Shown here piece after piece: positions 1-64,000 of a DNA stretch of 64,000 nucleotides. A program made the translations under genes and the position numbers. The first letter of the stretch is position 1, and each line of letters begins with the position of its first letter. This DNA comes from Meghimatium bilineatum. Its lineage: Eukaryota; Mollusca; Gastropoda; Stylommatophora; Philomycidae. Where the stretch lies: the NCBI GenBank assembly GCA_034231615.1, contig CM067314.1, positions 11,382,890 to 11,446,889 of the forward strand, written 5' to 3'. Below the pieces are notes generated by a model. It saw only the letters and a list, made by a program, of their open reading frames with translations, was not told where the DNA came from and did not search any database.

Positions 1-183
1 TCAGTGGTGCTTGCTTTCGGTCTGACGCATTCGAATTCAACATGATTTCTGGGTGACTTTGATCCGGGAATGGGATAGCCGACTCCGCCCTAAAACCTCC
101 TCTGTCGCCTCCTACGATATGCATGGAAGGTAAACAGCGGTGATATTCTTTGTTCCTCCCCGGGCCCTAACAACACACGGGCA
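1..183 (-). mobile_element. SINE-A, 3' part cut by window edge
   Basis: This is the 5' two thirds of a repeat found over twenty times in the window. On the minus strand the family starts near CCCGTGTGTTGCCGGGGCC and runs about 280 bp to a (AAG)n tail. Here the tail side lies beyond the left edge of the window. It is diverged from the consensus by point changes. Confidence 0.8.
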
Positions 184-247
184 GTGTTACTGTTCGTATT
201 TCCTACGATTTATGCTCACAAATGAATTCAGAATTGTTGCTAAGTAT

Positions 248-410
248 CTTCTTCTTCTTCTTCAGCGTTCATTCTCAAACTCCCGCTGGATCTCCTATGT
301 AGTAGGACCATGGTCCCACTAGATTTCGAGCAGGATGTAGTCCAGAAAATGGAAATGCTTTGTGTCGCCGTTTTATTTGGCCAATGGCCCGACACGTCCG
401 TCTTCGGCGA
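248..410 (-). mobile_element. SINE-B, full copy with 13-bp target duplication
   Basis: This is a complete short retroposon of about 163 bp. Read on the minus strand it starts at CGCCGAAGACGGACGTGTC and ends GAACGCTGAAGAAGAAG. It is flanked by a perfect 13-bp direct repeat, tgttgctaagtat, at 235-247 and 411-423, which defines both ends and shows target-primed insertion. Its last quarter matches the SINE-A tail but carries an extra inner hairpin around GTAGGAC and GTCCTGCTAC. Confidence 0.9.
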
Positions 411-423
411 TGTTGCTAAGTAT

Positions 424-1680
424 AATGTTTAAATATTCTGTCTACGATATTTTTGGTTAGCCGAAAAGGACTGAGCACGAAAGTGTGGGCCCGTATTCTA
501 TTCAAGTTTTATTATTTAAAAAAATAAATAAATCTATGACCAAGAGTCAAATCGCCGACAGAATGTTCATCACATAAGGTGTCAGTTAACATGTACAGGA
601 AAAACTAGCAGATTGGATTGATGTTAAACTCCACAAAACAACAATGGAACACACTATCAATTGTAATCATAGAAAGCGATTAAAGGAAACAATATTCCAG
701 AAGCAATAGGACAAAATTACATAACAGACGGAAAACATTAAGCCTAATTATGTCTACCGCAGAAATTTGCATAGCGATGTATTCATCCAGTCATTTTTAC
801 CCCTTGCAATTAATTTCATTGAGAACTCTTCCAAAAATGCACAAGACCGCACAATATCATTTTGTTTGGAGTATTACGTGAATCACTTGTGAAAATTATT
901 CTGTTCATCCTGTCATTGTTATTCACTGACCAGGTTCATTTAGATACACCATACAAGTCTTTGTGTCAGGCTACATCTAAAAGACTCCATTTTTGGCGCG
1001 CAGGTTAGTTAATCAATGAAATTTTGCAAAAATTGATTTGATTTTGTGACTTTTTTTTTTTGCTAATAATTTTCGGAGTTTTTCTTAACTTGAAAATTGA
1101 TGATGGGTAAAATTAATTTTGTAGGATTCTTTCTTAAACATAAAATGGAAGATTCGGGGAAATCTTTATTTGTTTGTTTTCTTATTGGATAATGGATACA
1201 GCTGCGTATAAAAACACGTTGCTTTGGAATAACTTGGATAGACTGTGACATTTGTTCACTAATCGTCGCACAGTAGGGAACACGCGCATGGACGAATGCT
1301 TGCCAGGTGGTCCTCAGCTCTCCTGGGATTTCTGGAAATTTAACGCAGATCTTATGACCGATACTCCCATCGTGATCCTGAGTTTGTCCAGGACACCTAA
1401 CGGTACTCCGTTTTTAATTATATTATTTGGGGATGCTAGAAGAAAGGAAATTGACAGATCGGTTGATGTGATGATACCAGAGTGTAGGACAGGGGGACAG
1501 ACAATATCGAAAGATTTTTCGGAAGAAATAAACTGCATTATTTAGATAGATATGTGGCTAATATACTCGTGCAGTATTGCCTCGGCGTCCGACTATGTGT
1601 CGGTGAGCAGTGCAGGGTTTACTTAGAAGCTAAACAAGCTACAGCTTAGGGCCCCCAAATATTTTTATTTCATTTTTTTT
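424..1680. other. Unassigned non-coding stretch
   Basis: No recognisable gene or repeat family is visible. A 97-codon frame at 1252-1545 (+) and a 74-codon frame on the opposite strand overlap, but neither resembles a family I know and both lack splice or promoter support. The frame at 1063-1251 (-) is equally unsupported. Confidence 0.4.
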
Positions 1681-1910
1681 ATTTCATATCAATAAGTTGT
1701 ACATTTCCTCTTGTATATCAATAAGTTGTAAAATGCTTCTCCCTCCAGGGCCAGATAAATGGAACACATTATATGGAACAAAACAACAACTCACAAACAC
1801 ATGCATATATCACACAATGGCATTGGGTCAAAGGGCATGAGCCCATGGACCGCTGGATCAGCAACCAACCATCAATAAGTTGTACATTTCCTATTGTTTA
1901 TCAATACGTA
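1681..1910 (-). repeat. Two inverted copies of the 9.1-kb array monomer around a dispersed repeat
   Basis: The segments near 1687-1735 and 1868-1906 contain caataagttgtacatttcc. This is the reverse complement of the monomer that forms the tandem array at 9063-9599. Between them, 1741-1855 on the minus strand begins ggttgctgatccagcggtcc. That sequence reappears on the plus strand at about 25515, so it is a dispersed repeat, possibly a SINE head. Confidence 0.6.
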
Positions 1911-2004
1911 AGCATGTAAATGTTATCAACAGTTAATAGTAGAAAAATAGTGTACAGTGTATTCTACTTCTATAAACCCGTAACCCGTCAAGGTAATAGT
2001 CGTA

Positions 2005-2330
2005 CAACATTTAATGCATCAATACGGGGTCATCCGGTGATTTAGATATGTCTTCAACGATGACAACGAGTGAGAAAATATCATGTCCAGTCCTTGATGT
2101 TGTCTGTCCATGCGTTTATTTGCTCTCCTCTCCTTCTTCCATCTTCCACGGTTTCCTGCAGTGTTGTTTTGACAATGAATCATGTCGGAATACATGCCAA
2201 AACAAGTTTTTTTCTCGTTTCATTATTGGAAGCAATGGTTCGTGTGAATCTGTATACATCTTTATTTTATTTCTTAGTACACATTTGTCTTATGCTCTTT
2301 GTGGCAGATTTGTAGAATTCATCTATACTA
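2005..2330 (-). mobile_element. LINE-beta C-terminal fragment
   Basis: Translated on the minus strand this gives a broken run resembling the carboxyl end of a non-LTR retrotransposon polyprotein, with LQETVEDGRRRGEQI and WTDNIKDWT readable. The same motif order is better preserved at 34.74-35.03 kb. Frame breaks and stops mark it as dead. Its 3' end, near 1980-2000, carries the GGGTTA-rich end seen in other LINE-beta copies. Confidence 0.65.
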
Positions 2331-2474
2331 TTTGTATTCGGAGGCCTGTAATCGTCTTTCCATGTTCCTAGCGAATAGTTGAGTTGTTGCGATGAAATAT
2401 GTAGCATTATTGAGATATTCTGATTAGATGAGATGTTGTTGTTCTTTGTTCGATCCCCCAGGAATTACGTGCGA

Positions 2475-3433
2475 TTATATCTCGGATTCCCATTTGAAAT
2501 AGAGTGGCTACTTCATTTCTGTCATTACTTTGTATGAATAATATCTCGGATTCCCATATGTAATAGAGTGGTTACTTCATTTCTGTCATTACTTTGTATG
2601 AATAATATCTCGGATTCCCATTTGTAATAGAGTGGTTACTTCATTTCTGTCATTACTTTGTATGAATAATATCTCGGATTCCCATTTGTAATAGAGTGGT
2701 TACTTCATTTCTGTCATTACTTTGTATGAATAATATCTCGGATTCCCATTTGTAATAGAGTGGTTACTTCATTTATGTCATTACTTTGTATGAATAATAT
2801 CTCGGATTCCCATTTGTAATAGAGTGGTTACTTCATTTCTGTCATTACTTTGTATGAATAATATCTCGGATTCCCATTTGTAATAGAGTGGTTACTTCAT
2901 TTATGTCATTACTTTGTATGAATAATATCTCGGATTCCCATTTGTAATAGAGTGGTTACTTCATTTCTGTCATTACTTTGTATGAATAATATCTCGGATT
3001 CCCATTTGTAATAGAGTGGTTACTTCATTTCTGTCATTACTTTGTATGAATAATATCTCGGATTCCCATTTGTAATAGAGTGGTTACTTCATTTCTGTCA
3101 TTACTTTGTATGAATATCTCGGATTCCCATTTGTAATAGAGTGGTTACTTCATTTCTGTCATTACTTTGTATGAATAATATCTCGGATTCCCATTTGTAA
3201 TAGAGTGGTTACTTCATTTCTGTCATTACTTTGTATGAATATTATCTCGGATTCCCATTTGTAATAGAGTGGTTACTTCATTTCTGTCATTACTTTGTAT
3301 GAATAATATCTCGGATTCCCATTTGTAATAGAGTGGTTACTTCATTTCTGTCATTACTTTGTATGAATAATATCTCGGATTCCCATTTGTAATAGAGTGG
3401 TTACTTCATTTCTGTCATTACTTTGTATGAATA
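2475..3433 (+). repeat. Tandem array, 64-bp monomer, about 15 copies
   Basis: The monomer contains atatctcggattcccattt, gtaatagagtggttacttca and ttactttgtatgaat. The copies are almost identical. Recurrent differences are toctg-free single changes such as tttctg versus tttatg, and one unit near 3112 lacks three bases. The high homogeneity points to recent expansion. Confidence 0.95.
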
Positions 3434-3439
3434 TATTAA

Positions 3440-3790
3440 TACTCTGAACATAGATCTGTACTCTGAAATTTACTCTGTAGTACACCAATTACTGCACTTA
3501 TTAGAGCATCCCTACTTCTTCTTAATACTGTGCCATCAACCACAACAGTGCTCGCCAAGGTGTCTGCTCATTTATGACCAGGGATAGGTGGAGAAAGTGT
3601 AACCACTCTGGAAAGTTCAGATGATCATATATTCAACATATGGCTGGGAATTGGTGTCTGCATATTTTTGAATGTCTGCTAGAACGGATTGTGGATCCCT
3701 TATGAGAATGACCCATCTGCTTGACGCTGGTTCACAATCAAGAATTGCTGTCTCTGAGCCTTGCGTGATCCGGGCAGTATATTCATGTAA
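3440..3790 (-). mobile_element. LINE RNase H fragment, broken
   Basis: The minus strand reads ILIRDPQSVLADIQ, which fits the third catalytic Asp region of a retrotransposon RNase H. In a shifted frame it then reads PIPGHK, a stop, and ADTLAST, which fits the PGH...ADxLA motif containing the last acidic residue. The order and spacing are as in RNase H domains. The frameshift and stop make it non-functional. It ends just where the 64-bp array starts. Confidence 0.6.
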
Positions 3791-3791
3791 T

Positions 3792-3893
3792 ACTTTGGAC
3801 AACAGATTTGTCCAGTGGCTTGACTACTTTGGACAACCAATTTGTCCAGTGGCTTGACTACTTTGGACAACCAATTTGTCCAGTGGCTTGACC
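3792..3893 (+). repeat. Three 34-bp tandem units
   Basis: Three head-to-tail copies begin actttggacaac. Each monomer includes the short inverted repeat ggacaa...ttgtcc. The array lies at the 5' edge of the RNase H fragment. Confidence 0.85.
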
Positions 3894-3921
3894 TATTCCT
3901 CTAACGTAAACCTATCTACTA

Positions 3922-4168
3922 CTTCTTCTTTCGTTGACTTGAAACATGTCTATATCTGTAATTCTGTCTCCTTAATAAAACTCACTGTCTTTTGTAGTTC
4001 ATACAGTGTCCCATAGAGCTTTGATTCCAGTGTTGTTTCCTCTGGCCAATATGTCTACCTCAGCGTTTCATGCTCAGAACACTCTTGAAGTATATGTTTG
4101 GTACTCTGTGCTGCCTGTCCACATGTAAACATGGCTAACGTGAACCGATCTATTTTACACAGCATGGT
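3922..4168 (-). mobile_element. LINE-gamma C-terminus and 3' end
   Basis: On the minus strand, starting beside a SINE-A insertion, the sequence reads CGQAAQSTKHILQEC (a Cys/His cluster). With one stop in between it continues as WPEETTLESKLYGTLYELQK and then TVSFIKETELQI before a stop. The last about 80 nt end in gaacgaaagaagaag, or one mismatch away from it. The same terminal stretch occurs alone at 26403-26484, so this is the true 3' end of a LINE. Its (AAG)n tail resembles those of SINE-A and SINE-B. Confidence 0.7.
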
Positions 4169-4170
4169 GT

Positions 4171-4461
4171 GGGAGTCTTCTTCTTCTTCTGCGTTCGTTC
4201 TCAAACTCCTGCAGAATAGCAGGATGTAGTCAGGAGAACGGAATGCGTTGTGGCATGATTTACAACAATGCTGCTTTATCTGCGCCTTTCGGCCTGATAC
4301 TAACGATATCAGCATGACTTTGGGTTACTGACCCTATATGTGATGGGACAATTAACTCCATCCCATAACATCTTTATTCACATCTTACGACGTGCATGGG
4401 AGATAAACAGGGTCGCTATTCTTTGCTCCCCTCTCGAGCACTTGTAAGACACAGGCGCTGT
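4171..4461 (-). mobile_element. SINE-A copy
   Basis: Near full-length copy with the (CTT)n/(AAG)n tail at 4171 and the head near 4455. It interrupts the LINE-gamma fragment on its left. No clear target duplication is visible. Confidence 0.85.
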
Positions 4462-4816
4462 AGGATCCTGAGAGTATATCTGTGTGACTTGGTATATCAA
4501 ATATCAGTCAAGTGCCACTTTCATAACTTCTATTTCCATTTTCCATACTCGAAATGGTAGTTAGACAGACAATTTCTCAAGTACTTTCCGTAATTTTAGA
4601 GGATAACAATACCCCATTCGAGCGTATGCATTTCTCTGTTGACTGGGCCATCTATGATTGTGTCCTTTGGATTTGGGTGATTCGTCTTATCACTCTACTG
4701 TCCCATATGCATTTCCATTGGATCTATCCATGCAAGCTAAGCACTTGAATCATAAGTGTGCTGAGGGAGTCTGGAGAGGGAGCAAAGAGAAACAACGCTG
4801 TGTATATTCGATGTAT
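4462..4816. other. Unassigned non-coding stretch
   Basis: Two overlapping short frames (4554-4748 and 4658-4864, +) are not recognisable. I see no repeat structure here. Confidence 0.35.
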
Positions 4817-4974
4817 TTCTACTTCTGCATTCATTCTCAAACTCTCACTGGATTTCTCTTGTAGCAGGACCATGATCTTACTAGATTCCAGTAGCATGTA
4901 GTCCGGAGAATGAAAATGGATTGTATAGCCGGTTTATTTGCGCAAATGGCCCGACACATCCGTCCTCAGTGGAG
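4817..4974 (-). mobile_element. SINE-B copy
   Basis: Diverged copy with its tail on the left and its head ending near cccgacacatccgtcctcag. It is joined directly to a SINE-A fragment of opposite orientation. Confidence 0.8.
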
Positions 4975-4987
4975 TAATGATACGCAA

Positions 4988-5200
4988 ATAAGGAGGTTAT
5001 GGTGGTGGGAGGAGTGTTCACTGCCCCATTCCGTGTAGGGTCAAAGTGGCTCAGAGGTCACGCTTAAATCAGATGCGTCAGCCCGACAGGCGCAGATATC
5101 GCAGCCAAGCTATACACAATGACACAACGCATTCCGTTCTACCTGCTATTCTGCAGAAGTTTGAGAGCGAACGCATAAGAAGAAGAAGAAGAAGTATTTC
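4988..5200 (+). mobile_element. SINE-A, 5'-truncated
   Basis: Starts inside the element at aaggaggttatg and runs to the (AAG)n tail at 5185-5200. It lies head to head with the preceding SINE-B. Confidence 0.85.
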
Positions 5201-5310
5201 AAAAACTTGGTGGCATAGCCTATTCGGAACATAACGATGAACCTCACGGGTGTCCTGTTCCTAAGTTTGTTTGTTAACTTCAGAGCCGTAGATACGGATT
5301 TCACAAGGAC

Positions 5311-5325
5311 GGGGGGGGGGGGGGG
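5311..5325 (+). repeat. Poly-G run (G15)
   Basis: Fifteen consecutive G. Similar runs occur at 30864-30877 and about 33677-33688. Exact length is likely to vary or be misassembled. Confidence 0.9.
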
Positions 5326-5406
5326 ATATGTCACCTGTAACAAAATTTGGAGGGGAAAACCATTAAAGTTCATGGTGTTTACCCGCGTTTTGCTTACTTT
5401 CTTCCG

Positions 5407-5564
5407 CTGAAGACGGATGAATCGGGCTATTGTCGCAAATGAAACATTGTCACGACGGATTTACATTCTCTTGACTACATTCTGTTGGAAGTCTAATGAG
5501 ACCACTTTCCTATTACTACAAGAGAGATCCAGAGATAGTTTGAGAATGAACGCTGAAGAAGAAG
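5407..5564 (+). mobile_element. SINE-B copy
   Basis: Diverged copy from gctgaagacggatgaatcgg to the tail gaacgctgaagaagaag. Confidence 0.85.
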
Positions 5565-5814
5565 CTTAGTCCCTAGTATAAAGTTTCCTAATTGATTTCT
5601 TAGGAAAGGGGAGGTTGAGCTCCCACAATCCCTCCGCCGCTCCCCACTTTACGAGAAGATGATTATGGGAAGAAGCTGTGCATGGGAGACTTTTGGAACA
5701 GATATAAAGTTATTGACAACAGTTGTGACACAGATGGGAAGAGAGTGCCGCGACTGGGCTGCAAACTGAACAGAGGGAATGATCCCAGCACTTATACTTC
5801 AGCACTCGAAGCCA

Positions 5815-6376
5815 CACGATATTCTAATTTACACAGACGGCTCAGTAACACAGGAAACAAACAGGTGTGTTGGGGTTTCGTGGCCTAAGAAAATGGCAAC
5901 AAATTAGCTGAGAAGTCAGTTGCGTATCCCACTACGACAACGAGTATGAGAATTGAAATAGAAGCAATGACACCAGCTTTAACTTAGCTGGCGACGCAAC
6001 CACCAACAGACAGTGATTCTATCGGACTCTCAAAGTATGCTGCGCAAGATAGAAAAGTATATGATCAGAACTGAATGGTCAACAATGCACAGAGTATTAT
6101 ATGGATCTACTGTCCAAGTATTGTTGGGGTCAGGGGAAACGAAAGAGCCAGTAAAACTAGAGTGAGGAAAGAGAGTGAGGAAAGCTGTGTAGTTGGCTAG
6201 TAAAACCTTGGTGAGTGGCAGCGAGATAATAAGAGACAGGATTGAATTGCTTAGAGCAGTCATGGATATTCTACGAGAAGAACAGGAGGAGGTCGAACGA
6301 GACAACGTACATATTCAGAGGATTGTAGAAATTGGAGGGACTAGAGGCGACAGCAGAAAGTGCCCCCTCTCCGTAA
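5815..6376 (+). pseudogene. LINE RNase H domain, decayed
   Basis: The RNase H motif order is readable across frames: ILIYTDGSV (first Asp), SMRIEIEAM (Glu), VILSDSQSMLRKIEKY (third Asp), and WIYCPSIVGVRGNERAS. In the last motif the family's PGH has become PSI and the terminal Asp is Ser. The following KTLVSGSEIIRDRIELLRAV continues the alignment with the better copy at 15660-16212. Frameshifts and lost catalytic residues mark it as dead. Confidence 0.65.
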
Positions 6377-6429
6377 AGATGAGAAAAACGCGTAAGCAGC
6401 CACGCTCTCACTTCTACAAAGCCAAATAA

Positions 6430-6930
6430 CGTATACTTTCTAAGAAACACGCTTAATGTCTCACTTCTACAGGATACCGTATACTTTCTAAGGAGAACTT
6501 AAATACTCAATGAGTAATTTAAAAATGTCATATTCAGAGTCGATTAGGAAAAATAAGTCAAGCCACGGATTTTTATTATTAACACCACATACGTTTAGTT
6601 TGCCGTTTATTTTCCGAGAAAATGCTGGAGGATGTTACAAAAATTCGAATTAGGCGTTTATGTTTTTGATGGTAGCACATCTTATTAAGGGCGTAGCGTG
6701 GGCGTATATCGCTATGTTGATAGTGTTATCTACAACAGCGTAAAGATCAAGCATGACTAGTTATAGTTAACTTTCGGGTTAGTGTCCAGTTCGGGAACTA
6801 GTTCTCTCGTACAGCTGTTCTACTATCGATATGGCTGCAAAAGCCAAGTGGGTTCGTCCATTACAAGTGATGATGTACATTTGTTACATCCACCTTTGAA
6901 AATTCAGTTAGAATTCTGTCCTCAAAAATT
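6430..6930. other. Unassigned non-coding stretch
   Basis: Only a short imperfect direct repeat (cgtatactttctaag twice, 6430-6492) is visible. No coding signal. Confidence 0.4.
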
Positions 6931-6934
6931 TTTT

Positions 6935-7345
6935 GTCAAGCTACCAGCAGCATAGCCAAACTATGTATGATCAGAACATGCGTTTTTCCAGTGGCAATAT
7001 ACGGTTATTAGTCTTGGGTATTAAATAAAACATTAGCAAAGAGAATTGATGCTTTCGAAATGAGATGCTACAGAAGAATTTTACGTATATCATGGACAGC
7101 TAAAAAGAGAAATCAAGAAGTATTAAGATTAATAAACGTCCAAGATGGCTGACCCGTTAACAACAACATAATCAGAAAGCTGTGTTTTGTTTTGGTCGGA
7201 TGAATAGAGACAACAGCATGGAAAGATTAATAGCTGAAGGCAGAGTTAACGACAACAGTGGAATACGTCGTACAGAACGACGATGGTGCAGTGGTATATC
7301 AGTCTGTTAAAACATGTCTCTAACTGCGACAGGTTAACTCGTCCA
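6935..7345 (+). pseudogene. LINE-alpha post-RT fragment
   Basis: Reads IRTCVFPVAIYGY, then NKTLAKRIDAFEMRCYRRIL and RISWTAKKRNQEVLRLINVQ. This is the thumb/post-RT region typical of non-LTR retrotransposons. Later parts break into other frames with stops. The same region recurs at 18.54-19.05 kb. Confidence 0.75.
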
Positions 7346-8781
7346 GAATCGCGGAGTGTTTATCTTCTTCTTCTTCTGCGTTCGTTCTATGACAATTCGC
7401 TACCACGACAATTCGTGTGATTTCTGCTGGGGAGAGTGAGGTAAGTTGTGCTGATAGTTCCACAGCAGAACTGTGTTATTTGCATCTTAGTCCAGAATAT
7501 CTGAGGCCTGAACATCCGAGACCCAGCAAATCTGTTTTCGTCATGCCTTTAAATCGGATAGTAGGCTTCCCTAGCCTGTGACAGCTTTCCTATCAGTCAC
7601 GAGACGGCGAATGTGGTTAGACTTTACGCCGTGACGATTTATCACCCACTGGTGCCCTTTGACTTTTCAGACCAAAACGTCTCCGTGAAGACGGCAGTCA
7701 GGGATTTAGGCTTGGGTCGACTACGCCCATCTCACATGAACTGTTCCGCTGTCAGTGTACTCGTCTTGCGTAATTATATATATTGTGCCTGTGTCAATCT
7801 GGTACTTTACCTTTTCTCTGCGCGCATGATTCCGGTATAGGAAAGCACATACGGCAGAGTTAACCCTGATCTGTTAGGAACTCTGGGGACCATAGGTACA
7901 CTCTCGAGCCGAACAGAGCCTCAGTTCCGATTTTCTCTTTAACGTTGTCCCTTTCCGCTTAGACGTAGCACTGCCTTCTGGCGCTGTGCTGGACTCCCAT
8001 TGTAGTCAATACGGGGATGCCTTTTGGACTCATTATTCATCGTGATATCTGTCTATTTAGAGACAACTGCATTGACCGCCCCTCCAAATGCTTAAGCTGC
8101 ATCACTGTGTGTCGACCGTGATTGTGTATGTGTTGTCACAGAGACTTCGTTGAAATTACTTGTCTTTTGCAGTCAATTCTCATTCCATTTGTAGCCTACA
8201 CATTCCAGGACGTATGGAGTTCAATCCCCCTCTCTCACCCGTAACAAATTAAAACATTTCTTTTAGTACTAGGAATGTACCCAAAAAGGTGAATAAAAAA
8301 ATAAATAAAAGAAACCCACTAACTTAATCATTTTTGCCTCTCATAAAAGTCCTCACACTTTCCTGAAAAGAAAAGAATTTTACACAAACATATAAACAGG
8401 CAAATGACTTTTCTTTAGATAAGACCCCCCTCCTTTCTTTTACTCAAAATTTATCTACTGTCATGCTTGACCGTCAGAGAAGCGCTCTGTACAACTTGGT
8501 CACACAACACGAATGCTGTTATTTCAATGATGACTCAATCTGTGACAACAAAATGTATTGTATTTTCTTCTCCGGATGTCTTCTTACTGTAGTTTTCTTA
8601 AGCTGAATCGGTCGACCTGTAATCGTTATGAATTAAAAAATAGCCACATCTCAGCTGGTAAACAAACCCTGACCATAACGTTAGGATGACATGTACAAAC
8701 CCCATGTTTTTTGTTTTTTTTTGATGGAGTTGCTGTCACATACCGTGGATGATACAGGAGAAAATATACAACTTATTATTT
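7346..8781. other. Unassigned non-coding stretch with SINE tail remnant
   Basis: A cttcttcttctgcgttcgttct stub at 7362-7387 is the last bases of a SINE-A or SINE-B tail. The rest, including the 75-codon frame at 7613-7840 (+), is not recognisable. Confidence 0.4.
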
Positions 8782-9062
8782 TTCTTCTTCTTCTGCGTTC
8801 GTTTTGAAACTCCAGCAGATTAGCAGGATGTAGTCCGGAGAACGGAATGAGTTGTGTCATGGTTTACAGCATTGCTGCGATATCTGCGCCTTTCGGTCTG
8901 ACACATCCGACTTCAGCATGGCGTTGGGTCACTGACCCTATATGGGATAGGACGGCCAACTCCTTCCCATAACCTTCTTAGTCGCCTTTTACGACATGTG
9001 TGGAAGGTAAACAGTGTTGCTGTTCTTTGCTCCCCTTTCGGGTCCCGGCAACACACGGGCGG
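8782..9062 (-). mobile_element. SINE-A copy with 11-bp target duplication
   Basis: Full-length copy, tail left and head right. The repeat tacaacttatt at 8767-8777 and 9063-9073 flanks it exactly. The right-hand copy is also the start of the following minisatellite, so the element inserted at the edge of that array or its precursor. Confidence 0.9.
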
Positions 9063-9599
9063 TACAACTTATTGATGTACAGTAGGAAATGTACAACTTA
9101 TTGATGTACAGTAGGAAATGTACAACTTATTGATATACAAATGTACAACTTATTGATATCCAAGAGGAAATGTACAACTTATTGATGTACAGTAGGAAAT
9201 GTACAACTTATTGATATACAAATGTACAACTTATTGATATCCAAGAGGAAATGTACAACTTATTGATATACAAGAGGAAATGTACAACTTATTGATATAC
9301 AAATGTACAACTTATTGATATACAAATGTACAACTTATTGATATACAAATGTACAACTTATTGATATACAATAGTAAATGTACAACTTATTGATATACAA
9401 GAGGAAATGCACAACTTATTGATATACAAATGCACAACTTATTGATATACAAATGTACAACTTATTGATATACAAATGTACAACTTATTGATATACAAAT
9501 GTACAACTTATTGATATACAAATGTACAACTTATTGATATACAAATGTACAACTTATTGATATACAAATGTACAACTTATTGATATACAAATGTACAAC
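9063..9599 (+). repeat. Tandem array, alternating 23- and about 29-bp units
   Basis: The core unit is tacaacttattgatatac. Short units continue aaatg. Long units insert a few bases such as aagaggaaatg or agtaggaaatg. About 21 units are present. The right half is pure short units, suggesting later local expansion. Confidence 0.95.
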
Positions 9600-10160
9600 A
9601 GAGTAATAATTACAGACCAGTCTGTATTATTCTGCATATAGGTTGTTAATACTGTTCAGCAGTTAGATCCTCATAATTGTTGTTGCCGTCCTCTGTTACT
9701 AAGGTTTGAAAACTAAACTCGTAATTGCAGTTATGTGAGTTGCCATGCATTTCGTTGAAGGAGACAAATAAGGTTTGGATATGATGATTGCTGTAATACC
9801 GCAGATGTTGTTAAAGTACGCCAAATGTCATGCTGAAGTCGGCTGCTCCAATCCATAATGCACGGTATTGCTAGCAAGCTGTGACGTCTTTCGCTCTTTG
9901 AACAACACTGTACAAATCTTCAAAGGTTCTAGAACGAACTCATACTATCTGGTCAGGAACGAGGAAGGAAAGACCTTCATTAATGGCAGCTACAATAAAA
10001 CGGACCAAAAACCACTCCCAAATGTACAGCATGTCATAGCTATTACCAACTATCCAGAAGAGACCAGATTATCTAGTCGCGACTCAGAATTATTCACATC
10101 AAAACGATACATCACTTGTGTACCACATTCAAAATGGGAACAGCCGAGCTTTTCCATTGC
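9600..10160 (+). other. Unassigned; 130-codon frame at 9868-10260
   Basis: The frame includes KGSRTNSYYLVRNEEGKTF and then runs into poly-Asn from a (TAA)n microsatellite. I do not recognise the protein, and no promoter or splice context supports it. It could be a relic coding exon or chance. Confidence 0.25.

Positions 10161-10210
<50 letters not shown>
10161..10210 (+). repeat. (TAA)n microsatellite
   Basis: About 16 uninterrupted TAA/AAT units immediately upstream of a LINE-alpha fragment. Confidence 0.95.
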
Positions 10211-10214
<4 letters not shown>

Positions 10215-10545
10215 TCAATATAATAAATATAATAATATATCAGAAACTCAGATATTATAAACACATTGAAGATTCCAGAGTGTTGGTTACTAAACACAAT
10301 AACAAAAAGAAAACTACGCCTGTTTGGTCATATAAAGAGACACAACTGTTTAGAAAGACAAATAATGTAGGGAATAGTACCTGGGAGGAGGAGAAAGGGC
10401 AGGACAAGAAGACGTTGGACTGACGACATTAAAGATAACATGAATACATCGCTAGAAAATGCAAGCCACATCGCACAAGAAAGAGAGGGGTTCAGAGAGT
10501 TCATTGGGAAGACAACGTTCTGGAAGGAATACGTCATATGACACA
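10215..10545 (+). pseudogene. LINE-alpha 3' end with (AAT)n tail
   Basis: Same segment as the intact-frame copy at 32445-32815 (opposite strand), here with frame breaks. It ends with ttctggaaggaatacgtcat, then a stop, then (AAT)n. The tail repeat at 10541-10559 is shared with an opposing LINE end. Confidence 0.75.
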
Positions 10546-10790
10546 ATAATAATAATAATCCCCATAACCCATCAGTGGTATCACAATGAAACATTTGGTG
10601 CAGAAATATCTCCACCAATCTCTATCATCCACCATTGTGATGCGTTTTTAAACTTCACACACTGTCAAGTCCTTTATATTATCAAGCCATATTTCTTATG
10701 GTCACATCGTCTTCTCTCTTCACCTTACTTTGAAGAATATCTTTAGTCATCGACGAATGTCTCATCACGTACCGTACCACTGGACTTTAT
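10546..10790 (-). pseudogene. LINE 3' end, opposite strand
   Basis: Read on the minus strand it gives a decayed C-terminal LINE segment ending MVDDRDWWRYFCTKCFIV and a 3' end with gatgggttatgggg, then (ATT)n. It meets the LINE-alpha tail head-on at the microsatellite. Confidence 0.5.
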
Positions 10791-11039
10791 GAAGTTTCAC
10801 GTTAGTTAACAGAGATCCTTCTTGACCAGCTAATACATTTCTTCTATCATGCACAGTCACATTGGTCGTATGCGTTTGCCATTGCAGCAAGGGAAATATG
10901 ATCAATATAAGTTGATGATCAATATTCAGATCTGAGGAGAAACGCCTGTCCCACTCCAAAAAGGCATCAAAGAGAAACTGTATGGCAAAGTGGACACTGA
11001 AACAGATACTGTCGTATCATAGAATCTGGAGTACCAAAA

Positions 11040-11430
11040 TGACTGAGTGGTGTCCCAAGCTGATTGAGTGATGCCCAAGCCTGACTGAGTGATGGCCCAA
11101 TCTGACAGTGGTGTCCCAGCCTGAATGAGTGATGTCCCAAGCTGACTGAGTGGTATCCCAACCTGACTGAGTGATGTTGCAACCTGCGTGAATGATGTCA
11201 CAACCTTACTGGGTAATATTCCAACCTGACTGATGTCCCATCCTGACTGAGTGATGTTCCAACCTGACTGATGTCCCATCCTGACTGAGTGATGTTCCAA
11301 CCTGACTGATGTCCCATCCTGACTGAGTGATGTTCCAACCTGACTGATGTCCCATCCTGACTGAGTGATGTTCCAACCTGACTGATGTCCCATCCTGACT
11401 GAGTGATGTTCCAACCTGACTGAGTGATAA
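11040..11430 (-). repeat. Minisatellite, 38-bp unit made of two related 17/21-bp halves
   Basis: From about 11215 the unit is ctgactgagtgatgttccaa plus cctgactgatgtcccatc, five to six near-identical copies. From 11040 to 11215 the related shorter unit is degenerate. All three minus-strand frames stay open over the array, giving spurious proteins up to 191 codons. Confidence 0.9.
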
Positions 11431-12842
11431 TCTCCGAAAAAGAAGAAGGATCGCAGGAGAAGACGTGCCCCCCACCCAACCCATACGAGACCCAGTTTCA
11501 TGATTGTGAAAGGCTATAATTACCTATCAGATTCAGTGCCGGATAAAAGCATAACAGAACAAACTGACAGACTGGCGGGGTCTTAGATACGTTATCATTA
11601 AAGAGAAGTTTTACCTATTTAAATAAAAATGTCATTCGCCAGTTTACCTATACAATTCATTTTTTTTTTAATGAGAAAAATGATGATCCTTTTTGTGATA
11701 AATCGTTAAATGTGGGAGGAGAGGGGTGAAATTTCCCACCTTTTGGGTGAATTCCTGGTATTAAGAGTAATATTCTGATTTTTAAGGGGGGATGGGAGAA
11801 TTGAGCAGCTCCCGCCTTATCGTCGTGCTTGTAGATGAGTGTGAGTCGGTATAGCGCTGCACAAATATTATAATCTTTTTCTGTGACTACATTTAATCAT
11901 CTGATTAAATAGAACAACTTAATATATTCCTGTTCACACTTTTCTTATTGAACCAACATCAAAGACATCGGCTGTTGTTGTTTTTTTCTTTACAGCTACT
12001 AATGTCTAATAGCTAGACAGAAGGCCAGATTGGAACCCCAGCCATGTTGTCAGGTAATTGTGAACTCACTAACGGTATAATAGCATCAATCAACTGAGGA
12101 AAGCGATGCTCAGTCTCCGCGTACGTGAAGAGCTGGTCTGCAATTAATAATCATAGCATGAAAGCTTCTCACGTTCACGAAGAACGGTTAATTCCTCAAA
12201 CTCAACCAAGCGCATGCGCCGAGGATTACATCACATCTGGCGACGTGCAACTCACAGGTAAAATATCAGAAATGAATGAGTAAAATAGATCCGTGTAGTG
12301 GCTCCGCACGTGATATTACACCAGGTAGAAGGAAATGAAACGAAATCCAATAACAAAGAAGCCGGAAACATGAAATTGTTGAAGTCCCTAAGCGCTATGA
12401 ATCTGTGCAAACGATTCTTGAGTCACGTGTTGGTATTGGTGAAAGTAAAATGAAACAAACACAACGGGGGTGAGTTAACGAAACAATAATAAGAATAGAA
12501 CAATGCGGGAAAAGCCACTTTATTTACCGACACGCGATTATATCAAAACATGGATTGGAAAAAGGTAACCTCGAAGAGGTTTCAATGGCCTGAGGTGTTT
12601 TGATTCAATGTATAATTGGTGTGAAACCTGCACCGTCTATTTTGTTAAGGTGTTCATGGATTTAAAAAAAAATAATTTTTGTGGGTTTAATTTATCCTGC
12701 TTTTGGTTTTCAACAATGCTTGTAATTTCACGAGTGGGTTCACTCGTTTGAACCCCCATCTGTTCGTCACAGAATGTATAGCTAACGAAAACAAATGTTC
12801 TGTTCTTCAGAGTTTTTACTTTAAACAAGTGTACTAACCCAC
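11431..12842. other. Unassigned non-coding stretch
   Basis: No coding or repeat family is recognisable over about 1.4 kb. A 63-codon frame at 12637-12828 (-) is unsupported. Confidence 0.4.
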
Positions 12843-12985
12843 ATGGTCATGATGATGATGGCGGTGGTGGTATGTGGTGATGAAGATGATGATGATGAAG
12901 GTGGTGATGAGGACAGTGGTGATGGCGGTCATTCTCGTGATAGTGATTGTGATAACGATGATGATGGTGGTGTTGGTGGTGGTAA
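12843..12985 (+). repeat. GAT/GGT-rich low-complexity tract
   Basis: Imperfect trinucleotide repeat encoding an Asp/Gly-rich frame by chance. It leads directly into the 29-bp array. Confidence 0.85.
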
Positions 12986-13630
12986 CGCTACATTCAATGT
13001 ACTTAGAGTGGCAACGCTACATTCAATGTACTTAGAGTGGTAACGCTACATTCAATGTACTTAGAGTGATAACGCTACATTCAATGTACTTAGAGTGGTA
13101 ACGCTACATTCAATGTACTTAGAGTGGTAACGCTACATTCAATGTACTTAGAGTGGTAACGCTACATTCAATGTACTTAGAGTGGTAACGCTACATTCAA
13201 TGTACTTAGAGTGATAACGCTACATTCAATGTACTTAAAGTGGTAACGCTACATTCAATGTACTTAGAGTGGTAACGCTACATTCAATGTACTTAGATTG
13301 ATAACGCTACATTCAATGTACTTAAAGTGGTAACGCTACATTCAATGTACTTAGACATTAGTAACGCTACATTCACAAGACATCGACTGGTATTTCTATA
13401 TTCGATGTATACAGAAACTAGTAACGCTACATTAAATATACATATACACAAGTAACGCTACATTTAATGGACATAGACACTAGTAACGCTACATGGACAT
13501 ACACACTGGTAACGCTACATTTAATGTACTTAGACACTAGTAACGCTACATTTAATGTACTTAGACACTAGTAACGCTACATTCAATGTACTTAGACACT
13601 AGTAACACTATATTCAATGTACATTGACGG
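12986..13630 (+). repeat. Minisatellite, 29-bp unit, then degenerate about 30-bp units
   Basis: The unit is taacgctacattcaatgtac followed by ttagagtgg. About 13 tight copies run to 13357, then about nine looser ones with tagacactag spacers. Each monomer contains the near-palindrome tacatt-c-aatgta. Confidence 0.95.
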
Positions 13631-14284
13631 GTATTTTTGTAAACAATCAAACACACTATCAAACATACAAGTGAGCGGTCAACTCAGCCATACCAATTCT
13701 AACATTTTCCGAATCTCAAAAATGGCAGAAGATAAGATTACCTAGCAACGAGAACCAACCTTCCTAAAAAAGCACGTTCGTATTTGTTCTTGTCACCTGC
13801 GCATTTCCGAAACAAATTAATCCGGCAGCATCCTCACAATTCTGCAACTAGAACTGTTCAATAACGTGGAAGAGAATGCTTGGATAAGGTGTGAAGTGGT
13901 TTTGGGTTCGAACACAGATTAATGCGTTTCTATCATTAGGATCAGGTTAAAAAACTTTACACGATTTTTCATTTAAGGCCGATGAGAAAAGAGCATTTAT
14001 TGTTTGTAAGGTCAATGATCGAGCTCTGTTCATGAAATGTTCATGAAATGTTCATGAAATGGCTCTTGTAACGTTTAGGAAGTTATCTGAACATGTAAAT
14101 GTACTTACTGTGTCACTGTGTCTGCTTGTTAACGGCATTGGGCTTTGCCTTACTTTTTTTTTTCCGGACATCAGCGGTGCTCACACTTTCTAAGTCTCAG
14201 TCCCCATCTTTCGTTGATCCACTGGTCAGCAGCGTGTCTCTTCTTCTTACCCTTATTTTCTTCATTAAAAAAAAAATCACAATA
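13631..14284. other. Unassigned non-coding stretch
   Basis: The only structure is a triple gttcatgaaat repeat at 14029-14061. The frames at 14099-14396 are overlapping and unsupported. Confidence 0.4.
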
Positions 14285-14384
14285 CAGTTACAAGGATTCG
14301 AACCAGGTCCTTTCAGGAAGCACAAATTCTCCTCGTAACTTGAGTCAACACAATTTCCTTGTTCAACATGCCAGTATCATAACT
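14285..14384 (-). mobile_element. tRNA-like repeat flanking the 14-bp array, left copy
   Basis: On the minus strand it reads gtgttgactcaagttacgag and, further on, ggttcgaatcc, a perfect RNA polymerase III B box. It is homologous, in inverted orientation, to 15406-15500 on the other side of the array, including about 40 bp upstream. It is probably part of a tRNA-derived SINE. Confidence 0.6.
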
Positions 14385-15405
14385 TTGTCCACATAATGAT
14401 GTCCGCATAATGATGTCCGCATACGGATATCCGTATAATGATGTCAACATAACGATGTCTGCATACAAATGTCTGCATAATGATGACCGCATAATGATGT
14501 TCGCATAATGATGTCCGCATAATGATGTCCGCATACTGATGCCCGCATAGTGATGTCCACATAATGATGTTCGTATAATGATGTCCGCATAATGATGTCC
14601 GCATAATGATGCCCGCATAGTGATGTCCACATAATGATGTCCGCATAATGATGACCGCATAATGATGTCCGCATAATGATGTCCGCATAATGATGTCCAC
14701 ATAATGATGACCGCATAATGATGTCCGCATAATGATGTCCGCATAATGATGCCCGCATAGTGATGTCCACATAATGATGTTCGCATAATGATGTCCGCAT
14801 AATGATGTCCGCATAATGATGCCCGCATAGTGATGTCCACATAATGATGTACGCATAATGATGTCCGCATAATGATGTCCGCATAGTGATGTCCACATAA
14901 TGATGTCCACATAATGATGACCGCATAATGATGTCCGCATAATGATGTCCGCATAATGATGCCCGCATAGTGATGTCCACATAATGATGTTCGCATAATG
15001 ATGTCCGCATAATGATGTCCGCATAATGATGCCCGCATAGTGATGTCCACATAATGATGTACGCATAATGATGTCCGCATAATGATGTCCGCATAATGGT
15101 GTCCGCATAATGATGTCCGCATAATGCTGCCCGTATAGTGATGTCCACATAATGATGTACGCATAATGATGTCCGCATAATGGTGTCCACATACGGATGT
15201 CCGCATAATGATGTCCCCATATGGATGTCCGCATAATGATGTCCGCATAATGATGTCCGCATAGTGATGTCCACATAACGAAGTACGCATAATGATGTCC
15301 GCATAATGATGTCCGCATAATGATGTCCGCATAATGATGTCCGCATAATGATGTCCGCATAATGATGTCCGCATAATGATGTCCGCATAATGATGTCCGC
15401 ATAAT
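14385..15405 (+). repeat. Minisatellite, 14-bp unit, about 72 copies, 210-bp higher-order period
   Basis: The unit is gtccgcataatgat. The variant gcccgcatag recurs at 14541, 14611, 14751, 14821, 14961 and 15031. This gives a 70/140 alternation, so a 210-bp (15-unit) higher-order repeat present three times. Since 14 is not a multiple of 3 and the unit lacks minus-strand stops, all three reverse frames are open for about 1 kb. The resulting peptides of 14-residue period are not evidence for a gene. Confidence 0.95.
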
Positions 15406-15500
15406 GCTACGGATTTGTTGAATATGAAAACGTGTTGACACAAGTAGCGATGCGCATGGGTGTCAGCAGAACGGAACTGGTTCAAATCCCATTTGCTTCC
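15406..15500 (+). mobile_element. tRNA-like repeat flanking the 14-bp array, right copy
   Basis: Reads gtgttgacacaagtagcgat and then ggttcaaatccc, a B-box match. Together with the left copy it points outward from the array. A related sequence with gttcaattcccgtc occurs at 28.8 kb and 34.35 kb. Confidence 0.6.
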
Positions 15501-15648
15501 TTGTGTGTGTTTTCTAAAATTCCTGGATGTTTCTTAAATAGATTACTCATTTGCACAGTTAGAAGATGTGGTTGTGTCATTGTTTAATGAGGATGCGATA
15601 CCTACGCCTTTCTGTTAGAGACATCTGACTAAAACAGAAATCGCATTT
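15501..15648. other. Short unassigned gap
   Basis: Nothing recognisable. It ends with the target duplication of the next element. Confidence 0.4.
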
Positions 15649-15659
15649 GCTCTTTTTAT

Positions 15660-16212
15660 AGTTAGTTAGTTAGTCGTCGGATCATCATCACTGCAAACTG
15701 GACACATCCATAGTTGCTCCGATCTCTCCTTGAGTGTATCCGCCATCACACTTCTGCTGACAGTACCGGTCCTATGCTGGTTGACCATCATTCTTCTGCG
15801 CCCACCAAAATGTTCACCTCTAGCAACACCGCATCTCAATCCCTGATCTTTAATCCTAGCCATTGAAAAGGAATCATCATCCACATTAGTCTCACTCTCG
15901 CGTGTTATATCTCTTAAGGAGTTCAAAACGTCAGCGCGATCCATTGCCCCATCGCCCTTTACCACAATCGCACACGATGCCAGTTGATCCGCTCTTTCAT
16001 TGCCTCGAACGCTCCCATGTCCCGGCACGAAAATAAATGTAACCGCTTTCAAGCTCGCATTTCTCAAGGCCTCAATCCACTGTTCGCGAACGAGACCCAC
16101 TTGTACCTTCTTAATCATACTCATAGAGTCACTCAAGATGCAGACCTGCGTTACTTTCTGTGTGCGTAGCCACTCATAAGTATAAAAAGTATATAGTAGC
16201 CACTCATAAAAA
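15660..16212 (-). mobile_element. 5'-truncated LINE, RNase H C-terminal half, 11-bp target duplication
   Basis: An open minus-strand frame from about 16180 down to a stop near 15666 encodes the second half of a retrotransposon RNase H. It shows CILSDSMSMIKK (third acidic residue), then FVPGHGSVRGNERADQLA with the His and final Asp. A linker follows, then a terminal WMCPVCSDDD knuckle. The 3' end is (CTAA)n-like. gctctttttat is repeated exactly at 15649-15659 and 16213-16223, defining the insertion. A short duplication (gccactcataa) lies at the truncated 5' end. The intact frame suggests a young copy. Confidence 0.85.
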
Positions 16213-16371
16213 GCTCTTTTTATGTGATGAGTAAGCCAGCTTTACTTCCAACCCTCCTTAATCTTATCTTGTGACATGCATGAATAGTTATATTATTCCC
16301 TTTTTTTCTCATCACGAAACTGGACAGTAGACTGGAGGTTGTCTCTTCTAAGTGAAGATTGTTGTATTAGT

Positions 16372-17275
16372 ATGTATGATGATGTTAATGTTAATGATGA
16401 TGTTAATGATGTTAATGATGATGTTAATGTTAATGATGATGTTAATGATGTTAATGATGATGTTAATGTTAATGATGATGTTAATGTTAATGATAATGTT
16501 AATGATGATGTTAATGATGATGTTAATGATGATGTTAATGACGATGTTAATGATGATGTTAATGATGATGTTAATGATGATGATGATGTTAATGATGATG
16601 TTAATGTTAATGATGATGTTAATGATGATGTTAATAATGATGTTAATGATGATGATGATGATATTAATGATGATGTTAATGATGATGATGATGTTAATGA
16701 TGATGTTAATGATGATGATGATGATGTTAATGTTAATGATGATGTTAATGTTAATGATGATGTTAATGATGTTAATGATGATGTTAATGTTAATGATGAT
16801 GTTAATGATGATGTTAATGTTAATGATGATGTTAATGTTAATGATAATGTTAATGATGATGTTAATGATGATGTTAATGATGATGTTAATGATGATGTTA
16901 ATGATGATGTTAATGATGATGATGATGTTAATGATGATGTTAATGTTAATGATGATGTTAATGATGATGTTAATAATGATGTTAATGATGATGATGATGA
17001 TATTAATGATGATGATGATGTTAATGTTAATGATGATGTTAATGATAATGTTAATGATGATGTTAATGATGATGATGATGTTAATGTTAATGATGGTGTT
17101 AATGTTAATGATGATGTGAATGTTAATGATGCAGTTAATGATAATGATGATGTTAATGATGATGCTGATGATGTTAATGATGATGTTAATGATGATGTTA
17201 ATGATGATGTTAATGATGATGTTAATGATGATGTTAATGATGATGTTAATGATGATGTTAATGATGATGATGCGT

Positions 17276-17310
<35 letters not shown>

Positions 17311-17327
17311 GATAAACAGTCAGTCGA
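16372..17327 (+). repeat. (GATGTTAAT)-type array, 339-bp higher-order repeat
   Basis: Mixed units of gatgttaat, gatgatgttaat and short gat runs cover about 950 bp. A block marked by the rare atattaatga recurs at 16661 and 17000, a 339-bp spacing (113 codons). A 330-codon Asp/Val/Asn frame spans it, and a second frame reads as Met/Leu. Both follow from the triplet-multiple repeat, and I do not consider them genes. Confidence 0.9.
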
Positions 17328-17340
17328 TTAGACTAGAGTA

Positions 17341-17485
17341 TTCTTCTTCATCTTCTTCTGCGTTCATTCTCAAACTCCCACTCGATTCTCTTGTAGCAGG
17401 ACCATGATCCTACTATATTTCCAGCAGGATGTAGTCCAGAGAATGGAAATGCGTTGTGCTCCCGTTTTATTTGCCTCAATGACAC
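17341..17485 (-). mobile_element. SINE-B, 5'-truncated
   Basis: Starts from the (CTT)n tail and is lost before the family's head, ending near tgacacattttgtcaagc. Confidence 0.85.
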
Positions 17486-17582
17486 ATTTTGTCAAGCATA
17501 TAGTCAACTATATGTGCTGAATTGGCCCTAATTGGGAGCAAAGAATATCGATACTATTACCTCTCAGGTATGTCACCTAGAT

Positions 17583-17728
17583 CAGGGGTTCTCAACATTT
17601 ATAGACGTCGAGCATCGCCCACAGGTAATAGCTAGTTCTCACGAGAGTTTTTATTAACTCACATGGAGCGAACACATGTCCTTACGATAGTTCTAATGTG
17701 CTCGCCAGCACCATGTTGAGAACGCCTG
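17583..17728 (+). mobile_element. Small inverted-repeat element, hAT-like ends
   Basis: 146 bp with 16-bp terminal inverted repeats, caggggttctcaacat and (complement) caggcgttctcaacat. CAGGGGTTCTCAA ends are typical of non-autonomous hAT elements. The 8-bp target duplication is not clean. A second, inverted copy lies at 24606-24738. Confidence 0.7.
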
Positions 17729-17751
17729 CCATAGAAGAACAAAGAGAACCA

Positions 17752-17880
17752 AAGGTCATGCTGAAGTCGGATGCGTCAGGCTGAAACGTGCAGATATCGC
17801 AGCCTAGCTGTAAAATATGATACAGCGCAGTACATTCTCCTGACTATATTCTGCTAATCTGCAGGAGTTTGAGAATGAAT
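17752..17880 (+). mobile_element. SINE-A, 5'-truncated
   Basis: Starts at ggtcatgctgaagtcggatg and ends near ggagtttgagaatgaatg. Confidence 0.8.
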
Positions 17881-17916
17881 GAAAACAATAATATAATAAT
17901 GTCATCAATAATAAAG

Positions 17917-18535
17917 TGAAAAATAAAATAGAGAACCCAAAATTAAAATAGAGAACCCAAAACTAAAATAGAGAACCCAAAACTAAAATAGAGAACCCAA
18001 AACTAAAATATAGAACCCACAATTAAAATAGAGATCCCAAATTTAAAATAGAGAACCCAAAATTAAATTAGAGAACCCAAAACTAAAATAGAGAACCCAA
18101 AACTAAAATAGAGAACCCAAAACTAAAATATAGAACTCAAAACTAAAACAGAGAATCAAAATTAAAATAGAGAACCCAAAATTAAAATAGAGAACCCAAC
18201 ATTAAAATAGAGAACCCACAATTAAAATAGAGATCCCAACATTAAAATATAGAACCCAACATTAAAATAGAGAACCCACAATTAAAATAGAGATCCCAAA
18301 TTTAAAATAGAGAACCCAAAATTAAATTAGAGAACCCAAAATTAAATTAGAGAACCCAAAACTAAAATAGAGAACCCAAAACTAAAATATAGAACTCAAA
18401 ACTAAAACAGAGAATCAAAATTAAAATAGAGAACCCAAAACTAAATTAGAGAAGCAAAACTAAAATATAGAACCTAAAACTAAAATAGATAACCCAAAAT
18501 TAAAATAGAAACGCAAAATTAAAATAGAGAACTGC
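17917..18535 (+). repeat. Minisatellite, 20-bp unit, about 31 copies
   Basis: The unit is ctaaaatagagaacccaaaa. A block containing gagatcccaaatttaaaat occurs twice about 259 bp apart (18019 and 18278), so a 13-unit segment was duplicated. It abuts a LINE-alpha fragment at its right end. Confidence 0.95.
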
Positions 18536-19053
18536 AATTTAGAAGAAATGACAAATTTTGATTATTTGGGAACTAATATCAACAATGCAGGAGACTGTGA
18601 AGTTGAGATTAAGAGAAAAAACATCAATGACTCTGTATAAATTAAAACAGCTACAGAAATTATAGCACGGTACTAACATAACTACCAATTTGTGCTTACT
18701 GCGAACATGTGTGTTTCCAGTGGCTGCATATGGAGGCGAAGCATGAACACAAAATAAAACAGTGGCATCATTTGAATTAAAAGTGCTGTATAAGAGTTCT
18801 GAGAATACCGTGGACAGCAAGAAAAATAAACAAAGAAGTGCTAAGAACAGTCAACATTCAAGAGGGCTGACCCCCGAACACCTTATTAAGGAAACCGCTG
18901 GGGGTTTTTTCGGTCACATATTATATGACACGGCTGCATGAAGAGAGTGTTATTGGAGGGGATGATAGAAGGTAAAGGCTGCCCAAGACGCCGTTGGACA
19001 AAAGACCTAAAATAGGCAGTAGAAGGTGGTACTGCTAGTAGAACATAATTGAA
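18536..19053 (+). pseudogene. LINE-alpha post-RT fragment, left part
   Basis: Starts NLEEMTNFDYLGTNINNAGD and CEVEIKRKNIND, the conserved post-RT stretch of non-LTR elements. It continues with frame breaks to a GCPRRRWTKDLK-like segment. It is interrupted at 19054 by a large inverted repeat and resumes at about 19538. Confidence 0.75.
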
Positions 19054-19534
19054 AATAATACTCACGTGGAAGACAGGTAATGAAGTCCTACTTGATGACG
19101 ACTAACACACTAACACTGATGGATGTACATGAATAAATATGGTACATACAACAAAACACAGAATATAATCATACAAATAACAATACACAGGACAAAGTCG
19201 ACGTTTCAGACCAATAGGCCTTTTTTAAGATACAACCATAACATACAAACATAAAAATACCACAAGTAGAAATGAATGCGTGTCCGAGTAATATATCATA
19301 TTTCGGACAGGCATTCATTTCTACTTGTGGTATTTTTATGTTTGTATGTTATGTGTGTATCTTAAAAAAGGCCTATTGGTCCGAAACGTCGACTTTGTCC
19401 TGTGTATTGTTATTTGTATGATTATATTCTGTTTTGTTGTATGTACCATATTTATTCATGTACATCCATCAGTGATAGTGTGTTAGTCGTCATCAAGTAG
19501 GACTTCATTACCTGTCTTCCACGTGAGTATTATT
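19054..19534. mobile_element. Foldback element: two about 233-bp arms, 15-nt loop
   Basis: Positions 19054-19287 and 19303-19534 are nearly perfect inverted repeats; the loop is 19288-19302. Each arm contains cctattggtccgaaacgtcg preceded by cttaaaaaagg. This resembles the GAAACG-containing terminal motif of Penelope-like elements, where a hammerhead ribozyme is known. The element splits LINE-alpha. It looks like two inverted copies of one terminal repeat. Confidence 0.7.
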
Positions 19535-19537
19535 CTA

Positions 19538-19628
19538 AAATAGACAGGACAGCTGCTCAAGAACGCGGAGAATTCAAGAGATTCATAGGGAAGACTACGT
19601 TCTGGAAAGAATATGTCAATTAATGATG
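19538..19628 (+). pseudogene. LINE-alpha 3' end, right part
   Basis: Continuation of the 18536-19053 fragment after the foldback insertion. It ends gactacgttctggaaagaat then atgtcaattaa, equivalent to the KTTFWKEYV terminus of the better copy at 32.45 kb. Confidence 0.75.
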
Positions 19629-19639
19629 TATAATAAAGA

Positions 19640-19905
19640 AGACCCATAATCCGTCATAGACTCATAATCAGTCATAGACCCATAACCCATCATAGACCCA
19701 TAACCCATCATAGACCCATAACCCGTCATAGATCCATAACCCGTCATAGATCCATAACCCATCATAGACCCATAACCCATCATAGACCCATAACCCATCA
19801 TAGATCCATGACCCGTCATAGACTCATAATCCGTCATAGACCCATAACCCATCATAGACCCATAACCCGTCATAGACTCATAATCCGTCATAGATCCATG
19901 ACCCG
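19640..19905 (-). repeat. Minisatellite, 18-bp unit from a LINE-beta 3' end
   Basis: The plus-strand unit is ccataacccgtcatagac, about 15 copies. The same cataaccc...tcag motif is the 3' end of LINE-beta at 34.74 kb, and a LINE-beta fragment follows directly. So the array most likely arose from its terminal sequence. Confidence 0.85.
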
Positions 19906-20130
19906 TCAATGGCGTAGTGTGTCACATTGGAGATACACAACAAGTCCTCCAAATACCCCTGTCTTCAGTCATTCGGATGAGTATAGAAAAATCATGCCTG
20001 CGTCATATCTTGACGTTGCCAATCCACGATTTTCTTCACCACTTCTTCTCCAGCCGCAATTGTTCTTTGCAAAATAGTTTTAGAAAGTGAGTTGTATCTC
20101 GTTACATCAACCTTAAAACTCATCAACCAT
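19906..20130 (-). pseudogene. LINE-beta C-terminal fragment
   Basis: The minus strand reads ILQRTIAAGEEVVKKI and then a STLIRMTEDRGIW-like stretch across frames, matching the LINE-beta C-terminus at 34.8 kb. Its 3' end faces the 3' end of LINE-alpha. Confidence 0.55.
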
Positions 20131-20139
20131 CACACCTTG

Positions 20140-20422
20140 TCTTCCTCTTCTTCGTTCGTTGTCAAACTCTTGCAAATCAGTAGGAAATAGTAAAGATAAC
20201 GGTTTATGTTGTGTCATAGTTTGCAGTTTGACTGTGATGTCTGCGCTTTTCAAACTAACACACCCGACTTCAGCGTGACTTCTGTGTCACTTAACCCTCT
20301 ATTGGATTAAGGGATGGAACAGCCAATTCCATCACAAAGCCTCCTTAGTTTCTGCTTACTACATGCACGACAGGTAACAATATCACTATTTTATCCCCTT
20401 TCAGTGCCCTTGGATACACGGT
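20140..20422 (-). mobile_element. SINE-A, old copy
   Basis: Full length but strongly diverged. The head is near cccttggatacacgg. Confidence 0.75.
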
Positions 20423-20485
20423 GTACCTGGTCAAACAAACACCTTTGTGTTCAGCGCAAACTTAACTAAGAAAGTATTGCACAAA

Positions 20486-20731
20486 AGGTGCAAAATACGT
20501 AGAGGATTGACTTCACTGTTCTCAGTGTCACATATGTACTCCATCACTCTCAACGAATCGGCACACCGTGCCGAGAGTTCCACTCATAGCACGTAACTCC
20601 GTAGCTTCAAGCGATAATCCACAGGAATCCGCGAAACAAACCACTTTGTACACAGGTGAACACAAGCCGAATTCGAATCCATGACCTCTTGAACACAAGG
20701 CTAACAGTTTAACCACTACACTAGGGAGATT
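20486..20731 (-). mobile_element. tRNA-derived SINE with 12-bp target duplication
   Basis: On the minus strand the head reads ctccctagtgtagtggttaa (A-box region) and, about 25 nt later, ggattcgaattc (B box). This is a tRNA-like promoter. The body continues leftward for about 180 bp. gtattgcacaaa is repeated exactly at 20474-20485 and 20732-20743. Different from SINE-A and SINE-B. Confidence 0.85.
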
Positions 20732-20743
20732 GTATTGCACAAA

Positions 20744-21005
20744 TTTGTTTCAACATTTATTATTCCATTCTCAACGTCCACTGAAGTTTAGTCGATCACT
20801 CAATCCGCAAGAACTCTACAATTTCACATAACCGTAGGCCGATTACCTGTATTGATCACCGTCAATCCGGACTTACCTCTACCCAAGCACACACACACGT
20901 TGTTGAGATTTCGGAACATTTTCTTTGATTCATCCCTAGATGAAAGGTGTGAACAGGTAATTGTTAACGATGGTCAGAATCGATTTATTGATATTACCCA
21001 TCTTC
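20744..21005. other. Unassigned short stretch
   Basis: No recognisable content apart from a (CA)n of six units near 20890. Confidence 0.4.
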
Positions 21006-21009
21006 TGTG

Positions 21010-21276
21010 TTTGTTCTTCAACTCCTGATGGCTTGAAGTATGTTGTCTGGAGAACGGAATGCGCTGTGGCATGGTTTACAGCATAGCTGTGATATCTGCG
21101 CCATTTGTCCGGAAGAGCACGGCTTCAATATGACTTCCGGATCACTTTAACCCTCTATGAAATGGAACAACCAATTCTACCACAAAATATCCTTAGTTCC
21201 CTCTTATTGTGTACATGGATGGTCAGCAGTGTCGCTACTCTTTACTCCCCTTTCAGGTCCGACACAACAAGGGCGA
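21010..21276 (-). mobile_element. SINE-A, diverged copy
   Basis: Tail near 21010 without a clean (CTT)n. The head is at ccgacacaacaagggcg. Confidence 0.8.
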
Positions 21277-21430
21277 TTGATTGATATCAGGGAGTTATAC
21301 AAAGATATGGGAAGATCAGGATACAAAGGAAGAGGAAGACCTAGAAAAAAATGGATAGATAACATCAAGACAAACTTGAACAATGGATTCGATACAGCCA
21401 AGGCAATACATCTGGCCTTGGATAGAAGAT
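21277..21430 (+). pseudogene. LINE C-terminal fragment
   Basis: Reads GYKGRGRPRKKWIDNIK and then NLNNGFDTAKAIHLALDRR before a stop. This is the GRPRxxW.DNIK terminus common to several LINE families. The coding end is followed by a segment that is duplicated beyond the next SINE. Confidence 0.7.
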
Positions 21431-21975
21431 AACTAAAGCTCCTAGTGACCACCCATACGCTTAACGGCAAGTGTGGATATTCCGACCATCATTCATCTGG
21501 GGATAGACAATAGACAATATAAAGATATTAAAGATTATTGTTATACTGAGCAGAAGCGGTCCGTGTGTTGCCGGGGCCCGAAAGGGGAGCAAAGAATAGC
21601 AACACTGTTAACCTTCCACGCATGTCGTAATAGGCGACTAAGGAGGTTATGGGATGGAGTTGGCTGCCCCATCCCATATAGGGGCAGTGACCCAAAGCCA
21701 TACTGAAGTCGGATGTGTCCGGCCGAAAGGCGCAGATATCGCAGCAGTGCTGTAAACCATAACACAGCGCAATCCGTTCTCCGGACTACATCCTGCTAAT
21801 CTGCAGGAGTTTGAGAACGAACGCAGAATAAGAAGAAGAAGATAACTAAAGCTCCTAGTCACCACCCGTACGCTTAGCGGCAAGTGTGGATATTCCGACA
21901 ATCACTCATCTGGGGGTAGACAATAGACAATATAAAGATATCATTATAAATTATTGTTATTCAGAGCAGAAGCTG
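21425..21975 (+). repeat. About 130-bp direct repeats flanking a SINE-A
   Basis: gataactaaagctcctagt through cagagcagaagc occurs at about 21425-21555 and again at about 21838-21975 with a few differences, with a SINE-A between. This is far longer than a target duplication. So either the host segment was tandemly duplicated around the SINE, or recombination between two SINE-bearing copies produced it. Confidence 0.8.
21559..21841 (+). mobile_element. SINE-A, full copy
   Basis: Well-preserved copy from cgtgtgttgccggggcccg to the (AAG)n tail. A useful reference for the family. Confidence 0.9.
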
Positions 21976-22082
21976 TGGCACTTCTGCAGGCACTGAAAAC
22001 TCTCGCTTCCACAGATCATTCAACGCCATCCAATGTAGTAATATTCACAGACTGCAGATCCTTATTGGAAGCTTATTAATGC
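21963..22082 (+). pseudogene. LINE RNase H fragment
   Basis: An open stretch reads AEAVALLQALKTLAS, then NVVIFTDCRSLLEAY. These are the Glu-bearing helix and the TDC/TDS motif with the third catalytic Asp of RNase H. It is truncated on both sides. Confidence 0.7.
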
Positions 22083-22157
22083 AACAAAACAAATGAAAAC
22101 ACAATACTAAAAATTATTGACCGACAGTTTTTTTCTATAGTTCGAACCGTAAGTTAA

Positions 22158-22423
22158 TGGACCAGAAAAGGGAGCAAACAAAATAGCGGTACTGTTAGCT
22201 ACCATACATGTTGTTGAATGCAACTAAGGAAACTTTGGGGTTTAGTTGGCTGTCCTATGCCACAGATGATCATAATGACACAGAAACCATGCTTAAGTCG
22301 GATGTGTCAGGCTGAGAGCCGGAAATATCACAGGCAAGCCGTAAAACATGACACATCGCATTATGTTTTCCGGACTATATTCTGTTAATCTGCAAGAATT
22401 TGAGAAAGAGAGTAAAAGAAGAC
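22158..22423 (+). mobile_element. SINE-A, diverged copy
   Basis: From accagaaaagggagcaaac to gagagtaaaagaag. Confidence 0.8.
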
Positions 22424-22479
22424 GTCCTAGTGTTTCGGAAACAATTTTCGGTTTCACATCTTAAAAAACTACATGTAAA

Positions 22480-23104
22480 ACATCTAGAACAGCAGATAAG
22501 ATATTTATTAGCATCCAATCTGTTCAATCTAACATCTAGATAACAGATTCTGGCATTCAAACATACCAAAAACATCTAGATAACAGATTCTGTCATTCTG
22601 TCATTCAAACATACCAAAATCATCTAGATAACAGATTCTGGCATTCAAACATACCAAAAACATCTAGATAACAGATTATGTCATTCAAACATACCAAAAA
22701 CATCATATAGATAACAGATTCTGTCATTCAAACATACCAAAACATCATCTAGATAACAGATTCTGGCATTCAAACATACCTAAAACTTCTAGATAACAGA
22801 TTCTGGCATTCAAACATACCAAAAAACATCTAGATAAAAGATTATGTCATTCAAACATACCAAAAACATCTAGATAACAGATTCTGTCATTCAAACATAC
22901 ATAAAACATCTAGATAACAGATTCTGTCTTTGAAACATACCTAAAACATCTAGATAACAGATTCTGGCATTCAAACATACCTAAAACATCTGGATAACAG
23001 ATTCTGTTATTCAAACATACCAAAAACATCATCTAGATAACAGATTCTGTCATTCAAACATACCAAAAACATCTATATAACAGACTCTGCATTCAAACAT
23101 ATCT
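22480..23104 (+). repeat. Minisatellite, 39-bp unit, about 15 copies
   Basis: The unit is aaaacatctagataacagat plus tctggcattcaaacatacc, with small indels (atcatctag variants). It resumes for about 70 bp after a SINE-B insertion (23314-23385). Confidence 0.95.
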
Positions 23105-23313
23105 CCTCCGAAGACTGATGTGTCGGGACATTGGCTTAAATAAAACTGCGACACTCCGCCGAAGACGGACGTGTCGGGCCACTGGCGCAAATAAAACGGC
23201 GACAAAACGCATTTCCATTCTCTGGACTACATCCTGCTGAAAATCTAGTAGGACAATGGTCCTGCTACAAGAGAGATCCTGTGGGAGTTTTCGAATGAAC
23301 GCTGAAGAAGAAG
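23105..23313 (+). mobile_element. SINE-B with doubled head, inserted in the 39-bp array
   Basis: The first about 50 bp of SINE-B (tccgaagactgatgtgtc through aactgcgac) are followed by a complete SINE-B starting ccgccgaagacggacgtgtc. Array sequence aaacatatc flanks it at 23096-23104 and 23314-23322, consistent with a target duplication. Confidence 0.85.
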
Positions 23314-23385
23314 AAACATATCAAAAACATCTAGATCTCAGATTCTGGCATTAAAAAATATCAAAAACATCTAAATATGAATGTA

Positions 23386-24605
23386 TGAAACACTACTTTG
23401 TCCTGTGGTCCCGGTTTCTACCTTCCATGCTACTATTGTTGGTCCCGGTTTCAAGTCATAAATTGAGGTAAACCTAGTTCTAGAACATGCAGTTGGAAAA
23501 CGTAGTTAATGTCAAATAATTCTTATGTAGTTTAGCTGACTTCAAATATAATGTCTTGTAAGAAGTGTCCTCGACATCCTACACTGACATCTCTCAACTA
23601 ACTGTCATTTTGGCACATATCACGCGACAACGTAATAAAGATACTGTATCCGGTACTTTCATTTTAATAATCTTGTTGACATATTTCGTGACAGGAAAGT
23701 GTCAGAATGAAGAAATCCGCCACGGAGGGTGTTCCGTATTTGAGATTGTTCATGCCTCGTGCAGTCAATGTATTCTTTCAAAACTTAAATTAGATGAGCA
23801 GGAATATGAGTGTTATACCCTTAGCAGCGATGTCTTTCCTTTGGCAGTTGATAATTACATGGATGTTTACTGATGCTATAGAGAAGGGGAAGTTAATCAG
23901 GTCGTCATGATGTCTGGTGTTGACAGAGTTCTCCCTTTGTTTAGACATACACTAGATCAATTTCACATTTTCAAACAGAAGGCGGGAACCTGTCTTTTCA
24001 CCCTGTGCCTGAACCACGTGAATCGCCACGCGCATATCTGTTTGCATGGCAGATGAATTGAAGGGGAAATGAACTCTCGGCCGCACGATGCGGCCATTGT
24101 TTGACGTCACATATTCACGCATGAGCACTGGACAGTTTACAAAAAAGTAACTGCACTCCCGGCACACGCTATTCCTGTCACGTGTCCAACGGAAGTTATT
24201 GGAACAAAGATTCGTGCTCTGATTGGAAGCACGAGATTTCAAAATGACCTCGTCTACACGTGTGCCTTGACCCTTCACAACACTAGGAACAGAATACAAA
24301 TCTCTCATTTTTTAGGCTGTTTCCACCATTTTGCAGATATGTTTTGGAGATTTGCTTTTATCTCGTAGATTAAGATGGATTTACTAAAAATATTGTTTCT
24401 GACATTCAGGACATGTGATTTGGGTAAGGAACGTTCCGCCAAGAAGGACTAGAAGTCACGCTTTCCAAGCATTTCTTAATCTATCCATGAGGCGTCTTAA
24501 CGTCACACCGACTAACGCATTTTGGATGAATATACGGAATTTTTGCCAAGATGAAGCCGAAGACTCATGATTAAACTTTTAAAATCAAACCGTTCATCTA
24601 CAACA
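23386..24605. other. Unassigned; two unsupported frames
   Basis: A 102-codon frame at 23565-23873 (+) has a hydrophobic stretch GTFILIILLTYFVTGKCQ and eight Cys. A 118-codon frame at 23952-24308 (-) has a short Cys cluster (CRECSYFFVNC). I recognise neither. They could be relic exons of a secreted protein or chance. No splice sites or neighbours argue for a gene. Confidence 0.3.
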
Positions 24606-24738
24606 GAATTTCACAACCTCGTGCTCTCTAAGGACATGTGTTCACCCCATGCAAGCTAAATAGTGCTCGAGAGCACTAACAATTACATGTGGGCGGTGCT
24701 CGCCGTCTAAAAAATGTGAGAACCTCTGATCTTTATAA
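24606..24738 (-). mobile_element. hAT-like small element, second copy
   Basis: On the minus strand it begins cagaggttctcacat and contains gacggcgagcaccgcccac, matching the element at 17583-17728. The far end is decayed. Confidence 0.6.
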
Positions 24739-24856
24739 TACATGGAGGATTTCAAATGATGACAGAAAAATCATCACAGGAATTTAAAACTGTTCAGCTC
24801 CTGACACTACACCGTACAGACACACACACACAGGATTTGTTCAGGAATTTTCAAGA

Positions 24857-24975
24857 TTTCTCTGAAAAACCTACCACAATAGAAAGAGTTGCAAGAATTC
24901 TCTGAAAAACCTCAATAGAAGGAGCTGCAAGAATTCTCTGAAAACCATACCTCAATAGAAAGATTTGCAAGATTA
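24857..24975 (+). repeat. Three about 37-bp units
   Basis: ttgcaagaattctctgaaaa with cctcaatagaaag is repeated three times with small differences. Confidence 0.8.
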
Positions 24976-25262
24976 ATTTCTAACTTCACTGGAGCATGCG
25001 TTCTTTACTTTTGTTCTCTATGCCGTGCGATAGAAGCTCTACTTTTAAGTTCCAGATTAGTTCGCTAATTTTATGTTTTATTGAACGATTTTTTACATAA
25101 CCTTCACAAATCCCAGATACCTAACTCAATGTAGCTGGAGGATGCAAGGCTAGGAGGTGAACAGTCTTCTAAAATCAATGCATCTTTATCCTGAATCTTT
25201 TCCAATCTAATATATGCTGCCTATAAATGGAGTCACGCCCTTCTAGTCACGCGCCTTAATTG

Positions 25263-25498
25263 TTATGGAAGATTTCAATGGTAGAATTGGGAGGGGAAAA
25301 ACACATCGTGAACATTGTTTGGGAAACTTCGGGGACACAACAAAAGATCCTAACAACAACGGAGAGGAACTCATTAATTTATACTTAGTGCACGGACTAT
25401 TAATAGCTAATTCATGCTACGAACACAGACGGAGTTACATATCAACATGGTATAAATGGGACAATCTGTCAATAACGTTCCAGATTGACTACACACTG
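25263..25498 (+). pseudogene. LINE endonuclease fragment
   Basis: An open frame begins MEDFNGRIGRGKTHREHC and ends ITFQIDYTLV. The DFNxRIG, NxNG and QIDY signatures are those of the APE-type endonuclease of non-LTR retrotransposons (G/EDFN with catalytic Asp and Asn; QIDY near the end). The LINE continues at about 26000 after an interrupting repeat. Confidence 0.85.
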
Positions 25499-25995
25499 GT
25501 TGGTTGGTTGGTTGGTTGGTTGCTGATCCAGCGGTCCATGTGCTCATGCCTTTTTGACATAATGCTATAAAATGGTATTATATTGCTGGGAAGTCTGTGG
25601 ATTTTCGGCCCACTCCGGGACAGAGCCAGAGAATAACTATCACACCTCCAGGAAGGTAGGTTTCAACCAATGCACTGCTCCTAGCCACTGTAGCCAAGAT
25701 AGGGTTCACTGTGCTCATTCCCCGCCACCAATTGACTACTGGTTATGCCAAACTTCTCTATTGCTCCAGGCATGCAACCAAATGTTCAAGTCAAAAGGAT
25801 TGTCACGTCCTGAGTCACTGTGCCTCTATGATGGGTTTCAGCCATAGGAAAAAACAGTGCTGTCAGTTTCCTCCTCCGCAATGCTGCACTGTACAGCTCT
25901 GGCTCCCTCCCAACCACAGAGGGTGCATACATACATATTCAGGTAAACATGAAACAAATTTCAACAACAAAATAAAAGCATAATTGTATAGATGA
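25499..25995 (+). mobile_element. Dispersed repeat with (GGTT)n head
   Basis: Starts with five ggtt units and gctgatccagcggtccatg, also present inverted at 1.8 kb. It interrupts the LINE between endonuclease and reverse transcriptase. The right end near aaataaaagcataattg is A-rich. Class unknown. Confidence 0.5.
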
Positions 25996-25999
25996 CGTG

Positions 26000-27608
26000 C
26001 CATGAAGCTTCTCTAAGAAGATAACCTCAATATAACGGCATGTCATCCACTGACGTTTTATGTTGCATGGTTGGTATGTCTAGTGGGCCATTGGTGAGAC
26101 CTACAGACGCAACCACATGCGTACTACACACTGGTAAGACATGTACAAAAGATAAACATCACCAACGTAACGGTTATACCAAATATAAACATAGATACTT
26201 GTTACCGTCTGGTTGTAATAACTGAAAAACGAAAACAAAAAGAAAGACCATTAACGAACAAAAAAATTAAAACAAGAACCACAGCTGAACATTATAAATC
26301 TAGACGATGAACACACAAGACATGCTATATCAAGAAATAGCCATGTCCTTTACTACCCTACCAAGCAAAAGCGATGGCGTATAGGTAGAATGGGTGTTAT
26401 TTCTTCTTCTTCTTTCGTTCACTTGAAACATGTCTATATCTGTAATTCTGTCTCCTTAATAAAACTCACTGTCTTTTGTAGTTCATGGGTGTTATTTAAA
26501 ACGCACATGATAAATAATCTACAAAGTGTACGCAGTAAGAAAACATATAAAGGGAAACCAGCAAACATCGTGGTGGAATGAAAAGTTACAAAAAGGTACA
26601 CAAATAAAGAAACAATGCTTTAGAACTTGGTTGAAATCTAACAACTAAAATGATTATGTGCAGTACAGAATAGCTAGAAGAAATACGAAAAGAATAGTCA
26701 AAGAAGCCAAAGAGAATTCCTGACGCAAATATGGAGAACACCTAACAGACCTATGTAAGAATAACCCTAGAGATTTCTTCAAAAGTATCAACGCAATGAG
26801 AATGAGAAACAAAAGCTATAACCCAACTGCAATAATAAACAGCAGATATGGAATACCACTACTTAATATCGATAGGAAGAATAGGCGGAAATAATAATTC
26901 CAAGAACTGTATAATCCTAACATTCTGACGCAACATACTTATAAGGGAAAAGACCAAGATATCGCAGAGCCAGAAATGTTAAACCAAGAAATAAGAATGG
27001 CTATCAAGTACAGCCCAAATAAGAAATCGCCTGTCTCAGATGGCATACCCAACAAAGTCATTAAAGCATGTAAAGATTGTGTGGTAAAATGGCTGCAAAG
27101 ATTATCCATAATAGCGTGGAAAGAAAGGGAAGTTCAAGGGGACTGAGAAAAGTCAGTAATCGTGCCATTATGGAAAAACAAGGGCAGCAGATGAGAATGC
27201 GAAAGAACGAGGCATCTCACTATTAAGCAACGCCGAGAAAATCTATGCAAAGATAATAGAACAGCATGCAAGATATATAGCCGAACCACAATTGAGTCCC
27301 TCTCAATTTGGCTTCAGAAGAGGGGGTAGTTGCAAAGACGCAAATGAGCTGAGGCAAATGAGCGAGAGAGCAATATAGAATACCACAACGAACTAAACGC
27401 AATATTTATAGATCGGGAGAAAGCGTTGGATAAAGTCAACAGAGACGTACTATGTGAAACTCTTGAAAGTATTGTATCAAAGAACAATTGTTAGAAAGTA
27501 TAAGAGCTTTGTATAACACTGCTAGTTCGTGGTAAGAACATCAGATGGTATTCCGGACGCATTTGAGACAAACACGGGAATGCGTCAGGGTTGCGTTCAT
27601 AAATAGTT
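26000..27608 (+). pseudogene. LINE linker and reverse transcriptase, broken
   Basis: Across several frames one reads a WWNEKLQKGTQ linker and RIARRNTKRIVKEAKENS, then PNKKSPVSDGIPNKVIKACK. The RT domain follows: AKIIEQHARYIAEPQLSPSQ with FGFRRG, then IFIDREKALDKVNRDVL (motif A, first catalytic Asp), and TNTGMRQGCV (motif B). The sequence stops before the YxDD box. Stops and frameshifts make it dead. It likely belongs with the endonuclease at 25263. A 95-bp insertion lies at 26390-26484. Confidence 0.8.
26403..26484 (-). mobile_element. 82-bp LINE-gamma 3' end with 13-bp target duplication
   Basis: On the minus strand this is the last stretch of LINE-gamma: codons LQKTVSFIKETELQI, a stop, and the 3' end gaacgaaagaagaagaag. 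atgggtgttattt is repeated exactly at 26390-26402 and 26485-26497. So an extremely 5'-truncated LINE insertion landed in an older LINE. Confidence 0.85.
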
Positions 27609-28130
27609 TAATGGCTTATGCACAGATTAGCCAGATATAGGTTTTTGTCTGTTTGCATATCTAAGAAAAATGCGTCATCATACATTATTTATAAAGATAT
27701 GATTGGTCTGAAGCCAGCGTTAGCACTCCAGTGCGGTAGATATTTACAGATCAACTGGTTTTCCAACTTTTGCTTCCACCATTGCACTAAGCGACGTATG
27801 TTTTTCCTATTGTCATATAATTTTTTGTGGACGCCAAAGATTGGTGGTTAAACTTTCAGCGTAGTTTTTCCAGATAGATATTTTTAATGGACGCCAAAAT
27901 CTTTTGGGTTTAAACTTCAGGGGCGGATACTTAGTGTGTTCCTCAAGGGCGGATAGCTGTCACATAGCGAATAAACGAGCATTAATTTTTTTGTAATGTT
28001 CATAATAAATAAATAGTAATGCGTGTGGGTTATTCACGTTGTTTAAATGGGACGCCTAACGTTTCTATTGACGCTACGCCAATGGGTAACAGTATGACTA
28101 CTCCTTACTCAACTCTCTGACCGGCAGCAA
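27609..28130. other. Unassigned non-coding stretch
   Basis: Contains two diverged copies of ggacgccaaa...ttt (27828 and 27890). The 77-codon frame at 27618-27851 is unsupported. Confidence 0.35.
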
Positions 28131-28132
28131 AC

Positions 28133-28338
28133 GGGCGTAGTTTGGCTGCAATATCTGCGCCTTTCATCCCAGCACATCAGACTTCATCATGGCTTCTAAG
28201 TCACTTTTACCGTAAATAGATTAAACAATCTACCCGATTTTCAAAACCGTGTTATGCGCATCTTGTGATTTGTATAGCAGATCCGAATACTGACATTATT
28301 TTATTTACTCCTCTGTTCGGCTCTGACAACACATAGAC
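28133..28338 (-). mobile_element. SINE-A, old 3'-incomplete copy
   Basis: Matches the family from gtttggctgcaatatctgcg to the head at tctgacaacacatag. It lacks the tail and is followed directly by a SINE-B. Confidence 0.7.
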
Positions 28339-28339
28339 T

Positions 28340-28461
28340 TCTTCTTCAGCGTTCATTCTCAAACTTCCGCTGGATTTCTCTTGTAGCAGGACGATGGTCC
28401 TACTAGACTTCCAGCAGGATGTAGTTCAGAAAATGGAAATGCGTTGTGTCGCCGTTTTAGT
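28340..28461 (-). mobile_element. SINE-B, 5'-truncated
   Basis: From (CTT)n to gcgttgtgtcgccgttttag. Confidence 0.85.
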
Positions 28462-28469
28462 TACATAGA

Positions 28470-28886
28470 TAAAAGATAGACGAGATCACATCTTTATTTG
28501 GGGATGTGGTTAGTCAAGTACGGAAAACCCCGTTTACTTGAGTTGCACGGATAACTAATACGGATATTATATGTTATATGTTTGTTGATATTTGAATACC
28601 TGTACAGGATGTTTGTTGTTGTTGTAATAGTCCTTGTCTTGATTGGTCCGTTCTGGTGACTTTGAGTGCACGGTTCGAATGTCTTGACAAAATCGCATCT
28701 TTTTATGGAGATTTTTATGGAGATTATGTTAGTCTCAAGAATTTTTAAATTGTCCTCTGACTTCCTACTTCAATTTACTTGAGTTGCAAGGTGCAACTGA
28801 CCCTGTTCAATTCCCGTCAGCCTCAAGAAATTTTTTTATGTATCCTGTTGCTTTGTACGTGAATTTCCCCGTTATCTACGAACCTG
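28470..28886 (+). mobile_element. tRNA-like SINE remnants
   Basis: Two B-box-like motifs, acggttcgaatgtc near 28670 and ctgttcaattcccgtc near 28805, each lie downstream of acttgagttgca-type sequence. They resemble the tRNA-like repeats at 14.3, 15.4 and 34.35 kb. Boundaries are not clear. Confidence 0.4.
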
Positions 28887-28888
28887 CC

Positions 28889-29039
28889 TAGAAGCCATAC
28901 CAAAGTTGAATGTATCAGGTCGAAAAGGCGCAGACATCGCAGCCAAATTGTAAACCATCTCGCACATTCTGATTTCATTCTTCGGAATACATCCTGTTAA
29001 TTTGCAGCAGTGCGAAAGTAAACGGAGAAACAGAAGAAA
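28889..29039 (+). mobile_element. SINE-A, 5'-truncated, diverged
   Basis: From agaagccataccaaagttg to acggagaaacagaag. Confidence 0.8.
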
Positions 29040-29350
29040 TACGTCTATAACAAACGGCTAATCCCACTGAGGAAGGTATTTAAGCCGTATACACCACATT
29101 TGATCAGAGATACATTACAAGTGCACTCAATTATCAGCTTTAATATGCCTGTGATTACACTGCGATACGTCAACCTGAAGGTATGGTCACGTGCTGTAGC
29201 TACAGTCAATCTCACCTGCAGTTAAGTTGATGAAAGACAGGCACGTGTGAGCTTGGATCGTTCTGGAAATATGTAGCCAATATTAGGAATATTGGAACTG
29301 ATTGTGTCTCTGAACATATCAATGCTTTATATCAAGCGACCAGCTAATAG
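29040..29350. other. Unassigned short stretch
   Basis: No recognisable feature. Confidence 0.35.
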
Positions 29351-29352
29351 TA

Positions 29353-29450
29353 TGCCACTCGACCACTCGGTATTATTCTACTTGACCATTCCATACTATG
29401 CCACTCGACCACTCAGTATTATTCTACTTGACCATTCCATACTATGCTAC
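29353..29450 (+). repeat. Two 44-bp direct repeats
   Basis: ccactcgaccactcgg/agtat through accattccatactatgc occurs twice in tandem. Confidence 0.85.
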
Positions 29451-29527
29451 TCGACTCTTTCTTTGTACATCACTCGATCCACATTACTCTCATCATTCTA
29501 TTTCACGTTGTTGGAATATTCTATAGT

Positions 29528-30165
29528 GTCTCACTCGATAAGGGGCCGTCTCACTTGATTAGGGGCCGTCTCACTTGATTAGGGGCCGCCTTACTCGATC
29601 AGAGGTCGTCTCACTCAATCAGAGGCCGTCTAACTCGATTAGGGGCCGTCTCACTCGATCAGAGGCCGTCTCATTCGATCAGAGGTCGCCTCACACGATC
29701 AGAGGACACCTCATTCGATCAGAGGCCGTCTCACTAGATCAGAGGCCGCCTCATTCGATCAGAGGTCGCCTCACATGATCAGAGGTAGCCTCACACTATC
29801 AGAGGTCGCCTCACACGATCAGAGGCTGCCTCATTCGATCAGAGGCCGCCTCACTAGATCAGAGGCCGCCTCATTCGATCAGAGGTCGCCTCACACGATC
29901 AGAGTCGCCTCACACGATCAGAGGTTGCCTCACACGATCAGAGGTCGCCCTATTCGATCAAAGGCCGCCTCACTAGATCAGATGCCGCCTCATTCAATCA
30001 GAGATCGCCTCACATGATCAGAGGTCGCCTCACACGATCAGAGGCCGCCTCACTAGATCAGAGGCCGCCTCATTCGATCAGAGGTCGACTCACACGATAA
30101 GAGGTCGCCTCACACGATAAGAGGTCGCCTCACACAATCAGAGGCCGCGCCACGCGATCAGGGAC
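29528..30165 (+). repeat. Minisatellite, 20-bp unit, about 32 copies
   Basis: The unit is gatcagaggccgcctcacac, with cattc, ctaga and acacg variants alternating in a partly regular order. It gives Arg/Ser/Pro-rich open frames by chance. Confidence 0.95.
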
Positions 30166-30275
30166 CGTAGATACGTCTTTTGTAAAATTGGGGGAAGTTT
30201 ACCAGTTTATAAAAAGGTCATTTCTTGTCTATCCTGTGATTGTGTTTGATTAATTGGGGAAATCAATTAAGGTAT

Positions 30276-30508
30276 GGGGTTGCCGGCGACTGTAGTTAGC
30301 TTTCTACTACTAGATGACATGTTCTGAATGCCTGCGGTTGCCAGCGACTGTAGTTTGCTTTCTACTACTAGATGACATGTTCTGACTTCCTGGGGTTGCC
30401 GGCGACAGTAGTTTGCTTTCTACTACTAGATGACATGTTCTGAATGCCTGGGGTTACCGGCGACTATAGTTTGCTTTCTACTACTAGATGACATGTTCTG
30501 ACTTCCTG
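30276..30508 (+). repeat. Four 58-bp tandem units
   Basis: The unit contains ttgccggcgactgtagtttg and ctactactagatgacatgtt. Alternate units end gaatgcct or gacttcct, hinting at a 116-bp dimer. Confidence 0.9.
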
Positions 30509-30595
30509 AGGGAATGACAAATGTACTTCCCCCTCCCCATCCTTATCTACCGGTTTTTAATCGATCATTCTATAATACGTCATAAGACTTTTCCA

Positions 30596-30744
30596 TACTA
30601 TGTCACTGAACTATTCCATGTTATGTTATGTCACTGAACTATTCCATATTATGTCACTGAACTATTCCATATTATGTCACTGAACTATTCCACATTATGT
30701 CACTGAACTATTCCATATTATGTCACTGAACTATTCCACATTAT
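30596..30744 (+). repeat. Minisatellite, 23-bp unit
   Basis: The unit is tatgtcactgaactattcca plus tat, about six copies. It leads directly into a (GGT)n run. Confidence 0.9.
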
Positions 30745-30799
30745 GGTGGTGGTGGTGGTGGTGGTGGTCGTGGTGGTGGTGGTGGTGGTGGTGGTGGTG
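30745..30799 (+). repeat. (GGT)n microsatellite
   Basis: About 18 ggt units with one cgt interruption. Confidence 0.95.
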
Positions 30800-30863
30800 T
30801 AATTGACTTTTGGCGCATCTTTCGGTCATGTTCCTGGTACTGAAAGTCATTTTCTGATTTGCC

Positions 30864-30877
30864 GGGGGGGGGGGGGG
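30864..30877 (+). repeat. Poly-G run (G14)
   Basis: Fourteen G. Length may be unreliable. Confidence 0.9.
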
Positions 30878-31030
30878 TTGTTGAATACCACCAAACCCTC
30901 CCTATCTACGATCCTGAGTTCAACAGTTCCATATTATTTCTATTGGTCCTTCCATTTTAAGCTGCTACGTAATTTCTGTTGTATATTATGTAATTTTATT
31001 ACTACATATTATGTACATTGACCATACGAG

Positions 31031-31205
31031 TAATGTCTCTGTACCATTCCATACATCTCTCTACCATTCCATACATCTCTCTAACATTCCATACAATATC
31101 TCTGTACCATTCCATACAACATCTTTGTACCATTCCATACAACATCTCTGTACCATTCCATACAACATCTCTGTACCATTTCACGCCACATCTCTTTATC
31201 ATTCC
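31031..31205 (+). repeat. Minisatellite, 23-bp unit
   Basis: The unit is ctgtaccattccatacaaca plus tct, about seven copies. The first ones are shorter. Open frames on both strands are by-products. Confidence 0.9.
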
Positions 31206-31293
31206 ATTCCCTTGATTATTTCATCAGTTTACACTATGTAAATCAACCCCGCTGGCACTAGATGATGAAGTAATCCATTTAGCTATGAATATG

Positions 31294-31576
31294 CCCGTGT
31301 GTTACCGGGGCCCGAAAGGGAAGCAAAGAATAGCAACATTGTTTACCTTCCACGCATGTCGTAAAAGGCGACTAAAGAGGTTATGGGATGAAGTTGGCTG
31401 TCCCATCCCATATAGGGTCAATGACCCATAGCTATGCTGAAGTCGGATGTGCCAGGCCGAAAAGCGCAGATATCGCAGCAATGCTGCAAACCATGACACA
31501 GCGCATTCCGTTCTCCGGACTACATCCTTTTAATCTGCAGGAGTTTGAGAACGAACGCAGAAGAAGAAGAAGAATA
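31294..31576 (+). mobile_element. SINE-A, full copy with about 13-bp target duplication
   Basis: Head cccgtgtgttaccggggccc, tail (AAG)n. agctatgaatatg at 31281-31293 and agctatgaacatg at 31577-31589 differ by one base. Confidence 0.9.
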
Positions 31577-31731
31577 AGCTATGAACATGAAGCTTGTGAC
31601 AGCCGCCAATAGCTCTCTTAATAAAAACACAAGTTGTCATTTGAGTGTACCATCGGAAACGTATAAGCTTTGTTCGTTAAACAAAAACTAATGTTTACTA
31701 TATGTAATAGTCGAGTGATATAATCTTATAA

Positions 31732-31881
31732 GGTGACCCATAGACCATGGTGAAATCGGATGTTTCATGGCCGAAATACACAGACATCGCAGGCAGGCTG
31801 TAAACCATGACACCTCGCATGCCGTTCTTTGGGTTATATCCTGCTAATCTGCAGGAGTTGGAGAAAAGAACAAACAAGAAA
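31732..31881 (+). mobile_element. SINE-A, 5'-truncated
   Basis: From aggtgacccatagaccatgg to agaacaaacaagaaaat. Confidence 0.8.
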
Positions 31882-32023
31882 ATAATGTGTATTTTTAGGA
31901 AATCCGCCTCGATGTTACGCCCCGATTCTATTTAATACTCTATGGTTTCTTTAGTTGAATGCAGTGTTACAAGATAATTTCTAACGAAAGAAAGATTTCT
32001 AAAGAACGAACATTTCTTTCGAT

Positions 32024-32136
32024 TTGACAGACTGAGAGGTTTAAAGCACATCTTTAAAATATGACACTACACATTCCGTTCTCTGGATTACATCCTGATA
32101 ATCTTTAGGAGTTTGAAAACGACGCAGGAAACAAAA
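32024..32136 (+). mobile_element. SINE-A, 3' part only
   Basis: Contains acacattccgttctctggat and tttgaaaacgacgcagg. Confidence 0.75.
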
Positions 32137-32444
32137 GCAATGTTTCATATGTCTTTTGAGCAGACGGCCATCAAATCCTATGCATCGCTCTGTTGCAGCC
32201 AGACACGAGCCGTACAGTAACGACCTATATAGTGAATTTTTATGATAGAAGGGAGTTAATCATGAGAAATAGATATAAGTTTTAGGTAATATTGTTTTCT
32301 CCCCTTCTATTTATGTATTTAATTCCATTTCCCTCATCTCTTTAATTGAAATCCCTAGTGCAAGTCATTTTCACAGGATAGACCAAAATCCGTCTACAGT
32401 TGGTATTCCATGTCCGAACTGTCTAAGGACATTTCATTAGCCAC

Positions 32445-32815
32445 CTGTGTCATGTGACGTATTCCTTCCAGAACGTTGTCTTCCCAATTAACTCTCTGAA
32501 CCTCTCTCTGTCTTGGGCGATGTGGCTTGCATTTTCTAGCGATGTATTCATGTTATCTTTAATGTCGTTCGTCCATCGTCTTCTTGGTCTGCCTTTTCTC
32601 CTCTTCCCAGGTACTCTTCCCTCCATTATTTGTCTTTCTAAACAGTTGTATCTCTTTATATGACCAAACAGGCGTAGTTTTCTTTTTAGACATTTATTTT
32701 TTGTTATTGTGTTTAGTAACCAACACTCTGGAATCTTCAATGCGTTTATAATATCTGAGTTTCTTATTTTTTTCCTTCCATGATATTCAAAGTATCTTTA
32801 AAAAATATGGAACGC
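32445..32815 (-). mobile_element. LINE-alpha C-terminus, open frame
   Basis: An uninterrupted minus-strand frame (96 codons at 32450-32740, open further upstream) reads ECWLLNTITKNKCLKRKLRL, then FGHIKRYNCLERQIMEGRV and GRPRRRWTNDIKDNMN. It ends IGKTTFWKEYVT. This is the C-terminal tail of a non-LTR retrotransposon polyprotein and the best copy of this family here. The rest of the element is missing. Confidence 0.85.
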
Positions 32816-33018
32816 TTCACGAACTTGCATGTCATCCATCTATGAACGATTAATCATGGTCATAATTCTAACTGAATTTTCACAAGTGGATGTAAAAAAA
32901 TGGTCATTAACACTTGTGATGGACGAACACACATTTATGTATGCTGTATGCATTTCAAAAAGGATGAGGACCAGTTTCTGAACATAAACACAAAATTTAG
33001 AGCCATTATACAAATTAT

Positions 33019-33307
33019 ATTCTTCTTCTTCTTCTTCTGCGTTCGTTCTCAAACTCCTGCAGATTAGCAGGATGTAGTACGGAGAACGAAATGCGTTGTG
33101 TCATGGTTTACAGCATTGCTGCGATATCTGCGCCTTTCGGCCTGACACATCCAATTGCAGCATGACTTTGGGTCACTGACCCTATATGGGATGGGACAGC
33201 CAACTCCATTCCATAACCTCCTTAGTCGCCTTTTACGACATGCAGGTGGAAGGTAAACAGTGTTGCTATTCTTTGCTCCCCTTTCGGGACCCCGGCAACA
33301 CACAGGC
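33019..33307 (-). mobile_element. SINE-A, full copy
   Basis: Tail (CTT)n at 33019, head near cggcaacacacaggc. Well preserved, but no target duplication is obvious. Confidence 0.9.
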
Positions 33308-33720
33308 AGAAACAGCGAGTTAACTCGGAGAACCCCATAATAGATGTATAAACTACAACATTTTAGAGTGTGCAAAACATCAAGAAGGGAAACAGAGAAA
33401 TTCAGAGATCAATTATTTCGAACTGTCAATGTGGAGACAATATGTGAACTAAACCAGTATTTCTCAGATTTGTTTCTGCCACCGCCCCCTTTCGTGTAAA
33501 TTCTGTTGACCAGCGCACCCTAGCCCACCCACTGGGTCGTAAATATGTTTTCAGTAAGGGGGAACATTTACCTAAAAATAAAATACAAAACAAATATTAT
33601 TTTATTCTATTAGTGTATTAATGTGAAATTTTTTCATTTTTGTTACATTTTGTTGGGGTAAACCATCAACAGACCGGGGGGGGGGGGAAGAGAATATGGC
33701 ACTCTTGTTATATTGCGTCC
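33308..33720. other. Unassigned, with one possible transposon end
   Basis: ttctcagatttgtttctgcc followed by accgccccc near 33458 resembles hAT-type ends, but no partner is found. A G12 run lies at about 33677. Confidence 0.3.
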
Positions 33721-33878
33721 CCCAACGAAGACGGATGTGTGTGGCCATTTACGCAAATAAAACGGTGACACAACACATTTTCATTCTCTGGACTACATCC
33801 TTCTGGAAATCTAGTAGGACAATTGTCCTGCTATAAGGGAGATCCAACGGGAGTTTGAGAATGAACGCTGAAGAAGAA
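33721..33878 (+). mobile_element. SINE-B copy
   Basis: From cccaacgaagacggatgtgt to gaacgctgaagaagaat. Good match to consensus. Confidence 0.85.
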
Positions 33879-33879
33879 T

Positions 33880-34225
33880 AATCCAGAACACATACACAGC
33901 AAAGTGGAAGAAACAAATAGAAAACAAACATGATACACTAAATTCCCTCCAAAGATATCAACAGACCACACTATTTCGCCTTAGAACAGGCCATTGCAGA
34001 CTGCTGGGCCACCTTTTTCCGATTGAGAATCTCATACACAGATGAATGTCCATGTGGATCCGAAACCCAGGCTCCTAAACATATACTTCAGGATTGCTCA
34101 ACATACAAAAAGCAGAAACAGCAGACCTGACAAGAGGATGCAGATTTGAGGGAAAATCTATGGGGCAGACGCTCTGACCTGGAGAAGACTGGACTTCGCC
34201 CTGACGACAGGCCTGACAATATAAC
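33880..34225 (+). pseudogene. LINE-gamma-type C-terminus
   Basis: Reads NSLQRYQQTTLFRLRTGH across a frame break, then DECPCGSETQAPKHILQDC. This is a Cys-Cys-His-Cys cluster. NLWGRRSDLEKTGL follows before a stop. It is the post-RNase H tail, also seen at 3922-4168. One frameshift and one stop. Confidence 0.7.
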
Positions 34226-34334
34226 ATGATAGCATATGCTGAACCAGTAGAAGATAAACAAGTAATGGCCTCATTTATTTTTTGTTCAATGTTCTCTAGT
34301 AAATTCAAGTAGGAAGCATGAGGATAAATGAAAA

Positions 34335-34420
34335 TAATTCTTACAACTGACGGGAATTGAACTAGGTCTGTTCTAGCAGCACCGAATCGCTTTGCAACAC
34401 AAGTAAATGTTCTCTAGAGC
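34335..34420 (-). mobile_element. tRNA-like repeat
   Basis: On the minus strand, acttgtgttgcaaagcgatt is followed by ctagttcaattcccgtc (B box). Related to the tRNA-like repeats at 14.3 and 15.4 kb. Confidence 0.55.
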
Positions 34421-34429
34421 TTATATTAT

Positions 34430-34738
34430 ATGCTAAAGACACTTAATATGAAGAAAGAACTACTAAGAGAAATAAAGATCAGGCAAATAAAATACTTTGG
34501 ACACATTAAAAGACATGACACCTTATTGAAGACCTTACTAGAGGGTAAAGTCAAAGGGAGGCGAGCAAGAGGTAGGCAGAGATACAAGTGGGAGAATAAC
34601 ATCACAAGATGGACATGTTACAGTCTAGCAGAGTGCACCACCAAGACAATAGACAGGGGATGTTGGAGATCCGTTGCAGCCAACCTTCGTTGCGGAGACG
34701 GCACTTGATGATCAATCAATCAATCAATAAACCCATAA
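34430..34738 (+). mobile_element. LINE-delta C-terminus with (ATCA)n tail
   Basis: An open 92-codon frame reads EIKIRQIKYFGHIKRHD, LLKTLLEGKVKGRRARGRQR, YKWENNITRW and VAANLRCGDGT. After the stop comes tgatgatcaatcaatcaatc, a simple-repeat tail. A remnant of the same 3' end lies at about 40590-40640. Confidence 0.75.
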
Positions 34739-35030
34739 CCCTTCAGGGTCGTAGGGGTACCACATTGGAAGCTTCAGCACACAGAGTCCTCCAGCGAATT
34801 CTATCCTCAGCGATGCGGATGAGTGTGGAAATATCTAGCCCTGTCCATTCCTTGATGTTGTCTGTCCATGTCTTTATTTGTCCTCCTCTGCTTCTTCCAC
34901 CCTCGACAGTTTCCTGCAGTATTGTTTTTGACAAGGAATCGTGCCTGCATACATGTCCGAACCATGCTAGTTTTCGTCGTTTCACTATTGAAAGCAATGG
35001 CTCCTGGACACCTGCACACATCACTTGATG
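34739..35030 (-). mobile_element. LINE-beta C-terminus, open frame
   Basis: The minus strand reads KRRKLAWFGHVCRHDSLSKT, ILQETVEGGRSRGGQIKTW and TDNIKEWTGLDISTLIRIAE. It ends ASNVVPLRP, followed by a GGGTTATGGGTTTATTGATT 3' end. The same open frame continues to 35255 without recognisable LINE motifs. It converges with LINE-delta at the (ATCA)n repeat. Confidence 0.8.
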
Positions 35031-35468
35031 ATGAGAGCTTATAACTATAATTCCATTGACCCTACCTAGCTCCACTGACCAAACAGAGTCCCTTTCCCCC
35101 TGAGTCTCCAAACGACCACCAGAGGGTGTGAGAAGGGGTATACGGGTGCCGTTAGTGACCACTTTGAGAAACTTTGATCTATTAAGTCCACAACCAGCCG
35201 GATGTATACATGTCGTAATGCGCCTGCGCGTTGACCCGGTCTCCTTGATTTTCACCTCTAGGTAGTGTATGTTCTAATAAATTGTAACTGATAAAATCTT
35301 TCAGTTATCACACAATTTCAACGTCATCTTCTCTTAGATTTGTTAGTATATATTATTTTTAAAGTGTAAGAAATTATTGGCAGTGTATTTTTTGGAAAGA
35401 AAAAGATAAAAGTTTAAAAAAATTGTGTTTAATTTCCGGCTTTCAAGTAGCCTATTATACTGTACCGA
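35031..35468. other. Upstream region of ATP5MC
   Basis: About 440 bp between the LINE-beta fragment and the first ATP5MC exon. No TATA box is convincing. It must hold at least the proximal promoter of the gene. Confidence 0.4.
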
Positions 35469-35509
35469 TCTCTTTCGCAGGTTCCAAGTGAGAACAACCA
35501 GTGTTCGAC
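35469..35509 (+). promoter_or_regulatory. Possible TOP/TCT-type start and 5' leader of ATP5MC
   Basis: A pyrimidine tract tctctttc lies 35-40 nt upstream of the start codon. It fits a TCT initiator, known from translation-related and some snoRNA-host genes. The same tract plus cgcag could instead be a splice acceptor at about 35480, implying an upstream leader exon. The sequence alone cannot decide. Confidence 0.35.
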
Positions 35510-35554
35510 ATGTATACTTGTGCAAAGTTCGCTCAACCTTCCGCTAGATGTTTG
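35510..35554 (+). CDS. ATP5MC: ATP5MC exon 1 (coding)
   Basis: Codes for MYTCAKFAQPSARCL, then donor gtaaga. The MxxCAKF start is typical of c-subunit presequences. It joins exon 2 in phase 0. The start is the first ATG after the leader, and no other ATG in frame precedes it in the exon. Confidence 0.85.
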
Positions 35555-36748
35555 GTAAGATTTTGGTTAAATAGGCAATAAATATAAAGAAAAGGAGTGA
35601 CAGCAATCCTGTTTTGTGTTATGCATATTCATATACGACCTGTGAATAAATTTGTATTCGGCATTTTAGCCATCATTGATCTAATTTCTAGGCCTGATTC
35701 ATTGTTATTGTTCTTTGCGTTCCACGTTTGCAAATTTTGGAATATGCAAAGAATAATAAACTCTAGCTAGGCCTATCTATTCTTATTCAGGATATTGGCA
35801 TAATATAATTTTAATTAGACTGATAAAATACCGAGGAACTTAGGACATCTGAATCTGACCTTCTGCTGAGGACAAGTAGGATTCCATCCCTTGCTCGGTT
35901 GATGAGCAACATGAGAACTTCCAATATGATAAATATAGCCCTCTAACAGTAATAAGTAATGCACAATACATTTAAAGCAATGCTTATTGAACTGTTCATG
36001 TTCAACTCTAAGTATAGGGGCCTAAACAAACAGAAAACACGTTTGTACTAGTCCTACTCTACTGACTAGACTATAGAATAAGATAGTCTCTCTCTGCATT
36101 AAAGGAAGGCAAAGTCCATGGACATTCTAATTTAGTGACATTTAGACCTACTTACTGTCCAAAATGAATATTAAAGCTGTGACAAAAACTGACAAAATAG
36201 GCCTAGGACCTATAGTCCTTGACAAACATACTACACAACTTCAGAATTATCAAGGGCACGCAAATGAAGTCAAATTTTCCTATGGATGGTCCAAGTAGAA
36301 AAATTGGTAGGATGAGTGAATGCATTTGCACAAATATTGCCAAATGGATTCTGAGCAAAAAATGATCAGTCATCATTAACCTTGACAAAACACAAGCTAG
36401 GGCAATGGGAATGTGACCTTGGAAAGGAAACTTGAACACATTTTACAAACTAGTGGGTGAGAGCCAATCTTCTGTGCTTTTCTTAAAGCTCTCGTCAACT
36501 AGTATAATGTAGTGTGAACAGATAGCCTAGGTGTTGTGGTTTACAGCTTGACTGATAACTGTCAGCCGATATATCTAGTCTACGACCATAAAATGCTTAG
36601 CTAGAATTTTTGTGTAGGCCTTGTCTACCATATATTTTGGCTTCTTTTCTCCTTATTCCAAGATTTGACAGAAGTAAAATGTGTAAAATAAGATTCACTT
36701 CTGGAAAAATCTTGGAAAAATCTGGAAAATGTGTCAGTACCATGTATG
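35555..36748 (+). other. ATP5MC intron 1, first part
   Basis: Unique A+T-rich sequence with no recognised element for 1.2 kb. The 78-codon frame at 36203-36439 (-) is unsupported. Confidence 0.5.
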
Positions 36749-36959
36749 TTAACCTTTAGCAAGCCGGATTAAAAAATACAAAACCTCTTCCTGCCACCGG
36801 ATTCTTTTTTGAGAATTTTCATCTTTTCTGGTTGGTGTTACGGAAATGCAATAACTTTTTTGTTATTCGTGATATAAAAAAAAAAAATTCTGTGCAAATG
36901 CAGAATTGAATACCGCAAATGTATGTATATTTTAAAAATTTTTATGTAACATACCCGGG

Positions 36960-37350
36960 GTTTGCGCAGGAAGTGAACACCTTTTTTGCGCAAAAAACCA
37001 ACAGAAACAACAAGACATGGGTGTTCGGAAAACTCAATAACATTTTTGCTATTAGAGATTTTAAAATAATTTCAACAGATTTAAATGCAGAATTGAATAC
37101 TGCAAATGGGTGTGTAATTGGTTTTTTTTTTTATGTATCTTACTCGAGTTTTGCGCAAGAGGTGAAGACATTTTCTCGAAAAAACAAAATATATGCAAAA
37201 AAGACACGGGTGTTCGGAAAACTCAATAACATTTTTGTTATTAGAGCTTTTAAAATAATATCAACACATGTAAATGCAGAATTGAATACTACAAATGGGT
37301 GTGTAATTGGTTTTTTTTAATGTATCCTACCCGAGGTTTGCGCAAGAGGT
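36960..37350 (+). repeat. About 189-bp tandem repeat inside piggyBac
   Basis: gggtgttcggaaaactcaat occurs at 37020 and 37208 within two longer similar units, each with a tttgcgca-rich part. It creates a spurious 133-codon plus-strand frame. Confidence 0.85.
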
Positions 37351-37452
37351 GAAGACAATTTTTATTTTAAAATTACATAAAAACAAACAACACAAATGAC
37401 TTACCCACTTGCCATGCAGCTCTGGAGTAAACCTACAGGCTGTGCTGCTCTC

Positions 37453-37683
37453 CTACATGCTGTGCAGCTCAGAGGAACAATCAATTTTGAAATGTACCAA
37501 TGTGTGGTATCTATGGAAGCAGGGGTAGGGGCACAGAGTGACCTGACATGCTGCGCACACGTACTGAGTCTGGTGACGCTTCTTTGACCGATCTGAACAG
37601 ACTACACAGTCAGGAAGCGCAGGCTTGCCACTGGACAACCGTTTAGGATTTATAGCAATATGGTGTGTTGGTCCTATTGCCAA
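37453..37683 (-). pseudogene. piggyBac transposase, C-terminal Cys-rich domain
   Basis: Reads ALPDCVVCSDRSKKRHQTQY, VCAACQVTLCPYPCFHRYH. This is the CxxC...CxxC...C...CF..YH zinc-binding domain that binds the transposon ends. It is in a different frame from the N-terminal half and joins it directly at the deletion point near 37680. Confidence 0.85.
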
Positions 37684-38392
37684 TCATGCTTTCATCGATA
37701 CTGATTTCTTTGGAGAGGCCATAATACTGTTGGAACAGAGGAATAAGTTTGTCAACAAACCCCTGTATCTTGAACGCCTTGCTGTGACCCGGTTGCCCTC
37801 GTGCAACAGCTGTTGTGTTGTCTACAAGGTGCAGGAATGAAAGAATAGCTAAAAATCTATTCCTACTCATGATATTCCTGAACCCATGCATCTTGATGAG
37901 ACCATCATTAGACCAATACAATTCAAAGGAGGAACGTTTGGTCAGTCCCATCAAGAGCACCAAAGCAACAAAAGCTGTCATCTCATCAGCTGTGACTTCC
38001 TTCCACATCTTCACACGAGATGCATTGCCGGCGGCCTGTCCCTTCGAATCACTAACCTGCTTAGCGTAACGATTAGTTTCAGTTACCAACATGTTCACAA
38101 TATCATCTGTAATAAACAGACGAAACACGTCTACCGCACTAATGTCATCAGCTAAGCCTATAGGTCCAACAACTTCATCGAAGTTGCTAAGCCAATCATG
38201 GCTATACCCCAAAGGAACACTAGAATTTCCAACAATTTCTTCTTCCAATATGTCGTCATCGGCCACGCTGCGAACTGAATCAGTATCACTATTATCTCTA
38301 TCTAACAACACATCATCTATTGGAGCGATATCTGCATCTGTTAACGGCACACTTAACCTCCTCATCCGAATCGGGATCCATAACGAACTCAA
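37643..38392 (-). pseudogene. piggyBac transposase, N-terminal half
   Basis: 249 codons. An acidic N-terminus is followed by the DDE_Tnp_1_7-type domain: WKEVTADEMTAFVALVLLMG, SRNRFLAILSFLHLVDN and LSKEISIDESMIG, the last containing the first catalytic Asp. The frame then ends after a few shifted residues. The second and third catalytic Asp are missing because of an internal deletion, so it cannot be active. Confidence 0.88.
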
Positions 38393-38664
38393 AATAAATT
38401 GTATCCATTGTAGGCCTAGGTTGCTGTCGGAAATTGTGATGGAACAATGTCTGGACGCTACTGTAAATTATATCAAATAGACAGGGCGGACGTGAACTGG
38501 TACCGGCTTCGATTGCGCATGCCCTGAACTACATACATGCTGTGATTAGGCTGTTGTAGGCCTATTTGGCACAATGTCTCATTGAGCGAGTGCACTTGAC
38601 AACGGTAAACAGCAGCCATCTTTTTTTTGTCAATCAGACTTAACGACGGCGCGATGAAGGTTAA

Positions 38665-39409
38665 TGTTTGCATTCATCATAGGCCTAGATGATTTCAGCG
38701 GTAAAAGTAAAGATTAAGTCTTCACTTTTTAACTAGCTCACATCATAGAATTCCCTGGACCATCAATAAACGGTGGGGTTGAGAAACTAACAATGTGGGT
38801 AAAACCAAACACTCACTTTATTCACCATTCTCTGCGGGATACACTTTTTAAAATCCCAGAAACGAACTCCATGAATGTTCCTGCTATTTTATATACTATT
38901 ATTTTACCTGATTCTAATCCTTAACCCTAAACACTAATGCTGTCGTAATCAATTAATAATATATTTAAAAAAAAAACAACCTCACACGCTTTCTTCTCAA
39001 TATATGAATTTATAACGAAAGTACGGTCACATCTAAACACTCGCCATAGCAGAGCTGTTTTTTCCTAATATATACCACTGCGCTTGTCCTAGTATATCTG
39101 TCCCGGGCAAATCTTCCTGCTATTGTATATAATAATAATTCACCTTAATTCTAAATACTAGAAACTGATTGTAATCCTTAACCCTACCTGTAACCCTAAT
39201 TCTAATGCAATCGTTTTCAATAAATATTACTTAATTTCAAATAGTTATATTCAAAACTCAATCATATAACATTGAACAACAATAGTGCTGTGCAAAGCAA
39301 TCACAATAGAAAGGTTAGGAAACACCTCGAAACTAGAACAAAGGTCACAGTGAATACTTATACTTTACTTGCGCCGATCTCAGCCACTGAGTATAAATAT
39401 GGGTAATAT
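38665..39409. other. Intron 1 unassigned, A+T-rich
   Basis: Several taaccctaa-like words (38922, 39179) are scattered but not in a telomere-like array. Nothing else seen. Confidence 0.4.
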
Positions 39410-39636
39410 TGCTGTTTCGTCCACCGTTGTGCTATAAATAGCGCTTTCCCCTTGGAAAAACCAACCATATCGATTCACACATTAGACGAGAATTATTAGA
39501 GAATTAATTATTAATTCTAAACACTGATTCTAACCCTTCTCGCCCTCCCAAAAATCCTTTTAAACCCCCCATTACCAAAATCTATAATTTTACGTAACTT
39601 ATTTAACACTGCAAAGTCACGGTGGACGAAACAGCA
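39410..39636. mobile_element. Small element with 18-bp perfect terminal inverted repeats
   Basis: tgctgtttcgtccaccgt at 39410-39427 is exactly inverted at 39619-39636. The interior is A+T-rich and non-coding. No convincing target duplication, so the superfamily is open. Typical of a MITE. Confidence 0.7.
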
Positions 39637-39930
39637 GATGTGCCTAAATATGTTGTATTACTGTATTGTAGGGACCAAATTATGTGCCTGGTGGTCAGTG
39701 CATCTACACTATATTTCCAAATATAGTCAGAGAATTTGTATTTTTTCTGCTGTTTCTTGTTTAGGAACAAGCGTCACAGCACTGGGGACAGTCCCATATA
39801 TGTTCTGCTTGCTGTTCCATCAGCCATCTAAAAGTGTTTAAGCTCAATGTCCCAGTCAGTTGCTGATTACGCGTTCTTCTGATCATTCTGGAAAGGGAGC
39901 ACTTTCTGCTGTTGATGTAGACTTATATAT

Positions 39931-40158
39931 TCATAAAATTTTTTTAAAGTGTGCCCCAAATGCCATGCAACCGAAAACTACAGTGAAATGCGTTTTCTGA
40001 TGTCCAGTCGTCTTTACAATCTTTATACCTTTTCTTTTTACCCTGCGATTTGAAAGCAAATCAATGGCTGGGGTCTCATCCATATTATACAGTGAGATGC
40101 TATTTTGGGGAACCACTATACCAGATCCACGTATAACTAGACTTGTAAAACTATACAT
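39931..40158 (-). pseudogene. pogo/Tigger-like transposase fragment
   Basis: 75 codons including ISLYNMDETPAIDL and IVKTTGHQKTHFTVVFGCMA. NMDETP holds the first catalytic Asp of pogo-type (DDE_1) transposases, and the TTG..K..FTVV strand follows it in that family. Both flanks are missing. Confidence 0.8.
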
Positions 40159-40224
40159 CCATTATAGTGGCTCTTCACCGGTTATTTTGGGAATGTGCTT
40201 TGAATGTAATTGCTGATGCTATAT

Positions 40225-40502
40225 TCTTCTTCTTCTGCGTTCGTTCTCAAACTCCTGCAGATTAGCAGAATGTAGTCCAGAGGATGGAATGCGTTGTCAT
40301 GATTTACAGCATTGCTGCGATATCTGCGCCTTTCGGCCTGGCACATCCGACTTCAGCATGGCTTTGGGTCTCTGACCCTATATGGGATGGGACAGCCAAC
40401 TCCATCCCTTAACCTCCTTAGTCGCCTCGTACGACATGCGTGGAAGGTACACACAGTGTTGCTATTCTTTGCTCCCCTTTCGGGCCCCGGCAACACACGG
40501 GC
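40225..40502 (-). mobile_element. SINE-A, full copy with 13-bp target duplication
   Basis: gctgatgctatat is repeated exactly at 40212-40224 and 40503-40515. The tail is (CTT)n at left, the head ends cacacgggc. This pair defines the SINE-A length here as 278 bp. Confidence 0.92.
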
Positions 40503-40589
40503 GCTGATGCTATATGATATTTGCCAAATGAAAAATTGACCTGAATGATTCATTAATCTTTTGAATTTATCATAATGGCGCGCACATGC

Positions 40590-40640
40590 TATTGTTGCAG
40601 CCAACCTTTGTTGTGGAGGTCGCACACAATGAATGAAATG
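40590..40640 (+). mobile_element. LINE-delta 3' end remnant
   Basis: ttgcagccaacctttgttgt followed by a gaatgaaatgatc tail matches the 3' end of LINE-delta at 34.67-34.72 kb. Confidence 0.5.
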
Positions 40641-40863
40641 ATCATATATCTCTGAACACTGGTCCTGGTGGTCACATGTTTTATGAGGCTGGCAACACAT
40701 CCTGCAAAGGTTGCACTGTATTATTCTTGATGTTGTGTAGTTCCACATATAAAAAATATGCTCGTGTGTAGATTGGGCATTGTTCACTTGCGTCTGATCA
40801 GAGATTTTTCTTCACCATGAAAACAAATTTGGTGGTTTGAGGCTGACATTCGGCACTACATAC

Positions 40864-40966
40864 ACAAAGGGGAGCAAAGAATAGCACAATTGTTTAACTT
40901 TCCATGCATGATCACTACATTCTGCTGATCTGCAAGATTATGAGAATGAATTTAGTAGAAGAAGCA
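40864..40966 (+). mobile_element. SINE-A with internal deletion
   Basis: The head segment (aaaggggagcaaagaatagc) is joined to the tail segment (actacattctgctgatctgc), with the middle about 180 bp missing. Confidence 0.75.
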
Positions 40967-41374
40967 CATTCTCTTTGAGTTTGTAACTCTTGCTGCTAGT
41001 CTCCAACCGTATCTAGTCTCTAATTTTCCTTTCAAAATGTCAATATAAGAAGTAGATAAGAAGCTTTCCCCCATTCTTAAGATCTTCATTCCTGTTCACA
41101 CAGAACAGGTTTATCTCAGTTTGGATTCCTCAATCATCTGAAGGTTGACAAATATACTTATTGGCTTTTTTCAGTTCTGTGCTCATCATTGTTTGCGATG
41201 GAGGGACATCATCTGTCTCGGTCTGGACCTATGAATTGATTCTACAGAGATAGTACACAACCAATCTGGTACTGAACCCTTTATCTCTCAGAGGTTACAT
41301 GAAAGTGGCCTCGGTAGAATTGGAAATTGAACAAGCTACAAGTTTCATATAACATGCTAATGGATTACCTACTA
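40967..41374. other. Intron 1 unassigned
   Basis: No recognisable feature. Confidence 0.4.
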
Positions 41375-41505
41375 TTAACCTTTACCAAACCAGATTACAA
41401 TTGCACAATCTATCCCCTGCTACCGGATTGTTTTTTGAAAATTTGTAATTTTTGGTGGGTGTTTGGAAAACGAAATAACGTTTACATTATTGGTGTAAGA
41501 AATGA
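41375..41505 (+). mobile_element. piggyBac-type left end only
   Basis: TTAA at 41375 followed by cctttaccaaaccagatt and gctaccggattgttttttg. The first 120 bp match the left ends at 36749 and 59239. No right end is seen, so the copy is truncated. Confidence 0.7.
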
Positions 41506-41866
41506 GAGGCGTAAAGGAATCAAAATATTTATCAACCAACACAGAATCAGAAGAGTCATTACCACTAGCTGAAGGACATACTGAATATGAGATCGGAGCA
41601 CCTATGGACGTGTCCGGAGTGCCATCATGACGATCTAATGTTGAATTAACTAGGATGTCTGGTGTGTTCTTTCACCCATGGACATGATGCAGGCCCCGGT
41701 AGTGACACATGAAGTTGTAGAAAACAAGTGGCATATAGGAATCAAGAGGTTATCCTAACGCAACTGGAACATTTGGTTACTACATGCTGAAGAACATACT
41801 GAGTAAATTATAGTTCCTATAAGATTTGTCCAGAGTACCATGATGAACATCTGGTGACTGATAACC
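41506..41866. other. Intron 1 unassigned
   Basis: Several tgctgaagaacatactgag-like words repeat loosely. No family recognised. Confidence 0.35.
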
Positions 41867-41867
41867 A

Positions 41868-41999
41868 GCAGAAGTTGGATGTGTCAGACCATTGATGCAA
41901 ATACTAGTGCATTTGTATTCTATGGGCTACATCATATGGGCTGGAAATCTAGGAGCATTGTTTTGCAACAGGAGAGATCCATTGGGAGTTTGAAAACAA
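41868..41999 (+). mobile_element. SINE-B, diverged
   Basis: From agcagaagttggatgtgtca to ttgggagtttgaaaac. Confidence 0.75.
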
Positions 42000-42134
42000 A
42001 TTTTTAAAACTATGGAAACCTGATATGTACATAAAAATAAAACATTGGGGAAGTAAACAAGGGTATATACAATTTCTTGTGTTTGTAAAGTTTGCGTAGA
42101 CTTGTAATAATGTTGACCATTTATTTCTCCACAG

Positions 42135-42194
42135 AGTACCATCAGCCGGTCAGTGTTGAGACCACTTGGTAGCTCAGTTGTTGTGAAACAAGAG
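42135..42194 (+). CDS. ATP5MC: ATP5MC exon 2
   Basis: Twenty codons, STISRSVLRPLGSSVVVKQE, a basic presequence stretch with the LRPL element found in homologues. Acceptor tttctccacag, donor gtaact. Phase 0 on both sides. Confidence 0.9.
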
Positions 42195-42256
42195 GTAACT
42201 TATAAGTAATACTGCATAGACTGTTGCCATTTTTTAAAGTCTTTAGTTTTGTGGGT

Positions 42257-42508
42257 GTGTCCGGGTACAGGATGGGTTGCAAAAAATATCGATACTGTTA
42301 CCTACCACATATGCCATAGAAGGTGACTAATGAAGGTTTTGGATGAAGTTGGCTGTCAGGCACCATAAAGCGTCAGTGACCAGAAGCCGTGATGTTAAAT
42401 GCATCCAGCTAAAAGGTGCAGATATCGCTACATGGAAACACAATGACAGAACACGTCATTCTCTGTACTACTTTCTGCTAATCTGAATTGAGAATGAACG
42501 CAGAACAA
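42257..42508 (+). mobile_element. SINE-A, diverged, in intron 2
   Basis: From tgtccgggtacaggatggg to tgagaatgaacgcagaac. Confidence 0.8.
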
Positions 42509-42716
42509 AGATCTTAAGAAAATGTGGACTTGCTAGAAATATAGGCTATTCAAAACTTTCTTATCTAGCTTCTTATTGATTTTGCCAGATTGTTCAAAAC
42601 CTTTTTTTATGTTGATAATAATCTGCGGAATGGGACTTTAAGCATATAGAATGAAATTCATAAATTATAAGGGAAGGCCAGAAAATATTGAAACATTTAT
42701 TTTTCTCATGTAAATA
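42509..42716. other. Intron 2 unassigned, A+T-rich
   Basis: Nothing recognised. Confidence 0.35.
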
Positions 42717-42830
42717 AATATATAAAAAAAATATAAAAATGATTAAATAGCAGTTTTACATGGAACAACATAGAATCGACGTTTCTGCCAAATGGGTATT
42801 TTATCAAGATAGGTACAGTTTAATTTTTTT
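42717..42830 (-). mobile_element. Fragment of foldback/Penelope-like terminal repeat
   Basis: On the minus strand it reads cttgataaaatacccatttg, then gcagaaacgtcgattc. This matches the cttraaaaagg...ggnccgaaacgtcg pattern of the element at 19.1-19.5 kb, followed by A+T-rich sequence. Confidence 0.5.
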
Positions 42831-42930
42831 CTTCTATATTTACTTACCTATTGGCAAAGTTTTACTGCAGTCCTCCATTGACTAATTTTTTGCAGATAAT
42901 AGAGATAGAAACATGACATTGTGCACACTT

Positions 42931-43191
42931 CTTCTGTTTTTATTCTGCAGAACAGCAGGATGTAGTCCGGAGAACGGAATGCGGTGTGGCATGTTTTACA
43001 GCATTGCTGTGATATCTGTGCCTTTCGGCCTGACACATCTGATTTCAGCATGGCTTTGGGTCACTGACCCTATATGGAATGGGACAGCCAACTCCATCCC
43101 ATAATCTCCTTAGTCGCTTCGTACGACATGCATGGAAAGTAAACAGTGTTGCTATTCTTTGCTCCCCTTTTGGGCCGACAACACACGGGCG
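42931..43191 (-). mobile_element. SINE-A with about 11-bp target duplication
   Basis: gtgcacacttc at 42921-42931 recurs at 43192-43202. The tail is shortened and shows ttctgtttttattctgcaga. Confidence 0.85.
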
Positions 43192-43285
43192 GTGCACACT
43201 TCAACTGTTGTGATTATATAGGAAATTACATATCATTCAAACAATTGGTATAGCTGCACTGAGTTGTTATAATGGTACAGCTAAA

Positions 43286-43680
43286 CAACTTATGTTTAAG
43301 CAGCAAATTGTGATAGAATTCTTAGAAACTGTTGTAAATGTTGACACAAATTTGTCTACTGTGTATAGATGTTGTTAAGTCGATAGGAGAGCTGTTAGCA
43401 ACTGGGCTCGGATAATTAAAACTTCAGCAAGCAGAACGATGGAGTTGCATGATCTGCTGTGCTCTAGATGTCCTTCCACAGTGGTGAGACCAGACATACT
43501 GGAGTGTATTGATGTCTGCGTAGAGATAGGCAAATCACTAAAGAACAAATTGTCCTTGTAGCTTTCAATCAGTAAGGAAAGTGTGAATACACGAATACAG
43601 CTGAACTACTCCAAGACAATGGATGTCCTCACGCATGTGAGATAATCATGAAGTTGTGTTTGAATGTTCTCTGATTTTTA
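43286..43680 (+). pseudogene. mariner-type transposase, N-terminal fragment
   Basis: Reads MFKQQIVIEFLETVVNVDT, RCPSTVVRPDILECIDVCV and SISKESVNTRIQLNYSK, partly in shifted frames (RDRQITKEQIVLV in another). This is the double helix-turn-helix DNA-binding region of mariner/SETMAR-like transposases, with the S-G/C-R-PST linker. Frameshifts abound and the catalytic domain is missing. Confidence 0.7.
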
Positions 43681-44555
43681 TCTTCTTTGGTCCACTTAAC
43701 TCACTCAAACCCAATCTATCTTCGATTGATTCATTCCCAATCTGCCAGAGTTGGACATAGTGTTGAATAATTGTTTTTCTTCACTGTTTCCATGTGACCA
43801 GACATGCTAAATTTAGCCCTCACGTGATTAGCAGTAATGATGGCTTCATTCTAGTTTTCCAATCGTTGCAAACAGGTGCGATATATGAACTGTGAAATTT
43901 TGAATATGGCTTTTGAATTTCTTCCGGAATGGACTCGGAGGAATGATGTTGATAGGCAATGTTTTAGATGGAAATATGGAGAAAGAAAATGAATCGGACA
44001 TTGACAGGGATTTAGTTCAGTATTTAGTTGAAAGTAGCGACGATCCGGTAATTTAAGCCTATTTAATGACGTGTGGCCTGCTGCATCCCTCCCAATTACA
44101 ACCACCAGTAATAATTGAGAGCAGTCAACGTTGCTGCTCTATGTCAATATTGATAAATTTCACGAGAAAGAAGGTCCTGCAAATGACATTGATCCAAAAT
44201 TGCTCTGCTTTTGATTAGGCCTAGGCCTGTCTTGCACTATTACATGAGTTGATCTTTGAGGCAGACAAACCAATGTGTATGCTGGTATCAAAATTTTCAG
44301 ATAAACGAGATCCTACATGGAAACCTGTTTCACCAGATAACATCTGTTTCTCCTGCGACCTGAAAATAGCAAGCCGCCAAAAGATCCTCTTTATAAAGTT
44401 TCTGCGCAGCTCACTGGATACCAGAATTGCAATATTGACAATTGATTCTCTATACATAACAAATTAACTGAGAAAACTTTCGATACACTGTCTACATAGC
44501 CACAAAGGAAATTGTGGGTGTTGCTGTTCGCAGACTTGTTTGATGAAAACGATGC
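43681..44555. other. Intron 2 unassigned
   Basis: Frames at 43851-44105 (-) and 44249-44467 (+) are not recognisable. No repeats noted. Confidence 0.35.
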
Positions 44556-44634
44556 ACAAAAAATATGCATGGAAGATAAATGTGGTTGCTATTCTTTGCT
44601 CCCCTTTGTACATTGCAACACACCTGTGGATGCA
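44556..44634 (-). mobile_element. SINE-A head fragment
   Basis: atgcatggaagataaatgtg through tgctattctttgctcccctt and gcaacacacc is the 5' third of SINE-A. Confidence 0.7.
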
Positions 44635-44704
44635 GTACTTTTACTGTATATTATACATGTGGATGCAGTACTTTTACTGGATATTATACATGTGGATGCA
44701 GAAG
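44631..44704 (+). repeat. 33-bp unit, 2.3 copies
   Basis: tgtggatgcagtacttttac plus tgtatattataca repeats directly between two SINE-A fragments of opposite orientation. Confidence 0.85.
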
Positions 44705-44890
44705 AGGTGACCAAGGAGATTTTTGTGATGGAGTTGGCTCACATTCCATAGGTCAAAGTGACCAAAAGACCATGCTGAAGGTGGTTATGTTAAGATAATA
44801 GGCACAAATGTCATAGCCATGCTGTAAACTGACATTCTGCTCTCTGGACTACATTATATTTACCATATGAACTGTGAGAATGCAGAAAAA
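44700..44890 (+). mobile_element. SINE-A, 5'-truncated, diverged
   Basis: From gaggtgaccaaggagattt to gagaatgcagaaaaag. Confidence 0.7.
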
Positions 44891-44947
44891 GATACCATTT
44901 GGTGTGCTCTGTCATGTCATTTAAAGCAAAATATTTGTTTCTTGTAG

Positions 44948-45043
44948 CCAAGCACAACAAATGCAAGCCTATCCAGTTATAGTGGAGTCAATGTTCTTAG
45001 CCTAGTGCCCAAGTCTAGCCAAGTTTCATCTTTGCTGAGCCAG
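44948..45043 (+). CDS. ATP5MC: ATP5MC exon 3
   Basis: Thirty-two codons beginning PSTTNASLSSYSGVNVLSLV and ending SSLLSQ, the variable middle of the presequence. Acceptor tttcttgtag, donor gtgaga. The snoRNA array begins 79 nt downstream. Confidence 0.88.
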
Positions 45044-45122
45044 GTGAGAAGTGTGTGTGGACAATCGTGCATTAGATGCTTGTCTCTGTATGTCCAGTCC
45101 TGGTTTAGTTACCAAATAGAAA

Positions 45123-45207
45123 GCATTGTTTCATATGATGGAAAATAATATCAACATCCAGATTTTCATGATGGCTGCTGTACATGGAACCACTGATGAA
45201 ACAATGC
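45123..45207 (+). ncRNA. C/D-box snoRNA candidate, copy 1
   Basis: The best-folded copy. The 11-nt stem gcattgtttca (45123-45133) pairs perfectly with tgaaacaatgc (45197-45207). Box C ATGATGG is at 45135-45141, an internal ATGATGG (C') follows in the middle, and box D CTGA (45193-45196) is flush with the 3' stem. The segment before box D, ctgtacatggaacca, is the likely guide. Most other copies have tgg instead of tga in the 3' stem, a G-U instead of A-U pair. It starts 79 nt after the 5' splice site. Size and layout match C/D snoRNAs, which animals usually process from introns. Expression is not shown. Confidence 0.72.
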
Positions 45208-46474
45208 ATTTTTATGTTAATTTTGTGGGACACCAAACTGCAAAGTTCAGATAAAACTGTATAGTTCAAAAGTTATTTTAATTACTAAAACTGAGTTCAG
45301 AAGTAAGCCTATCATGTAGTTGACAATTTTCATAGTTAGTAAATGAGTTAACAATTCTCATGGTGAGAAATTAACCTTATGGACCTCAATGTGTCTGGAA
45401 ACGGCAAAAATGTTATGTTACCAGGGCTCGTCTGCATCTCCAGTCACCTTCTGTTTGTATGCCCCGATTTCTCACTACGAAATCACACGAGTTAATCTCA
45501 CATGCCATAGAATTCCCATCACACGAAGCTAGGAATACGTCACAGTCTAAAGGTAGTATTCCTTTGCACATTACGAATGTAAGAAGGAGAATGCCGGCAG
45601 ATTTATTCACAGAAAGTCTAGAGCGAATTATGTTAATTTTCAACTCCATATTTTACTATAAAATGTGGTGACGTGTGGCATGGTAAGTGCTCGTCATGGG
45701 AAGCAATATCTGTATGTTTTAGTTGCTTTTGTGTTTGGTGTGTTATAAGAATGTTTGTTTATTCTTTGAATAACACAAAAACAATATTTATCAGGGGTGC
45801 CAAGTGTCAGCATGGAAAATAATTACATTGTATGTCGGTCGGCATAGTGTTGAACGGATGGACATTGTATGTAATTTCTTCATGTTTTGTTCAGTACATA
45901 TTATATTAGTTTGGATATGAAACAACATATATACAACAGGAATAGGTAGTTAGGAGGATATTTGTCAGTGTTATGGTATCAAACTAGAGTTTTTTTAAAT
46001 CTTTATAGTTCAGAAATTAAGTATTGTTATTTTCAAGTAAAACTGTCACTTAAAGTTGTATCATTTAGTTCACAATTCTCATATTCAGCAATATAGTTCA
46101 CAATTTGTGTAGTTAGCAAATTAATTCATTCTCAGCAAATTAGCTTACAATTTTCATAGTTAACAGATTTCACATTCTTAGCAAATTAGTTCTGATAGTT
46201 AGCAGATTTTTCACATTATCTGTTAGCAAATTAGCTCCTAATTCAAATTATAGCTAACAATGTAAATTGGTCAGTTATTGTAATTACCAAAAATTGAGTT
46301 CAGAAGTAAGCCCTATCATTTAGTTGACAATTCTCATAGCAATTTAGTACACAATTCTCGTAGTTACCAAACTCACAATTCTCCTAGTTTGTTAGTTGAA
46401 ATTTCACAGTTAGCAAATTAGTTAACATTTTCAACAAATTAGTTCTCATTTCTTATTTTAGTTTACTAAATGAT

Positions 46475-46555
46475 ATTGTTTCATATGATGGAATATTATA
46501 TCAACATCCAGATTTTCATGATGGCTGCTGTACATGGAACCACTGATGGAACAAT
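46475..46555 (+). ncRNA. C/D-box snoRNA candidate, copy 2
   Basis: 9-bp stem attgtttca/tggaacaat, box C ATGATGG, box D CTGA, guide region unchanged. The D' side reads ggaatattatatcaac. Confidence 0.68.
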
Positions 46556-46843
46556 GAACATTTTTATGTTAACTTTGTGGGACACCAAACTATAAAGTTC
46601 AGATAAAACTGTATAGTTCAGAAGTTGGTTAATTATTTTAATTACTTAAACTCAGTTCAGATGTAAGCCTTATATAGTTCACAATTTGCATAATAAATGA
46701 GTTCACAGTTCTCATTGTGAGCAGTTTAGTGCATAATTCTCGTAGTTAACCAAATTCGCTCACAATTCTCATAGTTAGCAGCTTATTTCATATTCTCACT
46801 TAGCAAATTAGTCTCCAATTCTCTTGTTAGTTTACTAAATGAT

Positions 46844-46924
46844 ATTGTTTCATATGATGGAAAATTATATCAACATCCAGATTTTCATGATGGCTGCTGT
46901 ACATGGAACCACTGATGGAACAAT
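46844..46924 (+). ncRNA. C/D-box snoRNA candidate, copy 3
   Basis: Consensus copy: intact 9-bp stem, boxes C, C', D and guide. Confidence 0.68.
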
Positions 46925-47144
46925 GAACATTTTTGTTATATTTGTGGGGTTATTATACCAAGTTATAAAATTCAGAAAAATTGTATAGTTCAGAAATTGG
47001 TCAATTATTGTAATTGCTAAAAATTGAGTTCAGAAGTAAGCCCTATCATGTAGTTCACAATTCTCATAGTTAGCAATTTAGTACACAATTCTCGTAGTTA
47101 CCAAACTCACAATTCTATAGTTTGTAAGTTGTTGAAATTTCTCA

Positions 47145-47873
47145 AATAGTAAAGCAACATTAATTAAACAGATTACTAAAAACACTTACCTTGCCTATGA
47201 ATAAAAATATATAAAAAGTATATATAAAAAACAGACAATAAAACTAAACAGGACAATTCTCCACGTATCGGCTCAAATGGAACCTTTTTCAAGAGACAAA
47301 CAACAGTAAACAAAATAATAAACAAAATAGATCACTTAGATTTCATAAAGCCATGTCTCCACGACGCTGGAATGAAATCGCATCCAGTAAAAGAGAAAAT
47401 GCGTGCATTTATTATAAACAAACTGGAAAGTGGGGAAACTAGAGGCAATATAGAAGTGGTTGGGGTGTTTATAATGAATGCAAGAATAATATAAGAAAAA
47501 GACCCCTTTTGTCACTTTATCAGACAGGCAGGTTTTAAGAACATAGTCAAACAGGCAAGCCTGAAGGGAACAGAGACAGATGGGGACAACGTGAGAAAAT
47601 ATTAGTTTGACAACCTAGCTAGGCATGGAAACAACGATCCTGTTAACAATACTGTGGACAGAGAGCCATGGTCGCCTACGCAGACCAGAATGGCATATGA
47701 TAATTATTGATGAGTAATGATGAGGTTGTGTGGTGGTGGAGTGAGTTGGTTTGGGGAAGGAAGGATACAAGAAGAATCATCATTTGAAAACGCATGGAAT
47801 GAATGTGAAACCAAATATAGACATAAACATATATATATATATACAACCACACCTAAACATACATATAAATGTA
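47145..47873 (-). mobile_element. Penelope-like/foldback-type insertion, copy 1, 12-bp target duplication
   Basis: 729 bp inserted between two copies of tgaaatttctca (47133-47144, 47874-47885). Duplicated units without the element keep this site uninterrupted (about 55050). On the minus strand its 3' part reads ctcttgaaaaaggttccatt, then gagccgatacgtggagaatt and gtcctgttta. The same arrangement occurs in the 58.9-60.2 kb element. A (TA)n run lies near 47830. Coding content is not recognised. Confidence 0.65.
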
Positions 47874-47951
47874 TGAAATTTCTCAGTTAGCAAATTAGTT
47901 AACATTTTCAAAAAATTAGTTCTCATTTCTTATTTTAGTTTACTAAATGAT

Positions 47952-48032
47952 ATTGTTTCATATGATGGAAAATTATATCAACATCCAGACTTTCATGATG
48001 GCTGCTGTACATGGAACCACTGATGGAACAAA
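47952..48032 (+). ncRNA. C/D-box snoRNA candidate, copy 4
   Basis: Boxes and guide intact. The 3' stem tggaacaaa loses the outermost pair. catccagac replaces catccagat. Confidence 0.66.
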
Positions 48033-48360
48033 GCATTTTTGTCAATTTTGTGGTGTCAGTTATACCAAGCTACAAAGTTCAGAAAAAATTATATGAGTCA
48101 GGGACTGGTTAATGTAGTTTGACTTAGTAAAACTGTCAGTCAGAAGTGAGTCCCTATCACACAGTTCACAATTCTCAGTTAGCAATATAGTTCAAAATTT
48201 ATATAGTTAGCACATTAATTTATTCTCAGCAAATTAGCTCACAATTTTCATAGTTATCCGATTTCACATTCTTAGAAAATTAGTTGTCATAGTTAGTAAA
48301 TTTTTCACATTCTCAGTTAGCAAATTAACTCCCAATTCATATTATAGTTAACTATGTGAT

Positions 48361-48441
48361 ATTGTTTCATATGATGGAAAATTATATCAACATCCAGATT
48401 TTCATGATGGCTGCTGTACATGGAACCACTGATTGAACAAT
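48361..48441 (+). ncRNA. C/D-box snoRNA candidate, copy 5
   Basis: The 3' stem is ttgaacaat, which puts a mismatch one pair from box D. Boxes and guide intact. Confidence 0.6.
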
Positions 48442-48723
48442 GAATATTTTTATGTTAAATTTTGCGGGACACCAAACTATAGAGTTCAGATAAAACTGTC
48501 TAGTTCAGAAGTTGGTTAATTATTTTAAATACTTAAACTGAGTTCAGAAGTAAGCCTTATAATATAGTTCGCAATTTGCTTAGTAAATGAATTCACAGTT
48601 CTCATTGTGAGTAGTTTAGTGCAAAATTCTCGTAGTTACCAAATTTGCTCATAGTTAGCAGCTTATTTCATATTCTCACTTAGCAAATTAGTCTCCAATT
48701 TTCTTGTTAGTTAACTAAATGAT

Positions 48724-48804
48724 ATTGTTTCATATGATGGAAAATTATATCAACATACAGATTTTCATGATGGCTGCTGTACATGGAACCACTGATGGAA
48801 CAAA
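48724..48804 (+). ncRNA. C/D-box snoRNA candidate, copy 6
   Basis: Boxes and D guide intact. The D' side reads caacatacag. Confidence 0.65.
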
Positions 48805-49140
48805 GCATTTTTGTGTTAATTTTGTGGGGTCATTATACCAAGCTACAAAGATCAGAAAAATTAAATAACTCATTTGGTTATTGGAGATTTGTTAATGTAG
48901 TTTGACTAGTAAAACTGTCAGTCAGAAGTAAGCCCCCTATCACACATTTCACAATTCTCATAGTTAGCAAGTAGTTCACAATTGTCAGTTAACAAGTAGT
49001 TCACAATTGTCATAGTTAGCAAGTAATTCCACAATTCTCATAGTTAGCAATATAGTTCAAAATTTTGTATAGTTGGCAAATTAATTCATTCTCAGTTGGC
49101 AAATTTCACATTCTTAGCAAATTAGCTCACAAAATGTGAT

Positions 49141-49221
49141 ATTGTTTCATATGATGGAAAATGATATCAACATCCAGATTTTCATGATGGCTGCTGTACA
49201 TGGAACCACTGATTGAACAAT
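49141..49221 (+). ncRNA. C/D-box snoRNA candidate, copy 7
   Basis: 3' stem ttgaacaat (one mismatch). The D' side reads aaatgatatcaac. D guide intact. Confidence 0.6.
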
Positions 49222-49450
49222 GAACATTTTTATGTTAACTTTGTGGGATACCAAACTGTAAAGTTCAGATAAAACTTTATAGTTCAGAAGTTGGTTAATT
49301 ATTTTAATTACTTAAACTGAGTTCAGAAGTAAGCCTTATCATATAGTTCACAATTTTCATAGTTACCAAAATCGCTCACAATTCTCATAGTTAGCAGTGT
49401 ATTTCATATTCTCAACAGTTTCCAATTCTCTTGTTAGTTAACTAAATGAC

Positions 49451-49531
49451 ATTGTTTCATATGATGGAAAATAATATTATCATCCAGATTTTCATGATGG
49501 CTGCTGTACATGGAACCACTGATGGAACAAA
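49451..49531 (+). ncRNA. C/D-box snoRNA candidate, copy 8
   Basis: Boxes and D guide intact. The D' guide is altered to ataatattatcatcc, showing that this side is freer to change. Confidence 0.63.
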
Positions 49532-49858
49532 GCATTTTTGTGTTAATTTTGCGGGGTTATTATACCAAGTTATAAAATTCAGAAAAATTGTATAGTTCAG
49601 AAATTGGTCAATTATTGTAATTGCTAAAAATTGAGTTCAGAAGTAAGCCCTATCATGTAGTTGACAATTCTCATAGTTAGCAATTTAGCTCAAAATTTGT
49701 ATAGTTAGAACATTAATTTATTCTCAGCAAATTAGCTCACAATTTTCATAGTTATCCGATTTCACATTCTTAGAAAATTAGTTATCATAGTTAGTAAATT
49801 TTTCACTTTCGCAGTTAGCAAATTAACTCCCAATTCAAATTATAGTTAACTATGTGAT

Positions 49859-49939
49859 ATTGTTTCATATGATGGAAAATTATATCAACATCCAGATTTT
49901 CATGATGGCTGCTGTACATGGAACCACTGATTGAACAAT
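49859..49939 (+). ncRNA. C/D-box snoRNA candidate, copy 9
   Basis: 3' stem mismatch (ttgaacaat). Marks the left edge of the first 1788-bp duplicated block. Confidence 0.6.
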
Positions 49940-50155
49940 GAATATTTTTATGTTAAATTGTGGGGTCGTTATACCAAGTTATAAAAATTCAGAAAAATTG
50001 TTCAGAAATTGGTCAATTATTGTAATTGCTAAAAATTGAGTTCAGAAGTAAGTCCTATCATGTAGTTCACAATTCTCATAATTAGCAATTTAGTACACAA
50101 TTCTCGTAGTTACCAAACTCACAATTTTATAGTTTGTAAGTTGTTGAGATTTCTC

Positions 50156-50865
50156 AAATAGTAAAGCAAAATTAATTAAACAGGTTACTAAAAAACTTAC
50201 CTTGCCTATGAATAAAAAATATTTAAAAAAACATACAATAAAACTAAACAGGACAATTCTCCACGTATCGGCTCTTTCAAGAGACGAACAACAGTAAACA
50301 AAATAGATCACTTAGATTTCATAAAGCCAATGTCTCCACGACGCTGGAATGAAAACGCATCCAGTAAAAGAGAAAATGCGTGCATTCGTTATAAACAAAC
50401 TGGAAAGTGGGGAAACTAGAGGCAATATAGACGTGGTTGGGGTGTTTATAATGAATGCAAGAATAATATAAGAAAAAGACCCTTTTTGTCACTTTATCAG
50501 ACAGGCAGGTTTTAAGAACATAGTTAAACAGGCAAGCCTGAAGGGAACAGAGACAGATGGGGACAACGTGAGAAAATATTAGTTTGACAACCTAGCTAGG
50601 CATGGAAACAACGATCCTGATAACAATACTGTGGACAGAAAGCCATGGTCGCCTACGCAGACCAGAATGGCATATGATAATTATTGATGAGTAATGATGA
50701 GGTTGTGTGGTGGTGGAGTGAGTTGGTTTGGGGAAGGAAGGGTACAAGAAGAATCATCATTTGAAAACGCATGGAATGAATGTGAAACCAAATATAGACA
50801 TAAACATATATATATATATACAACCACACCTAAACATACATATAAATGTATGAAATTTCTCAGTT
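50156..50865 (-). mobile_element. Same insertion, duplicated copy 2
   Basis: About 95% like copy 1 by eye, with a shortened stretch around the gatacgtgg motif (atggaaccttt missing). It shares the same flanks, so it was copied with its surroundings rather than inserted anew. Confidence 0.7.
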
Positions 50866-50928
50866 AGCAAATTAGTTAACATTTTCAAAAAATTAGTTCT
50901 CATTTCTTATTTTAGTTTACTAAATGAT

Positions 50929-51009
50929 ATTGTTTCATATGATGGAAAATTATATCAACATCCAGACTTTCATGATGGATCCTGTACATGGAACCACTGA
51001 TGGAACAAA
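50929..51009 (+). ncRNA. C/D-box snoRNA candidate, copy 10
   Basis: gatggatcctgtacatgg replaces gatggctgctgtacatgg, changing the start of the guide. The part next to box D is intact. Confidence 0.58.
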
Positions 51010-51336
51010 GAATTTTGGCAATTTTGTGGTGTCAGTTATACCAAGCTACAAAGTTCAGAAAATATTATATGAGTCAGGGACTGGTTAATGTAGTTTGACT
51101 TAGTAAAACTGTCAGTCAGAAGTGAGTCCCTATCACACAGTTCACAATTCTCAGTTAGCAATATAGTTCAAAATTTATATAGTTAGCACATTAATTTATT
51201 CTCAGCAAATTAGCTCACAATTTTCATAGTTATCCGATTTCACATTCTTAGAAAATTAGTTGTCATAGTTAGTAAATTTTTCACATTCTCAGTTAGCAAA
51301 TTAACTCCCAATTCAAATTATAGTTAACTATGTGAT

Positions 51337-51417
51337 ATTGTTTCATATGATGGAAAATTATATCAACATCCAGATTTTCATGATGGCTGCTGTACATGGA
51401 ACCACTGATTGAACAAT
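51337..51417 (+). ncRNA. C/D-box snoRNA candidate, copy 11
   Basis: Boxes and guide intact. 3' stem ttgaacaat. Confidence 0.6.
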
Positions 51418-51646
51418 GAATATTTTTATGTTAAATTTTGCGGGACACCAAACTATAGAGTTCAGTTAAAACTGTCTAGTTCAGAAGTTGGTTAATTATT
51501 TTAATTACTTAAACTGAGTTCAAAAGTAAGCCTTATCATATAGTTCACAATTTTCATAGTTACCAAAATCGCTCACAATTCTCATAGTTAGCAGTGTATT
51601 TCATATTCTCAACAGTTCCAATTCTCTTTTTAGTTTACTAAATGAT

Positions 51647-51727
51647 ATTGTTTCATATGATGGAAAATTATATCAACATCCAGATTTTCATGATGGCTGC
51701 TGTACATGGAACCACTGATTGAACAAT
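51647..51727 (+). ncRNA. C/D-box snoRNA candidate, copy 12
   Basis: Identical to copy 9, exactly 1788 bp away. Confidence 0.6.
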
Positions 51728-51943
51728 GAATATTTTTATGTTAAATTGTGGGGTCGTTATACCAAGTTATAAAAATTCAGAAAAATTGTTCAGAAATTGG
51801 TCAATTATTGTAATTGCTAAAAATTGAGTTCAGAAGTAAGTCCTATCATGTAGTTCACAATTCTCATAATTAGCAATTTAGTACACAATTCTCGTAGTTA
51901 CCAAACTCACAATTTTATAGTTTGTAAGTTGTTGAGATTTCTC

Positions 51944-52653
51944 AAATAGTAAAGCAAAATTAATTAAACAGGTTACTAAAAAACTTACCTTGCCTATGAA
52001 TAAAAAATATTTAAAAAAACATACAATAAAACTAAACAGGACAATTCTCCACGTATCGGCTCTTTCAAGAGACGAACAACAGTAAACAAAATAGATCACT
52101 TAGATTTCATAAAGCCAATGTCTCCACGACGCTGGAATGAAAACGCATCCAGTAAAAGAGAAAATGCGTGCATTCGTTATAAACAAACTGGAAAGTGGGG
52201 AAACTAGAGGCAATATAGACGTGGTTGGGGTGTTTATAATGAATGCAAGAATAATATAAGAAAAAGACCCTTTTTGTCACTTTATCAGACAGGCAGGTTT
52301 TAAGAACATAGTTAAACAGGCAAGCCTGAAGGGAACAGAGACAGATGGGGACAACGTGAGAAAATATTAGTTTGACAACCTAGCTAGGCATGGAAACAAC
52401 GATCCTGATAACAATACTGTGGACAGAAAGCCATGGTCGCCTACGCAGACCAGAATGGCATATGATAATTATTGATGAGTAATGATGAGGTTGTGTGGTG
52501 GTGGAGTGAGTTGGTTTGGGGAAGGAAGGGTACAAGAAGAATCATCATTTGAAAACGCATGGAATGAATGTGAAACCAAATATAGACATAAACATATATA
52601 TATATATACAACCACACCTAAACATACATATAAATGTATGAAATTTCTCAGTT
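51944..52653 (-). mobile_element. Same insertion, duplicated copy 3
   Basis: Exactly 1788 bp from copy 2 and apparently identical to it. Confidence 0.75.
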
Positions 52654-52716
52654 AGCAAATTAGTTAACATTTTCAAAAAATTAGTTCTCATTTCTTATTT
52701 TAGTTTACTAAATGAT

Positions 52717-52797
52717 ATTGTTTCATATGATGGAAAATTATATCAACATCCAGACTTTCATGATGGATCCTGTACATGGAACCACTGATGGAACAAA
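52717..52797 (+). ncRNA. C/D-box snoRNA candidate, copy 13
   Basis: Identical to copy 10, including the ggatcctg change, 1788 bp away. Confidence 0.58.
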
Positions 52798-53124
52798 GAA
52801 TTTTGGCAATTTTGTGGTGTCAGTTATACCAAGCTACAAAGTTCAGAAAATATTATATGAGTCAGGGACTGGTTAATGTAGTTTGACTTAGTAAAACTGT
52901 CAGTCAGAAGTGAGTCCCTATCACACAGTTCACAATTCTCAGTTAGCAATATAGTTCAAAATTTATATAGTTAGCACATTAATTTATTCTCAGCAAATTA
53001 GCTCACAATTTTCATAGTTATCCGATTTCACATTCTTAGAAAATTAGTTGTCATAGTTAGTAAATTTTTCACATTCTCAGTTAGCAAATTAACTCCCAAT
53101 TCAAATTATAGTTAACTATGTGAT

Positions 53125-53205
53125 ATTGTTTCATATGATGGAAAATTATATCAACATCCAGATTTTCATGATGGCTGCTGTACATGGAACCACTGATTGA
53201 ACAAT
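53125..53205 (+). ncRNA. C/D-box snoRNA candidate, copy 14
   Basis: Same as copy 11, 1788 bp away. Confidence 0.6.
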
Positions 53206-53434
53206 GAATATTTTTATGTTAAATTTTGCGGGACACCAAACTATAGAGTTCAGTTAAAACTGTCTAGTTCAGAAGTTGGTTAATTATTTTAATTACTTAA
53301 ACTGAGTTCAAAAGTAAGCCTTATCATATAGTTCACAATTTTCATAGTTACCAAAATCGCTCACAATTCTCATAGTTAGCAGTGTATTTCATATTCTCAA
53401 CAGTTCCAATTCTCTTTTTAGTTTACTAAATGAT

Positions 53435-53515
53435 ATTGTTTCATATGATGGAAAATTATATCATCATCCAGATTTTCATGATGGCTGCTGTACATGGAAC
53501 CACTGATGGAACAAA
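53435..53515 (+). ncRNA. C/D-box snoRNA candidate, copy 15
   Basis: At the right end of the second 1788-bp block. The D' side reads tatcatcatcc, the 3' stem tggaacaaa. A piggyBac-type insertion lies 317 bp downstream. Confidence 0.63.
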
Positions 53516-53831
53516 GCATTTTTGTGTTAATTTTGCGGGGTTATTATACAATGTTCAGAAAAATCCTATAACATTTGGTTATTGGAGATTGGTTAATGTA
53601 GTGTGACTTCATAAAACTGTCCGAAGTAAGCCCCTATCACAAAGTTCACAATTCTCATAGTTAGCAAGTAGTTCACAATTCTTATAGTTAGCAAATAGTT
53701 CACAATTTGTATAATTTAGTTTATAATTTTTATAGATTAGCCAATTGCTTCACAGGTCTAGTGGCCAATTAGTCCACAATTTTCATAATAAATAGTATAT
53801 TATTTAGTATCCGGTAAAATGTATAGAATTC

Positions 53832-54757
53832 TTAACCTTTAAAGCCCTGAATTAAAATTATGCAAAATACCCCCTGGGTCTGAATTATTTTTTGGTTAAT
53901 TCACGTTATTGATGGTGAGTGTTATGAAAACGTGATAACTTTTTTGATATAAAAGATATCAAAATAATTTTTTAACATCTAAATAAAGGAGTGAATAGTG
54001 AATATAATCATGTTTTTGTTGTATGTGTGATATAACAGTTATGAGGAAGTTGTGAAGTTGAAAATTCGAGAGAAAAAATCGAAACGCGTCATTTCCAAAA
54101 ATCGCAATATAACTTCTTGACGACCCTAATACTTGAGCAATGTGTGGAAACATTGATAAAATCCTCATAAATACCTATACTTATTGTATATATATTGTTT
54201 TATATCAAAACTAATATAATATTAACTAAAAAACTAATAAAACGTGAAGAAATTGCATATAACGTCCGTCCGGTCAACACTAGGCCTAGGCAAACATGCA
54301 GCGTAATTATTGTCTTTGGACACACGTGGCATCCCTGATACATATTATTTTTGTGTTTCTGAACGAGTACACAAACATTCCTATCAAATAACAACATATT
54401 AAACACAAAAAACAACAATTAAAACATGTAGTCACGATCACTTAGCCATGCCACGCGGTACTCTTTTTGATAGTAAAATATGGCCCGAAAATGCCCAGCG
54501 TCGATCTAGAAATTCGGTGACAAAATCAGCCGGTTTTCTCTCTTCTTGCAATCATAATGTGTAAAGGAATTTGACCGTTAAACTGTGACGTTTTCCTAGC
54601 TTCGTTTGGCGGGTTTTATACGTCACATGATCATTACTTCGTGAAGTTCAGTACTCGGGAATCGGGCAATATCGTATGTAACCGATTTGCGCCAATAGGC
54701 ACAATGGGGTATATACTCATTGGCACAAATCGGCGCCTATAGAGACCTAAAGGTTAA
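53832..54757. mobile_element. Non-autonomous piggyBac-type element, 926 bp, exact TTAA
   Basis: Starts TTAACCTTTAAAGCCC and ends CCTAAAGGTTAA. Sister repeat units at about 55610 and 56466 read gaattcttaaataggaaat, the empty site with one TTAA. So both ends and the target duplication are proven within the window. Interior subterminal sequence (gatggtgagtgttatgaaaa) matches the 59.24-kb element. No transposase. Confidence 0.92.
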
Positions 54758-54766
54758 ATAGGAAAT

Positions 54767-54845
54767 ATTATTTCATATGATGAAAGATTATCAACATCCA
54801 GACTTTCATGATGGCTGCTGTACATGGAACCACTGATGGAACAAA
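54767..54845 (+). ncRNA. C/D-box snoRNA candidate, copy 16
   Basis: Box C is ATGATGA, the canonical RUGAUGA form. The D' side is two bases shorter (gattatcaacatcc). The 5' stem attatttca has one change. It follows the piggyBac insertion by 9 bp. Confidence 0.65.
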
Positions 54846-55125
54846 GAATTTTTATGTTAGTTTTGTGGGATCTACTTTATAATCAAGTTATAAATTACAG
54901 AAAAAATGTTCAGAAATTGGTCAATTATTGTAATTACTAAAACTGAGTTCAGAAGTAAGCCTTATCGTGTAGTTGACAATTCTCAGAGCTAACAATTTAG
55001 TACACAATTCTCGTAGTTACCAAACTCACAATTCTCCTAGTTTGTAAGTTGTTGAAATTTCTCCTAGTTAGCAAATTAGTTAACATTTTCAACAAATTAG
55101 TTTTTGTTTTAGTTAACTAAATGAT

Positions 55126-55206
55126 ATTGTTTCATATGATGGAAAATTATATCAACATCCAGACTTTCATGATGGCTGCTGTACATGGAACCACTGATGG
55201 AACAAA
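55126..55206 (+). ncRNA. C/D-box snoRNA candidate, copy 17
   Basis: Standard copy with box C ATGATGG and 3' stem tggaacaaa. Confidence 0.65.
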
Positions 55207-55622
55207 GCATTTTTGTTAATTTTGTGTGGTTGTTATACAATGTTCAGAAAAATCCTATAACTCATTTGGTTATTGGAGATTGGTTAATGTAGTGTGACTT
55301 CATAAAACTGTCAGAAGTAAGCCCCTATCACAAAGTTCACAATTCTCATAGTTAGCAAGTAGTTCCACAATTCTCATAGTTGGCAAGTAGTTCCACAATT
55401 CTTATAGTTAGCAAGTAGTTCCACAATTCTCATAGTTGGCAAGTAGTTCACCACAATTCTTATAGTTAGCAAATAGTTCATAATTTGTATAATTTAGTTC
55501 ACAATTCTTATAGATTAGCCAATTGCTTCACAGGTCTAGTGGCCAATTAGTCCACAATTTTCATAATAAATAGTATATTATTTAGTATGCGGTAAAATGT
55601 ATAGAATTCTTAAATAGGAAAT

Positions 55623-55701
55623 ATTGTTTCATATGATGAAAGATTATCAACATCCAGACTTTCATGATGGCTGCTGTACATGGAACCACTGATGGAACAA
55701 A
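55623..55701 (+). ncRNA. C/D-box snoRNA candidate, copy 18
   Basis: Canonical box C ATGATGA. 856 bp from copy 16 and nearly identical to it, but with the intact attgtttca stem. Confidence 0.67.
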
Positions 55702-55981
55702 GAATTTTTATGTTAGTTTTGTGGGATCTACTTTATAATCAAGTTATAAATTACAGAAAAAATGTTCAGAAATTGGTCAATTATTGTAATTACTAAAACT
55801 GAGTTCAGAAGTAAGCCTTATCGTGTAGTTGACAATTCTCAGAGCTAACAATTTAGTACACAATTCTCGTAGTTACCAAACTCACAATTCTCCTAGTTTG
55901 TAAGTTGTTGAAATTTCTCCTAGTTAGCAAATTAGTTAACATTTTCAACAAATTAGTTTTTGTTTTAGTTAACTAAATGAT

Positions 55982-56062
55982 ATTGTTTCATATGATGGAA
56001 AATTATATCAACATCCAGACTTTCATGATGGCTGCTGTACATGGAACCACTGATGGAACAAA
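55982..56062 (+). ncRNA. C/D-box snoRNA candidate, copy 19
   Basis: 856-bp duplicate of copy 17. Confidence 0.65.
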
Positions 56063-56478
56063 GCATTTTTGTTAATTTTGTGTGGTTGTTATACAATGTT
56101 CAGAAAAATCCTATAACTCATTTGGTTATTGGAGATTGGTTAATGTAGTGTGACTTCATAAAACTGTCCGAAGTAAGCCCCTATCACAAAGTTCACAATT
56201 CTCATAGTTAGCAAGTAGTTCCACAATTCTCATAGTTGGCAAGTAGTTCCACAATTCTTATAGTTAGCAAGTAGTTCCACAATTCTCATAGTTGGCAAGT
56301 AGTTCACCACAATTCTTATAGTTAGCAAATAGTTCATAATTTGTATAATTTAGTTCACAATTCTTATAGATTAGCCAATTGCTTCACAGGTCTAGTGGCC
56401 AATTAGTCCACAATTTTCATAATAAATAGTATATTATTTAGTATGCGGTAAAATGTATAGAATTCTTAAATAGGAAAT

Positions 56479-56558
56479 ATTGTTTCATATGATGAAAGAT
56501 TATCAATATCCAGACTTTCATGATGGCTGCTGTTACATGGAACCACTGATGGAACAAA
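56479..56558 (+). ncRNA. C/D-box snoRNA candidate, copy 20
   Basis: Canonical box C ATGATGA. One extra t in the guide (gctgttacatgg). It lies 113 nt before exon 4, near the usual distance of an intronic snoRNA from its 3' splice site. Confidence 0.62.
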
Positions 56559-56671
56559 TGTTATTTTACAATATTCTCAGGTACACACGTTGAGTGAGGT
56601 TATCTGATACTTCATTGCTTTGTGCGGTATATTATTTCATAACTGGGTTATATTTCATGTTCTCCCAACAG

Positions 56672-56768
56672 ATTCGAACCTTCCAAACTAGTACTGTTAA
56701 ACAAGACATTGATCAGGCTGCAAAGTACATCGGAGCAGGAGCTGCTACTGTTGGTGTTGCTGGCTCAG
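56672..56768 (+). CDS. ATP5MC: ATP5MC exon 4
   Basis: Codes for [20 protein letters not shown] and [12 protein letters not shown] plus the first base of a Gly codon: the cleavage region and the start of membrane helix 1. Acceptor tctcccaacag, donor gtatga (phase 1). Confidence 0.95.
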
Positions 56769-56806
56769 GTATGAACTTGTGTACAAATGTGTGTCTTGTA
56801 ACCGTA

Positions 56807-57045
56807 TGTTGTGGTGGTCTGAAAGGGGAGCAAAGAATTATGATGCTCTTATCTACCTAGCATAAGATGTGATTGAGGAGGCTTTTGGGGTGGGGGTTGG
56901 CTGTCCCATCCAGTAAAGGACAAAGTGACCATGCTGAAGTTGGATGTGTCTGGTTGAAAGATGCAGATATTGTGGCTAAGCTGTAAATCATGACACGATG
57001 CAATACGTTGTCTAGTCTACATTCTGAAAATCTATAGTTTGAATC
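56807..57045 (+). mobile_element. SINE-A, diverged, in intron 4
   Basis: Starts at tgttgtggtggtctgaaagg. The tail is lost near tagtttgaatcaattg. It lies 38 nt after the donor of exon 4. Confidence 0.75.
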
Positions 57046-57055
57046 AATTGTTATT

Positions 57056-57272
57056 TGAGCCAGCAAAGGATAGCAACGGTGATATGCCATGCATACATGT
57101 GGAGATGACTAAGAAGATTTTAGGATTTACACTCCACAGATCAGTGATCCAAAAAAAAGTAAGATTTGGCAGGCAAAAATCTCACAACAAAACCAAGCTG
57201 TAACCTCATGACAATACAAACTGTTCTCCTGACAACTTCAACCTAATCAGTAGGAGTTTGATAGTGAATGAA
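57056..57272 (+). mobile_element. SINE-A, very old copy
   Basis: agccagcaaaggatagcaac through ctaatcagtaggagtttgat. Directly follows the previous copy. Confidence 0.6.
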
Positions 57273-57461
57273 AAAGAAAATTATGTTCCTGGAAGATGAG
57301 TTGAAGTCTTGGTGCAAGTGGGTACTTGTGGTGACCAAGGTTGGTGACTGCTAGAGAAGTAAACTTTATCAAATCCGTTCCAAAATGTTATGCTAGACAT
57401 GCTGAAATTAGATTTGTAGTTTGAAGTGTGCAGATATTGCAGCTTTAAACTATATATGGGG

Positions 57462-57535
57462 GTTGTGATAGCGTAGTGTGATAAGTCATTCGTGTGCTGA
57501 CCAGCAGATCCAGGTTTCAAGTTTCCACTTTGTTA
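57462..57535 (+). mobile_element. tRNA-like SINE head
   Basis: gttgtgatagcgtagtgtga (A-box-like) is followed by ccaggtttcaagtttcc (B-box-like) at tRNA spacing. Decayed. The body is not delimited. Confidence 0.4.
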
Positions 57536-57539
57536 CTCA

Positions 57540-58679
57540 TGGTTTGAAATAAAATTGACTCCTGTGGTTCATCCAGTCACCAGGAAATAGGGTACCAATG
57601 GGGTGAAAAGGGAATGCATTGTTCTAGGCGGACCCAGGGTTAGCAGATAACCAAGATCCCAAATGTACCTCCATGCGGTGCAACCTGGAAACAGAAATAC
57701 AGCAGTTCGATCTGGTTCTGGCCACATCATTTGGGGATCGTGTCCGAGAATGTGGAGGTAGCAGATGGAAAGAGATTTGACTGCATAAAAGACAGACATC
57801 TCCGACACTATTTGCATCACCACGTACAGTGACACTATAGACAGACAGTGACGCTGAACATTATAGGGACGGCCAATGTAAAAGGTACGTGGAGATTTAT
57901 GGCATGTCGAGAGACTAATAGATGTCATACCGAGTACAATGACAAAATGAAAGGCAGAACAGCACCAGAGGGCAGCACGAACTGCAAATAGAAAGGAAAA
58001 AGTTCCTAGGAAAGGGGAACTACAAGCTCTGTTAGCTGAGACGAGCTTCTAGTTATCTGTGCTCCTTATAGGTAGAGACCACTAGGGACCAAACCCGAAA
58101 TAAAGGAATGACGAAAATGGATGTGCTGGACCTCGGACGTCCTGACCACAAGTGGCCAACCGGTTGCAAATAATCACAGTTCTACTGTGGAACTTGCAGC
58201 ACAACATACTTCACGCTCCCCGGCGGAAATCACACGAAATATTTGTTGTGGTTATTTGAGAGTGAACGCAGAAGGGTACCAGTGCTCTGGAAAGGTTGAG
58301 GAATGGTGCCATCATTACTTAGAAAGTGCTGTAGGCACCACTAGTCTGGCAGTTTTTGGCCAACCACTGACTAGCCCTTTGAGCACTTATGGGAATCTGT
58401 GTTCATAGTTCATAACTTCTATTACCTCTACAGTTAGAACTTGCTACCATAATAAGTTTGAAAACATGCAGAAGATATGCAAGGCCAAAATGTGCATGTA
58501 AAATGGTATATCTATTTCCTGTTCCCTGTGGAACATAGGGCTGCAATTGTAGCTACAACATCTGTTCTGCAGTCTTCTTTAACTGTGCCCACAAGTTTGG
58601 TATCTTCCTCTGCTATTCTCTAGGTATGTTTTCCTACTAATATTTCCATGGGTTCCAGTGAAGAACATGTCTGGCTTCT
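57540..58679. other. Intron 4 unassigned
   Basis: Frames of 119 codons (57569-57928, -) and 95 codons (58121-58408, +) are not recognisable. A SINE tail stub gagagtgaacgcagaag lies at 58258-58274. Confidence 0.35.
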
Positions 58680-58827
58680 AGACAGCTATTGACATTAATT
58701 TAAAACAATGGCAAAATGTTGTTGATGTAATTAATGCACAGCTTTGATTATTAGTGTAGTTATCATCACAGCTTTTTAAAACTTCTGTTGATCTTGAGCC
58801 AGTCTTCCTGTTACTGTCATGTTCAGG
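58680..58827 (-). pseudogene. LINE C-terminus, distal part
   Basis: On the minus strand, after the insertion at 58841, a DHLNMTVTGRLAQD-like stretch follows. It continues the segment at 60193-60300, so one LINE end was split by a foldback element. Confidence 0.5.
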
Positions 58828-58840
58828 TGGTCTTTGATAT

Positions 58841-60179
58841 AAATAACCAAATGGTCGGAGGGTGTCCGACAAAGTGGAGGGTGCCGCAGTAACCGAACGA
58901 ACAAATGGTAAAGCAAAATTAATTAAACTGGTTACTAGAAAAACTTACCATACCTAGGAATAAAAATATATAAAAAAGTAAATAAAAAACATACAATAAA
59001 ACTAAATAGTACAATTCTTAGTCATTCTCTTTTACTGGATGCGTTTCCACAACTGTTACCGGGTCACGTAACTATCACGTATAGTTAATTCACTCATCTA
59101 TTTTGTGTATTATTGTTTAGTTTATAAGTTAGTCTCTTGAAAAAGGTCCCATTTGGATAGACACTTTGAGAATTGTCCTATTTCGTTTTATTGTATGTTT
59201 TTTATTTACTTTTGTATATATTTTTATTCCTAGGTACGTTAACCTTTAGCAAGCCAGATTAAAAAATACGAAACGTATCCCTGCCACCGGATTCTTTTTT
59301 GAAAATTTGCATTATTGATGGTGACTGTTTTGAAAATGTGATAATTTTTTGGTTGTTAGAGATATTTAAATAATATTTGCACATATAAATAAAGAATTGA
59401 ATTATGCATATATTGGTGTAATTTATGTACGTGTGTGTGTGTGATACCAGACGTATGAGAAAGTGGTAAAGACGTTTTTCACAAAAAACATATATTTTAT
59501 AACAAATAAAGAGGAAAAAAATAAGAAAAAAAATAACTTACCTTACATATCGAATTCCTTGGCAACACTGTCAACTAAATCACGTAAATCTGTTGTATTT
59601 ATGTTCTTTCACTGCGAAATTATCAAAATATAGCCGGGGGAACTGTATAAAACATGTAGATTTGCAGTAAAATCGTTCTTTGAGCTTAGGCCTAGAGTTA
59701 TTTTTTCTGCCACTTCAAAATATTCGATATCAAACGTACAAGTCCCCAAACCAGCACGGCATTCTGTATATTCACTGCTGTGAAACTAAATAACCTAATA
59801 ATCCATGATTTAATCCACGATTCAATGTTATTTTATTCGAAATACGATGAAATAAAGGTCTGTAAAACCGATCCATCATCATGGCATCGTACCGGTGTAC
59901 AGATGTGGTCAGATTAATTGCTCTTAAACTTTTACGAATAGCCAGCCATTCTCAAAAACGATCATGTCGGAAGTGGGGGATGTACCGGCTTCGATTGCGC
60001 ATGTCCCCAGCTATGTGCACGAACTGTGGTACGTGTAAATCTCACGATAATCTCGCTGGGAGGGACGGCCCGCCATCAGCGCGCGCAGCCATTTTGTTTT
60101 TCGGCGGCTGGATATCATATCGGCTCGGTGAAGGTTAAGTTCTTCTAGTAACCAGTTTAATTTATTTTGCTTTACCATT
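58841..60179. mobile_element. Foldback/Penelope-like element with 13-bp target duplication
   Basis: tggtctttgatat flanks it exactly at 58828-58840 and 60180-60192. It has inverted arms: 58903-59018 pairs with 59169-59238 plus 60139-60179. The right arm was later interrupted by a piggyBac-type insertion. The centre carries ctcttttactggatgcg and cttgaaaaaggtcccatttg, shared with the intron 3 insertions. Confidence 0.75.
59239..60138. mobile_element. Non-autonomous piggyBac-type element, 900 bp
   Basis: Bounded by TTAA (59239-59242, 60135-60138). Ends ttaacctttagcaagcc and, complement, ttaaccttcaccgagcc. Left and right subterminal parts (accggcttcgattgcgcatg) match the 36.75-kb element. The opposite foldback arm shows the uninterrupted site (with g for the first t of TTAA). 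No transposase frame. Confidence 0.9.
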
Positions 60180-60192
60180 TGGTCTTTGATAT

Positions 60193-60300
60193 CTTGTGTC
60201 CATCTTCTTGGTATGCCTCTTGTTCCCTGGTATCCCCTTCATTATGGTCATCTCTAGGTTGTCATGGCGTTTGATATGCCTAGAAGACTAGGTAGTACTG
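60193..60300 (-). pseudogene. LINE C-terminus, proximal part
   Basis: The minus strand reads HIKRHDNLEMTIMKGIPGNK and then a RWTQDIKD-like stretch across a frame break. It is separated from its continuation (58680-58827) by the foldback element. Confidence 0.6.
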
Positions 60301-60480
60301 ATTGTGGAGAGACTCCAATCTCTGTTCACATCTTTACAGACATGTGAAATGCTAAGAGACCTAAGAAAAAAGATGGTCAGATAACATCAAAGATGGAACA
60401 GGTCAAGATTTTGCCACATGTACACTGAAGATATAAATTACTTGTGGACTTGTGCAATCATGGCAGGTTTGCGGATGAAC
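60301..60480 (+). pseudogene. LINE C-terminal fragment
   Basis: A decayed GRPKKRWSDNIKDGTGQDFA-like run is readable across frames. It points away from the previous one. Confidence 0.45.
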
Positions 60481-60599
60481 AGGCTATGCCACAAATATCT
60501 TACCACAATATTTAGGCTGCGAACAACACATGTACAACGTGTCAAATATATCTATAAAGAAATCAGCAGGTCATACTGCAACTCTTTCATAGCATGATA

Positions 60600-60765
60600 G
60601 AATGCAGTAGAGCAAAGGTCGACCTAAACGCTGCAGGGCAAGATATATTCAGGAATGTATGACCATGTCGTTAGAGGAAGTGGGACAACTTGCCAGAGAC
60701 TGTGGGGATTTTAGGAGATACATTAAGGAAGACTACGTTCTGGAAAGAATATGTCACATAATGCA
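60600..60765 (+). pseudogene. LINE-alpha 3' end
   Basis: Reads MTMSLEEVGQLARDCGDFRR and, shifted, the terminal TFWKEYVT equivalent (ttctggaaagaatatgtcac). Confidence 0.6.
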
Positions 60766-60910
60766 GTATGAGGAAGAAAAGAAAATTAGGCAAGTCGACA
60801 GTATCTGGACATATCCTCCAGTATGGCGCAGGTAGCTTTCCAAGTGATGTCATGCTGTTTCGTTGTGATTCTTGTTCTGCCGCTTGGGCCTCTCCCACAT
60901 TTACATTTTG

Positions 60911-61061
60911 TTTCTTTTTCAGAGTTCATTTTCAAACTCCTGCTGGCTCTCCCTTGTAGCAGCACCATGGTTCTAGATTTCCAGCAGGATGTAGTCCTGA
61001 GAATGGAATTGCGTTGTGTCACCGTTTTATTTGCACCAATGACCCGACACATCTTCGGCGA
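60911..61061 (-). mobile_element. SINE-B copy
   Basis: From tttcagagttcattttcaaa to gacccgacacatcttcggcg. Confidence 0.85.
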
Positions 61062-61574
61062 ACACTTTGTGTGTGGACCCATGTATATGAATCCATAAAG
61101 TTGTACCTGATGTTAATGTCAAATGATCAAAGCCGTCTCTCGCAATCTCCATTGTTTAGTAACCTCTCCAACAGTCTGAGTATATCGTGGAACCCTGCTC
61201 CACATTCTCAAATGTTGCTCTCCTAGTGTGTCGGCACATCTGTACTCCACTAGCAGCAGAAACACCTGTCTCATGACACAGATCTCCAAAGACCCACTGT
61301 TAAGGTAAAACTATTCAGTTGGTGAATAGGCTCTCGTCAACCGCAGTCATCCTTCCCTATCCTCTGTTGTTGTGATAAGTTGTACACACTCCTCCCGCAT
61401 AAACACATTCCGCAGCACCACTGTTTTTGCTCATCTGTAGTCCACGTGCAGACCACTCTGCATCCCATCTGGTAAGCCTAGCCATAACAGAATCAGAAGG
61501 CCACGAATGTGGTTTTTATGAACTGCAAACACATCAGCTTGAGAATTGAGCGAGCAGAGTGACGCCACAATATG
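61062..61574. other. Intron 4 unassigned
   Basis: Nothing recognised. Confidence 0.35.
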
Positions 61575-62588
61575 CTTTCCTAGTACGCTGGTGCCAGAAT
61601 TCACACTTTTGCAATATACCGACTTTGTGTTTTTAATAATTTATCCTGGTTTCTAGTTTTTAACGCACCAGTTGCCAACCAAAACATTAGGCATAAGTTG
61701 CGAAATATTTGTTGGCAAAATTTACAGCATAATAAAAACATGACAAAACTGTTGAAGTTACCTGTAGTAAAATGCAAACATTAGGCCTATGTCGCAAGTG
61801 CAACACAACATAAGGCCTATGTCGCAAGTGCAGCAAAACATTAGGCCTGTGTGAATGAATGTCAACGAATGCAGCAAAAAGTAAACATTACCGAACTGGT
61901 TTTGTTTCTAATGACTGATTGATGCACCGACTATTTTAATATGCTTCTGAAATATGAAGTTGAAATGCTGCATTTTGGTGGTGTATGCTGCAGCGTATTG
62001 TAGTAAAGAACCACGTGAAATAGATTAGTTTGTGAATTTCACATTTCGTTGCTTTATATGCAGTAATACTGTGGCCTGTCAGAATATAGGTCATGATACT
62101 GTGCCGTGTCAGAATATCTAGAACATATTTCGGCGAATTCTGGTTTGCTGGGCCCATCGCAATTTTATCATTGAATGAACATTCGAAATAGTAATAACAT
62201 TGATTGCTAGAAATGTATAGTTTATGGTATCAGAAACTTAAAACTAATTTTGTCACAGCACGTTGCGGTAGCAATCCACAACAATCTACACAATTGCTTA
62301 GATGTCGGAGAAAAGCAACAACGGTTACTAAATTAGATAAAATAAGACATGAAGAAATTAGGACAAGAGCTGGTATATCACGTATTGAGCACATCGAAAG
62401 ACAGCAAGTAAAATGTTTCGGGTCAAATTCTACCCCTTAGCACATCCCACCTAAGTCATAATAATTGTCTGCTACAACTGGTTTCCCGGTACCAATTCTC
62501 TCCCCTTATCTTGACTTATATTTCGCTACACATTTCATAAAAGTTGGGTTAAATTCATTAAATTACTGGCACCAGCGTACTAGGAAAG
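61575..62588. mobile_element. About 1-kb element with 23-bp terminal inverted repeats
   Basis: ctttcctagtacgctggtgc (continuing cag) at 61575-61597 is perfectly inverted at 62566-62588. The interior holds two to three copies of attaggcctatgtcgcaagt (61777-61850) and a LINE scrap, but no transposase. No clear target duplication. Superfamily unknown. Confidence 0.65.
62260..62430 (+). pseudogene. LINE fragment inside the inverted-repeat element
   Basis: Open frame TKLDKIRHEEIRTRAGISRI and EHIERQQVKCFG, matching the linker before the xFGH motif in LINE C-termini. Confidence 0.55.
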
Positions 62589-62733
62589 AACCAAAATATC
62601 TTTACATGTTTTTTTAAAAAAATACGAAATGTAGATCTTTTTTTTTGGTATAGTTTAAAAAAAAGTAATGTATGTGCATATAAAAAAATAACAATATTTA
62701 TATAAAAATATGTACTATTTTGTATTCATTCAG

Positions 62734-62897
62734 GAGCTGGTATTGGCAGTGTATTTGGCAGCCTTGTCATAGGATATGCACGTAATCCAGGATTGAAGGG
62801 ACAGTTGTTCTCATTTGCCATCTTGGGATTTGCCCTGTCTGAGGCTATGGGTCTTTTTTGCCTAATGATGGCCTTTTTGCTGCTGTTTGCATTTTAA
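62734..62897 (+). CDS. ATP5MC: ATP5MC exon 5 with stop
   Basis: Completes the Gly codon and codes for [40 protein letters not shown] and [13 protein letters not shown], then TAA. It contains the rest of helix 1, the RNP loop with the conserved Lys, and helix 2 with the essential Glu. Acceptor tattcattcag. Confidence 0.97.
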
Positions 62898-63835
62898 TTG
62901 GAACACTGTGGCAACTATAGATATTTAAATATTTAGTGCAAAACAAAATTGATACACAGATTTGAGCTGTGATTGTGAGTTTGTGGAGTACAAATGTTAG
63001 CATGTTTTAGTATGTGGAGTGATGAATGTCTTTCTGATGGAGCTTGTTATTTTTTTTTGGAACTACAAATAAGTAAAGCACGAGCTCATATGCCCAAAAT
63101 AGCAGTAGAAAATACACCTCAGCAATTAGCGTAACTGAAAGATAAAAACTAAATTCTGTGAATGTGAGTCACAGTGACGGACACTCTGGCTTCATAACTT
63201 GATTTAGGATTGATTCTCAGTTTAGCGAACGAAGGAAGGAGGTGGTTCTCAATTAAGGTTTTTCAGTTACAAATGGGTTCACATAGCCTCAGGAAATAGG
63301 TACCAGGAGAAAGTGATGGCAGTTGACATGATGATGTCTACAGCAAATATAACACCATATCTTTGTATGCCTTACTGGTGCGACAGGTATGTTTTGTGCA
63401 TGATTTTTTTTTTTAAAGCAGCATATGCTAGTAGTTTTTGTTAAAGTGAAGTGATTCATATTTTGTCACACCTACAGTTTGTGATAATTTGAGATAGTTT
63501 GAACATGCGAAATTGTCTTTAACTGCAGAGGTATTATTTAGCACAAGAATCCTGGCTAATGTATGCATAATTGAACACAATTGAACAAATGTTATACTGC
63601 ATATATTTGAAAGCAAAAGTTTAGTTTTGTTTAAGTTTCATTTTCTTTCTGTAATGAACATTTCTCAGTTATGCCAGGCTGGCATTAATAGACCAAATTT
63701 GTCATTTGAAGACCAAATTCATTTATTGGTTTTGCTGAGATTTGTGGTTTCTGTAATAGAGGTAGTAGTTGTTTGTAGCACCTTTCCTTAGAAGATTGAA
63801 GTTGTTGAGAAATAAACGGCTATATTATCTTGTGT
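62898..63835 (+). other. ATP5MC: ATP5MC 3' untranslated region
   Basis: No coding signal after the stop. The end is placed by an AATAAA at 63811-63816 with T/G-rich sequence (tatcttgtgttg) 15-25 nt downstream. Confidence 0.6.
63811..63816 (+). terminator. Poly(A) signal AATAAA
   Basis: Canonical hexamer about 915 nt after the stop codon, followed by a GU-rich element. The best candidate for the transcript end. Confidence 0.6.
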
Positions 63836-64000
63836 TGACAGTTGAAGTTCCTTTGGTATGTTAGTATGTGTGTTCACTGGTACAGTGGAATCCCATTACA
63901 ACTTGGTCTGGACCAACAAGATATATATATATATATATGTAATAATATACATTTGCCATATACAGTACAAATAATATAGAGTAAATATAATTGGGGATTA
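63836..64000. other. Downstream flank
   Basis: Contains a short (TA)n run (63921-63939). Nothing else recognised to the window end. Confidence 0.4.

Follow-up and report, generated by a model that had tools for sequence, protein, structure and literature searches.

The 64-kb window, the whole stretch of DNA analysed here, contains on its plus strand a gene coding for the c-subunit of ATP synthase (ATP5MC), whose nearest relatives among named proteins are those of land snails and slugs. Part of the presequence (PSTTNASLSSYSGVNVLSLVPKSSQVSSLLSQ) is encoded by an upstream exon at positions 44948 to 45043, which was recognized from its translation and from an alignment with gastropod ATP5MC presequences. 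A downstream exon was identified by tblastn and translation at 56672 to 56769, and tblastn located a further exon at 62730 to 62861, the ends of which are approximate. The upstream and downstream exons enclose a phase 0 intron of 11,628 nt (45044 to 56671), which starts with GTGAGA and ends with AACAG, and the ATP5MC reading frame fits both of its borders (CAG/GTGAGA at 45043/45044 and AACAG/ATT at 56671/56672).

Confined to this single intron is an array of box C/D snoRNA-like blocks. A search of the 64-kb window with a 42-nt core, in which up to 14 mismatches were allowed, returned 20 blocks on the plus strand and none on the minus strand. Fourteen of these also match an Rfam family at E<=1, namely block 1 (45125 to 45205), block 2 (46475 to 46555), block 3 (46844 to 46924), block 4 (47952 to 48032), block 6 (48724 to 48804), block 8 (49451 to 49531), block 10 (50929 to 51009), block 13 (52717 to 52797), block 15 (53435 to 53515), block 16 (54767 to 54845), block 17 (55126 to 55206), block 18 (55623 to 55701), block 19 (55982 to 56062) and block 20 (56479 to 56558), the last of which has a 1-nt insertion in the guide-side arm. 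No Rfam match at E<=1 was obtained for block 5 (48361 to 48441), block 7 (49141 to 49221), block 9 (49859 to 49939), block 11 (51337 to 51417), block 12 (51647 to 51727) and block 14 (53125 to 53205), all of which carry the 3' stem arm TTGAACAAT. The array spans positions 45125 to 56558, with block 1 lying 81 nt from the 5' splice site and block 20 lying 113 nt from the intron end. Short tandem repeats are present in many of the spacers.

A box C of the RUGAUGA type is found near the 5' end of all 20 blocks (ATGATGG in 17 and ATGATGA in three), and a box D (CTGA) near the 3' end of each. Every block also contains an internal C' box (ATGATGG), a degenerate D' box (CAGA), the sequence TACATGGAACCA and the same 12-nt guide, while 13 distinct block sequences can be told apart among the 20. 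A preliminary description of this DNA had proposed an array of twenty sense-strand C/D-box blocks within one ATP5MC intron, with box C ATGATGG or ATGATGA, an internal ATGATGG and box D CTGA, and the blocks, their boxes and the exon frames on either side agree with this in every copy. The start of the array at 45123 given there differs from ours in that it includes two extra stem pairs of block 1, and the block length of 79-85 nt has to be corrected to 79-81 nt.

A terminal duplex, which would join boxes C and D into the kink-turn typical of box C/D snoRNAs, is predicted for all 20 blocks. With 11 pairs and -15.0 kcal/mol it is strong in block 1, it is moderate in 18 blocks (-5.2 to -8.3 kcal/mol) and poor in block 16 (-1.3 kcal/mol). 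The 3' stem arm reads TGGAACAAA in 11 blocks, TTGAACAAT in six, TGGAACAAT in two and TGAAACAAT in one, so that the two versions thought earlier to account for the whole array apply to only three of the 20 blocks.

The best Rfam match of the blocks is SNORD42 (RF00150), which is the only family detected at E<=1 between positions 45000 and 56700; all 14 matches are on the plus strand and lie inside blocks. The scores are low, as the best block, block 1, reaches 36.7 bits and the gathering score of the family is 39 bits, and no match was obtained in gathering mode. A 601-nt stretch gave a best E of 0.0024. The neighbouring 13.9 kb (38500 to 45043 and 56672 to 64000) gave no Rfam match at E<=0.5, and a gathering-mode scan of the rest of the window gave none either. 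SNORD42 is the best family, and not SNORD59, which the preliminary description had mentioned for another ATP synthase gene. Viral contigs contained no match to a SNORD42-like DNA pattern or to an 18S pattern. The blocks share with SNORD42 an identical guide/box D core, GGAACCACUGA, and the box C context AUAUGAUGGAA. They differ from it in their scores below the gathering level, in a guide with a 4-nt insertion and a mismatched position, and in the degenerate D' box CAGA. The genomic setting also differs: human SNORD42 is hosted by RPL23A, whereas the array blocks are hosted by ATP5MC, with 20 copies within one intron.

SNORD42A has been reported as the guide for methylation of 18S U116 (PMC10932220). 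When the guide of the array blocks was placed on a foreign eukaryotic 18S rRNA, in which the corresponding base is likewise numbered 116, the fifth guide base upstream of box D was found to face U116, as in SNORD42. The duplex at this site consists of seven contiguous pairs (positions 1-7) followed by a mismatch at position 8, whereas the Rfam consensus forms nine pairs with the same 18S. A guide duplex of at least nine pairs is expected of SNORD42. Among shuffled guides, 96 of 300 reached a duplex of at least seven somewhere in the 937 nt of 18S covered, and an alternative site at position 834 would allow a duplex of eight with one G-U pair. The comparison covered only these 937 nt of the foreign 18S. 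One might speculate that the snoRNA no longer targets U116 but has drifted to a different RNA, since conservation extends to the entire stretch upstream of box D and not only to the seven bases that pair with U116. In favour of this, the 19 columns of the D-guide region hold just two changes, and contiguous pairing at U116 is limited to its last seven bases. However, the blocks retain the SNORD42 core GGAACCACUGA unchanged and in register for U116, and three pieces of the guide have exact complements in the window only on the opposite strand of the blocks, and we regard such a drift as improbable. The D' side was also considered as a second guide and rejected; its 17 sites show 10 changes, and the best duplex that it forms with 18S has seven pairs, one of them G-U, at position 843.

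The blocks change about four times more slowly than their spacers. Compared with the right flank, in 19 copies, we counted 22 changes in 81 block sites versus 271 changes in 209 flank sites (0.27 versus 1.30 per site), and compared with the left flank, in 16 copies, 17 changes in 81 block sites versus 69 in 77 flank sites (0.21 versus 0.90 per site). The last 39 sites of the right flank align poorly (97 changes), and leaving them out gives 174 changes in 170 sites, or 1.02 per site. When sites were reshuffled, none of 100,000 permutations was as extreme for either flank; this procedure permutes sites and not lineages, and the copies are not independent of each other. In pairwise comparisons of blocks and flanks, 277 of 380 passed a homology filter, and among the 150 with a flank divergence of 20-36% the mean divergence was 4.4% for the blocks versus 25.0% for the flanks. 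The better conservation of blocks that the preliminary description had noted holds between copies and on both sides. The order is reversed in the 14 comparisons with a flank divergence below 1%, where blocks diverge more (0.8%) than flanks (0.2%), which counts against a SNORD42-type array under selection. No substitutions were found in box D, C', D' and the 12-nt guide; the variable sites lie on the D' side, in the loop and in the stem, and the boxes and guide are the most constant parts.

Judged from the sequence, these results make it probable that the ATP5MC intron contains a divergent SNORD42-type box C/D snoRNA, which has been tandemly amplified and most copies of which are still under selection. 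This reading has to be weighed against a snoRNA-derived satellite, which the preliminary description had named beside an unusual dosage device. In such a satellite a single functional copy, probably block 1, would have been passively amplified, the others being inert or mostly redundant and kept similar by short gene conversion. Block 1 has both the top SNORD42 score and the fullest stem, which is stronger than those of the other 19 copies (-1.3 to -8.3 kcal/mol), and the 3' stem arm of these 19 differs from that of block 1; the stem difference counts against a SNORD42-type array, and so may gene conversion between blocks. The tandem repeats in the spacers and the duplication of large units as a whole (100% and 99.77% identity) would also suit a satellite, as would the gradual fading of conservation, which does not stop at the block ends but tapers over about 10 nt (six changes in the first 10 outside sites on the right and four on the left). 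On the other hand, blocks as constrained as these are not what an inert satellite would lead one to expect. Their divergence remains at about 4% even where the flanks differ by 25%, and gene conversion is not expected to track boxes and guide, which are constant, while sparing D'-side, loop and stem sites, which vary. We therefore consider the satellite explanation unlikely, albeit less so than a drift of the guide.

The array also contains higher-order units. A 1,788-nt unit on the plus strand with blocks 9-11 (49859 to 51646) is followed by an exact duplicate with blocks 12-14 (51647 to 53434), which is 100% identical, and an 856-nt unit with blocks 16-17 (54767 to 55622) by a unit with blocks 18-19 (55623 to 56478), which is 99.77% identical and differs by two mismatches. 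Part of the copy number is so recent in origin that an assembly duplicate may account for it, and unresolved repeats or haplotypes might have inflated the array, which would be compatible with any of the other readings. The mismatch-free repetition of 1,788 nt with three blocks and the near-identity of the 856-nt pair are in line with this. Because of the exact repeat, 17 copies are regarded as secure, pending read support for the duplicate. These 17 blocks are left after its removal, and a divergence of at least 10% is seen in 241 of the 277 flank comparisons that passed the homology filter, so that a partly artefactual copy number appears possible but doubtful.

If the blocks are a SNORD42-type array, the snoRNA would descend from, or be equal to, SNORD42, and the array would have expanded as units of one to three blocks underwent unequal tandem duplication, with the latest step being very recent. 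The copies would be transcribed together with the ATP5MC pre-mRNA, fold via the terminal stem and the C/D kink-turn, and be bound by the core C/D proteins fibrillarin, NOP56, NOP58 and 15.5K. Following splicing they could be released by trimming, and possibly also by internal cuts, to direct 2'-O-methylation of 18S U116. Selection may act on several copies because their combined output counts, or because it is useful to have a range of interchangeable ones. A separate mini-intron for each snoRNA was rejected for now. Each of the 19 blocks with a further block downstream is followed, at a distance of 98-124 nt, by a donor-like GTRAGY, for which shuffled spacers give a rate of 1.6% per 30 nt, but as the units are homologous, the 19 occurrences represent one event. 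Acceptor-like sites average 7.0 pyrimidines in 14 positions; shuffled spacers give 7.6, and three acceptors of the host gene give 10.

Animal introns normally hold one C/D snoRNA each. The SNORD115/116 and SNORD113/114 families of eutherian imprinted loci are large tandem C/D snoRNA families, which the ATP5MC array resembles; their host genes are non-coding and carry them in repeated introns, and their guides are orphan (PMC11028025). The array, in contrast, occupies a single intron of a housekeeping gene that codes for a protein and has an rRNA-type guide, and judged from the DNA sequence the copies do not each appear to have a repeated intron of their own. Where a human C/D snoRNA family has several members in the same host gene, the copies have been attributed to recombination within that gene, and they lie in different introns and not in one (PMC8178906). 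Among the titles and abstract openings of the literature matches listed, which covered only part of the subscription literature, an array of the same snoRNA of this size in one intron was unreported. If the array is constrained, it would exemplify selection for the dosage of an rRNA-type guide in an animal that is not a mammal and at a locus that is not imprinted. With twenty such copies, an animal intron would either have to be cut internally or give rise to a new kind of linked snoRNP RNA. For sno-lncRNAs and intronic clusters, two snoRNAs in one intron have been described, and protection of the ends by snoRNPs can preserve a long stretch of the intron (PMC11028025, PMC4234469). The ATP5MC intron likewise holds more than one snoRNA, but here there are twenty copies of the same one. 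There is a slim chance that the 11.6-kb intron survives after its excision as an RNA with many snoRNPs, in which trimming from both ends stops at blocks 1 and 20 and up to 20 C/D RNPs stay linked on one strand. Such an RNA might either yield single snoRNAs via internal cuts or act as a nucleolar scaffold, and would represent a poly-snoRNP form of the two-ended sno-lncRNAs.

Scanning both strands recovered the block core 20 times on the plus strand and not once on the minus strand. With limits set by the nine-base stems, the copies run from block 1 (45125-45205, plus strand) to block 20 (56479-56558, plus strand), are 79-81 nt long and are separated by spacers of 229 to 1,269 nt. They fill 1,615 nt of an intron of 11,628 nt, which opens with GTGAGA at 45044, closes with AACAG at 56671 on the plus strand and joins its exons in phase 0; 81 nt of intron precede block 1, and 113 nt follow block 20. 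The surrounding exons encode the ATP5MC presequence and the beginning of the mature c-subunit. Twenty sense-strand copies in one ATP5MC intron, as given in the preliminary description, are thus present; of its block length of 79-85 nt, the lower bound stands and the upper does not. With 107 residues of the host protein, drawn from three exons, as query, the top hit among the best 120 of 3,976 matches was a metagenome protein (88%). Then came two named genera, the land snail Candidula at 86% and the slug Arion at 86-87% (83-86% identity in a multiple alignment), with Lymnaea, Aplysia and the aligned insects ranking behind these two. By itself, this one short protein points to a gastropod source, probably a land snail or slug.

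Rfam in gathering mode gave no match within the window. In E-value mode, SNORD42 (RF00150) was the top match for the two blocks in 46400-47000, one scoring 32.7 bits (E=0.0024) and the other 28.7 bits, and across 45000-56700 no other family reached E<=1. Each of its 14 matches in that interval is on the plus strand and falls within a block, which agrees with the initial assignment to C/D snoRNAs; in the 13.9 kb flanking both sides of the array, no Rfam match was found at E<=0.5. Block 1 had the highest RF00150 score, 36.7 bits, where the gathering score is 39. The 3' arm TTGAACAAT is found in all the blocks without a match (5, 7, 9, 11, 12 and 14) and in no other block. As RF00150 is the best match and no block attains the gathering score, the blocks are best described as SNORD42-like by sequence and layout, yet below the formal Rfam cut-off.

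The 20 copies comprise 13 distinct sequences and differ little from the spacers in G+C content (0.34 vs 0.31). The blocks had been described as more conserved than the spacers, and this was borne out on both sides when the flanks were limited to homologous ones and each tree drew on block and flank together: on the right (19 copies, without block 20) the block has 22 changes in 81 sites vs 271 in 209 for the flank, and on the left (16 copies, without blocks 1, 16, 18 and 20) 17 in 81 vs 69 in 77. The final 39 right-flank sites, with 97 changes, are apparently misaligned; minus these, the right flank has 174 changes in 170 sites and changes roughly 3.8 times as fast as the block. When the tree was computed from flanking stretches of 60 and 170 nt, not all of them homologous, the 20 blocks have 23 changes in 81 sites and the flanks 140 in 56 and 254 in 161. 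The homology filter was passed by 277 of 380 pairwise flank comparisons, in which the flank is more diverged than the block in 263, equally in 6 and less in 8; in the 14 comparisons with flanks less than 1% diverged, blocks differ by 0.8% and flanks by 0.2%. These data come from one genome, where selection and conversion look alike, and the permutation of block against flank shuffled sites, not lineages, among copies that are related to one another.

No substitution was found in box D, C', D' or the last 12 guide bases, and the one substitution in box C, G to A, is towards the consensus. The D' side has 10 changes in 17 sites and the 3' stem 6 in 9; block 20 carries a 1-nt insertion directly before the 12-nt guide. 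This pattern of change matches the parts of a C/D RNA. We consider it probable, judging from sequence, that the array represents a SNORD42-type C/D snoRNA that was tandemly amplified and of which several copies are selected. A snoRNA amplified passively, with most copies inert or redundant, seems an unlikely alternative, and it gains from the block edges, at which conservation fades over about 10 nt instead of stopping (the 10 sites nearest the block carry 6 changes on the right and 4 on the left); this makes selection on several copies somewhat less likely and passive amplification somewhat more.

Since block 1 has the fullest predicted stem (11 pairs, -15.0 kcal/mol) as well as the best family score, we infer that it is likely the ancestral form. 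The higher-order units 49859-51646 and 51647-53434 are identical (0 mismatches in 1,788 nt), and those at 54767-55622 and 55623-56478 show 2 differences in 856 nt. The exact repeat may be an assembly duplicate, and without it 17 blocks are left. Three spacers contain an insertion of about 700 nt (47143-47880, 50130-50850 and 51920-52640, limits by eye). Related pieces, oppositely oriented, lie near 58900-59020 and 59100-59240, so the insertion is apparently a fragment of a mobile element that was copied with the array duplications. Spacer 1 (at 45463-45972) and spacer 15 (at 54149-54666) each hold one arm of an inverted repeat, about 520 nt long and 73% identical between the arms. A donor-like GTRAGY hexamer lies 98-124 nt after all 19 blocks that precede another block (blocks 1-19; 45205-56479), and the acceptors near these hexamers are weak.

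The target was assessed on 937 nt of a eukaryotic 18S from another organism, carried by contig L001, which is listed under a bacterial MAG but matches RF01960 with 784 bits. On this 18S, U116 lies opposite the guide base five positions upstream of box D; U116 is the 18S position that SNORD42A is reported to guide (PMC10932220). The duplex has seven contiguous pairs with the eighth mismatched, compared with nine for the Rfam consensus on the same 18S; 96 of 300 shuffled guides attain seven pairs somewhere in the 937 nt, and an alternative site at position 834 offers eight pairs including one G-U. Support for U116 as the putative target is therefore drawn from SNORD42 similarity and register, not from duplex length.

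Most likely, the copies would be made from the ATP5MC transcript and would act as ordinary C/D guide RNPs. End-trimming alone would leave inner copies unreleased. Two snoRNAs sharing one intron can give rise to sno-lncRNAs (PMC11028025, PMC4234469), and by analogy the excised intron might persist as a poly-snoRNP RNA with up to twenty linked C/D RNPs, a bold reading to which we give little credence. Tandem C/D families (SNORD113-116) and intronic snoRNA clusters (PMC11028025) are already known. Human C/D copies within one host gene are placed in different introns (PMC8178906), whereas the ATP5MC array occupies one. Among the records listed by a limited search of the open-access literature, none describes 17-20 copies of a single guide of rRNA type arrayed within one intron of a protein-coding gene.

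Elsewhere in the window, the minus strand carries a transposase fragment at 37643-38467 (Pfam DDE_Tnp_1_7, E=4.7e-35), which we take to be piggyBac-type, and an RNase H-like fragment at 15666-16241 (E=7.9e-06), probably from a retroelement. Long tandem arrays are found at 2477-3433 (64 nt x 15), at 14386-15406 (14 nt x 73, unit TGTCCGCATAATGA) and at 16376-17308 (18/12-nt, ATG-rich).
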